Assembly (NCBI RefSeq): GCF_030409225.1
Contig: NZ_JAUFPK010000001.1
Location: 101,230 to 165,229 of the forward strand
Length of the DNA: 64,000 nucleotides
Origin: Aquisalimonas lutea
GTDB taxonomy: Bacteria > Pseudomonadota > Gammaproteobacteria > Nitrococcales > Aquisalimonadaceae
Direction of reading: 5' to 3'
Of the stretch, positions 1 to 64,000 are shown in pieces. Made by a program: the position numbers and the translations under genes. The notes beneath the pieces were generated by a model. That model had not been told where the DNA came from and did not search any database. It saw nothing but the letters and a program-made list of their open reading frames with translations. Each line of letters opens with the position of its first letter. Positions within the stretch are counted from its first letter, which is position 1.

Positions 1-1179
1 GCCGGCACACCCATCATGCAGCGCCCGCGCAAACCACTCCTTACCGGTGCCGGTCTCACCCTGGAGCAGAATCGGTATACCCCTGGTCATTACGCGCCGG
101 GCACGCTCTGCTTGCCGCTGCACGTTGTCATCCTTGCCCAGGGATGCCTGGCCACCCGCGTTACGCCTCGCCGATGTTATGCCTAGCGCATTTCTTGCCT
201 CTCTCGCCCGGTCTCCGGGCACGCCCATATCGCGGCCGTGCTCGGCACTCGCAAAGTACTGCGTGCCGTGATTCAGCGAGCGGATGGGTCGCAGACGAAT
301 CTGCCGGGCCCCCGCCAGCTGGTCCAGTTGCGCCAGGTCCAGATCGAACACCTGGTCGACGCGGGAGCCGACGAGCGCATTGCGGTCAGCGACGCCCAGA
401 TAGTTGAGAGCGTTCTGATCCACCGCAAGAATCAGGCCCTGCTCACTCACCGCCATAGCGGCATCATTGATCAGACCCACGTACTCGGGGCGCGCATGGA
501 ACCGAAGCAGAAGGGCGTCCGGGAAGTTCCGGACAAAGTAGCACTTGGCAATATGTTGCGCCGACATGGTCACCAGAGCCAACGTATGGAGTTGGCTCTC
601 CGGGGTATCCCGGGCATTGACGGAAGATGCATCCAGCACGCCGAGAAGCTCTCCCCGAGGATCCAGAATCGGAGCGCCGGAGCAGCTCAGGGCATGGTGA
701 CGACTGCGGAAGTGCTGGTCCCGGTGAACGGTCACCGGCTGACGTTCGACGATGCAAGTCCCCACTCCGTTCGTCCCCTCGGTACGCTCGTCCCAGACCG
801 CACCAAGCCATAATCCCGCCGCGCGAAAATCGCGCTTCAGGTTGGGGTCGCTGACCGAGTCGAGAATCAATCCGTCCGCGGACGTCAGAAGAAGGGCGTA
901 ACCGGAACCCGCGATTTGCTGATAGAGAGTGCTTATCTCCGCGCGGGCCAACCGGACGAATTCGCCGTACTCATCCACGCGCTCGGAAAGTGTGGCATTC
1001 TCTACCACCGTCGGCTGCGAGCGTTCACCACGATCAATCCCGTACTGCTCGTCACACCGGCCCCAGGACCGGAGGATCATGGACTGGTTGACTTGCTGCG
1101 GCCGCGGGACGCCTCGTCCGGTGGCAATCCGTGAACTCGCTGGTGCCTCCGGAAGCGCACCACGTTGCACGCGCGGCAT
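1..1179 (-). CDS. AcoR-like sigma-54-dependent transcriptional activator (3' end outside window)
   Basis: Enhancer-binding activator, probably for the aldehyde/alcohol dehydrogenase genes transcribed toward it. The 393 visible residues have no stop before the edge. Residues 90-215 look like a GAF sensor and include GTNGVGTC (136-142), a hallmark of the AcoR/DhaR group. A PAS-like region follows at about 230-300. The AAA+ domain begins near 345 with the Walker A motif GETGTGKE (374-381). The rest of the AAA+ domain, including the GAFTGA loop, and the HTH lie off the window. The start is chosen because GGAGGAG precedes the ATG at 1179. The family partner is RNA polymerase with sigma-54, and a matching -24/-12 promoter is visible at 4407-4422. 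The inducer is unknown; an alcohol or aldehyde is an inference from context. Confidence 0.88.
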   Translation of the reverse strand, partial: MPRVQRGALPEAPASSRIATGRGVPRPQQVNQSMILRSWGRCDEQYGIDRGERSQPTVVENATLSERVDEYGEFVRLARAEISTLYQQIAGSGYALLLTSADGLILDSVSDPNLKRDFRAAGLWLGAVWDERTEGTNGVGTCIVERQPVTVHRDQHFRSRHHALSCSGAPILDPRGELLGVLDASSVNARDTPESQLHTLALVTMSAQHIAKCYFVRNFPDALLLRFHARPEYVGLINDAAMAVSEQGLILAVDQNALNYLGVADRNALVGSRVDQVFDLDLAQLDQLAGARQIRLRPIRSLNHGTQYFASAEHGRDMGVPGDRAREARNALGITSARRNAGGQASLGKDDNVQRQAERARRVMTRGIPILLQGETGTGKEWFARALHDGCAG

Positions 1180-1276
1180 GGTGTCTCTCCTCCTCTGGCG
1201 CGTTCCGGCGCCCTGATTATCGTTCCAAGCTAGCAGCCCCCCACGCTACTGTCATCCTGGAGGAGCCGACCAGGAA

Positions 1277-1669
1277 TCACCGATCACCCGAGGCAACTGG
1301 CTGTCGCTCAAGTTGCTCCTGCTCCTGCTCGGAAAACAGCCGCGAGCGCGTCAGGAAGCGAACCCCTTCCGGCCCTTCCAGCGAGAACATTCCTCCGCGC
1401 CCCGGAACGACATCGATGATCAACTGGGTATGGGCCCAGTACTCGAACTGCGACCGGCTCATGTAAAAGGGAGAGTCGCCGATTTCACCGAGCTTCACAT
1501 CGGAGCTCCCGACCCGGAGCTCGCCTTGCGGATAACACATCGGCGAGCTGCCGTCGCAGCAGCCTCCCGACTGGTGAAACATCAGCGGTCCGTGCTCCGC
1601 CCGCAGCTGTTCGATGAGCTCCAGGGCCGCGTCCGTCGCAACCACTCTTGCCACCGGTTGATCCACCAT
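1277..1669 (-). CDS. DUF779 domain-containing protein
   Basis: A 130-residue small soluble protein of the DUF779 family, which recurs beside acetaldehyde dehydrogenase and AcoR-type regulators; its biochemical role is not established. A cysteine-rich patch, GGCCDGSSPMC (residues 35-45, Cys37, Cys38, Cys45), is the most striking motif and could bind a metal or act in redox. The ATG at 1669 has GGAGGA five bases upstream; an in-frame GTG three bases earlier is too close to that ribosome site. It sits 77 bases after the alcohol dehydrogenase and about 100 bases before the activator, so it is probably in the same transcript. Family assignment is confident, function unknown. Confidence 0.85.
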   Translation of the reverse strand: MVDQPVARVVATDAALELIEQLRAEHGPLMFHQSGGCCDGSSPMCYPQGELRVGSSDVKLGEIGDSPFYMSRSQFEYWAHTQLIIDVVPGRGGMFSLEGPEGVRFLTRSRLFSEQEQEQLERQPVASGDR

Positions 1670-1746
1670 CACGCTCCTCCTTGCAACAGGCGTTTCAGGC
1701 CATTCCGGCCTGGAGAGTGCAGGCCGGAATGAAGGGAAGGCGGGGT

Positions 1747-2778
1747 CTATCCGCTTGCCAGATCGAGCACGACGCGACCGTCGATCTTGCCGTCCCGCAT
1801 CTCCTGGAGGACGCCGTTAATATCTTCCAGCCGCGCCGTGCGAACCGTCGGACTGACAAGCCCCTCCTTCGCAAAGTCCAGGGACTCCTGCAGATCCAGC
1901 CGTGTACCCACAATGGACCCGCGCACCGTGATGCCATTGAGAACGACGTCAAAGATGGGCAGCGGAAAATCACCCGGCGGCAGGCCGTTCAAGGCCACGG
2001 TGCCGCCGCGCCTTACCATTCCCAGCGCCTGCGAGAATGCGGCATTGGAGACCGCGGTGACCAGAACCCCATGGGCGCCGCCGATGTCCTTGTGCAGCCG
2101 GCCTGCCGGGTCCTCCTCGGCGGCATTGACGGTCAGCTCGGCACCGAGGCGTTCGGCCAGGGCGAGTTTGTCATCGGAGATGTCCACGGCCGCCACATGC
2201 ATGCCCATGGCGCGCGCATACTGGACGGCGACATGCCCCAGACCACCAATCCCCGAGATCGCCACCCACTGTCCGGGCTTGGTATCGGTGACCTTGAGGC
2301 CCTTGTAGGTTGTCACGCCGGCACACAGGATGGGGGCCAGCTCGTTGAACCCGACGTTGTCGGGCAGGCGGCCAACGTAATGGGCATCAGCAACCACGTA
2401 GTCGGCATAGCCCCCGTTTACCGAATAACCGGTATTCTGCTGCGATTCGCACAGAGTCTCCCAACCCCCGAGACAATGCTGGCAATAGCCGCACGCGGTA
2501 TAGAGCCAGGGCACGCCGACCCGATCACCCTCCTTGAGGTGCTTGACACCGGCTCCCACGCCGGAAACGAACCCCACGCCCTCGTGCCCGGGGATCAGCG
2601 GCAGGTTCGGTTTCACGGGCCAGTCGCCCTCGGCGGCATGCAGATCGGTGTGGCAGACCCCGGATGCCTGAATGCGCACCTGGATATCGCCGGGTCCGGG
2701 CTCCGGGACGGGCACTTCGTCGATCCGAGCGGGGGCGCCGAACTCACGGATCACTGCGGCCTTCATGGTCTTGCTCAT
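1747..2778 (-). CDS. adhP: Zinc-dependent alcohol dehydrogenase (AdhP type)
   Basis: A 343-residue cytosolic medium-chain dehydrogenase oxidising primary alcohols to aldehydes with NAD, or the reverse. Catalytic zinc ligands are in GVCHTDLH and PGHEGVG. The structural-zinc cysteine quartet is CGYCQHC plus a fourth Cys seven residues on. The Rossmann motif is [13 protein letters not shown]. Two earlier in-frame ATG/GTG choices exist. The ATG at 2778 is preferred because GGAGGAGG lies about nine bases upstream, whereas the first ATG touches it. It follows the aldehyde dehydrogenase by 37 bases, giving an alcohol-to-acid pathway in one transcript. True substrate is not shown; ethanol is the family's usual one. 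Confidence 0.92.
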
Positions 2779-2815
2779 GGCAATCATCCTCCTCCGTATT
2801 CTCTGACTTCCCTTT

Positions 2816-4333
2816 CTAGAAGAGCCCCATCGGGTTCGGGTCGTAGCTCACCAGCATGTTCTTGGTCTGCTGGTAGTGATCCAGCATCATGCGGTGGTTC
2901 TCGCGGCCGATGCCGGATTGCTTGTAGCCGCCGAACGCCGCATGCGCGGGATAGAGGTGGTAGCAGTTGGTCCAGACGCGGCCGGCCTGAATGCCACGCC
3001 CCATGCGGTAGGAGCGATTGGCGTCCCGGGTCCAGACACCGGCGCCGAGCCCGTAGAGCGTGTCATTGGCCATGTCCAGCGCCTCGGCATCATCCTTGAA
3101 CGTGGTCACTGAAACCACCGGACCGAAGATCTCCTCCTGGAACACACGCATTCGGTTGTGCCCCTTGAAGACCGTCGGCTCGACGTAGTAGCCGTTTTCC
3201 AGGCCGCTGACCGTCTGTCGCCGCCCGCCTGCGAGAAGCTCGGCACCCTCCTGCCGGCCGATGTCGATGTAGCTCAGGATCTTGTCGAGCTGCTCGGTGG
3301 ACACCTGCGCACCGATCATGGTCGAGGGATCAAGCGGATTCCCCTGCCGGATCTGCTGCCAGCGCGCGAGAACGCGGTCCATGAACCGCTCGTAAATGGA
3401 TTCCTGGATCAAGGCACGGGACGGGCAGGTGCAGACTTCACCCTGGTTCAGCGCGGTCATCAGGAAGCCTTCGACACACTTGTCGAGGAAGGCATCGTCC
3501 TCGGACATGACGTCGTCGAAGAAGATGTTGGGTGACTTTCCGCCGAGCTCCAGGGTCACCGGAATCAGATTCTCCGTGGCGTACTGCATGATCAGTCGCC
3601 CCGTCGTGGTCTCGCCGGTGAACGCCATCTTGGCGACGCGGCTGCTCGACGCCAGGGGCTTGCCGGCTTCCAGGCCGAAACCATTGACCACGTTGAGAAC
3701 GCCCGCCGGCAGCAGATCCTCGATCAGCTCCAGCAACACCAGGATGGAGACCGGGGTCTGTTCCGCAGGCTTGAGCACGACACAGTTGCCGGTGGCCAGA
3801 GCCGGAGCCAGCTTCCATGTCGCCATCAGCAACGGGAAATTCCACGGGATGATCTGCCCGACAACCCCCAGCGGCTCCTGGAAGTGATACGCCACCGTAT
3901 TGTCGTCAATCTGGCTGATCCCGCCTTCCTGGGCACGAATGGCTCCCGCAAAGTAGCGGTAGTGGTCCACGCACAGGGGAATGTCCGCGGCCAGGGCCTC
4001 CCGGACCGGTTTGCCGTTGTCCCAGGTTTCCGCCACGGCGAGCATTTCCAGGTTCTGCTCGATGCGGTCGGCGATCTTCAGCAGGACGTTGGCGCGCTCC
4101 GCATACGATGCCCGCGCCCAACCGTCCTTGGCCGCGTGCGCGGCATCCAGGGCCTTGTCGACGTCCGCCGCCGTGGATCGCGGGATCTCGCAGAATGCTG
4201 CACCATCCACCGGGCTGACGTTGTCGAAGTATTTCCCTTCGACGGGGGGCGTCCATTCGCCGTTGATGAAGTTCGCGTAGCGGGACTTGAAGTTGATCAG
4301 CGAACCGGGTTCGCCGGGCTTTTCGTAACCCAT
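2816..4333 (-). CDS. aldB: Aldehyde dehydrogenase (acetaldehyde dehydrogenase, AldB/ExaC type)
   Basis: A 505-residue NAD(P)-dependent aldehyde dehydrogenase converting acetaldehyde and similar aldehydes to acids in the cytosol. The N-terminal [13 protein letters not shown] segment is typical of the AldB/ExaC group. LELGGKSPN is the general-base region and [11 protein letters not shown] carries the nucleophilic cysteine near residue 302. An upstream in-frame ATG at 4423 is possible, but the ATG at 4333 has GGAGGAG eight bases before it and matches the family start. It is the first gene of the operon, 74 bases downstream of a sigma-54-type promoter, which suggests activation by the AcoR-like protein encoded at the operon's far end. 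Confidence 0.94.
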
Positions 4334-4406
4334 GATGACTCCTCCAGAACAACCATTGTTTTCGTTGCGAGCCCCGACTTCGGTGTCGGTGCCCGCCCTG
4401 AGAGCG

Positions 4407-4422
4407 GGCACGGACCGTGCCA
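4407..4422 (-). promoter_or_regulatory. Sigma-54 (-24/-12) promoter for the aldehyde dehydrogenase operon
   Basis: On the minus strand the sequence reads TGGCACG-GTCC-GTGC. The -24 box matches the consensus fully. The key GG and GC doublets are separated by exactly ten bases, as sigma-54 needs. Only the -12 box departs from TTGC. Predicted initiation about 12 bases downstream gives a leader near 60 bases. The operon's own last visible gene is a sigma-54 activator, which strongly supports the call. Confidence 0.75.
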
Positions 4423-4486
4423 CTCGCTACAAATCCGTTGACTGAGAGGGCCTTGCGGAAGGAAAGGAATTTCAGGCAGACGCGAT

Positions 4487-4504
4487 TGTGCCGTTCCCGG
4501 CACA
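4487..4504 (-). promoter_or_regulatory. Candidate activator (enhancer) palindrome, proximal
   Basis: TGTGCCGTTCCCGGCACA is a perfect 7+7 palindrome about 65 bases upstream of the -24 box, the usual place for an AcoR-type upstream activating site. A related imperfect palindrome lies 45 bases further up. Assignment to the AcoR-like protein is inferred from position and symmetry only. Confidence 0.55.
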
Positions 4505-4531
4505 GTGCGCAGTGGAAGGCCGAGGGTTATC

Positions 4532-4549
4532 TGTTTCGGTTCCGGGACA
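4532..4549 (-). promoter_or_regulatory. Candidate activator (enhancer) palindrome, distal
   Basis: TGTTTCGGTTCCGGGACA shares the pattern TGT-N-CGG-TTCC-G-ACA with the proximal site at 4487-4504. The centres are 45 bases apart. It directly abuts the left arm of the foldback repeat that begins at 4550. Confidence 0.5.
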
Positions 4550-4822
4550 CTAGGTGAAACGCTGAATAATTCCCGCGTGCCTCTGCGCGCCACAGCGGCG
4601 TTGTGGCAAGGCGGCATTCGCCGTGAATGGCCGTCGCCCTTTACAAGAAGGCCAACGCAGTCCACAACGCCGCTGTGGGGCGCCCTTCGGGGCCGAGCAG
4701 CGCGAGCGCAGCCGGCGTTGCGTTGCTTGACTGTACCGCCAGTACAGCGCGGCGCAACGCGCCTTGCCTGCGCCCGCGCTGCTCGGCCAGAGGCTCGCGC
4801 GAATTGTTCAGCGTTTCCCTAG
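4550..4822. repeat. MITE-like multi-hairpin foldback element
   Basis: This fills most of the 485-base gap between the aldehyde dehydrogenase start and the argA stop. The outer ends are inverted copies of GAATTRTTCAGCGTTT plus a CTAG end (4550-4572 and 4801-4822). Inside are a perfect 17-base inverted pair CCACAGCGGCGTTGTGG (4590-4606) with its complement at 4662-4678, and a 21-base pair with one mismatch (4691-4711 / 4768-4788). The right end overlaps the argA stop codon. No reading frame of note lies inside. It may also serve as the argA terminator. Confidence 0.7.
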
Positions 4823-6150
4823 TCCTTCCGGCCGATGGCCTTGATCAGCACCTGGGAGCGCCGCTTGAGGTTGTAGAGGGCCTGGCGGGCCACCGGCAGA
4901 TCATCCAGCCGCGCCGGCTCGAAGCCCCGCTCGCGGAACCAGTGGGCGGTCCGGGTGGTGAGCACGAACAGCCGCTCCAGGCCGTGCGCCCGGGCCTCGC
5001 GCTCGATGTGACGGAGCAGGCCGTCGCCGCGGTTGCCGCCGCGGTACTCCGGGTGGATGACGAAACACTCCAGCTCGGCCATGCCGGCGCTGTGGTGGGG
5101 TGACAGCGCGGCCGTGGCGATGATCATGCCGTCGCGCTCCACCACCAGGTAGTCGCCGATGCGCGTCTCCAGCTCTTCCCGCGAGCGCCGCACCAGGACG
5201 CCGTCGCGCTCCAGCGGCTCGATCAGCTCCAGGATGCCGCCGACGTCGTCCACCGTGGCCGGACGCAGGGTCTCGTAGGGATCGCCGGTGATCAGGGTGC
5301 CGACCCCGTCCCGGGTGAACAGCTCCAGCAGCAGGCCGCCGTCGTGCCGGCGGTCCACCAGGTGGACGCGGTGGACACCGTGGCGGCAGGCCCGCACGGC
5401 GGCGTCCAGCAGCCGCGCCGGCCCTGACTCCGGCGCCGCCCGCAGGCCGTCCAGGTAGCGGCTCGCCTGCTGCAGGCCCAGGTCCCGCACCAGCTCGCCG
5501 TCGTCGTCCCGGAGAGTCTCGCCCTCGGTGAGATAGACGAGCTTGTCCGCCTCCAGCGCCGTTGCCGCAGCCAGGGCGACGTCCTCGGCCACCATGTTGA
5601 ACACCTCGCCCGTGGGCGAGTAGCCCAGCGGCGAGACCAGCACGACGTTGCCGGCGGCGAGGCGCTCCTGGATGCCGGCGGTGTCCACGCGGCGGACCTC
5701 GCCGGTGTGCTGGTAGTCCACGCCGTCGCGCACGCCCAGGGGGCGCGCGGTGACGAAGTTGCCGGAGGCCACCCGCAGGCGGAACCCGGCCATGGGCGAG
5801 TTGGCCAGGCCCATGGACAGCAGCGCCTCGATGTCCACGCGCAGCGCGCCCACCGCCTCCTTGACGCACTCCAGGGCCGCCGGATCGGTGATGCGCGAGC
5901 CCTGGTGATAGCGCATCTCGGCGCCGCGCGCCTGCAGCCGCTCTTCGACCTGGGGCCGGGCCCCGGGCACGAGCACGACCCGCAGGCCCAGGCTGTTGAG
6001 CAGGGCGATATCCTGCAGCAGCGCCGCCGCCTGCGGCCCGCGCAGGGCCTCGCCGCCGACGCTGACCACCAGGGTGCGCCCGCGGTGCGCGTTGATGTAG
6101 GGCGAGCTGCGGCGGAACCACTGGACGTAGGCGGCATCGTCACGCGTCAT
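4819..6150 (-). CDS. argA: N-acetylglutamate synthase
   Basis: First step of arginine synthesis: transfers acetyl from acetyl-CoA to glutamate in the cytosol. The 443 residues have the classical gammaproteobacterial architecture: an amino-acid-kinase-like domain (about 1-290, with LVVSVGGEAL near residue 30 and the arginine-feedback region) followed by a GNAT acetyltransferase domain (about 295-443, with ECFVIHPEYRGGNRGDGLL as the acetyl-CoA loop). The start overlaps the end of argE by 11 bases, so the two are translationally coupled. The stop codon lies inside the arm of the foldback repeat. Confident from length and domain order. Confidence 0.95.
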   Translation of the reverse strand: MTRDDAAYVQWFRRSSPYINAHRGRTLVVSVGGEALRGPQAAALLQDIALLNSLGLRVVLVPGARPQVEERLQARGAEMRYHQGSRITDPAALECVKEAVGALRVDIEALLSMGLANSPMAGFRLRVASGNFVTARPLGVRDGVDYQHTGEVRRVDTAGIQERLAAGNVVLVSPLGYSPTGEVFNMVAEDVALAAATALEADKLVYLTEGETLRDDDGELVRDLGLQQASRYLDGLRAAPESGPARLLDAAVRACRHGVHRVHLVDRRHDGGLLLELFTRDGVGTLITGDPYETLRPATVDDVGGILELIEPLERDGVLVRRSREELETRIGDYLVVERDGMIIATAALSPHHSAGMAELECFVIHPEYRGGNRGDGLLRHIEREARAHGLERLFVLTTRTAHWFRERGFEPARLDDLPVARQALYNLKRRSQVLIKAIGRKD

Positions 6151-7318
6151 GCCGGATACCCCCGCCCTCGATGCAGAACCGCCGGATCAGGCCCTGGAGC
6201 AGGGACACGGTGGGTGCCAGGCGCCCGGCATCCAGGTATTCGTCGGGCTGATGGGCCTGGGCGATATCGCCGGGCCCGAGGATGACGACATCCATCCCCA
6301 GCTGCCGCAGATACGGCGCCTCCGTGCCGAAGGCAACCGCGCGCGCCTGCGATCCCGTCAGGGCTTCCGCCGCGCGCACGATGGCGGCGTCGCGGTGCGT
6401 CTCCAGCGCGGGCAGCCCGGGCGAGAGCGATTCCATGGTCACGCTCAGGCCGGTCTCGCCCAGGACCCGGGGCAAGCGCTGGGCGAGCACGCCGCGCAGA
6501 TCCTCCAGGCTCATCCCCGGCAGCGGCCGGATGTCGATGTGCAACTCGCAGTGCGCGCAGATGCGGTTGGGATTGTCGCCGCCGTGGATGAAGCCCAGAT
6601 TCACCGTGGGCACGGGGACCTGGAAACGCCGATCCACGTTCCGCGACTGCAGCTGCTGACGCCACGCGAGGATGTCGCTGAGCACCCGGTGCATGCCTTC
6701 CAGCGCGCTGTTGCCCAGCGCAGGATCACTGGAATGCCCCGAGTGTCCGCGCACCCGGATGGCCTCGGCGAGCACGCCCTTGTGCACGTGCACCGGCTGC
6801 AGGCCGGTGGGCTCGCCGATGACGGCGTGCCGGCCCAGGCGCCGCTCGGCGTCCACCAGGGCGCGGGCACCGGCCATGCCGCTCTCCTCGTCGGCCGTGG
6901 CCAGCACCACCAGCGGCGCGTTCAGGTCGCCGGCGCGCAGGTCCCGTACCGCCTCCAGCATCAGGGCGAGAAAGGATTTCATGTCGCTGGTGCCGAGACC
7001 GTACAGGCGCCCGTCGCGCTCGGTGAGCGTGAACGGATCCGCGCTCCAGCCGGTGTCGTCGAACGGTACCGTGTCGGTGTGCCCGGCGAGCACCAGGCCG
7101 CCCTCGCCGCGCCCCAGCGTTGCGATGAGATTGGCCTTGTCGTCGCCGCCGGGGACGGGCTGGATCTCCACCGCGAACCCCAGGTCCTCCAGCCAGCCGG
7201 CAAGGCGGTCCACCACGGCGCGGTTGCCCTGGTCCAGCGCCGGATTGGCGCTGCTCACCGACGGGATGGCAATGAGCTCGCGGAGCATCTGTATCAGCGA
7301 GGGCGGCTGCTGGGCCAT
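6140..7318 (-). CDS. argE: Acetylornithine deacetylase
   Basis: M20-family metallohydrolase removing acetate from N-acetylornithine to give ornithine. Its 392 residues include AGHTDTVPFDDTGW (zinc His and Asp), DEESGMAGARAL (catalytic and zinc glutamates) and EPTGLQPVHVHKG, typical of ArgE. The ATG at 7318 is preferred over an earlier in-frame ATG at 7387 because AAGGGG precedes it and the family N-terminus starts there. It is the leading gene of an argE-argA pair. Having both ArgA and ArgE indicates the linear acetyl cycle rather than an ArgJ-type one. Confidence 0.94.
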   Translation of the reverse strand: MAQQPPSLIQMLRELIAIPSVSSANPALDQGNRAVVDRLAGWLEDLGFAVEIQPVPGGDDKANLIATLGRGEGGLVLAGHTDTVPFDDTGWSADPFTLTERDGRLYGLGTSDMKSFLALMLEAVRDLRAGDLNAPLVVLATADEESGMAGARALVDAERRLGRHAVIGEPTGLQPVHVHKGVLAEAIRVRGHSGHSSDPALGNSALEGMHRVLSDILAWRQQLQSRNVDRRFQVPVPTVNLGFIHGGDNPNRICAHCELHIDIRPLPGMSLEDLRGVLAQRLPRVLGETGLSVTMESLSPGLPALETHRDAAIVRAAEALTGSQARAVAFGTEAPYLRQLGMDVVILGPGDIAQAHQPDEYLDAGRLAPTVSLLQGLIRRFCIEGGGIRHDA

Positions 7319-7484
7319 GGTGAATCCCCTTGTGCTGGTCGACCCCCCGGCCACGCAGGCCCGGCTGCGGGGTTCCGGTTGCGCCATTGTGCAGCAATGG
7401 CTCCGGTATCCCGAGTCGGATTCTGGCGAAACGCCGGCGTCTGGGCAACACGAGGCGCCGCCGGGGCGGCGAGCGCGCGGAGTG

Positions 7485-8153
7485 TCAGAGCCCGCCGCCG
7501 CTCCAGCCGGAGGAGCGCCGCCAGCGCAGCCGCGGCAGGATCAGCCCGGCGAGAATGCCGACGAACAGCACGGCGGCTCCGACGACGAACCAGCGCTGCT
7601 CGTCCCGCCCCCGCAACCGGTCGCGCTCCTGCTCCAGATCCTGGATCTCGCGCTCCAGGTCGATGACCTCCTTCTTCAGGGATTCATTCTCCTCGTACAG
7701 GTCCAGCCCCTGCTCGGCCCGCTCCATGCGCTGCTCCAGGGTCTGCCGCCGGCTCTCGCTCTCGGCCAGGCGCGACTCCAGCTCCTCGACCCGGGCCCGG
7801 GCCGCCTCCAGCTCCTCGCTCAGCCGGCTGTTCTCCTGCTGCACCTGCTCCAGGGTGCTCTGGGCCCGGCTCAGGCGTGCCTGGGCGCTGGGCTGATCCG
7901 ACAGCAACCGCGTGAGAACCCAGCCCTCCAGGCCGTCCGGCAGGCGCACCCGCGTCCAGCCGCTGTCCTCTTCCAGCACCTGGACCTGCGTCCCGGCGGG
8001 AACCATGCGCTCAATGCGGTACTGGTTGCCCGGACCCGCGCGCAGGTCCAGGGCAAGATCATCGCTGATGTATCGCTCCTGCGCGAGTGCACCCGCCGGC
8101 AGCAGGCAGAGGACGAGCAGCGCAACGGCAATCCACCGGACGGCAGAACTCAC
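7485..8153 (-). CDS. SH3 domain membrane protein (TIGR04211/YgiM-like)
   Basis: A 222-residue envelope protein of unknown exact function. A signal peptide or anchor (residues about 5-25, ending near AGALA) is followed by a bacterial SH3b domain (about 28-90, with DLRAGPGNQYRIERM). A long Glu/Arg-rich coiled coil (about 95-185) and a C-terminal membrane helix (about 192-211) complete it. This layout matches the TIGR04211 family. The GTG at 8153 is chosen because GGAG lies about nine bases upstream and the signal peptide begins there; the frame stays open further up but is not coding-like. It stands alone, divergent from rlmI. Confidence 0.85.
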   Translation of the reverse strand: MSSAVRWIAVALLVLCLLPAGALAQERYISDDLALDLRAGPGNQYRIERMVPAGTQVQVLEEDSGWTRVRLPDGLEGWVLTRLLSDQPSAQARLSRAQSTLEQVQQENSRLSEELEAARARVEELESRLAESESRRQTLEQRMERAEQGLDLYEENESLKKEVIDLEREIQDLEQERDRLRGRDEQRWFVVGAAVLFVGILAGLILPRLRWRRSSGWSGGGL

Positions 8154-8402
8154 GGCACAATCTCCAGAAGCAACAAGGGCGCGACCCGCGCATGGAAGCG
8201 CGTATTCTAGTAGCAACCGCCGGGCCGTCACGGTGACGCCCACGGGCGACAGCCGCACCATGACCGGAAGTCCCGGCTTCCGCGCGGACGCCGGCCGGTC
8301 AATATACACCGCAGGAACCCGGCACGACATCACCCGGCCCCAATGGCCGGGCCCGCTGTAGTAGAATCCCCGCCCTCGAACACACCCGATCCGGAGGCGA
8401 CC

Positions 8403-9614
8403 ATGGCGGAGACGCGCCCTTCCCTGTTCCTCAAGCGCGGCGAGGAGCGACGCCTGCGCGCCGGACACCTGTGGGTGTTCAGCAACGAGGTGGACACCGG
8501 GCGCTCGCCCCTGCGCGATTTCGCCCCCGGGGAGCAGGTACTGCTGCGCGACCACGGCGGCCAGGCCATCGGCGCGGCGACGGCCAACCCGCACTCGCTG
8601 ATCTGCGCGCGGCTGGTCAGCCGCGACCCGGAGCGCAGCCTGGACGAGTCCCTGCTGGTACATCGCCTCAACCGGGCCCTGGCCCTGCGCGAGCAGCATT
8701 TCGACACACCCCATTACCGCCTCGTCCACGGCGACGGCGACGGCCTCTCCGGCCTGGTCATCGACCGGTACGGCGATGTCTGCGTGGTCCAGCCCAACAC
8801 CGCCGGCATGGACCATGCGCTCGACGCCGTCACCCGGGCCCTGGAGCGCGTGATCGCCCCGGCGCACATCCTCATCCGGGCGGACAGCCCCCTGCGCGAG
8901 CTGGAGGGGCTGGAGCAGTACACGCGCTGGCACGGAACGCCCGGGCCGGACACGCTGACGGTGGAGGAGAACGGCCTGCGGTTCCAGGTGCCGGCCACCA
9001 CCGGGCAGAAGACCGGCTGGTATTTCGATCATCGCGCCAACCGCGCCCGGCTGGCCCCCTATGTGCAGGGGCTGCACGTGCTGGATGTCTTCAGCTATGC
9101 CGGTGCCTGGGGGCTGCAGGCGCTGCGTGCGGGGGCGGCCTCGGTCACCGCGGTGGACAGCTCCGGCGCCGCCCTGGATACGCTCCAGGCCAATGCCGAC
9201 GCCAACGGCCTGGGCGACCGGGTCACCACCGTCGAGGGCGATGCCTTCGAGGTGCTCCAGGCCCTGCGCCAGGAGCGCCATCGCTTCGACGTGGTCATTC
9301 TCGACCCGCCGGCCTTCGTCAAGCGCCGCAAGGACATCAAGGCCGGGCTGGCGGGCTACCGCCGGCTGAATCAGCTGGCGCTGCAGGTACTGGAAAAGGA
9401 CGGCAACCTGATCACGGCGTCGTGCTCGGCGCACGTGGACGAACGCGCCCTGCTGGACGAGGTCCTGGGCGCCGCCCGGCACGTGGACCGGACACTGCAG
9501 GTGGTCGCCCGCGGCGGGCAGGCGCCGGACCATCCGGAACACCCGGCCATCCCGGAGACCCGCTACCTGAAGGCGCTGTTCACGCGCGTGGCGCCGGCGT
9601 GGAGCACGCCGTAG
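8403..9614 (+). CDS. rlmI: 23S rRNA (cytosine-1962-C5)-methyltransferase RlmI
   Basis: SAM-dependent methyltransferase acting on 23S rRNA. The 403 residues have an N-terminal PUA RNA-binding domain ([20 protein letters not shown]), a linker domain, and a Rossmann methyltransferase with motif [14 protein letters not shown] near residue 222. The catalytic motif DPPAFVKRR and the cysteine motif ASCSAHV near 340 are present. The ATG at 8403 follows GGAGGCGACC. The gene is monocistronic by appearance and is followed by a large foldback repeat. Confidence 0.93.
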
Positions 9615-9627
9615 GACGGCTCCGTCG

Positions 9628-9868
9628 GAGGCGGGCGGCGCGGGTGCGGGGGATTCCGGTTCGGGCTCCGGAGCTCCGCTTACGGCCCCTGCTTCGGTGG
9701 AAGCAGGGGCCTATCCTCCGCTCCGGCCTGGCCGGCTGACAGCACATCCCTGTGCTGACAGCCGGTGGCGGCATCCCTGCCGCCACCCCTTCGGGGCCGG
9801 ACGGCCTGCGCTCCGGCGCTGCGCAAGTCGCCCGAACCGGAATCCCCCGCACCCGCGCCGCCCGCCTC
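9628..9868. repeat. Foldback element with 38-bp perfect inverted arms
   Basis: The 313-base gap between rlmI and lgt is almost entirely this structure. Arms 9628-9665 and 9831-9868 are perfect inverted copies over 38 bases. Between them are further hairpins: GCCCCTGCTT with AAGCAGGGGC, CAGCACA-TCCC-TGTGCTG, and GGTGGCGGCA-TCCC-TGCCGCCACC. No gene is visible inside. It could terminate rlmI, and is probably a copy of a dispersed non-coding repeat family. Confidence 0.75.
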
Positions 9869-9927
9869 TCCACGGAAAGCCATCAAGGTGCTGCGTCATT
9901 CCCTCGGTACAGGTACCATCCCCGGTC

Positions 9928-10728
9928 ATGCTGACATACCCTGACATCGACCCCGTTGCCATCGAGCTGGGCCCCGTCGCCATCCACTGGTACGGCCTCA
10001 TGTACCTTGTGGGCTTCCTGGGCGGCTGGCTGCTGGGCCGCTGGCGGGCGCAGCGCGCCGACAGCCCCATTCGCCCGGCGCAGATGGAGGACATGCTGGT
10101 CTACGTCGCCATCGGCGTCATCGCCGGCGGCCGGATCGGCTACATCATCTTCTACGACCCGGGCATCCTCGCCCGCGACCCGCTGGCCATCGTGCGCGTA
10201 TGGGAAGGCGGCATGAGCTTCCACGGCGGCTTCCTGGGCGTCCTGGCGGCGCTGTGGCTCTACGGGCGGCGCATCGGGGCCGGCTTCTTCCGCCTGACGG
10301 ATTTCGCCGCACCGCTGATCCCCATCGGCCTCGGCGCCGGGCGCCTGGGCAATTTCATCAACGGCGAGCTCTGGGGCAAGACCAGCGATCTCCCCTGGGC
10401 CATGGTCTACCCGCCCATGGGGCCGGAGCCGCGCCACCCCTCGCAGCTCTACGAGTTCGCGCTGGAGGGCGTGGTCCTGTTCGCCGCCCTGTGGCTGTTC
10501 TCCAGCCGGCCGCGGCCGACCATGGCGGTATCCGGGCTGTTCCTGGTGCTCTACGGCGGCTTCCGCTTCCTGGTGGAGTTCGTGCGCCTGCCCGACGAGC
10601 ACCTGGGCTACCTGGCATTCGACTGGCTCACCATGGGGCAGCTGCTGTCGGCGCCCATGATCGCCCTGGGCGTCGTCCTGCTGGCGCTCGCCTATCGCGT
10701 CCCCAAGCCCGACGGAGCGCAGACGTGA
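9928..10728 (+). CDS. lgt: Prolipoprotein diacylglyceryl transferase
   Basis: Inner-membrane enzyme transferring diacylglycerol from phosphatidylglycerol to the lipobox cysteine of prelipoproteins. The 266 residues contain several membrane helices, the family motif [13 protein letters not shown] (near residue 135), and HPSQLYE. The first helix follows [11 protein letters not shown]. The ATG at 9928 matches the family N-terminus; the frame upstream is repeat sequence. Its stop overlaps the thyA GTG by four bases, a neighbour pair conserved across Gammaproteobacteria. Confidence 0.95.
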
Positions 10729-11519
10729 AGCAGTATCTCGATCTCATGCGCTACGTGCGCGACCACGGGGTCCGCAAGGAGGACCGCACCGGCACGGGCA
10801 CCCTGTCGGTATTCGGCCACCAGATGCGTTTCGACCTGGCGCAGGGCTTCCCGCTGGTTACCACCAAGCGCATCCACCTCAAGTCGGTGATCCACGAGCT
10901 GCTGTGGTTCCTCAGCGGTGACAGCAACATCGGCTACCTCAAGCAGCACGGGGTCAGCATCTGGGACGCCTGGGCCGACGACAACGGCGACCTGGGTCCG
11001 GTGTACGGCGTCCAGTGGCGTTCCTGGCCGGCACCCAACGGCGAGCGCATCGACCAGATCAGCCGGCTGCTGGAGCAGATCCGCCGCAACCCCGACTCCC
11101 GCCGCCTGATCGTCTCCGCCTGGAACCCGGCCGAGGTGGAGGACATGGCCTTGCCGCCGTGCCACACGCTGTTCCAGTTCTACGTCGCCGACGGGCGCCT
11201 GTCCTGCCAGCTCTACCAGCGCAGCGCCGACCTGTTCCTGGGCGTGCCGTTCAACATCGCCTCCTACGCGCTGCTGACGCTGATGGTCGCCCAGGTCACG
11301 AACCTGCGGCCGGGCGAGTTCATCCACACGCTGGGCGACACCCACCTGTACCTGAATCACCTGGAGCAGGCGGACACGCAGCTGGCGCGGACCCCGCATC
11401 CGCTGCCCACCATGCACCTCAACCCGGACGTGGACGACCTGTTCGCGTTCCGCTACGAGGATTTCCGGCTGGAGGGCTACGACCCGGAGCCCCATATCAA
11501 GGCGCCGGTGGCGGTGTAG
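10725..11519 (+). CDS. thyA: Thymidylate synthase
   Basis: Makes dTMP from dUMP using methylene-THF, producing dihydrofolate. Its 264 residues equal the E. coli length. Visible motifs are [12 protein letters not shown], the nucleophile motif [12 protein letters not shown] (Cys near 146), [17 protein letters not shown] and the C-terminal IKAPVAV. The start is GTG in GTGA, overlapping the lgt stop, and the N-terminus MKQYLDLM agrees with the family. Downstream, across two foldback repeats, is folA, which recycles the dihydrofolate product. Confidence 0.96.
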
Positions 11520-11558
11520 AGGGAGCTGAAGAATGCAGCGGACGCGGACGAGGGCACA

Positions 11559-11670
11559 AGCTTCGGGCGGGGTGACCGGTCACGGACCGTCACCGGCCAT
11601 GGATGGCCGGTGTCGAGCGTACATGGATGTATTTACAGCGTGTCCGTGACCGGTCTCCCCGCCCGAAGCT
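11559..11670. repeat. Foldback repeat unit A
   Basis: Arms 11559-11586 and 11643-11670 are inverted copies matching at 27 of 28 positions. The loop contains a smaller palindrome ACCGGCCATGGATGGCCGGT and a conserved core (about 11611-11645) shared in reverse with unit B at 11696-11804. It lies directly after thyA and may act as its terminator. Part of the 350-base thyA-folA gap. Confidence 0.75.
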
Positions 11671-11695
11671 CCCGGGACAAGAGGGAGAGTCCGGG

Positions 11696-11804
11696 GCACG
11701 AGGCGGGCCGTTCGGTTCCGGACACGCCGTGAATACGTCCCTGTAGGCTCGACTGCGGCCGTCCTGGCCGCAGACGGTCCGGAACCGAACGGCCCGCCTC
11801 GTGC
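11696..11804. repeat. Foldback repeat unit B (inverted relative to A)
   Basis: Arms 11696-11722 and 11778-11804 are perfect 27-base inverted copies. The inner hairpin is CTGCGGCCGTCCTGGCCGCAG split by a short loop. The core beginning GACACGCCGTGAATACGT is the reverse complement of the unit A core at about 28 of 33 positions, so the two are diverged copies of one repeat in opposite orientation. Confidence 0.75.
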
Positions 11805-11869
11805 TGTGCCCGGGCTCGATACCATCGACCCAGGTTCAACCGCGAAGCAGAAACCTAGTGAGCCCCGTA

Positions 11870-12364
11870 ATGATCGCACTCATCGCCGCCCTCACCCCCG
11901 ACCGCGTCATCGGCCGCGACAACGGGCTCCCCTGGCACATCCCCGACGACCTGCGCCACTTCAAGCGCCTGACCCGGGGCAAGCCGGTCATCATGGGACG
12001 GCGGAACTACCTCTCCATCGGCCGGCCGCTGCCGGAGCGCACCAACATCGTGCTGAGCCGCAGCCAGGACTTCGAGGCCCCGGGGTGCCGGGTGGTCGAC
12101 ACGCCCGAAGCCGCCGTGGAGGCCGCCGGCGACGCCGGCGAGATCATGGTCATCGGCGGCGCCGAGATCTACCGGCTGTTCCTTCCCCGAGCACAGCGCA
12201 TGTACCTGACCTGGGTGGAGACGGATCTCACCGGGGATACCCATTTCCCCGCCTACGACACGGCCGCCTGGCGCGTCGCGGACGAGCAGCGCCAGCCCCC
12301 GGGGGAAGGGACCCCGTACGCGCTTTGCTACCAGACCCTGGAACGATGCCCGGAGCCTTGTTGA
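11870..12364 (+). CDS. folA: Dihydrofolate reductase
   Basis: Reduces dihydrofolate to tetrahydrofolate with NADPH, closing the loop opened by ThyA. It has 164 residues. Motifs are IAALTPDRVIGRDNGLPWHI (substrate loop, Trp and the acidic residue of DDLRHFK), VIMGRRNYLSIGRPLP and VIGGAEIYRLFLP. The ATG at 11870 fits the family; a GTG four codons upstream is a possible alternative. No strong ribosome site is evident. It follows the foldback repeats and precedes a regulatory region for the MerR gene. Confidence 0.94.
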   Translation: MIALIAALTPDRVIGRDNGLPWHIPDDLRHFKRLTRGKPVIMGRRNYLSIGRPLPERTNIVLSRSQDFEAPGCRVVDTPEAAVEAAGDAGEIMVIGGAEIYRLFLPRAQRMYLTWVETDLTGDTHFPAYDTAAWRVADEQRQPPGEGTPYALCYQTLERCPEPC

Positions 12365-12383
12365 ACCGGCCCGGGAATCCAGC

Positions 12384-12416
12384 GATGATAAACTGATACA
12401 ATAACTATACAACGGC
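12384..12416 (+). promoter_or_regulatory. Three 11-bp direct repeats: candidate CarH/LitR-type operator
   Basis: Consecutive 11-mers GATGATAAACT, GATACAATAAC and TATACAACGGC share the core ATACAA (the first is degraded). Tandem 11-bp repeats around an A/T-rich promoter are how CarA/CarH-type MerR proteins bind. They lie 33 bases before the MerR gene start and include a -10-like TACAAT, implying autorepression of the merR-photolyase unit. Experimental support is lacking. Confidence 0.55.
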
Positions 12417-12448
12417 CACCACGGCGGCGACCCAAGGGAGTGCAAGCC

Positions 12449-13354
12449 TTGAGCAAGGGTCTGTATCCAATACGAACCATTGCGGCCATGACCGGCGTCA
12501 ACCCGGTGACACTGCGTGCATGGGAGCGCCGCTACGGCATCATCCGGCCCCAGCGCACCCCCAAGGGGCACCGCCTGTACACGGAGCGCGACATCGACCG
12601 CATCCGCCAGGTCCTGGTCCTGCTGGAGCGCGGCATCCCCATCAGCCAGGCCCGCCAGGTGCTCGACGAGGGCGAGCCCGGAGCGCAGTCCGGCGCCGCG
12701 GAGCCGGCCCGGGCGGAACCGGATGACAGCGTCTGGAGCAGCTTTCTGGCACGCATGCGCACCTCGGCCAGCGTCTTCGACGAGCACGGCCTCGACGACG
12801 TCCTCCAGGAAGCGCACTCGCTGTTCCCCGCATCCCGGGTCCGCCACCACCTGATCGAGCCGCTGTACCGCCAGTTCGCCGGCTCCCGCGAGCCGGATGC
12901 CCGGACCGCCCAGGACGCCTTCCTGAGCGGCTGGCTGAGCACCGTCCTCGGCACCCGGCTGCGCCATCGCAGCCCGCGTACGTCCGGCCCTCGGCTGCTC
13001 CTGGCGTCCCTGGGCGCAGCGCCGGACCCCGTTGCCCTTCTGCTGCTGGCCTGCGAGGCCGTCGATCGCGACTACCGGGTCACCCTGCTGCTGGGCGATC
13101 TGCCCGTGCAGCAGCTGGAGGCGGCGGCGCGGGACAGCGGGGCCGAGGCGATCCTCCTGTGGAGTGGACAGGCGGCCGAGGAAGCCGTCGCGGCCGCGCC
13201 GGACAGCACCGAGTTCCCGATCTTCCTGGCGGGCCCCGCCGCCCGCTCCCCGGACGGGCAGACGGGCCCGTTCATCCCCGTACCCGGAGACAGCCGCGAC
13301 ATCCTCACGGGCGTGGACACCCGCTATCACGCCCCGGGGTGGGCCACTGCATGA
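12449..13354 (+). CDS. MerR-family regulator of the CarH/LitR type lacking the B12 histidine
   Basis: A 301-residue DNA-binding protein. It has an N-terminal MerR helix-turn-helix (residues about 2-70: YPIRTIAAMTGVNPVTLRAW, ERRYG), a four-helix region (about 95-170) with a Trp and a downstream EH resembling the CarH light-sensor bundle, and a C-terminal cobalamin-binding-like Rossmann domain (about 185-290). The E-x-H-x-x-G cobalamin ligand motif expected near the start of that domain is replaced by APDPVA, so B12 binding is doubtful. TTG at 12449 is preferred since AAGGGAG lies eight bases upstream; GTG at 12440 overlaps that site. It overlaps photolyase by four bases, so it probably controls a light or photodamage response. 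Confidence 0.85.
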   Translation: MSKGLYPIRTIAAMTGVNPVTLRAWERRYGIIRPQRTPKGHRLYTERDIDRIRQVLVLLERGIPISQARQVLDEGEPGAQSGAAEPARAEPDDSVWSSFLARMRTSASVFDEHGLDDVLQEAHSLFPASRVRHHLIEPLYRQFAGSREPDARTAQDAFLSGWLSTVLGTRLRHRSPRTSGPRLLLASLGAAPDPVALLLLACEAVDRDYRVTLLLGDLPVQQLEAAARDSGAEAILLWSGQAAEEAVAAAPDSTEFPIFLAGPAARSPDGQTGPFIPVPGDSRDILTGVDTRYHAPGWATA

Positions 13355-14766
13355 GGCCGACGCTGGTCTGGTTCCGTCGGGACCTGCGCCTGGCGGACAA
13401 CCCGGCGCTGGCCGCGGCGGCCGAGGGCGGCCCGGTGCTGCCGGTCTACATCCACGCCCCCCACGAGGAAGCCCCCTGGCAGCCCGGAGCGGCGAGCCGC
13501 TGGTGGCTTCATCACAGCCTCCACGCCCTCGCGGCCCGCCTGCGCGCGCGGGGCCTGCCGCTGATCGTCATCCAGGCGGAGGCGACACTGGCCGCCCTGC
13601 GTGGCCTCGTCGCCGACACCGGCGCCCGGCGCATCGTCTGGAACCGGCTCTACGAGCCCGCCGTGATCACCCGGGACCGGACCATCAAGCAGGCCCTGCG
13701 CGCGGACGGTGTCGCCGCGGAGAGCTACAACGCCGCGCTGCTCTTCGAGCCCTGGGAGATCCGCAAGCGCGACGGCGGCCACTACAGGGCCTTCACCCCC
13801 TTCCACCGGGCTCTGGAGGGCGCGGGCGATCCCCCGGCGCCGCTGGACATTCCGCACCTGGAGCCGGCCCACACGATCCCGCGGTCCGCGACCGTCGACG
13901 ACCTCGGCCTGCTCCCCGCAGTGCCCTGGGACCGGGGCCTGCGCGCGCGCTGGACACCGGGTGAAGAAGGCGCCCGGCGCCGCCTGGAGCAGTTCGTCGG
14001 CGAGCGCCTGGAAGCGTATGCCGAAAACCGGGACGTGCCGGCGCAAAGCGGGACGTCCGGCCTGTCCGCACCGCTGCACTTCGGCGAGGTCGGCCCGCGG
14101 CAGATCCACGCCGCCGTGCGCGGGCGCATCCACGACGACGGCGCCGGAGCATTCCTGGGCGAGATCGCCTGGCGGGAGTTCGCCCACCACCTGCTGTTCC
14201 ACTGCCCGTCGATGCCGGACGAGCCGCTGGACACCCGTTTCCGGGCGTTCCCCTGGCGCGCGGATCAAGCCGACCTCCTGCGTGCCTGGCAGGCCGGGCG
14301 CACCGGCATCCCCATCGTCGACGCGGGCATGCGCGAGCTGTGGACCACCGGCTGGATGCACAATCGGCTGCGCATGGTGGTGGGCTCGCTGCTCACCAAG
14401 AACCTGCGCATTCCCTGGCAGGAGGGCGAGCGCTGGTTCTGGGACACGCTGGTGGACGCCGACCTGGCCAGCAACAGCATGGGCTGGCAGTGGATCCAGG
14501 GCTGCGGCGCCGACGCCGCCCCGTACTTCCGCATCTTCAATCCGGTACGCCAGGGCGAGCGTTTCGACCCGGACGGCGCCTACGTGCGGCACTGGGTCCC
14601 GGAGCTGGCGGCCCTGCCCGCTAAGCACATCCATGCCCCGTGGCGGACGCCGGCGGCCGAGCTCCGTGAGGCCGGGGTGCAGCCCGGCCGCACCTACCCG
14701 GAGCCCGTGGTGGATCTCGCCGCCACCCGGAAGGAGGCGCTGAAGGCCTACCAGGCCATCCGCTGA
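13351..14766 (+). CDS. phrB: Deoxyribodipyrimidine photolyase
   Basis: Light-driven repair of cyclobutane pyrimidine dimers. The 471 residues comprise an N-terminal antenna domain (about 1-130, TLVWFRRDLRLADNPAL) and a C-terminal FAD domain. Recognisable FAD-region motifs are GEIAWREFAHHLLFHCP, WTTGWMHNRLRMVVGS and SNSMGWQWIQGCGADAAPYF. The start ATG overlaps the regulator's stop (ATGA). Co-transcription with a CarH/LitR-like MerR gene is a recurrent arrangement for light-induced photolyases. Its antenna cofactor (MTHF or deazaflavin) cannot be told from sequence by eye. Confidence 0.95.
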   Translation: MRPTLVWFRRDLRLADNPALAAAAEGGPVLPVYIHAPHEEAPWQPGAASRWWLHHSLHALAARLRARGLPLIVIQAEATLAALRGLVADTGARRIVWNRLYEPAVITRDRTIKQALRADGVAAESYNAALLFEPWEIRKRDGGHYRAFTPFHRALEGAGDPPAPLDIPHLEPAHTIPRSATVDDLGLLPAVPWDRGLRARWTPGEEGARRRLEQFVGERLEAYAENRDVPAQSGTSGLSAPLHFGEVGPRQIHAAVRGRIHDDGAGAFLGEIAWREFAHHLLFHCPSMPDEPLDTRFRAFPWRADQADLLRAWQAGRTGIPIVDAGMRELWTTGWMHNRLRMVVGSLLTKNLRIPWQEGERWFWDTLVDADLASNSMGWQWIQGCGADAAPYFRIFNPVRQGERFDPDGAYVRHWVPELAALPAKHIHAPWRTPAAELREAGVQPGRTYPEPVVDLAATRKEALKAYQAIR

Positions 14767-14841
14767 GGGCACGCCCCTTACCACCCGGGAAGGGCCTTCC
14801 GGTATGATCGTCGGCCTTCGATCATTGAAGGAATCGGCGCC

Positions 14842-15735
14842 ATGACCCAGCCCCCCGCGAGCCTCTACCAGAGCGAGCTGACGAGCCTGCCGCTGGTCCA
14901 GCGCGGCAAGGTGCGCGACATCTATGCCGTGGACGACGATCACCTGCTCATCGTCACCACCGACCGCCTGTCCGCCTTCGACGTGGTGCTGCCGGATCCC
15001 GTGCCCGGCAAGGGCGAGGTCCTGACCCGCGTGTCCGATTTCTGGTTCCGGCACCTGGGCGATGTCATCGCCAACCACGTCGCCGCCATGCCGCTGGAGC
15101 GCGCTGTGCCGGACGCCGACGACCGGGCCCAGATCGCCGGGCGCGCCACGGTGGTGCGGCGGCTCCGGGCCCTGCCGGTGGAGGCCATCGTCCGGGGGTA
15201 CCTGAGCGGCTCGGGCTGGCAGGACTACCGGAACAACGGTGCCGTGTGCGGCATTCCGCTGCCCACGGGGCTGCAACAGGCCGAGCAGCTCCCGGAACCC
15301 ATCTACACCCCGTCCACCAAGGCGGAGGTCGGCGATCACGACGAGAACGTCGCCTTCGAGGCCACCGCGGCGAGCCTCGGTCACGACCTGGCCGCGCAGG
15401 TACGCGACACGGCGCTGGAGCTTTACCGGCGCGCCGCCGCCTACGCGGCCCCCCGGGGCATCATCATCGCGGATACCAAGTTCGAGTTCGGCCTGGACGC
15501 CGACGACCGGCTGACCCTCATCGACGAGGCGCTCACGCCGGACTCGTCACGCTTCTGGCCGGCCGCGGAATACCGCGTGGGCACATCACCGCCGAGCTTC
15601 GACAAGCAGTACGTGCGGGACTACCTGGAGACCCTGGACTGGGACAAGACGGCCCCGGGACCGCACCTGCCGGAGACCGTCATCCGGCGCACCGCGGACA
15701 AGTACCGGGAAGCCGAGCGCCTGCTGGTGTCCTAG
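14842..15735 (+). CDS. purC: Phosphoribosylaminoimidazole-succinocarboxamide (SAICAR) synthase
   Basis: Joins aspartate to CAIR using ATP in de novo purine synthesis. At 297 residues it is the longer, ADE1-like type rather than the ~237-residue E. coli PurC. Motifs are [68 protein letters not shown] and IADTKFEFG. The ATG at 14842 follows GAAGGAATCGGCGCC. It is followed by REP-type repeats, with pgk convergent beyond them. Confidence 0.95.
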
Positions 15736-15776
15736 GGAATTCCCTGGCAGCCGCGGCAACGCCCCGAAGACAGCCG

Positions 15777-15953
15777 GTAGGAGCGACGTGAGTCGCGACC
15801 TTTTAGAGAACCTGATGCTCTGGAAAGTCGAGGCTGAAGCCTCTCCCACAGGATCTTGCAGCTTGCCTCACCGAAGCCGTGTAGGAGCGGCTTCAGCCGC
15901 GATCTTGCAGGGCGTCGGGCTCTCTGGAACGTCGCAACTCACGTTGCTCCTAC
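15777..15953. repeat. Cluster of four REP-type palindromic repeats
   Basis: Four units alternate in direction in the 223-base gap between convergent purC and pgk. They are GTAGGAGCGACGTGAGTCGC (15777 on), the reverse of TGTGGGAGAGGCTTCAGCC (about 15827-15850), GTAGGAGCGGCTTCAGCCGC (from 15891), and the reverse of GTAGGAGCAACGTGAGTTGC (15931-15953). These match the REP repeats widespread in Pseudomonas-like genomes. They probably serve as bidirectional terminators or transcript stabilisers here. Confidence 0.85.
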
Positions 15954-15958
15954 AGCGC

Positions 15959-17140
15959 TCAGCCCCGGGCCCGCTGTTCCAGAATGGCCACCGCCGGCAG
16001 GGTCCTGCCTTCCAGGAACTCCAGGAATGCGCCGCCGCCGGTGGAGATGTAGGACAGGCGATCGGCCACGCCGTAGCGGGCCACGGCGGCCAGGGTGTCG
16101 CCGCCGCCGGCGATGGAGAAGGCGTCGCTGGCGGCGATGGCCTCAGCGACGCGGCGCGTGCCGGCACCGAACTGCTCGAACTCGAACACGCCCACGGGCC
16201 CGTTCCAGACGATGGTGCCGGCCTGCTCCAGCAACTCTGCATAGCGCGCCGCCGTCTCGGGGCCGATGTCCAGGATCAGGTCCTCGGGTCCGACCTCCTC
16301 GACGCGCTTGGTGGTGGCCTCGGCGTCCCCGGCGAAGCGCGGGGCGGTCACCACGTCCGTGGGCACCGGGATCTCGGCACCCTTGGAGCGCGCGGCGTCC
16401 ATGAGCCGCTTCGCCTCGTCCACCAGATCCGCCTCGTACAGCGACGCCCCCACGGGATGGCCCGCCGCCGCGATGAACGTGTTGGCGATGCCGCCGCCGA
16501 CGATGAGCTGGTCCACGACGCCGCTCAGCGACTCCAGCACGGTCAGCTTGGTGGAAACCTTGGAGCCGCCCACGATGGCGGTCATGGGCCGGTCGGGGGC
16601 TTCCAGCGCCTTGCTCAGGGCGTCCAGCTCCGCCGCCAGCAGCGGCCCGGCGCAGGCCACCGGCGCGAACCGCGCCACGCCGTGGGTGGACGCCTGGGCC
16701 CGGTGGGCGGTACCGAAGGCGTCCATGACGAAGACGTCGCACAGGGCGGCCATGCGCCGCGCCAGGGCCTCGTCGTCGGCGGTCTCGCCGGCGTTGAAGC
16801 GCACGTTCTCGCACAGCACCAGCTCGCCGTCGTGCAGCGTCACGCCGTCGAGCCAGTCGGCCTCCAGGCGCACCGGCTGGCCCAGCAGCTCGCCCAGCCG
16901 CTCGGCCACCGGCGCCAGCGACGACGCCGGATCCGGCACGCCCTCCTGCGGCCGTCCCAGGTGGCTCATCACCATCACCCGCGCGCCGGCGGCCAGCGCC
17001 GTGCGCAGGGTCTCCAGGGACGCGCGCAGCCGCGTGTCATCGGTCACCCGGCCCTGGTCATCCACCGGGACGTTGAGATCCTGGCGGATCAGCACCCGCT
17101 TGCCGGCCAGATCCAGGTCCGTCATGCGCTCAACGGCCAT
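15959..17140 (-). CDS. pgk: Phosphoglycerate kinase
   Basis: Interconverts 1,3-bisphosphoglycerate and 3-phosphoglycerate with ADP/ATP, in glycolysis, gluconeogenesis or the Calvin cycle. The 393 residues begin [20 protein letters not shown] with the family's RxDLNVP motif. Others are [24 protein letters not shown] and the C-terminal [13 protein letters not shown] nucleotide motif. The ATG at 17140 has GAGGAGC before it, and upstream frame is not coding-like. Third gene after tkt and gap/epd on this strand, 59 bases from gap. Confidence 0.95.
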
Positions 17141-17199
17141 TGTCAGCTCCTCTTCATTGCCTCGTCCTGACGCGCCGCGCCGGGCGCTCCCCCCCGGCA

Positions 17200-18219
17200 T
17201 CACGCCGCGCGGCCGAGCCAGCGGGCGGCGACGTCCACCATGCGGTTGGCGAACCCCCACTCGTTGTCGAACCACAGCATCAGGTGCGCCAGCCGGCCGC
17301 TGACCCGCGTCTGGGTGCCGTCGACGATACCGGAGCGGGGATCGTGGTTGAAATCACAGGAGGCGTGGGCCTCCTCGCTGTAGCCGAGAATGCCCGCCAG
17401 CTCGCGTTCGCACGCCGCGGCCAGCAGGCGGTTGACGGCATCGGCGGTCGCCGGCTCGCGGAGCTGGACGTTGACGTCCATGGCGGAGACGTTGAGTGTC
17501 GGCACCCGCACGTGCTGCGCGTGCAGCCGGCCGCTCATCTCCGGCATGAAGCGCTCGATTCCCCGGGCCAGCCCGGTGGCCACGGGAACCATGGACGTCA
17601 GCGCCGAGCGCGTGCGGCGCAGGTCCGCGTCGTGGTAGCCGTCCACCAGGGGCTGATCGTTCATCACCGAGTGGATCGTGGTCACGCTGGCCGCCTCGAT
17701 GCCGTAGCGCCCGTGCACCTGCTGCAGCACCGGCAGCAGGCAGTTGGTACTGCAGGACGCATTGGACACCAGCCGCTGCTCCGCGCCGAGGTCCTCATGG
17801 TTGACGCCGAGGATGACGGTCAGGTCCACGTCCGAGGCATCGGCCATGGGGTGGGACATCAGTACCCGGGGCGCCCCCGCCGTCAGGTGCGCCTCGGCTT
17901 CGGAACGGCGGGAAAAACGGCCCGAGCAGTCCAGCACCAGGTCCACCCGTTGCTTGCGCCAGTCCAGCGCGGCCGGATCCGATGCATGGGTGACCGCGAT
18001 GGGCTGCTCGTTGATCCGCAGCTCACCGTCCGCGGCGGCCACGGTGCCGGGAAAGATCCCGTGGGTGGAATCGAAGCGCGTGAGGTGGGCCATGCCCTCA
18101 AGGCTCGCCGGCTCGTTGATCGCGACCACCGGCATGTCCGCATCCAGGCCCCGCTCGTACAGGGCCCGCAGGACGCACCGGCCGATGCGGCCGTAGCCGT
18201 TGATGGCGAGGCGCGGCAT
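17200..18219 (-). CDS. epd: Erythrose-4-phosphate / glyceraldehyde-3-phosphate dehydrogenase (Epd-like)
   Basis: NAD(P)-dependent aldose-phosphate dehydrogenase of 339 residues. INGYGRIGR opens the Rossmann fold. SNASCSTNC carries the nucleophile (Cys156), and [18 protein letters not shown] and [14 protein letters not shown] follow. The HSVMNDQ motif resembles Epd (HSAMHDQ) more than classical GAPDH (HAYTNDQ). Position between transketolase and pgk, however, is what a glycolytic or Calvin-cycle GAPDH would occupy. Substrate choice is therefore open: E4P for pyridoxal phosphate synthesis, G3P, or both. Its ATG is one base after the tkt stop, so they are coupled. Confidence 0.88.
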
Positions 18220-18220
18220 G

Positions 18221-20221
18221 TCAGCCCTCGAGCACGCGTCGTGCCTCGGCGAGCACGTTGTCGACGGTAAAGCCGAAGTGCCGGAACAGGTCCCCGGCCG
18301 GCGCCGATTCGCCGAAGCCGGTCATGCCGATCACGCGTCCGCGCGGCCCGACGAAGCGGTACCAGTACTCCGCTGCCGCGGCCTCGACGGCGACCCGGCG
18401 CGTGCACGCCGGCGGCAGCACCGCTTCCTGGTAGCCGGCATCCTGCTGCTCGAACACGTCCACGGACGGCATCGACACCACCCGGGCGGCGACACCGTCG
18501 GCGCGCAGCTGCTCCCAGGCGCCCGTGGCCAGGGCCACCTCCGCGCCGGTGGCGATGAGGATCAGCTCCGGCTCACCGTCGCAGTCGCGCAGGATATAGC
18601 CGCCGCGCCGGATGGCGGCGAGCTGCTCGCCGTCGCGCTCCTGGTGCGGGAGGCCCTGGCGGCTCAGCACCAGGGCCGTCGGCCCGTCGCGGCGCTCGAT
18701 GGCGGCGCGCCAGGCGGCCACGGTCTCCACGGCATCGCACGGCCGCCAGAGGCTGAACCCGGGGATCATGCGCAGGCTCGGCAGCTGCTCCACCGGCTGG
18801 TGGGTGGGGCCGTCCTCGCCCAGCCCGATGGAGTCGTGGGTGTAGACGAGGATGTTCCGCTGCCCCATCAGCGACGCCATGCGCACCGCGTTGCGGGCGT
18901 AGTCGGAGAACACCAGGAAGGTGCCGCCGTAGGGGACGAAACCGCCGTGCAGGGCCAGCCCGCTCTGGATGGCGGTCATGGCGAACTCGCGCACGCCGTA
19001 GAAGATGTAGTTGCCGTCGCCGTCCTCGGCGGTGACCGGCGTGGAACCGGACCACTTGGTGTTGTTCGAGCCGGTGAGGTCCGCGGAGCCGCCGATGAGC
19101 TCGGGCAGGTACGGGCCGAAGCCCTCCAGGGCCTGCTGCGAGGCCTTGCGGCTGGCCACCTCGTCGCCCGCGGCCGCGGCCTTGTGCAGCAGCTCGTCGG
19201 CGTGCTCGGCGAAGGTCGCCGGCAGGTCGCCGCGCATGCGGCGCTCGAACTCCTCGGCCAGCTCCGGATGGGCGCGGCGGTAGTCCGCCAGCGCCTCCTG
19301 CCACTGCGCCTCGGCGGCGGCACCGCGATCGCGGGCGTCCCAGTCATGATAGACGGCCGGCGGCAGCTCGAAGGGGGCATGATCCCACTTGAGAAACTCG
19401 CGGGTGGCGCGGATCTCGTCCTCGCCCAGCGGCGCGCCGTGGACACCATGGGTGCCGCAGGCGTTCGGGGCGCCGAAGCCGATCACCGTCTTGCAGCAGA
19501 TCAGCGTGGGCCGGTCGGTGACGTCGCGGGCTTCGCGGATGGCGGCGTCCACCGCCGCGCTGTCGTGGCCGTCGACATCGGCGACCACGTGCCAGCCGTA
19601 GGCCCGGAAGCGCGCCGGCGTGTCGTCGGTGAACCAGCCTTCCACCTTGCCGTCGATGGAGATGCCGTTGTCATCATAGAACACCACCAGCTTGCCCAGG
19701 CCGAGGGTACCGGCCAGGGAGCACGCCTCGTGGGAGATCCCCTCCATGAGGCAGCCGTCGCCGACGAAGCAGTAGGTATGGTGATCCACCAGGGTATGGC
19801 CGGGCCGGTTGAACTGCGCGGCCAGCACCTTCTCCGCCAGGGCCATGCCCACGGCATTGGCCAGCCCCTGGCCCAGGGGGCCGGTGGTGGTCTCCACCCC
19901 CGGCGTGTAGCCGTACTCCGGGTGCCCCGGCGTGCGCGAGTGCAGCTGCCGGAAGTTGCGCAGATCGTCGACCTGCATGTCGTAGCCCGTCAGGTGCAGC
20001 AGCCCGTACAGCAGCATGGAGCCGTGCCCGTTGGAGAGCACGAACCGGTCACGGTTCCACCACCCCGGGTTGGCCGGGTTGTGGCGCATGTAGTCGTTCC
20101 AGAGGACCTCGGCGATATCCGCCATGCCCATGGGTGCACCCGGATGGCCCGACTTTGCCTGCTGCACGGCGTCCATGCTCAGGGCGCGGAGGGCGTTGGC
20201 TCGTTCACGACGGGATGGCAT
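18221..20221 (-). CDS. tktA: Transketolase
   Basis: Thiamine-diphosphate enzyme moving two-carbon units between sugar phosphates in the pentose phosphate and Calvin pathways. Its 666 residues match the family. Motifs include [37 protein letters not shown], the ThDP motif [38 protein letters not shown] and the C-terminal [15 protein letters not shown] at 20221 is used since [12 protein letters not shown] is the family start; an ATG at 20311 would add unlike sequence. First gene of tkt-epd/gap-pgk, divergent from the betaine genes. Confidence 0.95.
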
Positions 20222-20880
20222 CGATGGTGGTCTCCGGATTGCATGCGATGAAAACCGGCGCGGCGATTCCGGCCAGCCTGAAAGCCGTGAATTGTCTCGA
20301 AATATGCGCATGCGGGCAAGGCGACGCGGCCGGCGCCGGCGCCGGCCGCGACGGCCTCGCCGCCATGACGATTCCGTGAACGGAACCGATCAACGGTTGA
20401 AATCTTGTCAGAACACGGTAGCTTGTAGGGTCGTAGTTGTTCACGGAGAGCCAGACCGAAAGGAACTGGACCAATAAGATCGCCCTTCGCCGCGTACAGG
20501 CGCTCGTCATAACGATCGACCGGACGACCCGTACGCGGGAATTCACGCACCGCGCTGGCAAGGCAGCGACGTTGCGTCTCCTTCGGGCTGCTGGAGCTGG
20601 ATGACCTGCATCACCAGGTTTCCTCATCCTTCTCTGCAGCCAAAAAAGCAATAGTTTTCGAGTGCGGTTGGCTTCAGTAACGCGGAGCCCCGCAGACAGG
20701 CAGCAGACTGCACACCACCAGTGCATTCTGCATTGCGACAGTGCAGCTGTCCGGCGTCGACCCAGGGTCGCGCGTCGCAGACGTGCATCCTTTCCGGGGG
20801 CAAACCGGAGAGGCGTGCATTCTGTGGCGGCCGATCCGGGCGCCGGGCTGCACGAATACTGGACGGTGGGAGGTACGATT
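20222..20880. other. 659-base divergent intergenic region upstream of the betaine genes
   Basis: No convincing gene is seen between the tkt and GSMT starts. It holds a perfect 26-base GC palindrome (20325-20350, CGCGGCCGGCGCC and its reverse). A leader hairpin CCTTTCCGG / CCGGAGAGG lies near 20788-20812 and GGGAGG precedes the GSMT ATG. Base composition is less GC-rich than coding neighbours between about 20380 and 20660, so promoters for both directions presumably lie here, but I cannot place a confident -35/-10 pair. Confidence 0.6.
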
Positions 20881-21693
20881 ATGTCTTCGACAGCAACAGA
20901 CCAGGCGTTCGGGAGCCGACCCGAGGAATGCCGCGACACCGATCACTACGTGAACGAGTACAACCAGGGTTTCGTTGACAAGTGGGACGAGCTGATCGAC
21001 TGGGACAGCCGGGCCGAGAGCGAGGGTGACTTCTTCATCCAGACGCTCAAGGAGCGCGGCGTCAAGCGGATCCTGGACGTGGCCTGCGGCACGGGGTTCC
21101 ACTCGGTACGCCTGATCGAGGCCGGCTTCGACGTGGTCAGCACCGACGGCAGCGCCGAGATGCTGGCCAAGGCGTTCGAGAACGGCTACCAGCGCGATCA
21201 TGTCCTGCGCACCGCCCTGGCCGACTGGCGCTGGCTGAACCGGGACATCCACGGCCGCTACGACGCCGTGATCTGTCTCGGCAACTCCTTCACCCACCTT
21301 TTCAACGAGAACGATCGCCGCAAGGCGCTGGCCGAGTTCTACTCCGCCCTCAACCACGACGGCATCCTGATCCTGGACCAGCGCAACTACGACTCGATCC
21401 TGGATCACGGCTACTCCAGCAAGCATACCTACTATTATTGCGGTGATGACATCTCGGTGTATCCGGAGTACGTGGACCCGGGCCTGACCCGTTTCCGCTA
21501 CGAGTTCCCGGACAAGTCCGTGTACCACCTGAACATGTTCCCGCTGCGCAAGGCCTACACGCGCCGGCTCATGCGGGAGGTGGGCTTCCAGCACATCGAG
21601 ACCTACGGCGACTTCAAGGAGACGTTCCGGGAGACCGAGCCGGACTTCTTCATCCACATCGCCGAGAAGAGCTACCAGGAGGCGGACGAATGA
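20881..21693 (+). CDS. gsmt: Glycine/sarcosine N-methyltransferase
   Basis: Cytosolic SAM-dependent enzyme methylating glycine to sarcosine and sarcosine to dimethylglycine, the opening steps of glycine betaine synthesis. Its 270 residues match the Ectothiorhodospira/Halorhodospira enzyme length. The hallmark is an N-terminal HYVNEYNQGFVDKWDELIDW followed by SAM motif I ILDVACGTGFHSVRL (64-78) and the acidic STDGSAEM. The ATG at 20881 follows GGGAGGTACGATT. Its stop overlaps the next methyltransferase start by four bases. Expression is expected to rise with salinity, but no osmotic promoter was recognised. Confidence 0.95.
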   Translation: MSSTATDQAFGSRPEECRDTDHYVNEYNQGFVDKWDELIDWDSRAESEGDFFIQTLKERGVKRILDVACGTGFHSVRLIEAGFDVVSTDGSAEMLAKAFENGYQRDHVLRTALADWRWLNRDIHGRYDAVICLGNSFTHLFNENDRRKALAEFYSALNHDGILILDQRNYDSILDHGYSSKHTYYYCGDDISVYPEYVDPGLTRFRYEFPDKSVYHLNMFPLRKAYTRRLMREVGFQHIETYGDFKETFRETEPDFFIHIAEKSYQEADE

Positions 21694-22529
21694 GTAACAC
21701 CAACTACACCGGCGCCGTCGCCACGGCGCGCGAGTACTACAACAGCGACGACGCGGATCGCTTCTACCACACGGTCTGGGGCGGCGAGGACATCCACGTG
21801 GGCCTCTACGAGAGCGACGAGGAGCCCATCGCCGATGCCAGCCGCCGCACGGTCGCCCACATGGCGGACCTGCTCGGCGAGCTCACCCCGGAGCACCGGA
21901 TCCTGGACCTGGGTGCGGGCTACGGCGGTACCGCCCGCTACCTGGCGCAGACGTTCGGCTGCCCGGTGGTGGCGCTGAACCTCTCCGAGGTGGAGAACGA
22001 GCGCGACCGCGAGATGAACAAGGCGGTCAACCTGGACCACCTCATCGAGGTGCTGGACGCCAGCTTCGAGGAGGTGCCGTACCCGGACAACCACTTCGAC
22101 GTGGTCTGGTCCCAGGACTCGTTCCTGCACAGCGGCGATCGCGAGAAGGTCATCCACGAGGCGGCGCGGGTGCTCAAGCCCGGCGGCGTGCTGATCTTCA
22201 CCGATCCCATGCAGACCGACGACTGCCCGGAGGGCGTGCTGCAGCCCATCCTCGACCGCATCCACCTGGAGACCCTCGGGTCCCCGGGGTTCTACCGGCG
22301 CACCACCAAGGAGGCCGGGCTGGAGGAGATCGGGTTCGAGGATCACTCCCATCAGCTGCCGCGCCATTACGGCCGTGTGCTCGAGGAGACCAAGTCGCGC
22401 GAGGACAGCCTTGAAGGCATCATCTCCCGCGAGTACATCGAGCGCATGAAGCAGGGGCTTCAGCACTGGGTCAATGGCGGCAACAATGGCTACCTGGCCT
22501 GGGGCATCTTCCGCTTCCGCAAGGCCTGA
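21690..22529 (+). CDS. sdmt: Sarcosine/dimethylglycine N-methyltransferase
   Basis: Finishes betaine synthesis by methylating sarcosine and dimethylglycine with SAM. It has 279 residues. AREYYNSDDADRFYHTVWGG and EDIHVGLY near the N-terminus are typical, followed by SAM motif I ILDLGAGYGGTARYL (71-85) and VWSQDSFLHS. AGGAGG sits eight bases before the ATG, and the start overlaps the GSMT stop as ATGA. GSMT and SDMT are separate proteins here; some organisms fuse them. The next gene, metK, makes its methyl donor. Confidence 0.95.
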   Translation: MSNTNYTGAVATAREYYNSDDADRFYHTVWGGEDIHVGLYESDEEPIADASRRTVAHMADLLGELTPEHRILDLGAGYGGTARYLAQTFGCPVVALNLSEVENERDREMNKAVNLDHLIEVLDASFEEVPYPDNHFDVVWSQDSFLHSGDREKVIHEAARVLKPGGVLIFTDPMQTDDCPEGVLQPILDRIHLETLGSPGFYRRTTKEAGLEEIGFEDHSHQLPRHYGRVLEETKSREDSLEGIISREYIERMKQGLQHWVNGGNNGYLAWGIFRFRKA

Positions 22530-22542
22530 TCAGCGCCGGATG

Positions 22543-22576
22543 GATCGCGTGCCGCCGGCACGGCGGGCACGCGATC
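22543..22576 (+). terminator. Strong hairpin between SDMT and metK (attenuator or stabiliser)
   Basis: GATCGCGTGCC and GGCACGCGATC form an 11-bp stem that continues as GCCG/CGGC around a GCA loop with one bulged G. No T-run follows, so it is not a classical terminator. It may attenuate readthrough or protect the gsmt-sdmt message from decay while metK is expressed separately. Confidence 0.5.
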
Positions 22577-22619
22577 GGCAACCGGCTTCCTGAATCTCGA
22601 CACGAAAAAAGGAGTACCC

Positions 22620-23780
22620 ATGAGCAAGTCCTACATGTTTACCTCGGAGTCCGTCTCCGCCGGCCATCCGGACAAGATGGCGGACCAGATTTCCGACGCG
22701 GTGCTGGACGCCATCCTGGAGCAGGATCCCAAGGCCAAGGTGGCCTGCGAGACGCTGACCACCACCGGCATGATCATGCTCGCCGGCGAGCTCAAGACCA
22801 CGGCCAACGTGCCGTTCGAGGACATCGCCCGCGCCACCACCAAGCGCATCGGCTACACGTCCTCCGACATGGGCTTCGACGCCGACACCTGCGCGTTCAT
22901 CAACGCGCTGGGCAAGCAGTCCCCGGACATCAACCAGGGCGTCGAGCGCAAGCTCCCCGAGGAGCAGGGCGCCGGCGACCAGGGCATCATGTTCGGCTAC
23001 GCCTGCGACGAGACCGATGTCTACATGCCGGCGGCCATCAACTATGCCCACCGCCTGGTGGAGCAGCAGGCCAACCTGCTGGCCAACGGCAAGCTCAAGT
23101 GGCTGCGGCCGGACGCCAAGAGCCAGGTCACCCTGCGCTACGAGGACGACCGCGCCGTGGGCGTGGATGCCGTGGTGCTGTCCACCCAGCACTCCGACGA
23201 CGTCAGTGACAACGAGATCCACGAGGCGGTGATGGAAGAGATCATCAAGCCGGTGCTGCCGAGCCAGTGGATCGACAACAACACCAAGTTCCACATCAAC
23301 CCGACCGGGCGCTTCGTGGTCGGCGGGCCGATGGGCGACTGCGGCCTGACCGGGCGCAAGATCATCGTCGACACCTACGGCGGCATGGCCCGCCACGGCG
23401 GCGGTGCCTTCTCCGGCAAGGACCCGTCCAAGGTGGACCGTTCCGCCGCCTACGCCGCGCGCTACGTGGCCAAGAACGTGGTCGCGGCCGGCCTAGCGAG
23501 CAAGTGCGAGGTGCAGCTGTCCTACGCCATCGGCGTGGCCGAGCCCACCTCCGTGATGGTGGAGACCTTCGGCACGGCCAAGATCGAGGAGTCCAAGATC
23601 GAGAAGATCGTGCGCGACCAGTTCGACCTGCGTCCGTTCGGCATCGTCAACACGCTGGACCTGCTGCGCCCGATCTACTCCAAGACCGCGGCCTACGGCC
23701 ACTTCGGCCGCGAGGATGCGGACTTCACCTGGGAGCGGACCGACAAGGCCGCGGCCCTGAAGGACGCCGCCGGCCTCTGA
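22620..23780 (+). CDS. metK: S-adenosylmethionine synthetase
   Basis: Makes SAM from methionine and ATP. The 386 residues include [33 protein letters not shown] (ATP motif) and [19 protein letters not shown] (P-loop-like). AAGGAG lies upstream of the ATG. It stands 90 bases after the betaine methyltransferases and supplies the three SAM needed per glycine betaine. No SAM riboswitch is seen in front of it, unlike the SAH switch before ahcY. Confidence 0.97.
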
Positions 23781-23904
23781 GCCGACGCGGTCCGCTGGTC
23801 GCGGGGAACGAAACGCTGCTCGCGTGCGTCCCCGTGATCGGCACCATGCCATGCGGCGGTGCCCGGCAGGCATCGCCAGGGGTCGCCGGCCGCCGTGCGG
23901 CCGG

Positions 23905-23960
23905 CCGTCCGGCTGAGGAGCGCTGCAACAGGCACTGCGCCTGCCAGGCTCAGCCGGATG
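23905..23960 (+). ncRNA. S-adenosylhomocysteine (SAH) riboswitch
   Basis: The sequence carries the conserved core GAGGAGCGCTGCAAC (23915-23929) and AGGCTC (23946-23951). A perfect ten-base P1 stem, TCCGGCTGAG / CTCAGCCGGA (23908-23917 / 23949-23958), encloses a short hairpin GGC-ACTGC-GCC. This is the layout of the SAH riboswitch family, which turns on ahcY and methyl-cycle genes when SAH accumulates. It lies 46 bases before the ahcY ATG and within the betaine cluster, so it can relieve product inhibition of GSMT/SDMT. Confidence 0.9.
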
Positions 23961-24006
23961 CCTACTCATACCAACGGCGCTATGGAAACAATCGGAGCCA
24001 GCACCA

Positions 24007-25413
<1,407 letters not shown>

Positions 25414-25442
25414 GCGACGCCTTTCAGTCCCCGGGTTGCACG

Positions 25443-25462
25443 GGCGGGCCTCCGGGCCCGCC
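25443..25462 (+). terminator. Hairpin after ahcY, no T-run
   Basis: GGCGGGCC-TCCG-GGCCCGCC is a perfect eight-base stem with a UCCG loop. A second hairpin with GGTGGGC / GCCCACC stems lies at 25479-25504. Both are in the 119-base ahcY-metF gap. Without a T-tract they more likely attenuate or stabilise RNA than fully terminate. Confidence 0.4.
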
Positions 25463-25532
25463 GGCGCGACCCGTCCCGGTGGGCCGGCGACCGGCCGCGC
25501 CCACCGGCGATTCCCGCGATACGGGGGTGATT

Positions 25533-26414
25533 ATGGAATCCCAGAAGAAACACTCGCCGGTTTTCAGTTTCGAGTTCTTCCCGCCCAAGAACGAGGAGGG
25601 GGAGGAGCGGCTGCGCAAGACCCGGGAGCGCCTGCAGGCGCTGGGTCCGCGCCTGTTCTCGGTGACGTTCGGCGCGGGTGGTTCCACGCGCGAGCGGACC
25701 TTCGAGACCGTCGTCGACATCCAGAAGCGTTCCGGCATCGACGTCGCGCCGCACCTGTCCTGCATCGACGCGACGCCGGACAGCATCCGCGAGCTGCTGG
25801 GCCGCTACCGCGACAACGGCATCCGCAACATCGTCGCGCTGCGCGGCGACATGCCGTCCGGCACCGGCGGCGGGCCGGGCCACTTCAAGTACGCCAACGA
25901 GCTGGTGGAATTCATCCGCCAGGAGCACGGTGACCATTTCCACATCGAGGTGGGCTGCTACCCGGAAATCCACCCGGAAGCCCGGAACGCCTTCGCGGAT
26001 CTGGAGAACTTCAAGCGCAAGGTCGAGGCCGGTGCCGACAGCGCCATGACCCAGTACTTCTTTGCGCCGGAAGGGTACTACCGGTTCGTGGAGAGCTGCG
26101 AGAAGATGGGGGTAAACATTCCCATCGTGCCGGGCATCATGCCCATCGTGAACTTCCAGCAGCTGGCGCGCTTCTCCGACATGTGCGGGGCCGACATCCC
26201 GCGCTGGCTGCGCAAGCGCCTGGAGGCCTACGACGCCAACGGCGACAAGGAGTCCATGCAGGCCTTCGGCGTGGACGTGGTCACGCAGATGTGCTCCGAG
26301 CTCCTGGACGCCGGCGCGCCCGGCCTGCACTTCTATACGCTGAACCAGGCCAAGGCGTCCGAGGCCATCTGGAACAACCTGGGGCTCAGCCAGAAGATGG
26401 CGCAGGCGGACTGA
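25533..26414 (+). CDS. metF: 5,10-methylenetetrahydrofolate reductase
   Basis: Flavoenzyme producing 5-methyl-THF, the methyl donor for homocysteine remethylation. The 293 residues begin MESQKKHSPVFSFEFFPPKN, with the catalytic Glu in FEFFPPK. Other motifs are SVTFGAGGSTR, HLSCIDATPD, NIVALRGDMP and the FAD/NADH region FFAPEGYY. ATG at 25533 is the family start. As the last gene of the betaine module it completes the methyl-supply loop, and it may share the SAH-riboswitch transcript with ahcY. Confidence 0.95.
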   Translation: MESQKKHSPVFSFEFFPPKNEEGEERLRKTRERLQALGPRLFSVTFGAGGSTRERTFETVVDIQKRSGIDVAPHLSCIDATPDSIRELLGRYRDNGIRNIVALRGDMPSGTGGGPGHFKYANELVEFIRQEHGDHFHIEVGCYPEIHPEARNAFADLENFKRKVEAGADSAMTQYFFAPEGYYRFVESCEKMGVNIPIVPGIMPIVNFQQLARFSDMCGADIPRWLRKRLEAYDANGDKESMQAFGVDVVTQMCSELLDAGAPGLHFYTLNQAKASEAIWNNLGLSQKMAQAD

Positions 26415-26434
26415 GCCGCCGCGCCGTTGCAACC

Positions 26435-26468
26435 ATCGCCCCCGCGGAGCCCGGCTCCCGGGGGCGAT
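26435..26468 (+). terminator. Terminator between convergent metF and rsmE
   Basis: ATCGCCCCCG and CGGGGGCGAT form a perfect ten-base inverted pair that can extend inward (CGG-AGCC-CGG). It is followed by TCCGTTT. It lies between converging genes, so it may serve both, and it closes the betaine module. Confidence 0.7.
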
Positions 26469-26475
26469 TCCGTTT

Positions 26476-27207
26476 CTAGCCGAGATCGCCCCGGAGTGTC
26501 TGCAGGGCGGTCAGGGCGACAATGCCGGCGGTTTCCGTGCGCAGCACGCGCGGCCCCATGCGCACGGGCTGGAAGCCGTGTGCACGCGCGGCCGTCACCT
26601 CGTCACTGTTGAGACCGCCTTCCGGGCCGACCAGCAGCGTGCATGCGGCCGCCTCCGGCAACTGCAGCGCGCGGATGCGCTCGCCGCCCTCCGGGTCCAG
26701 GAAAAGACGCGGCCCCTCGGGCAGGGCAGCCCAGCACTGGCCCAGGGACACCGGCTCGCGGAGCTCGGGGATGACGTTGCGTCCGCATTGCTCACACGCG
26801 CTGACGGCGACGCCGTGCCAGTGCCCGAGCTTCTTGCGCAGCCGTCCGGGCTCGGTATTGACCACGCTGCGTGCGGTGATCACCGGCACGATGGCCTGGA
26901 CGCCGAGCTCCACGGCCTTCTGGATGGTCCAGTCCATGCGGTCGCCCTTGCTGATGCCCTGGACCAGGGTCGTCCGCAGGGGGGATTCCGCGCCCTCGCT
27001 CACCGGCGCCTCCAGGCGCACCGTCCCGCGGCGCCGCTCCAGCGCCACCAGCACGGCGCGGTAGCTGGTGCCGGCACCGTCGAAGATCACCAGCTCGTGG
27101 CCGGGCCGCAGGCGCAGCACCCGGAGATGGTTCGCGGCCGCCCCTTCCAGGGTATATTCCGCCCCTTCCGCGAGCGGCCCGGGGAGGTGAATGCGGGGGA
27201 TGCGCAC
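26476..27207 (-). CDS. rsmE: 16S rRNA (uracil-1498-N3)-methyltransferase
   Basis: SPOUT-fold methyltransferase modifying U1498 of 16S rRNA. Its 243 residues begin RIPRIHLPGPL with an N-terminal PUA-like domain (about 1-70). The knotted SAM site includes LLVGPEGGLNSDEV and the C-terminal LGPR-VLRTETA-type motif (RMGPRVLRTETAGIVAL). It starts nine bases after the CheW-like chpC stop, so it may be transcribed from the chemosensory operon, though its function is housekeeping. Confidence 0.94.
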   Translation of the reverse strand: MRIPRIHLPGPLAEGAEYTLEGAAANHLRVLRLRPGHELVIFDGAGTSYRAVLVALERRRGTVRLEAPVSEGAESPLRTTLVQGISKGDRMDWTIQKAVELGVQAIVPVITARSVVNTEPGRLRKKLGHWHGVAVSACEQCGRNVIPELREPVSLGQCWAALPEGPRLFLDPEGGERIRALQLPEAAACTLLVGPEGGLNSDEVTAARAHGFQPVRMGPRVLRTETAGIVALTALQTLRGDLG

Positions 27208-27215
27208 AGCGGCTG

Positions 27216-27683
27216 TCAGTGGTGCAGGGCACCGCGGATCCAGCCCTCCACCGCGGCCAGATCGGGGATCAGCGCCGGCTCGCCGTGGGCCAGAACCGCC
27301 TGCTGGATCCCTTGCGGCGGCGCTTCCTCGTCCCTGATCTCCAGCCCTTCCCGCTCGACATTGATCAGCCGCGGGATACTCCGGGTACGCACGGCGATGT
27401 ACGGCAAGGTCGGGTCCTCGCCCACGGCCTTGAGCACGACCAGCCGGGCCCGCGCACCGGCGCCCTCCGGCAGGGACTGTCCGTCCAGGGATTCAAAGGC
27501 GACGCACGGCACCCGCTGGCCGCGCCAGTCGATGGAGCCCAGCAGCCAGTCCGGGGCGCCGTCACCCGCCGGTTCCGGCGGGACATACCCCACCACCTCG
27601 GCGACCACGGTCCCGGGCAGGAGGAGATTGTCGTCCTCCAGGGGCAGCAACAGGCTACGGATGGCGTCCTCTTGTTCCGGCAT
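27216..27683 (-). CDS. chpC: CheW-like coupling protein ChpC of the type IV pilus Chp system
   Basis: A 155-residue CheW-fold adaptor expected to link chemoreceptor and kinase ChpA. Sequence features fit a diverged CheW: LLLPLEDDNLLLPGTVVAEVVGY at the N-terminus and WLLGSIDWRGQRVPCVAFE in the middle. The ATG at 27683 begins MPEQEDAI; the frame remains open upstream but is antisense-like. Eighth in the order pilG-H-I-J-K-chpA-B-C, which matches Pseudomonas aeruginosa and supports the name more than sequence alone. Confidence 0.85.
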   Translation of the reverse strand: MPEQEDAIRSLLLPLEDDNLLLPGTVVAEVVGYVPPEPAGDGAPDWLLGSIDWRGQRVPCVAFESLDGQSLPEGAGARARLVVLKAVGEDPTLPYIAVRTRSIPRLINVEREGLEIRDEEAPPQGIQQAVLAHGEPALIPDLAAVEGWIRGALHH

Positions 27684-27741
27684 ACCGCTTCGTCCTCGTT
27701 GATGGTCTTCGCCCGCGCCGCGGCGGGCTTCGCGCCCCGTT

Positions 27742-28713
27742 CTACAGCGGGGCCGCAGCGCGCAGGTACTGCACCATGGCCCGGGCCAGCTCTTCCGGGC
27801 TGCCGCGGCGGCTGACAACACCGGTTTCCGCCGCACTGTCCGGCATGCTGCTGATGGCGCAGCTGCCGGCGTCCTGGGCCCAGACCTCGCCGCCGGCGTC
27901 GGCGATGGCCCGCGCTCCCTCGGCACCGTCGTCGCCCATGCCGCTGAAAACGATCGCCGCCGCGCGCGGCCCGAACCCCCGGGCCATCTCCGCCATGGCC
28001 GCGTCGATGCAGGGGCTGTACGAGCGATCGCCCACCGGATCCGGCTCCAGCATGACACGGTGATCCTCGGTCAGCCGGAGCCTCCGGTCAACGGGCATGA
28101 CGTGGACGTGCCCCGGGCGCAGGATCGCGCCGGAGACCAGGGGCAGGACCTGGAACGGCGTCGACCGGTTGAGCTGCGCCGAGAGCAGATCCACGAAGCC
28201 GTCACCGATATGCTGGACCAGGAGGAACGCGGCGTCCGGCACCTCCGGGATCGATTCCAGGAACCGCTTCACCGCCTCGGGCCCGCCGAACGAAGCCCCC
28301 AGGACCCAGTAGTCGGGCGCCTGCGGCGGCTCCGGCTCCGCGGGCTCGACACCGCCGGCATCGGGGGTCGCAATGGCGGCCAGCTTGCCCGCCAGGCGCC
28401 GCATCCAGACGTTCTCGTGCTCCGCCGGTGCATCCTCGTTGAACAGCACCGGGGGCAGTCCCTCCAGGGCGAGAAGATCCGGCAGGGCATCCAGCCCGTG
28501 GTCGTCCATGGCGTGCAGGTCCACGAGCATGACCTGTACGGGCTCCCGGCCGCCGGCGCCCAGAAAGCCGTGCAGGTCATCCTCGACGGCGACCGCAAGC
28601 CCGTACCTCTCCAGGCCGTCCCGCAGCGCCTGCCGGGACGGCCCCGGGGTACCGATCAGTCCCACGCGAACGGGGGCCCGACGGGTTTGGGCGGATGTGT
28701 CAGTGGCCCCCAT
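27742..28713 (-). CDS. chpB: Chemoreceptor methylesterase ChpB
   Basis: CheB-type methylesterase removing methyl groups from the PilJ receptor. The 323 residues have a catalytic triad consistent with Ser141 (LGASFGGPEAV), His168 (LLVQHIG) and Asp262 (FSGMGDDGAEG). The N-terminal receiver-like domain (about 15-115) is degenerate, with a possible Asp65, as in other ChpB. The start overlaps the end of chpA by 14 bases. It works opposite the methyltransferase encoded at 34712-35599. Confidence 0.9.
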   Translation of the reverse strand: MGATDTSAQTRRAPVRVGLIGTPGPSRQALRDGLERYGLAVAVEDDLHGFLGAGGREPVQVMLVDLHAMDDHGLDALPDLLALEGLPPVLFNEDAPAEHENVWMRRLAGKLAAIATPDAGGVEPAEPEPPQAPDYWVLGASFGGPEAVKRFLESIPEVPDAAFLLVQHIGDGFVDLLSAQLNRSTPFQVLPLVSGAILRPGHVHVMPVDRRLRLTEDHRVMLEPDPVGDRSYSPCIDAAMAEMARGFGPRAAAIVFSGMGDDGAEGARAIADAGGEVWAQDAGSCAISSMPDSAAETGVVSRRGSPEELARAMVQYLRAAAPL

Positions 28714-31700
28714 GACCCTGCGTCAGCACCTCGTCCAGGTTGCCCAGCAGCTCCGACTCCTGGTACGGCTTGCCCAGGTAGCGGTCCACGCCGATATCCA
28801 GCGCCCGCGCCCGGTGCTTCTCGCCCGTGCGCGAGGTAATCATGATGATCGGCACATGCTGCAGGCGTTCGTCGTTGCGCATGTGCGTAGCGAGCTCATA
28901 ACCGTCCATGCGCGGCATTTCGATATCCAGCAGCATGGCGTCCGGGACATGCTCCTGGAGCTTGGCCACGGCGTCGACACCGTCGTTCGCGGTGATGACC
29001 TGCATGTGGTTGCGCTCCAGCAGCCGCGAGGCGACCTTGCGCATGGTGATGGAGTCATCCACCACCATGACCAGGGGCTCGGGCTGGGCCTGCTCGGCGT
29101 CCTCGTCCGCCGCGGCCGCGGGCAGGGCCTCGTCGCCCGGGGCGGCCTCCGCGACGCCCTGGCGCATCAGGGCGCTCATCTCCAGGATGAACACCACGCG
29201 CCCGTCGGCCAGGATGGTGGCGCCGTAGATCCCGGGGACATTGCTGATCTGCGGCCCGACGGACTTCACCACGATCTCCCGGGAGCCGATCAGGCCGTCG
29301 ACCTGCAGCGCCAGGCGGTGATCGCCGCTCTGCAGCAGCACCAGGGGTACCCGGGTGCCCTGCCCGGCCAGGTTGGGCTCGCCCTCGCCGAGGATCACCG
29401 ACAGCGACGTGATCTCGTAGTCCTGGCCGGCATAGTGGTACAGGGCTTCGTCCTCCCGCGCCAGGTAGGTCTCCATCTGGTCGCGGGTGATGCGGACCAC
29501 GCCGTCGATGCTGGTCAGGGGGATGGCGTACGCCTGGTCGCCGGCGGTGCACAGCAGCGCCTGGTTCATGGCCAGCGTAAAGGGCAGCCGCACCACGAAG
29601 CGCGTGCCGCGGCCGCGCTCGGAATCGATGTCCAGGGAGCCGCCCAGCTGCTTGATCTCGGCGTTGACCACGTCCATGCCCACGCCGCGGCCGGCGACCT
29701 GGGTCACCTCATGGGCCGTGCTGAAGCCCTGCTCCATGACGAACTGCATGACCTCGCGGTCCGTGGGCTCGCGCTCGTCCCGGAGGAGGCCGCGCTCCCG
29801 GGCCTTGCGCCGGATGGCATCCAGGTCCATGCCGCTGCCGTCGTCGGAGACGCGCAGCACGATGTCGGCGCCTTCGCGATCCAGGGTCAGCTCGATCTGC
29901 CCCGCGTCGGGCTTGCCGGCCGCGCGCCGCTGCTCCGGCGTCTCGATCCCGTGCGCCACGGCGTTGCGCAGCATGTGCTCCAGGGGCGCAACGATGCGGT
30001 CGAGCACGGTCCGGTCCATCTCGCCCTGGGCGCCGTGCACCCGGATACGCGCCTCGCGGCCGAGCTCGGCGGCCGTCTGCCGGACCACCCGGCGCAGCCG
30101 CGGGACGAGGCTGGCGAAGGGAACCATGCGGGTGCGCATGAGCCCGTCCTGGAGCTCGGTGTTGACCCGCGACTGCTGCAGCAGCAATGTCTCCGACTCC
30201 CGCGCCAGGTTGTCCAGCAGCGACTCGATGCTGGCCAGGTCGTTCACGGACTCCCCCAGGCCCCGGGAGAGCTCCTGCATGCGGGAATACCGGTCCAGCT
30301 CCAGCGGATCGAACTGCTCGTCGCCATCCGGGGCGTCCGCTGCGGAGACCCCGCCGTCCTCGGCGGCGCGCTCGTGACGATAGAGAATCTGGGCCTCGGT
30401 CTCGATCTCCAGGGTCCGCAACTGGTCGCGCAGTCGCTGCACGGTCTGGTCCAGCTCGGTGAGGTTGAACCGGAAGGCCCCCACCTGCTGGTCCAGCCGG
30501 GCCCGGTAGATGCTGACCTCGCCGGCATAGTTGACGAGGTTGTCCAGCAGGTCGGCCCGCACCCGGATCTGGTCGCCGCCGCTCGGCGAGGCGGTCTCGC
30601 TCGCGGCCGCGCCCGGCTGGTCGCCGGCGGCGCCGTCGGCGGGACGCTCGGCCGGGGCGGAATCCGTGTCGCCGGTATCCGGTGCCCCCGGCGCCTCCCC
30701 CTGCTGCCATTGCCGCAGCGCTGCCAGCAGGTCCTCGGCCTCGGCCAGGCGCTGGCCCTGTACGGCATGCTCGCGCATGAGATGCAGCCGGTCGTGGCAG
30801 CGCTCCAGGAGCTCGAACAGGCCGGCGTCCGGCACCGTGCCGGCATCGCGGAGCTGCACCAGCAGGCTCTCCAGGGCGTGGCTCAGATTGGCCACCGGCG
30901 TGTACCCGGCCATGCGGGCGCCGCCCTTGAGCGTGTGCAGGGCCCGCTCCAGGTCATGGATCCGGTCGGTCTCTTCCGGGGCATCCACCCAGGCCTGCTG
31001 GGCGGCCTCGATGTTCTGGAGGAGCTCCGCCGCCTCGTCGACGAAGACCTCGCGAAGCTCGCTGTCGCCCTCTTCCGGGGGGTCCGCCTCGGCGGCCGCG
31101 GGCGCCGGATGACCGGATTCCGGCCGCAGTGCCTGCAACCGCTCCACGGTCGCCGCGGCGTCGCCGCTGTCGCCCTGCTCCCGGGCAAGGGCCACCATGC
31201 CCTGAAGCTGGTCGTAACCGTCGCGCACGGCGGCGAGGACCTCGTCGTCCGCCGCGAGCTGGCCATGCTCCAGGTCGGCCACCCGCTGTTCCAGGGCGTG
31301 GCAGACACCGGCAACGCCGTCGAAGCGCGCCAGCCGGGCACCGCCCTTCAGGGTGTGCAGGGAGCGCTGCATCTCGGCCAGCGCCCCTTCGTGCGCCGGA
31401 TCGTCCTCCAGGCGCTCCATGGTCTCGTCCATGAAGCGCAGGATATCGTCGGCCTCCTCCAGGAACAGCTCGACCAGATCCGGGTCGATCTCGGCTTCCT
31501 GGCTCGCCTCCCCGGCCCCCCGGTCCGCCGCCGTATCCTCCGGCGCATCGGGCTCGGCGCCGCCGGAGGTGGTGTCCGGGGCGCTGTCGCCGAGCTCCGC
31601 CAGCTCGGCAATTTCGCCGTGAAGCCCGTCGGCATCCGGCAGCGCCGTCCCCTCCCCCAGCGCCTGCACCATGGCCTCCAGCTGCTCGGCGCCGCGGGCG

Positions 31701-34696
31701 ACGACATCGCGCTCCCGTGCCTCCAGGGGGCGATCCTCGTCGCGCCGGCTTGCGGCGAGCAGCTCCAGGTCCCGCGCCAGTGCGGCCACGGCCTGGACAT
31801 CGGCCATCCGTGCGCTGCCGCTCAGGGTATGGAGCCCGCGCAGGAGATCGTCGGTCACGGTGCCGTCGCCGCTGGCCTCGGCATGCGCCAGGAACGCGTG
31901 CACCGTCCGCAGATGGTCGTCGGTCTCGTTGCGGAAGATCTCGTAGAGGGTGGGATCCATTCCCGGCGACGGCGCCCCGGCTTCGTCCTCGTCCTGGGCG
32001 GTCTCCCCGCGCCAGGATCGTTCCCCGTCGTCATCGTCGGCGTCTTCTTCCGGCGCACCGACCGGGGCGGGCCCGAGGTCCGCAGCCTCGGCACCGGTGT
32101 CGGACTCCGCTACCGCCGCCTCGTCAGGGATCTCCTCTTCTGCGGTCTCCGGCACGGCGCCGGGTTCCGTTGTCCCTTCCATGTCCGCCGTCGGGAGCAC
32201 CGAGTCCACCGAGGCCTCCGGGGGCTCGCCCCCGGAGGCCTCGGTCGCGGCATCGCCGTGGTCGTCCGCCGCCCCGGCTCCGGAGGCCTCGGACGGGTCC
32301 TGATCCGGTTCCGGGGGAGGCTCCGGATCGGGCGCCGGCTGCCCGTCCGCCAGGCGCACCGCCTCGCGCATGAGCCCGCGCACGTCGGCAACCGGCGGCT
32401 CGCCGCCCTGGAGCTCGCGCACGAGCTGCGGGATAGCGGCCAGCGTGTCGTCCATGAGGGTGAACACGTCGGAAACCGGGGTCACGTGGCCGTCGATGAT
32501 CCGGTTGAGAAGCCGCTCTACCGACCAGGCGAGCTCGCCGAGCAACAGGGCGCCCGCCAGCCGCCCGCTGCCCTTGAGGGTGTGGAACATCCGCCGGACC
32601 GTGATCAGCGGCTCCTGCTCCTCGGGGTTGGCCCGCCAGCGCGGATACGCGTCGTGGATGGTCTCCAGGCATTCGTCGACTTCTTCCAGGAAGATCTCGA
32701 GGATCTCCGGGTCCAGCTCGTCCGCCGCCACCGGAACCTGCAGGTCCACGCCGCCGCTCGCGCCGGTGCGCCCCGGCGCGGCGGGAGCGGGCGTGCCCTC
32801 CGCGGCGGCAGGAGCCGGCGAGGCCTCGCCGCCGTGCCCGTCCTCCGCCGAACCCGTCTCCGCATCCGGTTCCCGGGCTTCGGCATCCCGCGAGGCGTCG
32901 TCGGCGGCGACATCGCCGTCGCCGGTCTCCGACGTCGAGTTCCCGTCCGCGTCGGCGGTGGATGCCCGGTCCTCCGCGGGGGTTTCCCCGTCATATCCGA
33001 GGACGCGAACGCTGTTCTCGGCGACATCGAGAATGGTCTCGCGGCCGCTGCGGTTCTCCAGCACCGCCTCCAGGTAGTACTCGAGGCTGGTAATGGCATC
33101 CGCCAGGGCATCCATGCGCTCCTCGGCCGGCAGCTCCGGCGACGCCATGACCTCTTCGCGGATGCAGCGGCCGGCCGCTTCCAGCAGTCCGCCGGCGCGC
33201 TGCAGGTCCAGCATCTCCAGGGCACCCTGGAGGCGACGGAGAAGCGTTTCCATGCCGGCGAGCGGCTCCTCGCCGCGCTGTTCCATCAGCGCCACCAGGG
33301 CTTCCTTGATGGTGCCGATATCGGCGACGGCCTCCCGGATCGCCGTCTGGTAGACGGCCCGGTATTCCAGGTCGAACAGGTCGTCGTCCTGGAGTGCCAC
33401 CGTCTCCTCGCCCAGCTCCATGGTGCCGGCTTCGCCCACGGAGGGCTCGTTGGTCTCCGTCAGCCCCTCCAGCGCGGACTCCACGTACAGCAGGGCCCGG
33501 GCGAAGTCCATGAGCTCCTGCTCGTCCGCGGCGCCACCACCGGCGAGCCGCTCGACGCGCTCCACCTGCTCCCGCACTACGCGGCGCGGGACGCCGAGCC
33601 CCAGCATGCCCAGCGTGTCGGCGACCCGCCGCAGCATGTCGCCCACGCCGCCGAGCCGCTCCGGTTCCTGCTGCTCGCTGCGGACGTAGAGATCCAGGGC
33701 GTCCTTGATCGCGGTGATGTCCTCGCGCAGGGCATCGGAGACGCTGCGCAGGATGTCCGAGCCCGGCCGGTAGCCGCCGTTTTCCTGGTTGCGGGCCCGC
33801 TCGCCGGCATCGGGCAGCAACGCCCCCAGGGAGAAACGCTCCTGGATGGCACCGAGGCGCTCGGTACTCGCCCCGGACTGCCCGACGTAGTACAGCATGT
33901 TCTTGAGCAGATCCCGGGGCGGGCTCTCGGCAAGCACCTGCTCGCCGTGATCGATCACCTGCTTGAGCTGGCGGTCCACCTGGCCAAGCAGGCTCTTCAC
34001 CGCCGCCGTGGCCTCCAGGTCGCCGTTGCGCAGACCGTCCACGACCCCGGCTGCAATCCACCAGAGATCGCCGGTGCGATCATCCCCGGCCGCGGCGTCG
34101 AGCTGATCGAGAACGGTCTGCATGCGCTCGAGGCTGCGCTCCACCGCCTGGCCGCGCAGATAGGCCAGCAGGGCGCGCTGGTACAGGTGCCGGTGCTGCC
34201 GTGCCAGCCCCGCGATGGAGGCCTCGCTGCGCTCGTGCCGCGGCCGGGGCTGGGCGGCGTCGAGGTTCGGCGCGAACAGCGTGCTCTCGGTGAGCAGGGG
34301 CTCGCCGCGCGCGGCGCGCAGGTCGTTGAGAAGGGGCAGGACCAGCAGGCCGCTGTCCTGCTCGCCCTGCTGGATGCGCTCCAGGTAGTCGGACACGGAC
34401 AGAATGCCGCGCATCAGGGTCTCTTCACCCTCGCCCGGCTGCGCCAGATCGCCGTTCACCAGGCCGTCGAGGACGTGCTCCATCTCCTCGACGAGCATGG
34501 ACAGCCCGTAGAGCTCGAGCATCTGCAACGTGCCGTAGACCTGGTGCAGATAGGTCATGCAGAACCGCAGCTGCGTGCGATCACTGCGGTCCTCGGCGTA
34601 TTCCTCGAGTGCCTGGGCGGACTGCTGGAGCGTCTCCTCCAGCTCCTTGCGGACCCATCCCAGGGTGCTCGTGTCGTTGTACCGCTCACTGGTCAT
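28700..34696 (-). CDS. chpA: Hybrid chemosensory histidine kinase ChpA (PilL)
   Basis: Central kinase of the pilus chemosensory system, 1998 residues. Phosphotransfer (Hpt) histidines are in HTLKGSGRL (near 705), HTLSGSARM (near 953), HTLKGGARL (near 1111) and HTLKGGARM (near 1252), separated by long acidic linkers. An N-terminal Hpt/FimL-like region lacks clear histidine motifs. Next are the dimerisation helices (about 1380-1450), the ATPase N-box LRNAVAHGIE (near 1580) and G-box GRGVGMDVV (near 1668), and a CheW domain (about 1705-1840). A C-terminal receiver follows with LLDIEMPRMDGY (near 1924). ATG 34696 is 15 bases after the CheR stop. P. aeruginosa ChpA is longer, so fewer phosphotransfer modules are present here. 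Confidence 0.93.
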   Translation of the reverse strand: MTSERYNDTSTLGWVRKELEETLQQSAQALEEYAEDRSDRTQLRFCMTYLHQVYGTLQMLELYGLSMLVEEMEHVLDGLVNGDLAQPGEGEETLMRGILSVSDYLERIQQGEQDSGLLVLPLLNDLRAARGEPLLTESTLFAPNLDAAQPRPRHERSEASIAGLARQHRHLYQRALLAYLRGQAVERSLERMQTVLDQLDAAAGDDRTGDLWWIAAGVVDGLRNGDLEATAAVKSLLGQVDRQLKQVIDHGEQVLAESPPRDLLKNMLYYVGQSGASTERLGAIQERFSLGALLPDAGERARNQENGGYRPGSDILRSVSDALREDITAIKDALDLYVRSEQQEPERLGGVGDMLRRVADTLGMLGLGVPRRVVREQVERVERLAGGGAADEQELMDFARALLYVESALEGLTETNEPSVGEAGTMELGEETVALQDDDLFDLEYRAVYQTAIREAVADIGTIKEALVALMEQRGEEPLAGMETLLRRLQGALEMLDLQRAGGLLEAAGRCIREEVMASPELPAEERMDALADAITSLEYYLEAVLENRSGRETILDVAENSVRVLGYDGETPAEDRASTADADGNSTSETGDGDVAADDASRDAEAREPDAETGSAEDGHGGEASPAPAAAEGTPAPAAPGRTGASGGVDLQVPVAADELDPEILEIFLEEVDECLETIHDAYPRWRANPEEQEPLITVRRMFHTLKGSGRLAGALLLGELAWSVERLLNRIIDGHVTPVSDVFTLMDDTLAAIPQLVRELQGGEPPVADVRGLMREAVRLADGQPAPDPEPPPEPDQDPSEASGAGAADDHGDAATEASGGEPPEASVDSVLPTADMEGTTEPGAVPETAEEEIPDEAAVAESDTGAEAADLGPAPVGAPEEDADDDDGERSWRGETAQDEDEAGAPSPGMDPTLYEIFRNETDDHLRTVHAFLAHAEASGDGTVTDDLLRGLHTLSGSARMADVQAVAALARDLELLAASRRDEDRPLEARERDVVARGAEQLEAMVQALGEGTALPDADGLHGEIAELAELGDSAPDTTSGGAEPDAPEDTAADRGAGEASQEAEIDPDLVELFLEEADDILRFMDETMERLEDDPAHEGALAEMQRSLHTLKGGARLARFDGVAGVCHALEQRVADLEHGQLAADDEVLAAVRDGYDQLQGMVALAREQGDSGDAAATVERLQALRPESGHPAPAAAEADPPEEGDSELREVFVDEAAELLQNIEAAQQAWVDAPEETDRIHDLERALHTLKGGARMAGYTPVANLSHALESLLVQLRDAGTVPDAGLFELLERCHDRLHLMREHAVQGQRLAEAEDLLAALRQWQQGEAPGAPDTGDTDSAPAERPADGAAGDQPGAAASETASPSGGDQIRVRADLLDNLVNYAGEVSIYRARLDQQVGAFRFNLTELDQTVQRLRDQLRTLEIETEAQILYRHERAAEDGGVSAADAPDGDEQFDPLELDRYSRMQELSRGLGESVNDLASIESLLDNLARESETLLLQQSRVNTELQDGLMRTRMVPFASLVPRLRRVVRQTAAELGREARIRVHGAQGEMDRTVLDRIVAPLEHMLRNAVAHGIETPEQRRAAGKPDAGQIELTLDREGADIVLRVSDDGSGMDLDAIRRKARERGLLRDEREPTDREVMQFVMEQGFSTAHEVTQVAGRGVGMDVVNAEIKQLGGSLDIDSERGRGTRFVVRLPFTLAMNQALLCTAGDQAYAIPLTSIDGVVRITRDQMETYLAREDEALYHYAGQDYEITSLSVILGEGEPNLAGQGTRVPLVLLQSGDHRLALQVDGLIGSREIVVKSVGPQISNVPGIYGATILADGRVVFILEMSALMRQGVAEAAPGDEALPAAAADEDAEQAQPEPLVMVVDDSITMRKVASRLLERNHMQVITANDGVDAVAKLQEHVPDAMLLDIEMPRMDGYELATHMRNDERLQHVPIIMITSRTGEKHRARALDIGVDRYLGKPYQESELLGNLDEVLTQGHGGH

Positions 34697-34711
34697 TCGT
34701 CGCACCCACGT

Positions 34712-35599
34712 TCACTGGACGGGGCGCCGGAAGGCGAGCACATCACCCGCTTCCCGGGCCCGTACAAGCCCTTCGGGCGGCCCGCGAACAAGCTCGCCGG
34801 CACCCAGAACAAGCGTCCCCTCGGGCCGCAGATGCCGCGCCAGCCCGTCCACGATGGCCCGGCGCCGCTCCTGGTCGAAATAGATGAGAAGGTTCTGGCA
34901 ATAGATCACATCCATGCGCAGGCTGGGCGCACGCGGCGCATCCAGGACATTCATCTGCGCGAACCCGACGCGCCGCCGCAACGCCCCCGTGACCCGGAAG
35001 CGATTCCCCCCGGGAAGCTCCTCGCAGTACGCCTCCCGCTTGTCCTGCGGAATATCATGCATGCGCCGCCTGGCATAGGTTCCGTGCCGCCCGACGCTCA
35101 GCGCGTGCAGGCTGATGTCCGTGCCGGTGACGCCGAAATGCGGCGGCTCCGGGTAGGTGCTCACCGCGTCAGCGACGGCCATGGCCAGCGTGTAGACCTC
35201 CTCGCCGGTGGCGCAGCCCACGCTCCAGAGGTTGAGCTCACGGCTGCCGGCGGCCACCAGCCGCGGCAGGACCTGGTCCACGACGTACGCCACGGCGCAC
35301 GGATCCCGGAAGAAGCGCGTCTCGTGCACCGTCAGCCGGTCAACCAGGGCCGCCCACTCGAGATTGCCGGCGACCCCGGAGACCAGGTGCCGGTAGTAGG
35401 CGTCGAAGTCGTCGAACCCGATCTCGCGCATCCGCAGGCCGACGCTGGTGACCAGGAACGACTTGCGCTCGCTGGGCATCGCCATGCCCGTGCGCCGCTC
35501 CAGGAGGTCCACCCAGCGGGCAAACTGCTGATCATCCATCTCCGGCAGGGCCCCGAGGCCCTGCCAGGATTGTGCAAGTTGCTGATCAGCGACGGCCAT
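34712..35599 (-). CDS. pilK: Chemoreceptor methyltransferase PilK (CheR type)
   Basis: SAM-dependent methyltransferase for glutamates of the PilJ receptor. Its 295 residues have a CheR N-terminal helical domain (about 20-75), the SAM motif LWSVGCATGEEVYTLAMA (near 130) and MDVIYCQNLLIYFDQ with the substrate-binding NxLIYF signature. It lies between pilJ and chpA with short gaps of about 15 bases. The ribosome site is weak, which suggests translational coupling with pilJ. Opposed by ChpB. Confidence 0.92.
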   Translation of the reverse strand: MAVADQQLAQSWQGLGALPEMDDQQFARWVDLLERRTGMAMPSERKSFLVTSVGLRMREIGFDDFDAYYRHLVSGVAGNLEWAALVDRLTVHETRFFRDPCAVAYVVDQVLPRLVAAGSRELNLWSVGCATGEEVYTLAMAVADAVSTYPEPPHFGVTGTDISLHALSVGRHGTYARRRMHDIPQDKREAYCEELPGGNRFRVTGALRRRVGFAQMNVLDAPRAPSLRMDVIYCQNLLIYFDQERRRAIVDGLARHLRPEGTLVLGAGELVRGPPEGLVRAREAGDVLAFRRPVQ

Positions 35600-35613
35600 G
35601 CCAGTGCGCCCGC

Positions 35614-37677
35614 TCAGCTTTGCTGCTCGGGCAGCTTGAACCCGGCCACGGACTCACGCAGCTCGTTGGCGAGATCCGCGAGGTTGCCGATGGAGGTGGC
35701 CGTCTCGTTGGTGCCCGCCGACGTCTGGGAGGTGATCTCCTGGATGACGTTCATGGTGTCCGAGATGTTCGACGCGGCCTCCGCCTGCTGCCGGGCCGCC
35801 TCGGAAATGTTCTGGATGAGCCCGGCCAGCTGCTGGGAGGTGGACTCGATCTCGCGCAGCGCCTCGCCCGCCTCCTCGGCCTGGTGAGCGCCGCTGACCA
35901 CCCCGGCGGTGGACTGCTCCATGGAGATGACCGCCTCGTTGGTATCGGTCTGGATGGTCTTGACCAGCGCCTCGATCTGCTTGGTCGCGTTACCGGAACG
36001 CTCCGCCAGGCGCTGCACCTCGTCGGCCACCACCGCGAAGCCGCGGCCGGCCTCGCCGGCCATGGCGGCCTGGATGGAGGCGTTCAGGGCCAGGATGTTG
36101 GTCTGGTCCGCGATGTCGTTGATGAGCTCGACGATGTTGCCGATCTCCTGGGAGGACTCGCCCAGGCGCTTGATGCGCTTGGAGGTCTCCTGGATCTGCT
36201 CGCGGATGGAGTCCATCTCGTTGATGGTCCGGCGCACGGTCTCGCCGCCCTTGGTGGCCAGCTCCACCGAGCGCTGCGCCACTTCCGCCGACTCCTCGGA
36301 GTTCTTGGACACCTGGTCGATGGACACCGCCATCTCGTTGATGGCCGCCGAGGCCGCCGTGATCTGGTGCGCCTGGTGGTCCGAGGCCTCGGCCAGGTGC
36401 ATGGCCGTCGCCTGGGTCTGCTGGGCCGCCGAGGAGACCTGGACGGAGGTGTCGTTGATGGTGGTCACCAGGCTTCGCAGGGCGTCGATGGCGTCGTTGA
36501 AGGCGTCCCCGATGGCGCCCGTGAACGCCTCGCCCACCGAGGCCTGCACGGTAAGGTCACCCTCGGACAGCCCCTGGATCTCGTCCAGGAGATCGAGAAT
36601 GGCCTGCTGGTTCTGCTTGGACTGCTCGTCGGTGCGGCGCTTTTCCTCCTCGGCCGCGGCCAGCTCCCGGCGGGCCTGGACGCGGGTGAGGAAGCCGCGG
36701 CCCACGAGCAGGACAAGGGCCACGCCGCCGAAGGCGAACCCGTACCACTCCTGCAGCGGCCGCTGATCGGACAGGCCACGGTACACACCCAGGAGATGGT
36801 CGGTGGTCGCCTCGAGGCGGTCCGAGTTGACGAAGATCCGCTCGGAGGCGTCGCGCACCTCGTAGAGGTCCGGCGACCCCGCCAGGATCTCCTCGACCTG
36901 GGCCTCGAGCTCGCTGAACCGGGCGTCGATCTCGCTCAGCGTCTCGGCGGCCTGGCCGCCGCTGATCGCGGGCACCGACAACGCTCCGTCGCCCTGGAGG
37001 GAGTTGAGCACGGTGCGCAGGTCTTCCTTGCTTCGCTCCAGGCGGTCGGCGGCGGTCACGTTGCCGATGCCGCCGCGCAGCATCTCGCCGGTATTGCGGC
37101 CGATACGCTCGGCGTGCAGCGCGATCTGGCCGGCCTGGTAGCTCTGGGAGGCGGGGGCGTTGGCCTCCGCGAGACTGCTGGCGAGACCCTCGGCGGATCG
37201 CTGGATCCGGGGCACGGCCACACGGAACCGCTCGGCGAGCTCGTTGACCCGCACCACCATGTCCTGGCGGTTGAGAATGGCGTCCGTGTCCTCGTCGATC
37301 AGGTTCCACGGCCGCTGGACCATGGTCAGAGCGTCGGCGGCCTCACCGCTGATCTCCTCGGTCGCCGGCAGCCCCGTCTCGGGATTGCCCTCCGCGAGGA
37401 TGGCGATGTGCTCGCCCAGCTGGCCGCGGGCGTCATCGAGCATGAAGAACGCGTCGGTGTTGCCGTTGGCCGCCTCCGAGGCGTTCTTGGCCAGTGTCTG
37501 CGAGAGCACCCGGACGGCTTCCGCGCGCTCCAGGTACTCGGCGTCGAACCGCGCGTAATAGGCAGAATAGCCGAAGCTCGCCACCATCAGGATGATGGCC
37601 ACGATCACCAGCGCACTGAGCGCCGTGACCGCCTTGCGAATCCCCTCGGCCGATGCCGGGTTTTGCGCCCCTTTCAT
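35614..37677 (-). CDS. pilJ: Type IV pilus methyl-accepting chemoreceptor PilJ
   Basis: Inner-membrane receptor feeding the Chp pathway. The 687 residues have a short cytoplasmic tail, TM1 (about 15-37), a periplasmic PilJ-type helical sensor (about 38-305) and TM2 (about 308-327). HAMP-like and methylation helices follow, then the signalling hairpin [20 protein letters not shown] (near 525-545) and [13 protein letters not shown]. In P. aeruginosa the homologue senses pilin state during surface contact; the ligand here is not shown. The tail ends LPEQQS without a CheR-binding pentapeptide. Confidence 0.94.
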
Positions 37678-37738
37678 GGTTATCGTCCCTCCAAAGCAAT
37701 CCTGCCCCGGGCAAGCGGCCGCACCGCGTCCGGGAGTG

Positions 37739-38272
37739 TTAGCTGGCCACCATCAGGAACTGCGGGTCCTCCGCCAGCGCCCGCATGCTGAACACCAGCC
37801 AGCGCTCCCCCTGATCCTCCACCTGCCCCGTGACATACGGGGCGTAGCGGGCCTCGACACCCTCCGGTGCCGCGCCCACGTTCTCTTTCGGGAAATGCCG
37901 CATGCCGAAGACCTCATCCACCAGGACCCCCGTGTAGGCATTCTCGATCGGCATCACCAGTACCCGGCTGAGACGGGTCAGGCTGGAGACGTGCTCACCG
38001 AGATAGCCGTTGAGATCCATCACCGGCAGCAGCGTCCCCCGCACGTTGGCCATGCCGCGAACCCACGACTTCGTGCGCGGGATCGGAGCCAGGTCCGGAT
38101 ACTTCAGCAGCTCCGCGACCTCCGCCATGGGTGCGACAAAGCGTTGCCCGCCGAGCCGGAAACCCACCCCGACCCAGTCCTCACCGGGCTCCTCCCGGGC
38201 AGGCAGGTCCGCGCCGTGCTCACGGCCCAGGCGTTCCAGTTCCAGCAGTGCGTCAAAAGCCGAGGCCGCCAT
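37739..38272 (-). CDS. pilI: CheW-like coupling protein PilI
   Basis: A 177-residue adaptor linking PilJ to ChpA. Core CheW motifs are [38 protein letters not shown] and VLVDEVFGM. The ATG at 38272 overlaps the pilH stop region by nine bases. A GTG at 38296 would also be in frame but lies deep inside pilH. Order and overlap place it firmly in the pilG-H-I-J run. Confidence 0.92.
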
Positions 38273-38279
38273 CCCGTGA

Positions 38280-38645
38280 TCAGCCCTTGAGGGCACCCTC
38301 GATCTTCTCCAGCAGCTCCTGCTCGGTCACCGGCTTGCTGATGTAGTCCCGCGCCCCCTGGCGCATGCCCCAGATGCGATCGGTGTCCTGGTCCTTGGTA
38401 CTGATGATCACGATGGGGATGCCGGCAGTGGCCGGATCCTTGGTCAGCTTGCGGGTGGCCTGAAAGCCGTTGACGCCGGGCATGACGATATCCATGAGGA
38501 TGACGTCCGGAGCCGCGTTCTGGGCCAGCTTGATACCGTCTTCGCCGTTGTCGGCCACCGAGACCTGGTAGTCGTGCTTTTCCAGCATCTCCCGCAGCAC
38601 ATGGGTTTCCGTCGGCGAATCATCAACAATGAGAACCCGGGTCAT
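38280..38645 (-). CDS. pilH: Response regulator PilH
   Basis: Single-domain CheY-like receiver, 121 residues, with the acidic pair in VLIVDDSPTE, phosphoacceptor Asp52 (LMDIVMPGVNG), Thr/Ser at IIISTK (IVIISTKDQD) and Lys in YISKPV. In the model system PilH opposes or drains phosphate from PilG and promotes retraction by PilT. It has no output domain. Confidence 0.94.
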   Translation of the reverse strand: MTRVLIVDDSPTETHVLREMLEKHDYQVSVADNGEDGIKLAQNAAPDVILMDIVMPGVNGFQATRKLTKDPATAGIPIVIISTKDQDTDRIWGMRQGARDYISKPVTEQELLEKIEGALKG

Positions 38646-38754
38646 TCAGACTGTCTCCCGTTCCGTCTTTCTCTGTCCGGATGGCTCCGGCGCACGCACC
38701 CCGTGGGGCACGCCTGCATTGCGCACCGGGGCATCCGCCCTCCTGGCAGGCGTG

Positions 38755-39159
38755 TCATGCCGCCTGATTGATGTGGCGCTTGATGGCGCCAAGAAGCTCT
38801 TCCCGCGTGAACGGCTTGGTCAGATACTGCTGCGAACCGACGATCCGCCCCCGTGCCCGGTCGAACAGGCCGTCCTTGCTCGAGAGCATGATCACGGGCG
38901 TATCCCGGAACATCTGGTTGTGCTTGATCAGCGCGCAGGTCTGATAGCCGTCCAGCCGCGGCATCATGATGTCCACGAAAATGATGCTCGGCTTCAGGTC
39001 GGCAATCTTGGCAAGGGCTTCGAAGCCGTCGTTGGCGGTAATGACTTCGCAGCCTTCCTTCTTCAGCAGCGTTTCGGCCGTTCGCCGGATGGTCTTGCTG
39101 TCGTCAATGACCATGACCTTGAGGCCCGAGAGTCCTTCCTGTGAGCTTTCGTTATCCAC
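38755..39159 (-). CDS. pilG: Response regulator PilG
   Basis: A 134-residue CheY-like receiver, the first gene of the chemosensory run. Phosphoacceptor Asp63 lies in FVDIMMPRLDGYQ. VMVIDDSKTIRRTAE and YLTKPFTREEL are typical PilG. The start is GTG at 39159, because GGGGGAG lies just upstream and the family N-terminus is near; the open frame further upstream is unlike coding sequence. In P. aeruginosa PilG promotes pilus extension and links to cAMP. Divergent from gshB. Confidence 0.93.
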   Translation of the reverse strand: MDNESSQEGLSGLKVMVIDDSKTIRRTAETLLKKEGCEVITANDGFEALAKIADLKPSIIFVDIMMPRLDGYQTCALIKHNQMFRDTPVIMLSSKDGLFDRARGRIVGSQQYLTKPFTREELLGAIKRHINQAA

Positions 39160-39487
39160 CGGCTCCCCCGACTCAAACTCGTTGTACCCTGCCGCGTGTG
39201 GCGGCACCGAGCGGCATCCGTTCCATAGCCGTACTGCCCTGTGTAACATATGGCCCTGGCGCGCGCCAGATCGTCGGCTGGCGGCACGTCCCCGCAATTC
39301 GCCACGGGCTGCAGCCCGCCCTGCGCACCGGTCCGGCGAACCACTGGAAGTCGACGCTACCAGAGCCGACAGAGCAAAACTGTGAACACTGTCGCTTGCA
39401 GAACACGCGTTCACGCACCGCTGCCCACTGGTCCGTCATGCGGGTACCGCACGGCCCACCGGAAACACGACACGGAGCTCCCGTCCC
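39160..39487. promoter_or_regulatory. Divergent pilG / gshB intergenic region
   Basis: These 328 bases separate two outward-facing operons and must hold both promoters. GGAG lies ten bases before the gshB start. I see no repeat element, RNA gene or confident -35/-10 or -24/-12 pair. Confidence 0.5.
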
Positions 39488-40432
39488 ATGAGCGTTCGCC
39501 TCGGGGTCGTCATGGACCCCATCGACCACATCAAGCCCTGGAAGGACACCACGTTCGCGCTGCTGCTCGCCGCCCAGGCCCGCGGCTGGGAACTCCACTA
39601 CCTGGAGCTGGGCGACCTGTTCCTGCGTGACGGCGAGGCCTGGGGCCATACGCGCCCGGTGACCGTGCGCGACCGCAGGACGGACTGGTACGAGCTCGGT
39701 CCCGGGGCATCGCTGCCCCTGGGCGATCTGGACATCATCCTCATGCGCAAGGACCCGCCGGTGGACGCGGCGTTCACCTACGCCACCCACCTGCTGGAAC
39801 GTGCCGAGGCCGCCGGCGCACGCGTGGTCAACCGGCCGGCCGCACTGCGGGACGCCAACGAGAAGCTGTTCACCGCCCATTTCCCGGAATGCTGTGCACC
39901 GACCCTGGTGGACAGCGCGCCGCAACGCCTGCGGGCGTTCATCAGCGAGCAGGGCAAGGCCGTGCTCAAGCCACTGGACGGCATGGGCGGGCGTTCCATC
40001 TTCGTGGTGGCCGACGGCGACCCCAACACCTCGGTGATCATCGATACGCTCACCGAGGGCGGCAGCCAGTACATCATGGCCCAGCGCTACCTGCCGGAGA
40101 TCCGCGACGGCGACAAGCGCATCCTGGTCATCGACGGCGAGCCGGTGGCCACCGCGCTGGCGCGCTTCCCCGCCGCCGGGGAGACCCGGGGCAATCTCGC
40201 CGCCGGCGGGCGCGGCGAGAGCGTCCCCCTGAGCGAGCGTGACCGGTGGATCTGCCGCCAGGTCGCTCCGGCGCTGGTCGCCCGGGGCCTGCGCTTCGTC
40301 GGCCTGGACGTCATCGGCGAGTTCCTCACCGAGATCAACGTCACCAGCCCCACCTGCGTGCGGGAGCTGGATGCCCTGAACGGAAGCGATATCGGCGGCG
40401 ATCTCCTGGATCGCCTCGCTGCCGATCCATGA
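39488..40432 (+). CDS. gshB: Glutathione synthetase
   Basis: ATP-grasp ligase adding glycine to gamma-glutamylcysteine. Its 314 residues show VVMDPIDHIKPWKDTTFAL, the ATP-grasp motifs VLKPLDGMGGRSIF and AQRYLPEIRDGDKRI, and FLTEINVTSPTCVREL at the metal site. The start at 39488 is the family start. Its stop overlaps apbE by four bases. The pilG-gshB neighbourhood is the same as in Pseudomonas. Confidence 0.96.
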   Translation: MSVRLGVVMDPIDHIKPWKDTTFALLLAAQARGWELHYLELGDLFLRDGEAWGHTRPVTVRDRRTDWYELGPGASLPLGDLDIILMRKDPPVDAAFTYATHLLERAEAAGARVVNRPAALRDANEKLFTAHFPECCAPTLVDSAPQRLRAFISEQGKAVLKPLDGMGGRSIFVVADGDPNTSVIIDTLTEGGSQYIMAQRYLPEIRDGDKRILVIDGEPVATALARFPAAGETRGNLAAGGRGESVPLSERDRWICRQVAPALVARGLRFVGLDVIGEFLTEINVTSPTCVRELDALNGSDIGGDLLDRLAADP

Positions 40433-41493
40433 CCCCGGGGCAGCGGATACGCCGCGCCGGGCGCCGCCTGCTGGCCCTCGGCCTGGCGGCCGCTGTCCTG
40501 GCGGCGTGCAGCGGCGAACCCGATGTCCATCACCGGCGCATGCTGGTGTTCGGAACCATGGTGGACATCAGCCTCTACGGGCTTCCCGACGACCGGGCGG
40601 AGCCGCTGCTGGCCGAGATGGAGGCGCACCTGCGGCAGCGCCATGACGCCTGGCACGCGTGGGAGGACAGCGCCCTGACCCGTTTCAACGAGCAGCTCCG
40701 GAAGGAGGGGCGGGCCCGCATCCACGGCCCCCTGCGCCCGCTTTTCGACCAGGGTCTGCCCCTGGCCCGGCGCACCGGTTACCGCTTCGACCCGGGCATC
40801 GGCGCACTGGCCCGGGCCTGGGGGTTCCACGGCGACCTCTCCGGCGAGGCACAGCCGCCGTCCGATGCGTTCCTGCGGGACTGGCGCGCGCACCCCCACA
40901 GCGCCGCGGACCTGGAGCGCGACGGCGACATGGTGACCACCGATACCCGCGACATGCGCCTGGATTTCGGTGCCGTCGCCAAGGGCATCGCCCTGGCGGA
41001 GGTCCACGAGCAGCTGGCGGCGACGGAGGTGGATGCCGGCATCGTCAATGCCGGGGGCGACCTGGTGACCATCCGGCAGCCGGGGCAGCGCCGCTGGCGC
41101 ATCGGCATACGTCATCCCGAGGCCGAGGGCGTGGTCGGCACCCTAAGCGTCGACGCCGACGAGGCAGTGTTCACCTCCGGCGACTACGAGCGCCGCTTCG
41201 AGCACGAAGGCAATCGCTACCATCACATTCTCGATCCGGACACCGGGCGGCCGGCGCGGGGGCTGCGGGCGGTGACGGTCATCCACGAGGATCCGGCCCT
41301 GGCCGACGCGGCGGCCACGGCGCTCATGGTGGCCGGCCCCGATGACTGGCGGCGCGTGGCGGCGGAGCTGGAGCTCGACCACGTGCTGGTGATCACGCCG
41401 CAACAGCGGGTCCGGGCGACACCAGCCATGGCGCGGCGGCTGGACCCCGACCGGGAGGCCGACATGACGTTCGAGACCGTCGAGCTGCCATGA
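40429..41493 (+). CDS. apbE: FAD:protein FMN transferase (lipoprotein)
   Basis: Attaches FMN covalently to threonine of exported or membrane flavoproteins. The 354 residues start with a lipoprotein signal whose lipobox LAAC gives Cys27, so it is anchored facing the periplasm. ApbE motifs include MLVFGTMVDISLYG, RLDFGAVAKGIALAEVHE, GIVNAGGDL and DPDTGRPARGL. It overlaps gshB upstream and the NusG-II gene downstream by four bases each. No Nqr, Rnf or other obvious flavinylation target lies in the window. Confidence 0.93.
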   Translation: MTPGQRIRRAGRRLLALGLAAAVLAACSGEPDVHHRRMLVFGTMVDISLYGLPDDRAEPLLAEMEAHLRQRHDAWHAWEDSALTRFNEQLRKEGRARIHGPLRPLFDQGLPLARRTGYRFDPGIGALARAWGFHGDLSGEAQPPSDAFLRDWRAHPHSAADLERDGDMVTTDTRDMRLDFGAVAKGIALAEVHEQLAATEVDAGIVNAGGDLVTIRQPGQRRWRIGIRHPEAEGVVGTLSVDADEAVFTSGDYERRFEHEGNRYHHILDPDTGRPARGLRAVTVIHEDPALADAAATALMVAGPDDWRRVAAELELDHVLVITPQQRVRATPAMARRLDPDREADMTFETVELP

Positions 41494-41855
41494 CCCGCGT
41501 GGACATCGCCATCCTGGTCCTGGCGATGGCCGGCACGGCAACGCTGTACATGGCGCTGTGGCAGCCCGGGGGCAGCGCGGCCCGGTACGCCACGGTCCGG
41601 GTCGAGGACGAGACCGTGCTGCGCATCGACCTCCGCCGGGACGGGGTCCACGCCGTGGAGGGCCCCCTGGGCACCACACGCATCCAGGTCAGCGAGGGCC
41701 GGGTCCGCGTCACCGACTCCCCGGGCCGGCGCAGGATCTGTGTCCGCGACGGCTGGCTGGACCGCCCCGGGGCCGCGACGGTCTGCCTGCCCAACCGGGT
41801 CGTCGTCGCCATCCCCGGCACCACGGAGACGGAACTGGATGGCATTACCTGGTAG
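41490..41855 (+). CDS. NusG domain II-containing small membrane protein
   Basis: A 121-residue protein with one N-terminal membrane anchor (about 5-23, VDIAILVLAMAGTATLYMAL). A NusG domain II-like beta domain with RICVRDGWLDRPGAATVCLPNRVVV, including two cysteines, follows. Such proteins recur beside ApbE and Gx transporter genes in extracytoplasmic flavin systems; the exact role is unknown. It overlaps apbE by four bases and the Gx gene by 17. Not a transcription factor despite the domain name. Confidence 0.82.
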   Translation: MTRVDIAILVLAMAGTATLYMALWQPGGSAARYATVRVEDETVLRIDLRRDGVHAVEGPLGTTRIQVSEGRVRVTDSPGRRRICVRDGWLDRPGAATVCLPNRVVVAIPGTTETELDGITW

Positions 41856-42408
41856 GCATCCGGCAGCGCCCGCGCGGCTGTCGCGGACACTGACCCCGGA
41901 GCGCTCGGACCTCCGGGTGGCGCACCTGGCGGCGCTGGCCGTGGCCATCCACGTGGCGGAGGCCGTCATCCCCAGCCCGATCCCGGGCGTCCGCCCGGGG
42001 CTGGCCAACATCGTCGTGGTCGTGGTGCTGCAGCGCTTCGGCGCAGGCACCGCGGCCTGGGTGGCCCTGCTGCGGGTCGTGGCCGGGGGGCTGCTGCTGG
42101 GCACCTTTCTCGCGCCCACGTTCCTGCTCAGCCTCACCGGCGCCGGCGCGGCCGCCGCCACGCTCGCCGCGGCATGCCGCATCCCGGGGATCGGCACGGT
42201 GGGCCTGAGCCTGCTGGCAAGCCTCGCCCACGTCAGCGGCCAGTTCCTCCTGGCCTGGCAGTGGCTGGTGCCCCACCCGTCGCTGCCGGTAATTCTGCCG
42301 GTGCTGCTCACCGCTGCGATCGCCACCGGCTGTGTCAATGGTATGATAGCGGCGAGTCTGCTGCGGCGGCTCGACAGTGACGGCAGGGACCCCCGACGAC
42401 CCACATGA
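41839..42408 (+). CDS. Gx transporter family integral membrane protein
   Basis: A 189-residue polytopic protein related to heptaprenyl diphosphate synthase component I / ECF S-like 'Gx transporter' families. About five hydrophobic helices can be seen, with ALAVAIHVAEAVIPSPIPG and GLANIVVVVVLQRFG typical. Found with ApbE and NusG-II proteins, it is suspected to carry a quinone- or flavin-related substrate, but this is unproven. The ATG at 41839 lies inside the previous gene; a later start is possible. Overlaps tonB by four bases. Confidence 0.8.
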   Translation: MALPGRHPAAPARLSRTLTPERSDLRVAHLAALAVAIHVAEAVIPSPIPGVRPGLANIVVVVVLQRFGAGTAAWVALLRVVAGGLLLGTFLAPTFLLSLTGAGAAAATLAAACRIPGIGTVGLSLLASLAHVSGQFLLAWQWLVPHPSLPVILPVLLTAAIATGCVNGMIAASLLRRLDSDGRDPRRPT

Positions 42409-43262
42409 GCAAGCCGCGCATCAACCCCGGCGACCGCCTCGGCATGACCCTGTTCATGGCCGCTGCCCTCCACGGCGCGGTCATCCTGGGCGTGGGCTTC
42501 ACCATCGCCCCGGGCCGGCCGGACACGCCGCCGCTCATCGAGATCACCCTGGCGCAGTCCCCTTCCGAGGAAGCCCCCGAGGACTACGACTTCCTGGCAC
42601 CGGACGACCAGCAGGGCGGCGGCACCGCCGAGGAGGCCATGCGCCCGTCGGAGCCGAGCTCGCTGCTCCCCGACCCCCGGGACATGAGCGATGCCGTCTC
42701 CGCGGCGCCGGAGCGCCAGCCGGATCCCGCCGCCGACGACAGTCGCACCGTCACCACGGACGAGGCCGACGAGCAGGTACCGGATCCGGAGGTCAACGAG
42801 CCGCAGCCGGAGCACTCGCCCAACCGCGACATGATCCAGGCGAACGAGCAAGTCGCCCGGGACATCGCCGACACCAGCCAGCGCATCGACTGGGACGCGC
42901 GCTACCCCTCCAAGCGCCGCATCAACGCCCGCACCCGCGCCCACGACGCAGCGGCCTACATGCAGGGGTGGATCGAGCGCATCGAGCAGGTGGGCAATCT
43001 CAACTACCCGGACGAGGCGCGCCGCCGGCAGCTCTCCGGCCGGCTCATCGTGGAGGTGACGCTGGCTCCCGACGGCGAGGTCGTCGAGATCAAGATCCTG
43101 GAGAAATCCGCCCATGCCGTCCTGGATCAGGCGGCCCGGCGCGTGGTGGAGCTGGCCGGGCCCTTTCCGTCCATTCCCGAGGACGTCCTCGACGGCAAGG
43201 ACCAGCTGGTCATCACCCGGACCTGGCAGTTCGAGAGCGACGGCGAGCTGCAGGCACGTTAA
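42405..43262 (+). CDS. tonB: TonB energy-transducing protein
   Basis: A 285-residue protein with an N-terminal membrane anchor (about 13-35), a linker and a C-terminal TonB domain (about 195-285, NLNYPDEARRRQLSGRL, VEVTLAPDGEVVEI). The linker is rich in Asp, Glu and Pro rather than the usual Pro-Lys repeats, in keeping with a salt-adapted proteome. No ExbB/ExbD or receptor lies nearby. The equivalent P. aeruginosa position holds tonB3, linked to pilus assembly and twitching, which fits its place next to the Chp genes. Confidence 0.9.
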   Translation: MSKPRINPGDRLGMTLFMAAALHGAVILGVGFTIAPGRPDTPPLIEITLAQSPSEEAPEDYDFLAPDDQQGGGTAEEAMRPSEPSSLLPDPRDMSDAVSAAPERQPDPAADDSRTVTTDEADEQVPDPEVNEPQPEHSPNRDMIQANEQVARDIADTSQRIDWDARYPSKRRINARTRAHDAAAYMQGWIERIEQVGNLNYPDEARRRQLSGRLIVEVTLAPDGEVVEIKILEKSAHAVLDQAARRVVELAGPFPSIPEDVLDGKDQLVITRTWQFESDGELQAR

Positions 43263-43373
43263 GGACGACGGGTTCCCGCGTGCTCCTGCGCGCCGCCGCC
43301 GTACCTCCGGGCGCGGCGGCTGTCGAGTAACCGCTATTGAGCCGCCGCCATGCACTGACGGATACTGTGACCC

Positions 43374-43937
43374 ATGGACGAACAAGCTTCCCTGACCAAT
43401 CATTTCCTCATCGCCATGCCGACGCTGGAAGACCCCAACTTCCACCAGGCCGTGGCCTACCTGTGCGAGCACAACGCCGAGGGGGGACTGGGCATCATCA
43501 TCAACCGCCCCACCGACGTCACCCTGGGGGAGCTGCTGGAGCACTTGGAGATCGAGCCGGTGTCCGCAGCGATCGCCGGCCAGACCGTCTACATGGGCGG
43601 GCCGGTGCAGCGCGAGCGCGGCTTCGTGCTGCACAGCCCGGACAGCGAATGGGACTCGAGCCTGCAGGTCTCGGATCACGTCAGCGTCACGACGTCCCGG
43701 GACATTCTCGCCGCCATCGCCCGCGGCGAAGGCCCCCGGCGCTACCTGGTGGCGCTCGGCTACGCGGGCTGGGAGGCGGGCCAGCTGGAGCAGGAGCTGG
43801 CGCAGAACGCCTGGCTCAACGGCCCCGCCGACCCGGATATCATTTTCGAGCGCGACAGCGGCGAACGCTGGCAGGCCGCCGCGGCACTGCTCGGCGTCGA
43901 CATGACCCTGCTGTCGTCCGACGCCGGGCACGCGTGA
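43374..43937 (+). CDS. yqgE: YqgE/AlgH family protein
   Basis: A 187-residue cytosolic protein of unknown biochemical role. Family motifs are LTNHFLIAMPTLEDPNF, YLCEHNAEGGLGIIINRP, VYMGGPVQRERGFVLH and LGYAGWEAGQLEQELAQNAW. It overlaps ruvX by four bases (GTGA), a pairing kept across Gammaproteobacteria. Preceded by a 111-base gap that holds a weak GC hairpin and presumably its own promoter. Confidence 0.94.
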   Translation: MDEQASLTNHFLIAMPTLEDPNFHQAVAYLCEHNAEGGLGIIINRPTDVTLGELLEHLEIEPVSAAIAGQTVYMGGPVQRERGFVLHSPDSEWDSSLQVSDHVSVTTSRDILAAIARGEGPRRYLVALGYAGWEAGQLEQELAQNAWLNGPADPDIIFERDSGERWQAAAALLGVDMTLLSSDAGHA

Positions 43938-44380
43938 CGGCCAGTCGGGACACTAGCACGCTGCTCGGCTTCGACTACGGGCGTCGCCGGATCGGCGTCG
44001 CCGTCGGCGAGACTGTCACCGGGGGTGCCCGCCCCCTGACCACGCTGCCCTGCGCCGCCGAGGGCAAGCCCGACTGGCACGCCATCGAGGCGATCATCCG
44101 CGAATGGCAGCCCGGGGCGATGGTGGTCGGCCGCCCGGAACACGCCGACGGCACGGCGAACGCGGTCACCCTGGGCGCGGAACGCTTCGCCCGCCAGCTC
44201 GAGGGCCGTTTCGGTATCACCGTGCACCTGGTGGACGAGCGCCTCAGCTCCCGCGAGGCGGAGCAGCGGCTGGCCGCGCGCGGCCGGCGCAGGCCGGCTC
44301 GCGGCAGCGGTGACGCCCTTGATAGCATGGCCGCTTGTGTCATTCTGGAAACCTGGCTAGCGGATGATCCCCATGAGTGA
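43934..44380 (+). CDS. ruvX: Putative pre-16S rRNA nuclease YqgF / RuvX
   Basis: RNase H-fold protein of 148 residues needed for 16S rRNA 5'-end maturation in E. coli. LGFDYGRRRIGVAVGE holds the first catalytic Asp, VVGRPEHADGT the middle motif and VDERLSSREAE the conserved Asp-Glu. GTG start at 43934 is set by overlap with the yqgE stop and family length. It overlaps pyrR. Confidence 0.94.
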   Translation: MTASRDTSTLLGFDYGRRRIGVAVGETVTGGARPLTTLPCAAEGKPDWHAIEAIIREWQPGAMVVGRPEHADGTANAVTLGAERFARQLEGRFGITVHLVDERLSSREAEQRLAARGRRRPARGSGDALDSMAACVILETWLADDPHE

Positions 44381-44879
44381 GCTCGCCCCGGTCCCTTCCC
44401 TGCTCGATCGCATGCGCGACGACCTGCAGGCCCTGCTGCACCGGCGCGGCATCCACGACCCGGCCATGATCGGCATCCACTCCGGCGGCGCCTGGGTGGC
44501 CCACGAGCTGCACCGCCGCCTCGACGTCGGCACCCCCCTGGGCACGCTGGATATCGCCTTCTACCGCGACGACGTGGGCACGCGCGGCGTGCATCCGCAG
44601 GTCCGGCCGTCCAACCTGCCGTTCGCCGTGGACGACCGCGACATCGTCTTGGTGGACGACGTCCTCTACAGCGGCCGCACCGTCCGCGCCGCGCTCAACG
44701 AGATCTTCGATTTCGGGCGCCCCCGGCGGGTTCTGCTGGCCGTGCTGGTGGACCGCGGCGAACGGGAGCTACCCATCGCCGCCGACGTCGTCGGCACGCG
44801 CATCACTCTCGACCAGGGCCAGCGCGTCAAGCTGCACGGCCCGGACCCCCTGGAGCTGACCATTCAGGACGCCGCATGA
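44373..44879 (+). CDS. pyrR: Bifunctional pyr regulator / uracil phosphoribosyltransferase PyrR
   Basis: Type I phosphoribosyltransferase fold, 168 residues. [13 protein letters not shown] is the pyrophosphate loop and [18 protein letters not shown] the PRPP motif. In Gram-positives PyrR binds pyr mRNA; in Pseudomonas its function is less clear. ATG at 44373 (MSELAPVP) fits homologues; an ATG at 44364 is also possible. Overlaps ruvX and pyrB. Confidence 0.92.
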
Positions 44880-45856
44880 GCCGACGGGACATCCAGCTTG
44901 ACGACCAGGGCCGCCTGCGCCATTTCCTGACCACCGAAGGGCTGCCCCGGGACCTGCTCGAGCGCATTCTCGACACCGCGGCCTCGTTCACCGGGGTCAT
45001 CGAGAAGTCCATCAAGACGGTCCCGCTGCTGCGTGGGCGCACCGTCATGAACCTCTTCTTCGAGGCCAGCACGCGCACCCGCACCACCTTCGAGCTCGCC
45101 GCCAAGCGCCTGTCGGCGGACGTGCTCAACCTGGACATGGGCAGCTCGTCCGCGGTCAAGGGGGAGAGCCTGCTGGACACCCTGCGCAACCTGGAGGCGA
45201 TGCAGTGCGACATGTTCGTGGTGCGGCACGCCGACAGCGGCGCAGCGCACTTCATCGCCGAGCACGTGGGTGACGACGTGGCCGTGGTCAACGCCGGCGA
45301 CGGCCGGCACGCCCACCCCACCCAGGCGATGCTGGACATGTACACCATCCGCCGCCACAAGGGCGACTTCGAGCCCCTGCGCGTGGCCATCGTCGGCGAC
45401 ATCCTGCACTCGCGGGTCGCCCGCTCCCAGATCCACGCACTCAACGGCCTGGGCGCCGGCGAGGTCCGGGTAGTGGCGCCGCGCACGCTGCTGCCGCGGG
45501 ATGTCGAGCGCCTCGGCGTGCACGTCTACCACGAGATCGAGGCCGGGCTGCGGGACGTGGACGTGGTCATCACCCTGCGGCTGCAGCGCGAGCGCATGCA
45601 GGGCGCCCTGCTGCCCAGCGAGCAGGAGTACTACCAGCTCTACGGCATCAGCCGGGAGCGGCTGGCGCTGGCGGCCCCGGACGCCATCGTCATGCACCCG
45701 GGCCCCATCAACCGGGGCGTCGAGATCGAGTCCGCCGTGGCGGACGGGCCCCATTCCGTGATTCTCAACCAGGTCACCAACGGCATCGCCGTGCGCATGG
45801 CGGTCATGTCCATGTGCCTGGAAGGCCGCGGCAGCCGCGCCGAGGAGGACGAATGA
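44876..45856 (+). CDS. pyrB: Aspartate carbamoyltransferase catalytic chain
   Basis: Condenses carbamoyl phosphate with aspartate in pyrimidine synthesis. The 326 residues carry [18 protein letters not shown] (carbamoyl-phosphate site), [14 protein letters not shown], the [12 protein letters not shown] motif and [13 protein letters not shown]-terminus is extended relative to E. coli PyrB, as in the Pseudomonas enzyme that associates with an inactive dihydroorotase. Overlaps pyrR and pyrC' by four bases each, which favours equal production. Confidence 0.96.
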
Positions 45857-47148
45857 GCGCCAGCGTGCACATCCGGGGCGGGCGCGTACTGTGCCCGGCC
45901 CAGGGCATCGACCGCAGCACCGACGTATTCGTCGGCGACGGCCGCATCCTGGCCCTGGGTGAGCCGCCCGAGGGTTTCCATGCCGGGCGCACCCTGGACG
46001 CCCGCGGCCTGCTGGTCCTGCCCGGCCTGGTGGATCTGGGCACCAACCTGCGCGAGCCGGGCGCGCGGCACAAGGCCGACATCGTCAGCGAGCTCCGCGC
46101 CGCCGCGGCGAGCGGCATCACCACGGTCTGTGCGTCGCCGGCGACGCGCCCCGCCGTGGACAACACGGCGGTCCTGGAGCTGGTCCAAGGCCAGGCGCAC
46201 AAGGCCGGCGCCAGCCGGCTGGTCCCCCTGGGGGCGCTCACGGCGGGCCTGGACGGCGAGCACCTCAGCCAGATGGCCGCCCTCAAGCGGGCCGGCTGTG
46301 TCGCCGTCAGCGACGGCGGCCAGCCGGTGGCGAACACGCTGGTCCTGCGGCGTGCGCTGGAGTACGCGGCCACCCACGATCTGCCGGTGATGGTCACGCC
46401 CCAGGACCCCGATCTCACCCGGGGCAGCAGCATGCACGAGGGCTGGATGGCGACCCGGCTGGGCATCGCGGGCATCCCCGTGGCGGCGGAAACCGTGGCC
46501 CTGGCACGCACCCTGGCCCTGGTCGAGGAAACCGGCGCCCGGGTGCATTTCATGCGCCTGTCCTCGACCCGCGGCGCCGAACTGGTGGCCCGGGCCCGGC
46601 GGGACGGCCTGCCGGTGAGCGCGGACGTGGCCATGCACCAGCTGTTTCTAACGGAGATGGACGCCAGCGGCTACAGCACGACGGCCAACGTCCTGCCGCC
46701 GCTGCGCGGCGAGCGTGACCGCGCGGCCCTGCGCCAGGCCGTGGCCGACGGCGTGATCCAGGCCGTGTGCTCGGACCATCAGCCCCACGACGCCGATGCC
46801 AAGGCCGTCCCCTTCGTCGCGGCAGAGCCCGGTGTCTCGGGCCTGGACACCCTGCTGGCCCTGGCGCTGCGCCTGGAGGACGAGGGGGCCCTGCCCCTGC
46901 TCACCGCCGTGGAACGGGTCACCAGCGGCCCAGCAGCGCTGCTGGGGCTGCCCGGCGGCACCCTGCGGCCCGGTGCCCCGGCGGATATCTGCCTGGTCGA
47001 TCCCCGGGCCCCCTGGTGGGTTACGCCGGAAGCGCTGTTCAGCCGCGGCCGTAACACACCGTTCGGGGGATGGGAGCTGACCGGGCGCGTCCGCCACACC
47101 CTGGTGGACGGCACCCCGGTCTACCCGGAGGAGACCGCGCCGGCGTGA
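45853..47148 (+). CDS. pyrC': Dihydroorotase-like non-catalytic subunit PyrC'
   Basis: A 431-residue amidohydrolase-fold protein. The zinc-binding H-x-H expected before LREPG is replaced by GTN (residues 63-65 in [12 protein letters not shown]). The other histidine motif reads VHFMRLSS, while [10 protein letters not shown] is kept. Loss of the metal ligands indicates no dihydroorotase activity. In Pseudomonas a similar PyrC' is needed to assemble active aspartate carbamoyltransferase, and coupling to pyrB here (ATGA) supports that role. An active dihydroorotase must lie elsewhere in the genome. Confidence 0.92.
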
Positions 47149-47825
47149 CCCGAGTCCTGGGCAACACGGAGCTGCCCGATGCCAGCCGGCTCCTGCGCGT
47201 GGCGGCGGACGGCGGCGCCTCCCCCGCAGCCGGGCAGTGGTATCGGCTGCAGGGGCCGGACCGGGATCTGGAGCTGCCGGTGCTGGACCACTCGCCGGCG
47301 GAAGGCTGGCTGGCCTTCCGCGCCCCGTCCGTGACCGCCGCCTGGGGCCGTGGAACCGGCTGCCGCCCGGCGGGCCCCTTCGGTGACACGATCCCCGCCG
47401 CCCCGGCCGGACGCGAGCTGGTGATCATCGCCGACACGGCGGGCCTGCCGGCCCTGCTGTTTGCCTGCCGGAACCTGGCGATCCACCTGGCGCTGGTCGG
47501 CCTGGGCGCAGACCCTGCGCCGTTCCGGTTGCGGCCGTCCCGGTACATGGTCCCGGGCCTCGCCGCCGGCGCCATTGCCGGCATCGGCGTACTGGAGGAC
47601 GCCGGCGTTGCCAGCCGCATCGCCCACGACGAGCCGTTGCCCGGCTGCCGCGAGGGGCCGCTGGCGTCGCTGGTGGACGAATGGCTGCGCAGCCGCGCGG
47701 CCCAGGACCGGTGGCAGACGGCCGCCGTCGTCGTCGGCACGCCGACCACCCTGGACGCCCTCCGCGATCATCTGCGCGGCCGCGTCGGTGAGCAGCACGA
47801 ACGGCCCGTCCCTGCCGCGGCCTAG
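47145..47825 (+). CDS. Hypothetical protein, degenerate PyrK/ferredoxin-reductase-like
   Basis: A 226-residue protein of no firm family. It starts with GTG overlapping the pyrC' stop. Weak likeness to PyrK/FNR proteins: GQWYRLQGP (usual GQFVxL), GRGTGCRPAGPFGD (usual GPLGxGF), VIIADTAGLPALLFACRNL (usual GGGxGxAPL) and VVVGTPTTLDAL near the C-terminus. The FAD-binding RxxS/T and the C-terminal cysteine cluster for a 2Fe-2S centre are missing. Function is not known; a structural partner in the pyrimidine enzyme complex is possible. Confidence 0.75.
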   Translation: MTRVLGNTELPDASRLLRVAADGGASPAAGQWYRLQGPDRDLELPVLDHSPAEGWLAFRAPSVTAAWGRGTGCRPAGPFGDTIPAAPAGRELVIIADTAGLPALLFACRNLAIHLALVGLGADPAPFRLRPSRYMVPGLAAGAIAGIGVLEDAGVASRIAHDEPLPGCREGPLASLVDEWLRSRAAQDRWQTAAVVVGTPTTLDALRDHLRGRVGEQHERPVPAAA

Positions 47826-47844
47826 CCGCGTCCGTCAGGCTTCC

Positions 47845-47864
47845 ACCATACGGTGCAGTATGGT
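47845..47864 (+). promoter_or_regulatory. Inverted repeat, candidate operator upstream of the acyl-CoA dehydrogenase
   Basis: ACCATAC-GGTGCA-GTATGGT is a perfect 7+7 inverted pair with a six-base spacer in the 218-base gap before the dehydrogenase gene. Size and symmetry suit a TetR-type fatty-acid repressor, but the sequence is not the known PsrA or FadR motif. Identity of the binding protein is unknown. Confidence 0.4.
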
Positions 47865-48043
47865 ACAAGTGTGACCAGGGTCTGCTCACGCACCCGGCGC
47901 CCGCACCCGGTGCGGACCCTGGCCTGACGGCGGTGATGCGTTGCGTCACTGCACCGCACGTCATGGAACCGACCGCGAAGGGTTCGCGGGTCAGCAGTCA
48001 TGTCACGCGCGGTGGCCCGCGCCGTATGACAGGGAGAATGGAC

Positions 48044-50302
48044 ATGTTTACGAGCCTCATGCGCTTCATGCGCACCAACAACCTCCTGCCGCGCATTTCC
48101 GATACCGAGCGCCAGGCCCTGGAAGCCGGAACCGTCTGGATCGACGGCCAGATCTTCTCCGGCAACCCGGATTTCGGCGAGCTCCTGCGCGAGCCCTACA
48201 ACCGCCTCTCCGACGAGGAGCAGGCGTTCCTCGACGGCCCGGCGGACGAGCTCTGCCGCATGCTCGATACCTACGAGATCGCGCGCACGCGCCGGGCGCC
48301 GGACGAGGCGGTGGAGTTCATCAAGAACAACGGCTTCATGGGCCTGCTGATCCCGCGCGAGTACGGCGGCAAGGGCTTCTCCACCCTGGCCATCTCCGCG
48401 GTCATGGCCAAGGTCAACAGCTACTCGTCCACCGTGGGCACCTTCGTGGTCATCCCCAACTCCCTGGGTGCGGCGGAGCTGCTCAAGCACTACGGCACCG
48501 ACGAGCAGAAGAGCCACTACCTGCCGCGCCTGGCCAGCGGCGAGTACGTGCCCTGCTTCGGCCTGACGGAGCCCACCGCCGGCTCCGACGCCGCGTCCAT
48601 CAAGGCCGAAGGCGTGGTGTTCCGCGACGACGACGGCGAGGTGAAGATCCGCCTGAACTTCCGCAAGCGCTACATCACGCTGGCCCCCGTGGCCAACCTG
48701 ATCTCGCTGGCCTTCCGCATGCACGACCCGGACAACCTGCTGGGCAAGGGCGAGCACCCCGGCATCACCGTGATCATGCTGCACAAGGGCACCCCCGGCC
48801 TGCACAACGGCGACCACCACATGCCCGTGGGCGAAGGCTTCTACAACGGCCCCATCATCGGCGAGGACGTCATCGCCTCGCCGGAGCAGATCATCGGCGG
48901 CCGCGACTACGCCGGCCAGGGCTGGCGCATGCTCATGGAGCAGCTCGCCGGCGGCCGCGCCATCTCGCTGCCGGCCGGCGCCATCGGCGGCATGAAATCC
49001 ACGGCCGCGGTCACCGGCGCCTATTCCATGATCCGCGAGCAGTTCGGCTTCCCCATCGGCCTCATGGAAGGCGTCCAGGAGAAGGTCGCGGGCATCGCCG
49101 CCACCACCTACATGTTCGAGGGCGCCCGGGTATATTCCTGCTCCGCCATCGACGGCGGCGAGCAGCCGCCGGTCGTCTCCGCGCTGCTCAAGTCCAGCAG
49201 CACCGAGACCGTGCAGAAGCTGCTCATCGACGGCATGGACGTCTTCTCGGGCGCCGGCGTCATGCAGGGGCCCAACAACATCCTGGCCTCGGGCTACCAC
49301 GGCGCCCCGGTGGGCATCACCGTGGAAGGCGCCAACATCATGACCCGGACGCTGATCATCTTCGGCCAGGGGGCGACCCGCTGCCACCCGTACGCCCTGC
49401 CGTTGATCCGGGCCGTGGAGGACGACGACAGCGACGCCTTCCGTCGCCATCTCACCGGCTGGCTGGGTCACACGGCGGCCAACTGGCTGCGCACCAAAGT
49501 CCGCGGCCTCACCCGCGGCTACAGCGCCGGCAGCCCGGTCCCGGGCCCCACGGCCACGTACTACCGGCGCCTGGCCTGGGCCTCGTCGCGGTTCGCGCTG
49601 CTCACCGACCTGGCCATGTTCTGCATCGGCGGCAAGCTCAAGGCGCGGGGAAATCTCACCGGCCGCTTCGCCGATGCCCTGACCTGGCAGGTCCTGGCCC
49701 TGTCGGCGCTGCGCCGCTTCGAGGCGGAAGGCCGCCGCGAGGAGGACCTGCCGCTGGTCCAGTATGCCTGCGAGCACGCGCTGGCCCGGATCCAGGAGGC
49801 GTTCGAGGGCATCCATGCCAACTTCGACGCCCCGGTGGTGGGCTGGTGGCTGCGCAAGCCGGCCGCGTTCTTCCTGCGCATCAACCCGCTGTCCCAGGGG
49901 CCCGGCGACCGGCTGACCGCGCCCACCGCGGCAAGCATCCAGAGCCTGGGCGACACCTACCGGCGCATCACCGACGGCATCGTCCGCCCGGACGAGGACG
50001 CGCCGGGCGCAGGCCGGCTGCTGCGGGCATTCCGGCTACACCAGGAAGCGGCGCCCGTCGCGGACAAGATCCGCCGGGCGCAGAAGAAGGGCACGCTGGC
50101 GCGGGGGCACGCCTACGAGATCATGGACGAGGCCCACCGCGCCGGCATCGTCACGCAATCCGAGCTGCAGCAGCTCCAGCAGGCGCGGGACGCAGCGGCC
50201 GAGGCCATCGAGGTGGACGTGTTCACGCCGGAGGAGTACTTCGGCTCGGACGCCCTGCCGCCCCACGGGCAGGCCGACGACCGGCGCGCCGCGAACGCCT
50301 GA
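48044..50302 (+). CDS. fadE: Long-chain acyl-CoA dehydrogenase FadE
   Basis: Flavoenzyme introducing the first double bond in fatty-acid beta-oxidation. Its 752 residues include DTERQALEAGTVWIDGQIF, CFGLTEPTAGSDAASI (FAD/substrate loop) and QFGFPIGLMEGVQEKVAG, plus the C-terminal DUF1974-type domain specific to FadE (about 480-745). ATG at 48044 is set by GGGAG seven bases upstream; ATG 48038 is close behind. E. coli FadE is about 60 residues longer, having an N-terminal membrane segment that is missing here. No other beta-oxidation gene is adjacent. Confidence 0.92.
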   Translation: MFTSLMRFMRTNNLLPRISDTERQALEAGTVWIDGQIFSGNPDFGELLREPYNRLSDEEQAFLDGPADELCRMLDTYEIARTRRAPDEAVEFIKNNGFMGLLIPREYGGKGFSTLAISAVMAKVNSYSSTVGTFVVIPNSLGAAELLKHYGTDEQKSHYLPRLASGEYVPCFGLTEPTAGSDAASIKAEGVVFRDDDGEVKIRLNFRKRYITLAPVANLISLAFRMHDPDNLLGKGEHPGITVIMLHKGTPGLHNGDHHMPVGEGFYNGPIIGEDVIASPEQIIGGRDYAGQGWRMLMEQLAGGRAISLPAGAIGGMKSTAAVTGAYSMIREQFGFPIGLMEGVQEKVAGIAATTYMFEGARVYSCSAIDGGEQPPVVSALLKSSSTETVQKLLIDGMDVFSGAGVMQGPNNILASGYHGAPVGITVEGANIMTRTLIIFGQGATRCHPYALPLIRAVEDDDSDAFRRHLTGWLGHTAANWLRTKVRGLTRGYSAGSPVPGPTATYYRRLAWASSRFALLTDLAMFCIGGKLKARGNLTGRFADALTWQVLALSALRRFEAEGRREEDLPLVQYACEHALARIQEAFEGIHANFDAPVVGWWLRKPAAFFLRINPLSQGPGDRLTAPTAASIQSLGDTYRRITDGIVRPDEDAPGAGRLLRAFRLHQEAAPVADKIRRAQKKGTLARGHAYEIMDEAHRAGIVTQSELQQLQQARDAAAEAIEVDVFTPEEYFGSDALPPHGQADDRRAANA

Positions 50303-50309
50303 GCAGCTC

Positions 50310-50335
50310 GCCCCCGGCGCGCCGGCGCCGGGGGC
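50310..50335 (+). terminator. Terminator-like hairpin after fadE
   Basis: GCCCCCGGCGC-GCCG-GCGCCGGGGGC is a perfect 11-bp stem with a four-base loop eight bases after the fadE stop. No T-run follows, as is common in very GC-rich genomes. Confidence 0.65.
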
Positions 50336-50382
50336 CCCGGCCGCCCTTGAAACACGCTCCCGGACCCGCCATGTCCATTAGG

Positions 50383-50404
50383 GAATGGCTCAGCGTTTCC
50401 CGAG
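50383..50404. repeat. Solo copy of the foldback-element end motif
   Basis: Matches the 4801-4822 end (GAAT..TTCAGCGTTTCCC.AG) at 19 of 22 positions. No inverted partner is visible nearby, so it is a relic or half element in the leader of the HPF-like gene. A separate hairpin GCGGGCAT-GCGA-ATGCCCGC with a GNRA loop follows at 50411-50430. Confidence 0.45.
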
Positions 50405-50464
50405 AAGACGGCGGGCATGCGAATGCCCGCAGGTCCACGAGCACAAGGCGCGAGGGAGTTGCTC

Positions 50465-50782
50465 ATGCAGGTACAGATCAACCCCGGTCCGGACATCACC
50501 GTCTCCGAGGCCCTGGCGGACCATCTGCGCAAGCGCCTGGCGACCATCGATGAGCGCTTCGGCGATCGGCTCACCCGGATCGAGGCGTACTTCGCCGACG
50601 TCAACGGCCCCAAGGGCGGCGAGGAGAACAAGCAGTGCAAGCTGGAGGCGCGCCCCCGCGGGCTTGACCCGGTGGCCGCCGAAGCGCTGGACGAGAGCGC
50701 CTACGATGCCGTGAACACCGCGGTGGAGCGCCTGGAGAAGGTGCTCGACAAGCGCTTCGGCAAGCTGGAGGACCGCCACTGA
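50465..50782 (+). CDS. HPF/RaiA-family ribosome-associated protein
   Basis: A 105-residue short hibernation-factor-like protein. It begins MQVQINPGPDITVSEALADH and has the S30Ae beta-alpha-beta layout with FGDRLTRIEAYFADVNGPKGG. An RaiA-like tail, ERLEKVLDKRFGKLEDRH, ends it. It should bind the 30S decoding site in stationary phase or stress, reducing translation. Start 50465 has GGGAG upstream. It is not next to rpoN, where the main hpf usually sits, so it is likely a second family member. Confidence 0.85.
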   Translation: MQVQINPGPDITVSEALADHLRKRLATIDERFGDRLTRIEAYFADVNGPKGGEENKQCKLEARPRGLDPVAAEALDESAYDAVNTAVERLEKVLDKRFGKLEDRH

Positions 50783-50811
50783 CCCGCGGCGCCGCCGGCG
50801 ATACGCGGCGT

Positions 50812-51249
50812 TCAGTCCGTGCGCAGCCGCTCCAGTGCCGCGCGGATGGTGTCGGGGATCGGCACGGAGCGATTGGCGGCGCGGTCCACGAACACGTGCA
50901 CGAACTCACCGTGGGCGCACACGGCCGGGTCGCCCTCGCGGAAGATGCCGACGCCGTACTGGACCGAGCTGTTGCCCAGGTGCTCGACACGCACCCCGGC
51001 CTCGATGCGCTCCGGGAACGCCACCGGCCGCAGGTAGCTGCAGCTGGAGCGGACCACGAAACCCACCACCGGGCCGTTGTGGATGTCCAGCCCGCCTTCC
51101 TCCACCAGGTACTGGTTCACCGCGGTGTCAAAGTACGCGTAGTAGGTGACGTTGTTCACGTGCCCGTACAGGTCGTTGTCCATCCACCGCGTGGTGATGG
51201 GATAGAACACCCGGTAGTCGGCCCGGGCGGGCGCGCTTGCGGTATTCAT
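50812..51249 (-). CDS. Acyl-CoA thioesterase (4-hydroxybenzoyl-CoA thioesterase family)
   Basis: Hot-dog-fold enzyme of 145 residues. TTRWMDNDLYGHVNNVTYYAY holds the catalytic Asp and the HVNN signature; SSCSYLRPVAFPERIEAGV is the second conserved block. It hydrolyses acyl-CoA of unknown chain length. GGAG is five bases before ATG 51249. It is downstream of pilT-pilU with a 22-base gap, so it may be in that transcript; proximity to fadE is convergent. Confidence 0.88.
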   Translation of the reverse strand: MNTASAPARADYRVFYPITTRWMDNDLYGHVNNVTYYAYFDTAVNQYLVEEGGLDIHNGPVVGFVVRSSCSYLRPVAFPERIEAGVRVEHLGNSSVQYGVGIFREGDPAVCAHGEFVHVFVDRAANRSVPIPDTIRAALERLRTD

Positions 51250-51271
51250 CGGCACTCCGTGGCTGCGCCCG

Positions 51272-52399
51272 TCAGCGTTGCGGATCGTCCGCCAGGCTCA
51301 TGTCGTCGGCGGCCGAGGTATAGTCCTGCTCGCGGCTCTCGGAGCCGAGCTTGGCCTGCAGCCGCACCTCGTTGGCGGAATCGGCGTAGCGGATGGCGTC
51401 GTCGTAGGTGATCCGCCCTTCCTGGTAGAGCTGGTAGAGGTGCTGGTCGAAGGTGCGCATGCCGTGCTCGCCGGAGCGCTTCATGATGTCCTTGAGCTCG
51501 TGCACCTCGCCGTTGCGGAGCTTGTCCTGCACCAGCGGCGTCCCCAGGAGAACCTCGATGGCCGGCACGCGGCCGCTGCCGTCCGGCGTCGGCACCAGCT
51601 GCTGGGCGACCACGCCCTTGAGGTTCAACGACAGGTCCATGAACAGCTGGTTCTGCCGCTCCGGCGGGAAGAAGTTGACGATCCGGTCCATGGCCTGGTT
51701 GGCGTTGTTGGCGTGCAGCGTGGCGAGGCACAGGTGGCCGGTCTCGGCGAAGGAGATGGCGTAGTCCATGGTCTCCCGGGTCCGGATCTCGCCGATGAGG
51801 ATCACGTCCGGCGCCTGGCGCAGCGTGTTCTTCAGCGCCACCTCGAAGGACTGGGTGTCGATGCCCACCTCGCGCTGGGTCACGATGCAGCCCTGGTGCT
51901 GGTGGATGAACTCGATGGGGTCCTCGATGGTAATGATATGGCCCGTGCTGTTGTGGTTGCGGTGCCCGATCATCGACGCCAGCGAGGTCGACTTGCCGGT
52001 GCCGGTAGCGCCCACGAAGATCACCAGGCCGCGCTTGGTCATGGCCAGCTCGCGCAGCACCTCGGGCAGGCCGAGCTCATCCAGGGACGGGATCACCGTC
52101 TCGATGCGCCGCAGCACCATGCCCGGCTGGTTGCGCTGGTAGAAGGCGCTCACGCGGAAGCGCCCCAGGCCCGAGGCGCTGATGGCGAAGTTGCACTCCC
52201 GGCTCTCCTCGAACTCCTTGCGCTGGGCCTCGCTCATGATCGACAGCACCACCTGCCGCGTCTGCTCCGGCGACAGCTTGCTCTTGGTCACGGGCGTCAC
52301 GCGCCCGGCCACCTTCATGCTCGGCGGCATGCCCGCGGTAATGAACAGGTCCGAGGCCTTCTTGTTGACCATGAACTCGAGCAGCGCGTTGAAATCCAT
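51272..52399 (-). CDS. pilU: Type IV pilus retraction ATPase PilU
   Basis: PilT paralogue of 375 residues that assists pilus retraction. Walker A is GATGTGKSTSLASM; the Walker B / Asp box is LIGEIRTRETMDYAISFAET, with the His box GHLCLATLHANNA. The N-terminal KKASDLFITAGMPPSMKVAG is PilU-like. It forms hexamers on the cytoplasmic face and usually needs PilT. Follows pilT by 36 bases. Confidence 0.95.
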   Translation of the reverse strand: MDFNALLEFMVNKKASDLFITAGMPPSMKVAGRVTPVTKSKLSPEQTRQVVLSIMSEAQRKEFEESRECNFAISASGLGRFRVSAFYQRNQPGMVLRRIETVIPSLDELGLPEVLRELAMTKRGLVIFVGATGTGKSTSLASMIGHRNHNSTGHIITIEDPIEFIHQHQGCIVTQREVGIDTQSFEVALKNTLRQAPDVILIGEIRTRETMDYAISFAETGHLCLATLHANNANQAMDRIVNFFPPERQNQLFMDLSLNLKGVVAQQLVPTPDGSGRVPAIEVLLGTPLVQDKLRNGEVHELKDIMKRSGEHGMRTFDQHLYQLYQEGRITYDDAIRYADSANEVRLQAKLGSESREQDYTSAADDMSLADDPQR

Positions 52400-52435
52400 C
52401 GTGTCCTCCGTGGACCGCGGGGCCTTCCCCGCCGG

Positions 52436-53473
52436 TCAGTTGAACAGGTCCCTGTTGACCGCCTTGATGCGGGCATCCTGCTTGCTGATCAGCCCCTTGC
52501 GCAGCAACTGCTGGAGGCACTGGTCCAGCGTCTGCATGCCCAGGGCCTGCCCCGTCTGAATGGACGAGTACATCTGCGCCACCTTGTCCTCGCGGATGAG
52601 GTTGCGGATAGCGGCGGTGCCGATCATGATCTCGTGGGCCGCCACCCGGCCGCCCCCGACCTTCTTGAGCAGGCTCTGGGAGATCACCGCGCGCAGCGAC
52701 TCCGACAGCATGGACCGCACCATGGATTTCTCCGCGGCGGGGAAGACGTCGATGATGCGGTCGATGGTCTTGGCCGCGGAGCTGGTGTGCAGGGTGCCGA
52801 AGACCAGGTGCCCGGTCTCGGCGGCGGTCAGCGCCAGGCGGATGGTCTCCAGGTCGCGCAGCTCGCCCACCAGGACCACGTCCGGGTCCTCGCGCAGCGC
52901 CGAGCGCAGGGCCTCGGAGAAGCCCAGCGTGTCCCGGTGCACCTCGCGCTGGTTGATCAGCGACTTCTTGGATTCGTGCACGAACTCGATGGGATCCTCG
53001 ATGGTGAGGATGTGCTCGTGGTAGTTCTCGTTCTTGTAGTTGAGCATCGCCGCCAGCGTCGTGGACTTGCCCGAGCCGGTGGGGCCCGTGACCAGCACCA
53101 GGCCGCGGGGGTTGTCAGAGATCTCCCGGAAGACATCCGGGGCCGCCAGATCCTCCAGGGTCAGCACGTTGGACGGGATGGTCCGGAACACCGCCGCCGC
53201 GCCGCGGTTCTGGTTGTAGACGTTGACGCGGAAGCGCGCCAGGTTGGGAATCTCGAAGGAGAAGTCCGTCTCCAGGAACTCCTCGTAATCCCGGCGCTGC
53301 TTGTCGTTCATGATGTCGTAGATGAGGCCGTGGACCTCCTGGTGCTCCATGGCCGGGAGGTTGATTCGACGCACGTCGCCATCCACACGTATCATTGGCG
53401 GCAGTCCCGCCGACAGGTGCAGGTCGGAGGCGTTGTTCTTGACGCCAAAGGCAAGCAGGTCGGCAATGTCCAT
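52436..53473 (-). CDS. pilT: Type IV pilus retraction ATPase PilT
   Basis: Hexameric motor that depolymerises pili and drives twitching. Its 345 residues contain the N-terminal NNASDLHLSAGLPPMIRVDG, Walker A GPTGSGKSTTLAAML, Walker B region LVGELRDLETIRLALTAAET, His box GHLVFGTLHTSSA and the PilT-specific AIRNLIREDK. ATG at 53473 is the family start. It is the effector of the PilG/PilH signalling cluster at 26-39 kb. Divergent from yggS. Confidence 0.96.
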   Translation of the reverse strand: MDIADLLAFGVKNNASDLHLSAGLPPMIRVDGDVRRINLPAMEHQEVHGLIYDIMNDKQRRDYEEFLETDFSFEIPNLARFRVNVYNQNRGAAAVFRTIPSNVLTLEDLAAPDVFREISDNPRGLVLVTGPTGSGKSTTLAAMLNYKNENYHEHILTIEDPIEFVHESKKSLINQREVHRDTLGFSEALRSALREDPDVVLVGELRDLETIRLALTAAETGHLVFGTLHTSSAAKTIDRIIDVFPAAEKSMVRSMLSESLRAVISQSLLKKVGGGRVAAHEIMIGTAAIRNLIREDKVAQMYSSIQTGQALGMQTLDQCLQQLLRKGLISKQDARIKAVNRDLFN

Positions 53474-53577
53474 CGGGCATCCTCTGCGCTGTCGGATGAT
53501 TGTTGTTCGATGCGTCCGGCGAGGCCCGGCATGGCGCGGGCCGCTCAACCGTACAGTGATCACCGGAACCAGGCAAC

Positions 53578-54297
53578 ATGACCCAGATCGCCGAACGCCT
53601 CGCCCGCGTGCGCACCCGCATTCGTACTGCGGAGGCGCGTTTCGGCCGCCCGGAGGGCAGCGTCTCGCTGCTCGCCGTCAGCAAGACCAAGCCGGTTGCC
53701 GCCATCCGGGAGGCCCTGGCCGCCGGGCAGGCCGACTTCGGCGAGAACTATCTCCAGGATGCCCGGGACAAGCAGCAGGCCCTCGACCCGGGCGAGGCGC
53801 GCTGGCATTTCATCGGACCACTGCAGTCCAATAAAACAAAACCCGTCGCCGCGCACTTTGACTGGGTTCACAGTGTGGAGCGGGAGAAGATCGCGAAGCG
53901 TCTTTCCGAGCAGCGCCCGGAGCATCTGCCGCCGTTGAACATCTGCCTGCAGGTCAACGTCAGCGGCGAGGCCACCAAGTCCGGGCTCCAGCCGGAGGCC
54001 GTGCCGGAGCTGGCCGCGCGTATCGCCGGGCTGCCGGGGGTGCGCCTGCGCGGCCTGATGTGCATCCCGGCCCCAGCCGCCGATTTCGACGCCCAGCGCG
54101 TGCCGTTCCGCCAGTTGCACGAGCTCCGGGAGAGCCTGGTACAACAGGGCCTCGATCTGGATACTCTGTCCATGGGCATGTCTGCGGACCTGGAGGCCGC
54201 CGTCGCCGAGGGCAGCACCCTGGTCCGCGTGGGCACCGATATCTTCGGGCCGCGGCAAGACCAACCTTCAGCAAGCAGGGAAGGTGACCATGAATAA
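53578..54297 (+). CDS. yggS: PLP homeostasis protein YggS (PLPBP)
   Basis: Alanine-racemase-fold protein of 239 residues that binds pyridoxal phosphate without known catalysis. The PLP lysine is in LLAVSKTKP (Lys36). FGENYLQDARDKQ, WHFIGPLQSNK, VNVSGEATKSG and LSMGMSADLEAAV match the family. Overlaps proC by about eight bases. The yggS-proC-yggT neighbours next to pilT are conserved in Pseudomonas. Confidence 0.94.
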   Translation: MTQIAERLARVRTRIRTAEARFGRPEGSVSLLAVSKTKPVAAIREALAAGQADFGENYLQDARDKQQALDPGEARWHFIGPLQSNKTKPVAAHFDWVHSVEREKIAKRLSEQRPEHLPPLNICLQVNVSGEATKSGLQPEAVPELAARIAGLPGVRLRGLMCIPAPAADFDAQRVPFRQLHELRESLVQQGLDLDTLSMGMSADLEAAVAEGSTLVRVGTDIFGPRQDQPSASREGDHE

Positions 54298-55117
54298 CCA
54301 GACCATTGCCTTCATCGGCGGCGGAAACATGGCGCGCAGCCTCATCGGCGGCCTGATCGCCGACGGCTTTCCGCCGCAGCGCATCCGCGTGGCGGAACCG
54401 GACGCCGACCAGCGCGGCGAGCTCGCCGGCGCCTTCGGCGTTCACGTCACCGGCGACAACCTGGAAGCCGCCCGGGGCGCGGACGGCGTGGTGCTGGCCG
54501 TGAAGCCCCAGGTCATCCGCGATGTCGCCGCCGAGATCGGCCCCCAGGCGGCGGCCGACGGCGCGGTGGTCATTTCCATCGCCGCGGGCATCCGCGAGGC
54601 GGACCTCTCCCGGTGGCTGGGCGAAGGGCTGCCGGTGGTGCGGGTCATGCCGAACACGCCGTCGCTGGTGCAGAGCGGCGCCACGGCGCTGTACGCCAAT
54701 GCCCGCGTCTCGGAGCAGCAGCGCAGCCTGGCGGAGTCGCTCATGCGCGCCGTCGGGCTGACCTGCTGGCTGGACGACGAGTCGCTGATGGACGCCGTCA
54801 CGGCCGTCTCCGGCAGCGGCCCGGCGTATTTCTTCCTGCTCATGGAGCTCATGGAGGACGCCGGCGAGCGCCTGGGCCTGCCCCGGCAGACCGCCCGCCT
54901 GCTGACGCTGCAGACGGCCCTGGGCGCCGCCAAGATGGCCCTGGAGAGCGAGGACGACCCCGCCCGGCTGCGCCAGCGGGTCACGTCGCCGGGGGGCACC
55001 ACGGAACAGGCCCTGCAGTGCCTGGAGGACGGCGGCATGCGGGACCTGGTCGACCGCGCCCTACGGGCCGCGGCGGAGCGCGCCGGGGAGCTGGGAGACG
55101 AGCTCGGCCGCAGCTGA
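54290..55117 (+). CDS. proC: Pyrroline-5-carboxylate reductase
   Basis: Last step of proline synthesis, NAD(P)H-dependent, 275 residues. IAFIGGGNMARSLIGGL opens the Rossmann fold; MPNTPSLVQSGATALYA, AVSGSGPAYFFLLMELMEDAG and VTSPGGTTEQAL follow. ATG 54290 has GGGAAGG upstream; a GTG at 54284 is an alternative. Proline is also a compatible solute, which may matter for a salt-loving host. Confidence 0.95.
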   Translation: MNNQTIAFIGGGNMARSLIGGLIADGFPPQRIRVAEPDADQRGELAGAFGVHVTGDNLEAARGADGVVLAVKPQVIRDVAAEIGPQAAADGAVVISIAAGIREADLSRWLGEGLPVVRVMPNTPSLVQSGATALYANARVSEQQRSLAESLMRAVGLTCWLDDESLMDAVTAVSGSGPAYFFLLMELMEDAGERLGLPRQTARLLTLQTALGAAKMALESEDDPARLRQRVTSPGGTTEQALQCLEDGGMRDLVDRALRAAAERAGELGDELGRS

Positions 55118-55210
55118 GCGGCCAGGGGCGACGGGCAGCTTGTGCGGGCCCTGCCGGCCTTGGCGCGTCGATCGTACTGACGGACCAACCATCAACACCG
55201 GGAGTCATGC

Positions 55211-55786
55211 ATGACCGGACAATATCTCGCGGATCCTCTGGCCTTTCTTGTCAACACGCTGTTCGGCCTCTACATCCTCACCCTGATGCTCCGGTTCCTG
55301 CTGCAGTGGGTCCGCGCCGACCACCGCAACCCGGTATCGCAGTTCCTGATCCGTGTCACGCAGCCGCCGCTGCAGCCGCTGAAGCGGTTCCTGCCCCCGG
55401 TGGGCCGCGCCGATACCGCCATTCTCGTACTCATGGTGCTGCTGCAGTTCTGCACCCTGGCACTGGTGTACTGGATCAACGGCACCCATGTCGGCGTCGG
55501 GTTCCTGGCGGTGCGCTCCGTAGCCGAGCTGCTGAACCTGCTGCTCAACGTGTTCCTGGTGGTGATCATCATCCGCGTGATCCTCAGCTGGGTGAGCCCG
55601 GGCCAGTACAACCCGGCCATCGGCCTGATCGACAGCCTGGCCGAGCCGGTCCTGGCCCCGGCCCGGCGCCTGATCCCGGCCATCGCCGGCCTGGACCTGT
55701 CGCCCATCGCCGTGCTGATCGCCATCCAGCTGGCCAAGATGCTGCTCGTGCGGCCGATCCAGGACTTCGCCATGGTGTGGCTGTAG
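55211..55786 (+). CDS. yggT: YggT family membrane protein
   Basis: A 191-residue inner-membrane protein with two YGGT repeats (LLQWVRADHRNPVSQFL, ILSWVSPGQYNPAIGLI) and about four membrane helices. Linked by neighbours to proC and yggS; a role in cell shape, division or osmotic tolerance has been suggested for the family but is not settled. Start ATG 55211 follows GGGAGTCATGC. Confidence 0.92.
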   Translation: MTGQYLADPLAFLVNTLFGLYILTLMLRFLLQWVRADHRNPVSQFLIRVTQPPLQPLKRFLPPVGRADTAILVLMVLLQFCTLALVYWINGTHVGVGFLAVRSVAELLNLLLNVFLVVIIIRVILSWVSPGQYNPAIGLIDSLAEPVLAPARRLIPAIAGLDLSPIAVLIAIQLAKMLLVRPIQDFAMVWL

Positions 55787-55889
55787 TCTCCTGCAGGACG
55801 CGAGTGTCCTGTACCCCTGGCCGTAGTTGTCACCCCGGGGGTGCACCAGTAGACTCGGGAATCTTTGCCGGAAAGCCGCAACGGATCGG

Positions 55890-57038
55890 ATGTCTGAACA
55901 GTTTCCTGCCGACTCCGTCGGTCTCGTCACCCCGCAGAGCATGCACTTCGATCAGCCCCTGGAGCTGGATTGCGGGCGTGCGCTGCCGGAGTACGACCTG
56001 GTCTACGAAACCTACGGCGAGCTCAATGCCGATGCCTCCAACGCCGTCCTGGTCGCCCACGCGCTGTCCGGCGATCACCATGCCGCCGGCTACCACAGCC
56101 CGGACGAGCGCAAGCCGGGCTGGTGGAATGCCTGCATCGGGCCGGGCAAGCCGCTGGATACCGACCGCTTCTTCATCGTCTGCAGCAACAACCTCGGCGG
56201 ATGCAGCGGCTCCACCGGGCCGCTGAGCACCAACCCGAAGACGGGGGCGCTCTACGGCGCCGACTTCCCCATGGTCACCGTCCCCGACTGGGTGCGCAGC
56301 CAGGCACGCCTGGCGGACGGGCTCGGCATCCGCCAGTGGGCGGCCGTGGTCGGCGGCAGCCTGGGGGGCATGCAGGCGCTGCAATGGGCCATCGACTTCC
56401 CGGACCGCATCCGCCACGCGGTGGTCATCGCCGCGGCGCCCAAGCTGTCCGCCCAGAACATCGCGTTCAACGAGGTCGCGCGGCAGGCCATCCTGCAGGA
56501 CCCGGAGTTCCACGACGGGCGCTACGCCGAGCACGGCGTCATACCCCGTCGCGGGCTGGGCCTGGCGCGCATGCTGGGCCACATCACCTACCTCTCCGAG
56601 GACGCCATGCGCGCCAAGTTCGGTCGCGAGCTCCGGGAAGGCAAGATCAACTTCAACTACGATGTCGAGTTCGAGGTGGAGAGCTATCTCCGGTACCAGG
56701 CGGAGAACTTCGTCGACCACTTCGATGCCAACACCTACCTGCTCATGACCCGGGCCCTGGACTACTTCGACCCGGCGTCCGTGCACGACGACAACCTGGC
56801 CGCGGCGCTGCAGCACGTCACCGCGTCGTTCCTGATCCTGTCGTTCACCAGCGACTGGCGGTTCCCGTCGAGCCGGTCCCGGGAGATCGTGCGGGCGCTG
56901 CAGGACGGCAACAAGCGCGTCACCTACTCGGAGATCGAGGCCCCCCAGGGGCACGACTCGTTCCTGATGCCCATTCCGGTGTACCGGGACCTGCTGCGCG
57001 CATACATGCAGCGGGTCGCGGGGGAGACGCAGTCATGA
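55890..57038 (+). CDS. metX: Homoserine O-acyltransferase MetX
   Basis: Alpha/beta hydrolase activating homoserine for methionine synthesis. The 382 residues have the nucleophile elbow [38 protein letters not shown], and the Asp (FTSDWRFP) and His (APQGHDSFL) of the triad. By sequence it is MetX, but many gammaproteobacterial MetX proteins are known to use succinyl-CoA, so acyl donor is open. Start ATG 55890. Overlaps metW by four bases. Confidence 0.94.
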
Positions 57039-57634
57039 GCGTACGTTCCGAGCTGGCGCTGATCAGCGAATGGATCCGCCCGGGGTCCCGGGTGCTGGAC
57101 CTCGGCTGCGGCGAGGGACTGCTCCTGCGCCACCTGCGCGACACCCGCGACGTCATCGGCTACGGCCTGGAGATCGACCCGGACAACATCCGCAGCTGCG
57201 TGGAAAAGGGCATCCCGGTAATCCAGACCAACCTGGACCAGGGACTCCAGGATTTCGACCCGGCGTCGTTCGACTACGTGGTCATGACGCAGACCCTGCA
57301 GGCGGTACGCTACCCGGAGCACCTGCTCAACGAGATGCTGCGCGTCGGCCGGGAAGGGATTGTCACGTTCTCCAACCTCGGCCACTGGCGGTGCCGGCTC
57401 AAGCTGGCCCTGTCCGGGCGCATGCCGGTGAGCGGCGACCCGGGCTGGGAGTGGTACGACAGCCCCAACATCCACCTGTGCACCGTCCACGACTTCGAGG
57501 CCCTCTGTGATACGGCGGGCATCGGCATCGTGGAGCGCACGTTCATCGATAACGCCCATCGGCGCCACGTCGCGGCACGACTGCTTCCGAACCTCCTGGG
57601 AGAGGTGGCACTCTACCGGTTCCAGCGGACATGA
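57035..57634 (+). CDS. metW: Methionine biosynthesis protein MetW
   Basis: A 199-residue methyltransferase-fold protein with motif [16 protein letters not shown] and [18 protein letters not shown]. In bacteria with this pair MetW binds and enhances MetX; methylation is not demonstrated. The MetX-MetW pair provides precursor for methionine, and hence for the SAM used in betaine synthesis elsewhere in this window. Confidence 0.93.
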
Positions 57635-57645
57635 GGAGCTCGGCC

Positions 57646-58089
57646 ATGAAACGCGCGATCCGGCTCATTGCGGGCATGGTGGTGGCCTGGGGGCTCGCCG
57701 TCGCCACGGCGCAGGCGAGCAGCCCGGAGCGCGTCGAGCGCTACGACGACATCAGCATCTACTACAACGCCATGCCCACAACCCGCCTGGCACCGGACGT
57801 GGCCAGCGACTACGAGCTGCAGCGAAGCCGCGTGAGCGGTCTTCTCACCATCGCCGTGCAGCGGAACGGGGAACCGGTGAACGCCCGCATTGACGCCCGG
57901 GTGCTCAATCCGCGGAATCAGCTGCAGACCATCCGCATGCGGGAGCACGCCGGCGGCGACAGCATCTACTCCGTGGGCACCTTCCGCATGGAGGACGGCG
58001 AGCGCATGCGCTTCGAGGTGCGCGTGCGCCCGCAGGACCACGACGAGGAGTACCTGCTGGAGTTCAGCCAGCGGCTGTTCAGTGACTGA
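57646..58089 (+). CDS. DUF4426 domain-containing exported protein
   Basis: A 147-residue protein with a signal peptide (residues 1-21, cut after TAQA) and a beta-rich DUF4426 domain (RYDDISIYYNAMPTTRLAP). Function unknown, probably periplasmic. ATG 57646 is chosen as GAGGAGC lies seven bases upstream; an ATG at 57631 overlapping the metW stop is the alternative. The metX-metW-DUF4426 order is also seen in Pseudomonas. Confidence 0.88.
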   Translation: MKRAIRLIAGMVVAWGLAVATAQASSPERVERYDDISIYYNAMPTTRLAPDVASDYELQRSRVSGLLTIAVQRNGEPVNARIDARVLNPRNQLQTIRMREHAGGDSIYSVGTFRMEDGERMRFEVRVRPQDHDEEYLLEFSQRLFSD

Positions 58090-58116
58090 CCGCGTCCCGG
58101 CGCGGTCGGGGGCTGG

Positions 58117-58446
58117 CTACATGCGCTGGTAACGGTCCACGTACTGACCCTCTCCGGACCGGAAGTCCTGGAAGAAGTTCTCCAGCCACGGATGCTCGAC
58201 CGGGCTCGCCGAGCGATCCGATTCCAGATCGGCCTCGGCGGCATAGGCGGCGAAGTCCGCGCCGTCCACCAGCAGGTGATACCACGGTTGCGCGCGATCG
58301 GGCCGATGCTGCATCTGGGCGTCGTACCATTCCCGCGAGCCGTTGTAGCGTGCATCCACGTCGACGATCACGGCGCGATAGCCGTAGGGTCGATGGTAGA
58401 CGATCTGCCCGGGGCTGAACCGGGCGGTTACAATGGATTCGGTCAT
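58117..58446 (-). CDS. hspQ: Heat shock protein HspQ
   Basis: A 109-residue YccV/HspQ family protein. ARFSPGQIVYHRPYGYRAVI, WYDAQMQHRPDRAQPWYHLL and HPWLENFFQ are family motifs. HspQ in enterics is an adaptor and substrate of Lon and affects DnaA turnover. AAGGAG lies six bases before ATG 58446; another ATG two codons earlier sits on the ribosome site. Converges with DUF4426 gene. Confidence 0.92.
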   Translation of the reverse strand: MTESIVTARFSPGQIVYHRPYGYRAVIVDVDARYNGSREWYDAQMQHRPDRAQPWYHLLVDGADFAAYAAEADLESDRSASPVEHPWLENFFQDFRSGEGQYVDRYQRM

Positions 58447-58568
58447 CGTCATCTCCTTCGTCCTGTCGCGGCGGCCCTGCAGGGCCACCCTGCTTATTTC
58501 CTGATATGCGGGCGAAGCGGGGATGACACAATGGGCAAGTCAACCAGCGGCGCAACCGGGGGAGCCTC

Positions 58569-59495
58569 ATGTCGACCTGGATCATCACCCATGAAAGCTG
58601 CCTGCGGCACGACACCGGTCCGGGCCACCCGGAGTCCGCCCAGCGGCTGGAGACCGTGCTGGATCGGCTGCGCGGGCCGGACTTCGGCGAGCTGCACTGG
58701 CAGGAAGCGCCCCGGGCCGAGCGGGAGCAGTTGATCCGGGTGCACAACCCGGGATACGTCGATCAGGTGCTGGGCTCGATCCCGGAGCACGGCAGCCGCT
58801 TCCTGGACGGCGACACGGTGGTCTGCCCCGCCTCCGGCGAGGCAGCGCTGCGCGCCGCGGGAGCCGCATGCGCGGCGGTCGACGCCGTACTCGCGGGCGA
58901 GACGCGGCGCGTATTCTGCGCCGTGCGGCCGCCGGGGCACCACGCCGAGCCGGACCGGGCCATGGGGTTCTGCCTGTTCAACAACGTCGCCGTGGCCGCA
59001 GCCCATGCCCGGGCGGCCCATCACCTGGAGCGCGTCGCCGTGGTGGATTTCGACGTGCACCACGGCAACGGCACGCAGGCGATGTTCGGCGGCAAGCGCG
59101 GGCTGTTCTACGCGTCCACCCATGAGCACCCGCTTTTCCCCGGCACCGGCGGCGGCCCGGTGCCCGGTGCGCCGAACGTGGTCAACGTGCCGCTGCCGCC
59201 CATGACGGACTCCGCCCACTTCCGCGACGCCTTCCGCGAGCACGTCATCCCGGCCCTGCGCCGGTTCGGCCCCGAGCTGACCCTGATTTCCGCGGGATTC
59301 GACGCCCACGGCTCCGACCCGCTGGCCAACATGGAGCTGACCGAGGAAGACCTCGCCTGGGCCACCCGCGAGATCGCCGCTGTGGCGGCGCGGTTCGGCA
59401 ACGGCTGGCTGATCTCGACACTGGAAGGGGGATACAACCTCCGGGCGCTCGGGGACTGCGTCGAGGCACACGTGAGAGCGTTGTCAGAAGAGTAA
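58569..59495 (+). CDS. Histone deacetylase family protein (class II-like deacetylase)
   Basis: Zinc amidohydrolase of 308 residues. RPPGHHAEPDRAMGFCLFNN has the His pair, VVDFDVHHGNGTQ and SAGFDAHGSDPLANM have the zinc Asp and His ligands, and TLEGGYN ends the site. Bacterial members act on acetylated polyamines, acetoin-pathway proteins or lysines; the substrate here is not indicated by neighbours. Start ATG 58569 follows GGGGGAGCCTC. Confidence 0.92.
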   Translation: MSTWIITHESCLRHDTGPGHPESAQRLETVLDRLRGPDFGELHWQEAPRAEREQLIRVHNPGYVDQVLGSIPEHGSRFLDGDTVVCPASGEAALRAAGAACAAVDAVLAGETRRVFCAVRPPGHHAEPDRAMGFCLFNNVAVAAAHARAAHHLERVAVVDFDVHHGNGTQAMFGGKRGLFYASTHEHPLFPGTGGGPVPGAPNVVNVPLPPMTDSAHFRDAFREHVIPALRRFGPELTLISAGFDAHGSDPLANMELTEEDLAWATREIAAVAARFGNGWLISTLEGGYNLRALGDCVEAHVRALSEE

Positions 59496-59852
59496 TCGAG
59501 GGTTGACACACGGCATCGAAGGACGCTGCGCCGGACAGTTATACACAACCGGGAGGTGCTGCACCGCAGCTGTCCAATAAAGCGCCCCACACATCAGAGG
59601 GTTACGCGGGAATAAGCGTAATCCATTGATTTAAAAGAAAACGGGGAACATGACGAAAAAATGAACGGGCCTTGAAACAGGGCCTGATTCCGGGGATAAG
59701 CGGCGTGTTTGCACGGTTCGTCCACAAAGTTATCCACAGGTTCTGTGGATAGTCGCGAATCGCCAGACCGGCCAGAATGTTAGCGCCACTTTCGCGACTC
59801 AGCCTCAATAGCGGCGGCTACTGCCCGGGCCCTTGCCTGCCTTGCCGTACGT
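59496..59852. other. AT-richer 357-base intergenic region with DnaA-box-like sites
   Basis: Unlike all neighbours this stretch is A/T-rich (for example TTGATTTAAAAGAAAA near 59628). It holds a perfect DnaA box TTATCCACA at 59730-59738, an inverted near-match TGTGGATAG at 59744-59752 and TTATACACA at 59539-59547. No gene or terminator is recognised. It could be a DnaA-titration site, a DnaA-regulated promoter region or an origin. No dnaA, rpmH or mnmG flanks it, so an origin call is not justified. Confidence 0.4.
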
Positions 59853-60581
59853 TCACGAGACCCAGGTTACCGAGATGTCGTCCACGTCGATCCAGGCCAG
59901 CGGGCCAAGCGGCATCACGCGCGCCCCCGGCAGGCAGGGATACATCCGGTGATACGCCGGAACCGTGAACCCGGAAACGCTCTCGTGCCCGGTAAACCGT
60001 TGCGCCACCCGCAGCAACGGCAATCCGGCCCGGGGGCTGAAATCGAGCCGGCGCATGGTGCCTGCCGCATCCACGCACAGGACGTGGCTGCGCCGCAGGC
60101 AGGGAATATCCGCCGGATAGGTGAACGCCAGGCGGTGCAGCCGTTCGCCGCCGACCTGCAGCGGGGGCAGTTCCGTGACGTGACAGCCCTCGCGCAGGAG
60201 CGCGAAGGGCAGACACAGGCTCTGCCAGAGCACGTTGCCGGCATAGTAGAGCACGTCCAGGTAGTCCCACCACAGCCAGTGCGCGTACGAGCGCAGCTTG
60301 GCGCCCGGTGCGGTACGCTCGGTCACCAGGCGTCCATCCCGGTACGTGATCCAGGCCCGGTTGGGCTGGCAGTGGGCCACCCGGTCCGGCTCGGGCCAGC
60401 CCGTGAGGGTGACGCTGGGCCAGGCCGCCAGGGCGGACACCTCGACCCCCTGCACGGGACTCGGCTGCAGCCGCGTCGCCAGCCCGAACCCCCCCAGGGA
60501 GACCCGCGCCATGATGGCGTGCACGTCCTGCCAGCGGCGTGCCCCGCCGTGGGCCTCCAGGGTCCGCTCGAGGAGTTCCAT
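59853..60581 (-). CDS. Conserved hypothetical protein
   Basis: A 242-residue protein I do not recognise. It begins MELLERTLEAHGGARRW, a pattern seen at the start of LolA-like and sugar-binding beta proteins. It has no signal peptide or long membrane helix. A Trp-rich middle (HWLWWDYLDVLYYAGNVLW) suggests a large beta-sandwich or lipid-binding fold. GGAGG lies eight bases before ATG 60581. It follows zapE by only 23 bases and so probably shares its transcript. Confidence 0.75.
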   Translation of the reverse strand: MELLERTLEAHGGARRWQDVHAIMARVSLGGFGLATRLQPSPVQGVEVSALAAWPSVTLTGWPEPDRVAHCQPNRAWITYRDGRLVTERTAPGAKLRSYAHWLWWDYLDVLYYAGNVLWQSLCLPFALLREGCHVTELPPLQVGGERLHRLAFTYPADIPCLRRSHVLCVDAAGTMRRLDFSPRAGLPLLRVAQRFTGHESVSGFTVPAYHRMYPCLPGARVMPLGPLAWIDVDDISVTWVS

Positions 60582-60604
60582 GTCACCGCCCTCCGGGACC
60601 GGGA

Positions 60605-61711
60605 TCACGCCCTGTGCGCGCCGGCCAGATACTCGTGGGACTGCATCTCGTGCAAGCGGCTGAGCGTCCGCTCGAACTCGAACCGCAGCCGGTTGCCCTG
60701 GTACAACGCTTCCGGCGAGGCATCGGCCGAAAGGATCAGCTTCACGCCGTGATCATAGAACTCGTCAACCAGGGCGATAAACCGCCGCGCCTGATTCTCC
60801 CGGGTCTCGTCGAGCACCGGCACGTTCCCCACCAGGACGCTGTGGAAGCTCCTGGCAAGCTCGATATAGTCCGCCTGGCCGCGCGGGCCGTCGCACACGG
60901 CGGCAAACTCGAACCAGGCGGTGTCGTCGGCCAGGCCCCGCACGGGGATGGTGCGCCCCTCCACGGTGATCTCGGTGTCGAACACCGGTTTCTCCGGCGC
61001 CAGGCGCTCGAACTCCTGCCGCAGCCGCTGATCTCCGGCGGCGTCCAGCGGCCAGTGATAGAGCTCGGCCTGGGCCAGGAAGCGCAAGCGGAAATCGGTA
61101 TCACCATCGAGCTCCAGAACGCGCGCATGCGCCTCCAGCAGGTCGATGGCGGGAACGAACTGCTCCCGCTGCAGGCCGTCGCGGTAGAGCTCCCGCGGCG
61201 GGATGTTGGAGGTCGCCACCAGCGTCACCCCCTGGCGGAACAGCCCGCGCAGCAGCCCGCCCAGGAGCATGGCGTCGGTGATGTCCGAGACGTGGAACTC
61301 GTCGAAGCACAGGACCCGGGTGTGCCGGGCGAACTCCCGCGCCACCAGGGCCAGCGGGTCCTGCACGTCGGTGAGCTCGCCGAGCCGGTGATGCACCATC
61401 TGCATGAACCGGTGGAAATGCAGCCGCTGCTTTTCCGGTAACGGCAATGTCTCGTAGAACAGGTCCATCAGGTAGGTCTTGCCCCGCCCGACATCGCCCC
61501 AGAGATACAGCCCGTCGACCTGCGGCCAGCGCGGCTCCCGGCTCGGGCGCAGCCCCAGCCGTTGCAGAAGGCCCGGCGCGGATGTCGACGGCGGATTCCG
61601 GAGCAGCCGGTCGTACAGGTCCTGCAGGGCCCGTACCGTTTTCTCCTGGGCGGGATCACGAACGAAGTCGGGGTGGGCGCGATCAGCCTCGTAGCGCTGC
61701 CATGGGGTCAT
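60605..61711 (-). CDS. zapE: Cell division ATPase ZapE (AFG1 family)
   Basis: A 368-residue P-loop ATPase that acts at the Z-ring in E. coli. Walker A is [16 protein letters not shown], Walker B is [17 protein letters not shown], and sensor motif [16 protein letters not shown] follows. ATG 61711 ([13 protein letters not shown]) fits the family; a GTG at 61738 would add nine residues. First gene of a likely two-gene unit with the unknown protein. Confidence 0.93.
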
Positions 61712-61767
61712 GGAGCGTAGTATGCCGGCCGACGGCACCCCGAATCAAAAGCACCCGTCACGTTGAT

Positions 61768-62340
61768 CTAGACAAACAGATCCAGTCGCCCGCCCCGGCG
61801 CAGCAGCTCTTCATCACCCATGGCGGCAACGTCCGAGAACGCCCGGGTAGCCGCATTGCCGTCGTCGCCGCCCGCCATGTCCGAACGCGCCCGGGTGGCG
61901 TTGGCGCGGGCTTCCCGGGCCACGGCCAGATCCGCCGCGGACGGCTCGGCCGGTGCCAGGGCGGCCCGCGCCACCTGCTCCATCTTGTCGACGGTGGCGG
62001 CCGGATCGCCCTCCACCGGCGACGTATCGATCTGCACCCGGCCGCCCACCGCATAGGCGCGACCGTCCGGGCCGAACGTCAGGGTATAGGCCGGCGTGCC
62101 GGCATGGGGCCCACCGACGCTGGCATGCGCCTGCTCATGGGCCCGCACTTCCCGGTCCCGCGCGCGGAGCTCGCGGACGACCGAGCCGTTGTCAGCATCC
62201 GCGGCCCGGGCACGACGCGGATTCGCCGCCTTCGCCGACGGCCAGCTGGAACCATCATTCCGGACCGGTCCGGTCTCCACGACGCACCTCGGGCACGGAC
62301 TGCGGGGAAAGGGCATCCAGGGACGGAGCCCGCTGTACAT
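61768..62340 (-). CDS. SprA-related putative metalloprotease
   Basis: A 190-residue protein with the core [19 protein letters not shown], whose HEQAH is an HExxH zinc motif (residues 68-72). [16 protein letters not shown] follows, then an Ala-rich helical tail. This matches the SprA-related / CJM1_0395 putative metalloprotease family. The first ~45 residues are poorly conserved and a start at ATG 62316 is also possible. Substrate and cell location are unknown. Divergent from ilvD with a 111-base shared upstream region. Confidence 0.8.
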
Positions 62341-62451
62341 GGTAGTTACCAGATCCTCGCGGCGCGTGCAATCACCCCATGCGACCCGGCAGCGCTGCTA
62401 CAATACGCCCCTGTCTCGCAACGAGCGCAACAATACGACGGAGAAGCGGAG

Positions 62452-64000
62452 ATGGCGGATAACAGGCGGAGCAAGGCGGTCACCCAGGGGTTCCAGCGGG
62501 CACCCAACCGGGCCATGCTGCGGGCGGTCGGCTTCCGGGACGGGGACTTCGACAAGCCCATCGTCGGTGTAGGCAATGCGCACAGCACCATCACGCCCTG
62601 CAATGTCGGCATCGGCGCCCTGGCCGAGCGCGCCGAGGAGGCGCTGCGCAACGCCGGCGCCATGCCCCAGAAGTTCGGCACCATCACCATCTCCGACGGC
62701 ATCTCCATGGGCACCGAGGGCATGAAGTACTCCCTGGTCTCCCGGGAGGTCATCGCCGACTCCATCGAGACGGTGGTCCAGGGGCAGAGCATGGACGGCA
62801 TCCTGGCCACCGGCGGCTGCGACAAGAACATGCCCGGCGCCATGATCGCGCTGGCGCGCCTCGACGTGCCCGGCATCTTCGTCTACGGCGGCACCATCAA
62901 GCCCGGCCACTACAAGGGCCAGGACCTCACCATCGTCAGCGCCTTCGAGGCGGTGGGCCAGTACTCCGCCGGCAACCTCAGCGACGAGGACCTGGCCGGC
63001 GTGGAGAAGAACGCCTGCCCCGGGGCCGGCTCCTGCGGGGGCATGTTCACCGCCAACACCATGTCCAGCGCTTTCGAGGCCATGGGCATGAGCCTCATGG
63101 GCTCCTCCACCCAGTCCGCCGAGGACAAGGAAAAGGGCGATTCCGCCGCCCGCTCCGCCGAGGTCCTGCTGGAAGCCGTCAAGGCGGATCGGCGGCCGCG
63201 GCAGATCATGACCCGCCACGCCTTCGAGAACGCCTTCGCGGTGGTGATGGCCCTGGGCGGCTCCACCAATGCCGTGCTGCACCTGCTGGCCATCGCCAAC
63301 GCCGCCGAGGTGGAGTTCTCCATCGACGACGTCGAGGCCATCCGCCGCAGGGTGCCGGTGCTGTGCGACCTCAAGCCCTCGGGGACCTACGTCACCAGCC
63401 AGTTCCACGCGGTCGGCGGCACGCCGGTGGTCATGAAGATGCTCCTGGAGGCGGGGCTGATCCACGGCGACTGCCTGACCATCACCGGGCAGACCATCCG
63501 CGAGGTCCTGGCGGACATTCCCGCGACGGCGCCGGCCGACCAGGACATCATCCGCTCCATGGAGGAGCCGCTGTACAGGGAAGGCCACCTGGCCGTGCTC
63601 AAGGGCAACCTCGCCGAGGAGGGCGGCGTGGCCAAGATCACCGGCCTCAAGAAGACCAGCATCACCGGGCCGGCCCGCGTGTTCGACTCCGAAGAAGAGT
63701 CCATGGACGCCATCGTGAACAACCGGATCAAGCCGGGCGACGTGCTGGTGATCCGCTACGAGGGCCCCAAGGGCGGCCCGGGCATGCGCGAGATGCTCTC
63801 GCCCACCTCCGCCATCATCGGCGCCGGCCTCGGCGACGACGTGGGCCTGATCACCGACGGCCGCTTCTCCGGCGGCACCTACGGCATGGTGGTCGGGCAC
63901 GTGGCGCCGGAGGCGTACGTCGGCGGCACTATCGGGCTGGTGGAGGAAGGCGACAGCATCACCATCGATGCCGAGCACAATCTTCTCCAGCTCAACGTCT
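62452..64000 (+). CDS. ilvD: Dihydroxy-acid dehydratase (3' end outside window)
   Basis: Iron-sulfur dehydratase in valine, leucine and isoleucine synthesis. The visible 516 residues include [14 protein letters not shown] (cluster cysteine near 123), [16 protein letters not shown] (second cysteine), [27 protein letters not shown] and [11 protein letters not shown]. The third cysteine found in [4Fe-4S] types lies in the first motif region, so cluster type needs alignment. ACGGAGAAGCGGAG precedes the ATG. About 40-100 residues are missing at the edge. Confidence 0.96.

Follow-up and report, generated by a model that had tools for sequence, protein, structure and literature searches.

An SAH-class riboswitch between metK and ahcY in a betaine operon of Aquisalimonas lutea

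Riboswitches of the SAH class act in the ON direction. In Proteobacteria, according to the available passages of PMC4239095, ahcY and metF are their core targets; the switches mostly precede ahcY together with metF, and metK is not under their control. These passages place no betaine synthesis genes in the SAH regulons and name no transfer of a switch, and the word "betaine" occurs in them once, for a homocysteine methyltransferase. The SAM/SAH riboswitch of Rhodobacterales senses the same metabolite group but is another Rfam family, reported before metK.

Betaine clusters that include genes for SAH removal have also been described. PMC7824335, a paper mainly on phototrophs, presents the five-gene cluster GMT-DMT-MAT-SAHase-MTHFR of Halorhodospira and its logic, including the removal of SAH; in its accessible passages, Halorhodospira is called the only gammaproteobacterial group with this cluster, and the word "riboswitch" is absent. 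An archaeal betaine cluster with SAH hydrolase and SAM synthetase is described in PMC3176816. As stated in the accessible part of that paper, three SAH are released per betaine made from glycine, and betaine can reach molar levels in some cells. The burden of methylation is therefore unusually heavy. In the open-licence literature, searched mostly at listing level, we found no report of an SAH riboswitch in a betaine operon.

The locus studied here lies in a 64,000-nucleotide stretch of the A. lutea genome (the window). Its switch shares with the Rfam SAH family (RF01057) the sequence core, P1, the pseudoknot, the location before ahcY and apparently P2, and differs in lacking the outermost pseudoknot pair and in having gsmt-sdmt upstream of metK. 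As in the regulons outlined in PMC4239095, ahcY-metF would stand under the switch and metK outside it. The gene order gsmt-sdmt-metK-ahcY-metF is that of the Halorhodospira cluster, in which we found no SAH switch. In comparison with the account in the available passages of PMC7824335, all five genes are present in Aquisalimonas and the first four in Arhodomonas, Kushneria and Aidingimonas. We consider it quite probable that the SAH-class switch in the ahcY leader is inherited and serves housekeeping control, and that gsmt-sdmt were placed upstream of it later in Aquisalimonas.

The riboswitch and the surrounding operon

Based on a cmscan search of the whole window, the full RF01057 model (1-78) was matched with 59.1 bits against a gathering score of 37 (E 2.4e-8). 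This was the sole above-threshold match to any Rfam family in the window, the SAM/SAH family included among those without a match. The covariance search had been proposed in the first-pass annotation, which placed the SAH core at 23905-23960; this interval covers P1 and P2 and leaves out the linker and the 3' arm of the pseudoknot (Table 1). The perfect ten-base P1 described there is literally present, and Rfam counts seven of its ten pairs as P1. No other Rfam riboswitch was found in the window, hence none before metK, as the annotation had also held. The RF01057 search found no second copy elsewhere in the genome and no match in 14 control genomes. The element is a member of the known SAH riboswitch class.

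Table 1. Features of the A. lutea betaine locus, in window positions
Feature	Position	Strand	Basis
tkt, transketolase, divergent neighbour	18221..20311	-	Pfam; marks the old locus
gsmt, glycine/sarcosine methyltransferase	20881..21693	+	NF051855, 500.6 bits, cut-off 350, on the longer ORF 20662-21693
sdmt, sarcosine/dimethylglycine methyltransferase	21690..22529	+	NF041675, 472.6 bits
metK, SAM synthetase	22620..23780	+	TIGR01034, 626.5 bits
SAH riboswitch RF01057	23909..23989	+	59.1 bits, full model
P1 5' strand, 10 nt	23908..23917	+	sequence; covariation of 7 Rfam pairs, 36 relatives
pseudoknot 5' arm	23918..23923	+	sequence, fold, alignment of 36
P2 hairpin, 5 pairs, loop of 5	23929..23943	+	sequence, fold, Rfam alignment
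P1 3' strand	23949..23958	+	sequence; covariation
pseudoknot 3' arm	23977..23982	+	sequence, fold, alignment of 36
GGAG, ribosome-binding site of ahcY	23994..23997	+	sequence, 9 nt before ATG
ahcY, adenosylhomocysteinase	24007..25413	+	TIGR00936, 618.3 bits
metF, methylenetetrahydrofolate reductase	25533..26414	+	PF02219, 314.9 bits, on the longer ORF 25008-26414
RNA-methyltransferase-domain gene	26476..27207	opposite to the betaine operon, like tkt	Pfam

The two P1 strands pair along their whole length, P2 is formed by 23929-23933 with 23939-23943, and the pseudoknot by 23919-23923 with 23977-23981; the outermost pseudoknot position (23918/23982) is occupied by G and A and is unpaired. The match ends 17 nt before the ahcY start, and the ribosome-binding site of ahcY begins 12 nt past the last paired pseudoknot base. 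Across the 36 relatives, 94% of the P1 cells are paired, with changes on both sides at five of the seven pairs. None of 500 P1 shuffles attained the observed paired cells, double-change cells or covariation score, while the number of double-change pairs was attained by 179 shuffles and the number of pair types by 391. P2 cells are paired in 58% of cases in the sequence alignment of the 36, where P2 lengths vary. For the pseudoknot the value is 98.6%, with four of the six pairs invariant and none showing a double change inside the order.

A GC-rich hairpin (23885-23905, + strand) just 5' of P1 is predicted in all four Aquisalimonas copies with differing stem letters. As a part of the riboswitch it was rejected, showing no clear stability excess over shuffles (z -0.4, -1.9, -1.3 and -1.6 in Aquisalimonas).

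The profile matches agree with the earlier placement of the switch inside a gsmt-sdmt-metK-ahcY-metF array with ahcY directly downstream. All genes from gsmt to metF are on the same strand, gsmt and sdmt overlap by 4 nt, and metF begins 119 nt past ahcY. The GSMT match exceeds the equivalog cut-off (500.6 against 350 bits). SDMT falls below the curated cut-off of NF041675 (472.6 against 550 bits), yet this is its best family by far and is matched over nearly its full length. The gsmt start was chosen from GGGAGG and ATG in the sequence, from which the metF start was also taken. Both metK and ahcY are single-copy in the genome at E<=1e-50. In a simple scan of 20200-26600 on both strands, which covers promoter kinds incompletely, no promoter-like or terminator-like sites were found. 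One transcript may run from gsmt to metF, yet the 128-nt gap between metK and the switch could hold a promoter.

The switch locus in the order and among betaine clusters

Among 54 genomes of the order, 36 contained a switch over threshold and 27 a GSMT over its cut-off. All 36 switches (35 fetched loci and the window) sit between metK and ahcY on the same strand. In six of them gsmt-sdmt lie directly upstream of metK, namely in the window and three further loci of the same genus (G001, G002 and G004), in Arhodomonas aquaeolei (G030) and in an uncultured member of Ectothiorhodospiraceae (G031). The contig of the fifth Aquisalimonas genome (G003) stops after sdmt and is uninformative on the switch. 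The 30 switch loci without betaine genes upstream have an opposite-strand tkt before metK in 28 cases (exceptions L063 and L073), and in Aquisalimonas gsmt-sdmt are positioned between tkt and metK. On this comparison the switch predates the operon that surrounds it and did not originate with betaine synthesis: in 30 of the 36 loci, no gsmt-sdmt lie upstream in the stretch read. The first-pass annotation had described a betaine-operon device, and this part of it was not supported in that form. Furthermore, 14 of the 27 genomes with GSMT carry the switch, and in eight of these 14 the two are unlinked.

Two minor features were seen in the order. In four genomes of one sister genus (L074, L079, L080 and L088), about 20-50 extra bases stand between the switch and the ahcY ribosome-binding site, some with a hairpin-like stretch. 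Seven genomes (L041, L042, L043 and others) have a lower-scoring GSMT relative (271-284 bits, below the cut-off), perhaps the "B-type GMT" named in the available text of PMC7824335.

Trees were built from rows with more than 80% coverage (52 for ahcY, 60 for metK and 36 for GSMT), in whose aligned translations stops would appear as X. A single origin of the nine betaine-linked loci as one clade was rejected for ahcY (p 1e-8), GSMT (1.4e-6) and metK (2.7e-7), the groups for this and the other clade tests having been defined after the first ahcY tree was seen, so that the p values do not come from a blind test. Aquisalimonas ahcY belongs to a group of 14 rows (100/99), of which 13 represent its own family and the remaining row a different family of the order. 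Its metK also groups with its own family (97), the nearest relative (support 94) being in an Ectothiorhodospiraceae MAG (L106) with gsmt-sdmt-metK at 832-3731 and no ahcY in its 8 kb. It follows that either gsmt-sdmt joined the old metK, or gsmt-sdmt-metK arrived together and replaced it. The second possibility, in which the present metK would be a newcomer, counts somewhat against the reading preferred here. In Arhodomonas, ahcY stands in its own group and metK with the cassettes of Halorhodospira, Ectothiorhodospira and Thioalkalivibrio (100), so this metK seems to have arrived with gsmt-sdmt. The GSMT of Aquisalimonas is separate from that of the Arhodomonas-Kushneria-Aidingimonas set in the tree, the two groups being moderately supported (94 and 83). 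Taken from these trees, betaine genes appear to have met a switch-ahcY unit more than once, which is new here.

The best 80 of 327 GSMT relatives from species genomes were read and scanned with a model built from the 36 switches of the order; many of the 80 loci end at contig ends, which makes the counts lower bounds. At least eight of these best 80 bear a switch (E<=1e-7), and Rfam agrees for all eight, two of them (L102 and L103) being G002 and G001, matched as order genomes. At least 14 of the best 80 have gsmt-sdmt-metK-ahcY in a row, seven with the switch and seven without it. The former are two Aquisalimonas, Arhodomonas, the uncultured Ectothiorhodospiraceae, Kushneria sinocarnis and two Aidingimonas. 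No switch was found in L111, L142 and L149 (Halorhodospira), L114, L123 and L124 (Ectothiorhodospiraceae) or L163 (Halomonas sp. LBP4), L123 giving one chance-level match (16.5 bits, E 0.7). In most of these switchless clusters the metK and ahcY matches are 36-53 nt apart. The absence of the switch from Halorhodospira-type cassettes is new here. In the eighth switch locus, that of Alloalcanivorax, metK-switch-ahcY-metF precedes gsmt-sdmt. Also common among the best 80, in the Ectothiorhodospira and Thioalkalivibrio loci, is gsmt-sdmt-metK without ahcY in the stretch read.

The metK and ahcY matches of L142 (Halorhodospira abdelmalekii) are separated by 134 nt (11910-12043) with no SAH switch and an apparent long inverted repeat.

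The second switch in Halomonadaceae

By NCBI taxonomy, Aquisalimonas and Arhodomonas belong to Ectothiorhodospiraceae, and Kushneria and Aidingimonas to Halomonadaceae. The genomes of Kushneria (G054) and two Aidingimonas (G055, G056) each contain two switches, two metK and two ahcY, and the second metK-switch-ahcY set sits in the betaine cassette. In a census of 121 Halomonadaceae genomes, made with filters that drop some weak matches, 53 had the switch and only these three had two. GSMT was found in four of the 121; in the fourth genome (G068), gsmt-sdmt-metK is present, the 11.5 kb retrieved around it contain no ahcY, and a single native switch lies at another site.

Native ahcY of the double-switch genomes is about 51% identical to that of the window, and cassette ahcY 73-74%. 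In the tree, the cassette ahcY of all three genomes are placed in a group of 37 rows (100/97) and, inside it, in a group of 22 (98/94), the remaining rows of which come from genomes of the window's order and a Halomonas sp. cassette; with weaker support (90/71) they lie near Arhodomonas and G031. The native copies form a separate group with Alloalcanivorax (100/100). A clade uniting the cassette copies with the native ones of Halomonadaceae was rejected for ahcY (p 0.003) and not for metK (p 0.059), so the argument for transfer rests on ahcY and the pseudoknot type and not on metK.

As for the pseudoknot, its 5' arm is GGGCGC in 50 of 50 native Halomonadaceae copies, 49 of which have GCGCCC as the opposite arm and the remaining one GUGCCC. 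The three double-switch genomes also have GGGCGC in their native copies. In the order, each of the 36 copies carries A as the second base of the 5' arm, with U opposite, so that the pseudoknot of the window's order differs from that of native Halomonadaceae copies by a double change, A-U against G-C. The three cassette copies are of the A-U type. Since the Rfam consensus also has A-U at this position, the mark shows only that the cassette copy is no recent duplicate of the native one, and it is the ahcY tree that points to the donor. Apparently, then, the switch moved with the betaine cassette between distant bacteria, which is new here. A riboswitch travelling with a metabolic cassette between families would be a useful example of the spreading of RNA control.

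A wider scenario can be put forward tentatively, at somewhat less than even confidence. Betaine genes would have joined a switch-controlled ahcY independently, at least twice, and the portable gsmt-sdmt-metK-switch-ahcY cassette would then have crossed from relatives of Ectothiorhodospiraceae to Halomonadaceae, adding to the native system another loop for the clearance of SAH. The switch would have been kept since it lets this clearance keep pace with the methylation load, and the Halorhodospira-type extreme halophiles would have lost it when that load became constant. Most worth following are the assembly of this arrangement more than once and the joint transfer that cassette and switch seem to have undergone; the element itself is of a known kind in an informative place.

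Proposed control of ahcY and other readings

Building on direct observations (family membership, position, occurrence of the switch locus in relatives that have no betaine genes at this site, and single-copy metK and ahcY), we suggest the following scheme. By analogy with the class, accumulating SAH would be bound by the RNA, P1 and the pseudoknot would be held in place, and expression of ahcY would increase. Translation is the most likely level of control, given the 12 nt between the last paired pseudoknot base and the ribosome-binding site and the fact that no terminator was found. The switch would be the inherited control of a locus with divergent tkt and metK-switch-ahcY, in some cases followed by metF. 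The Aquisalimonas arrangement would have arisen when gsmt-sdmt, perhaps accompanied by a metK from within that bacterial family, came to lie between tkt and the switch-ahcY unit. The same switch would now also meet SAH from betaine synthesis, with its three methylations per betaine, and a benefit could be expected during salt stress. This control may or may not extend to metF.

The folds of the 36 leaders contained no conserved helix blocking the ribosome-binding site. Pairing of this site was lower with P1 fixed than in unconstrained folds in 14 of the 36 leaders (mean 0.53 fixed against 0.45 unconstrained), and the folding energy model has no pseudoknots, which makes this test weak in both directions. 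A simple model in which the P1 3' strand blocks the site when SAH is absent was discarded as a mechanism common to the leaders, since the pairing predicted was 0.00 for the window and 0.02 on average for the 36. The pseudoknot 3' arm as the blocking strand is not general either (0.35 in the window, 0.75 in Arhodomonas, mean 0.10 in the 36).

It is possible, if somewhat doubtful, that the switch is a bystander, with the betaine genes having joined metK for SAM supply and the old switch persisting by inertia without effect on betaine output. The frequent gsmt-sdmt-metK arrays without ahcY in Ectothiorhodospira and Thioalkalivibrio and the seven switchless clusters of the same gene order, mostly with the short metK-ahcY spacing given above, would fit this, all of them among the best 80 of 327 GSMT loci. 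Against it, a cassette switch with an intact core has been kept in three Halomonadaceae that already own a switch-controlled ahcY.

The same three genomes, Kushneria and the two Aidingimonas, whose cassettes retain their own switch beside the native one, speak for a betaine-specific device, placed or kept so that SAH clearance tracks osmolyte synthesis. So do the betaine-linked switches of Aquisalimonas, Arhodomonas and the uncultured Ectothiorhodospiraceae. The inhibition of GSMT and SDMT by SAH, assumed in the first-pass annotation, is in print (PMC3176816, accessible part): the GSMT activity of the archaeal homologue is halved by 0.05-0.07 mM SAH, whereas the bacterial GSMT/SDMT are less sensitive (Ki 0.3-2.3 mM). 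We regard this reading as rather unlikely, given that gsmt-sdmt are missing upstream in 30 of the order's 36 switch loci and that seven of 14 four-gene clusters (best 80 of 327 GSMT loci) have no switch; Halorhodospira-type cassettes manage without one. The separation of ahcY control from that of metK, which the annotation had pointed out, is general for the class and already published (PMC4239095, available passages). Its causal story as a whole is plausible and not specific. With an SAH sensor inside a betaine operon, nature provides a way to ask if osmolyte synthesis is limited by the removal of SAH. Ready-made comparisons are offered by Kushneria and Aidingimonas, whose two switches differ in pseudoknot type, and by Halorhodospira, which shares the gene order but lacks a switch.

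Action of the switch on transcription, by termination or Rho, with joint control of ahcY and metF, has little in its favour beyond the place of metF next after ahcY and its core membership in SAH riboswitch regulons (PMC4239095, as far as available). The simple scan, confined to promoter-like and terminator-like sites, gave none of the latter in 20200-26600, and the interval between the match and the ahcY start is just 17 nt; we consider such a mechanism distinctly improbable. Decay of the Aquisalimonas copy to the point where SAH is no longer bound well is very unlikely, for although the outermost pseudoknot pair, kept in 33 of the 36 copies, is absent from three of the four Aquisalimonas copies (including that of the window) and from none of the other 32, P1 and the other five pseudoknot pairs are retained at a score of 59.1 bits, and the lost pair lies at the helix end in three copies of one genus that may represent one event. 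With regard to the inherited switch preferred here, this loss may mean lower or re-tuned SAH affinity, or one chance event.

Two further features of the window should be mentioned. The gsmt leader of about 570 nt contains a long hairpin (20586-20641, + strand), and its block has one match in each of the five Aquisalimonas genomes and none in the 49 others of the order. In all five, 19 of 20 pairs are kept, with one pair broken in one genome and one double change; the leader had no Rfam match at E<=1. The hairpin is a candidate for a new cis-element of the betaine operon, acting as RNA or as protein-binding DNA. Downstream, a chemotaxis-type cluster on the minus strand (27216-34705) includes CheW-domain and CheB-domain genes and a histidine kinase of 2001 residues with five Hpt stretches and CheW and receiver domains.
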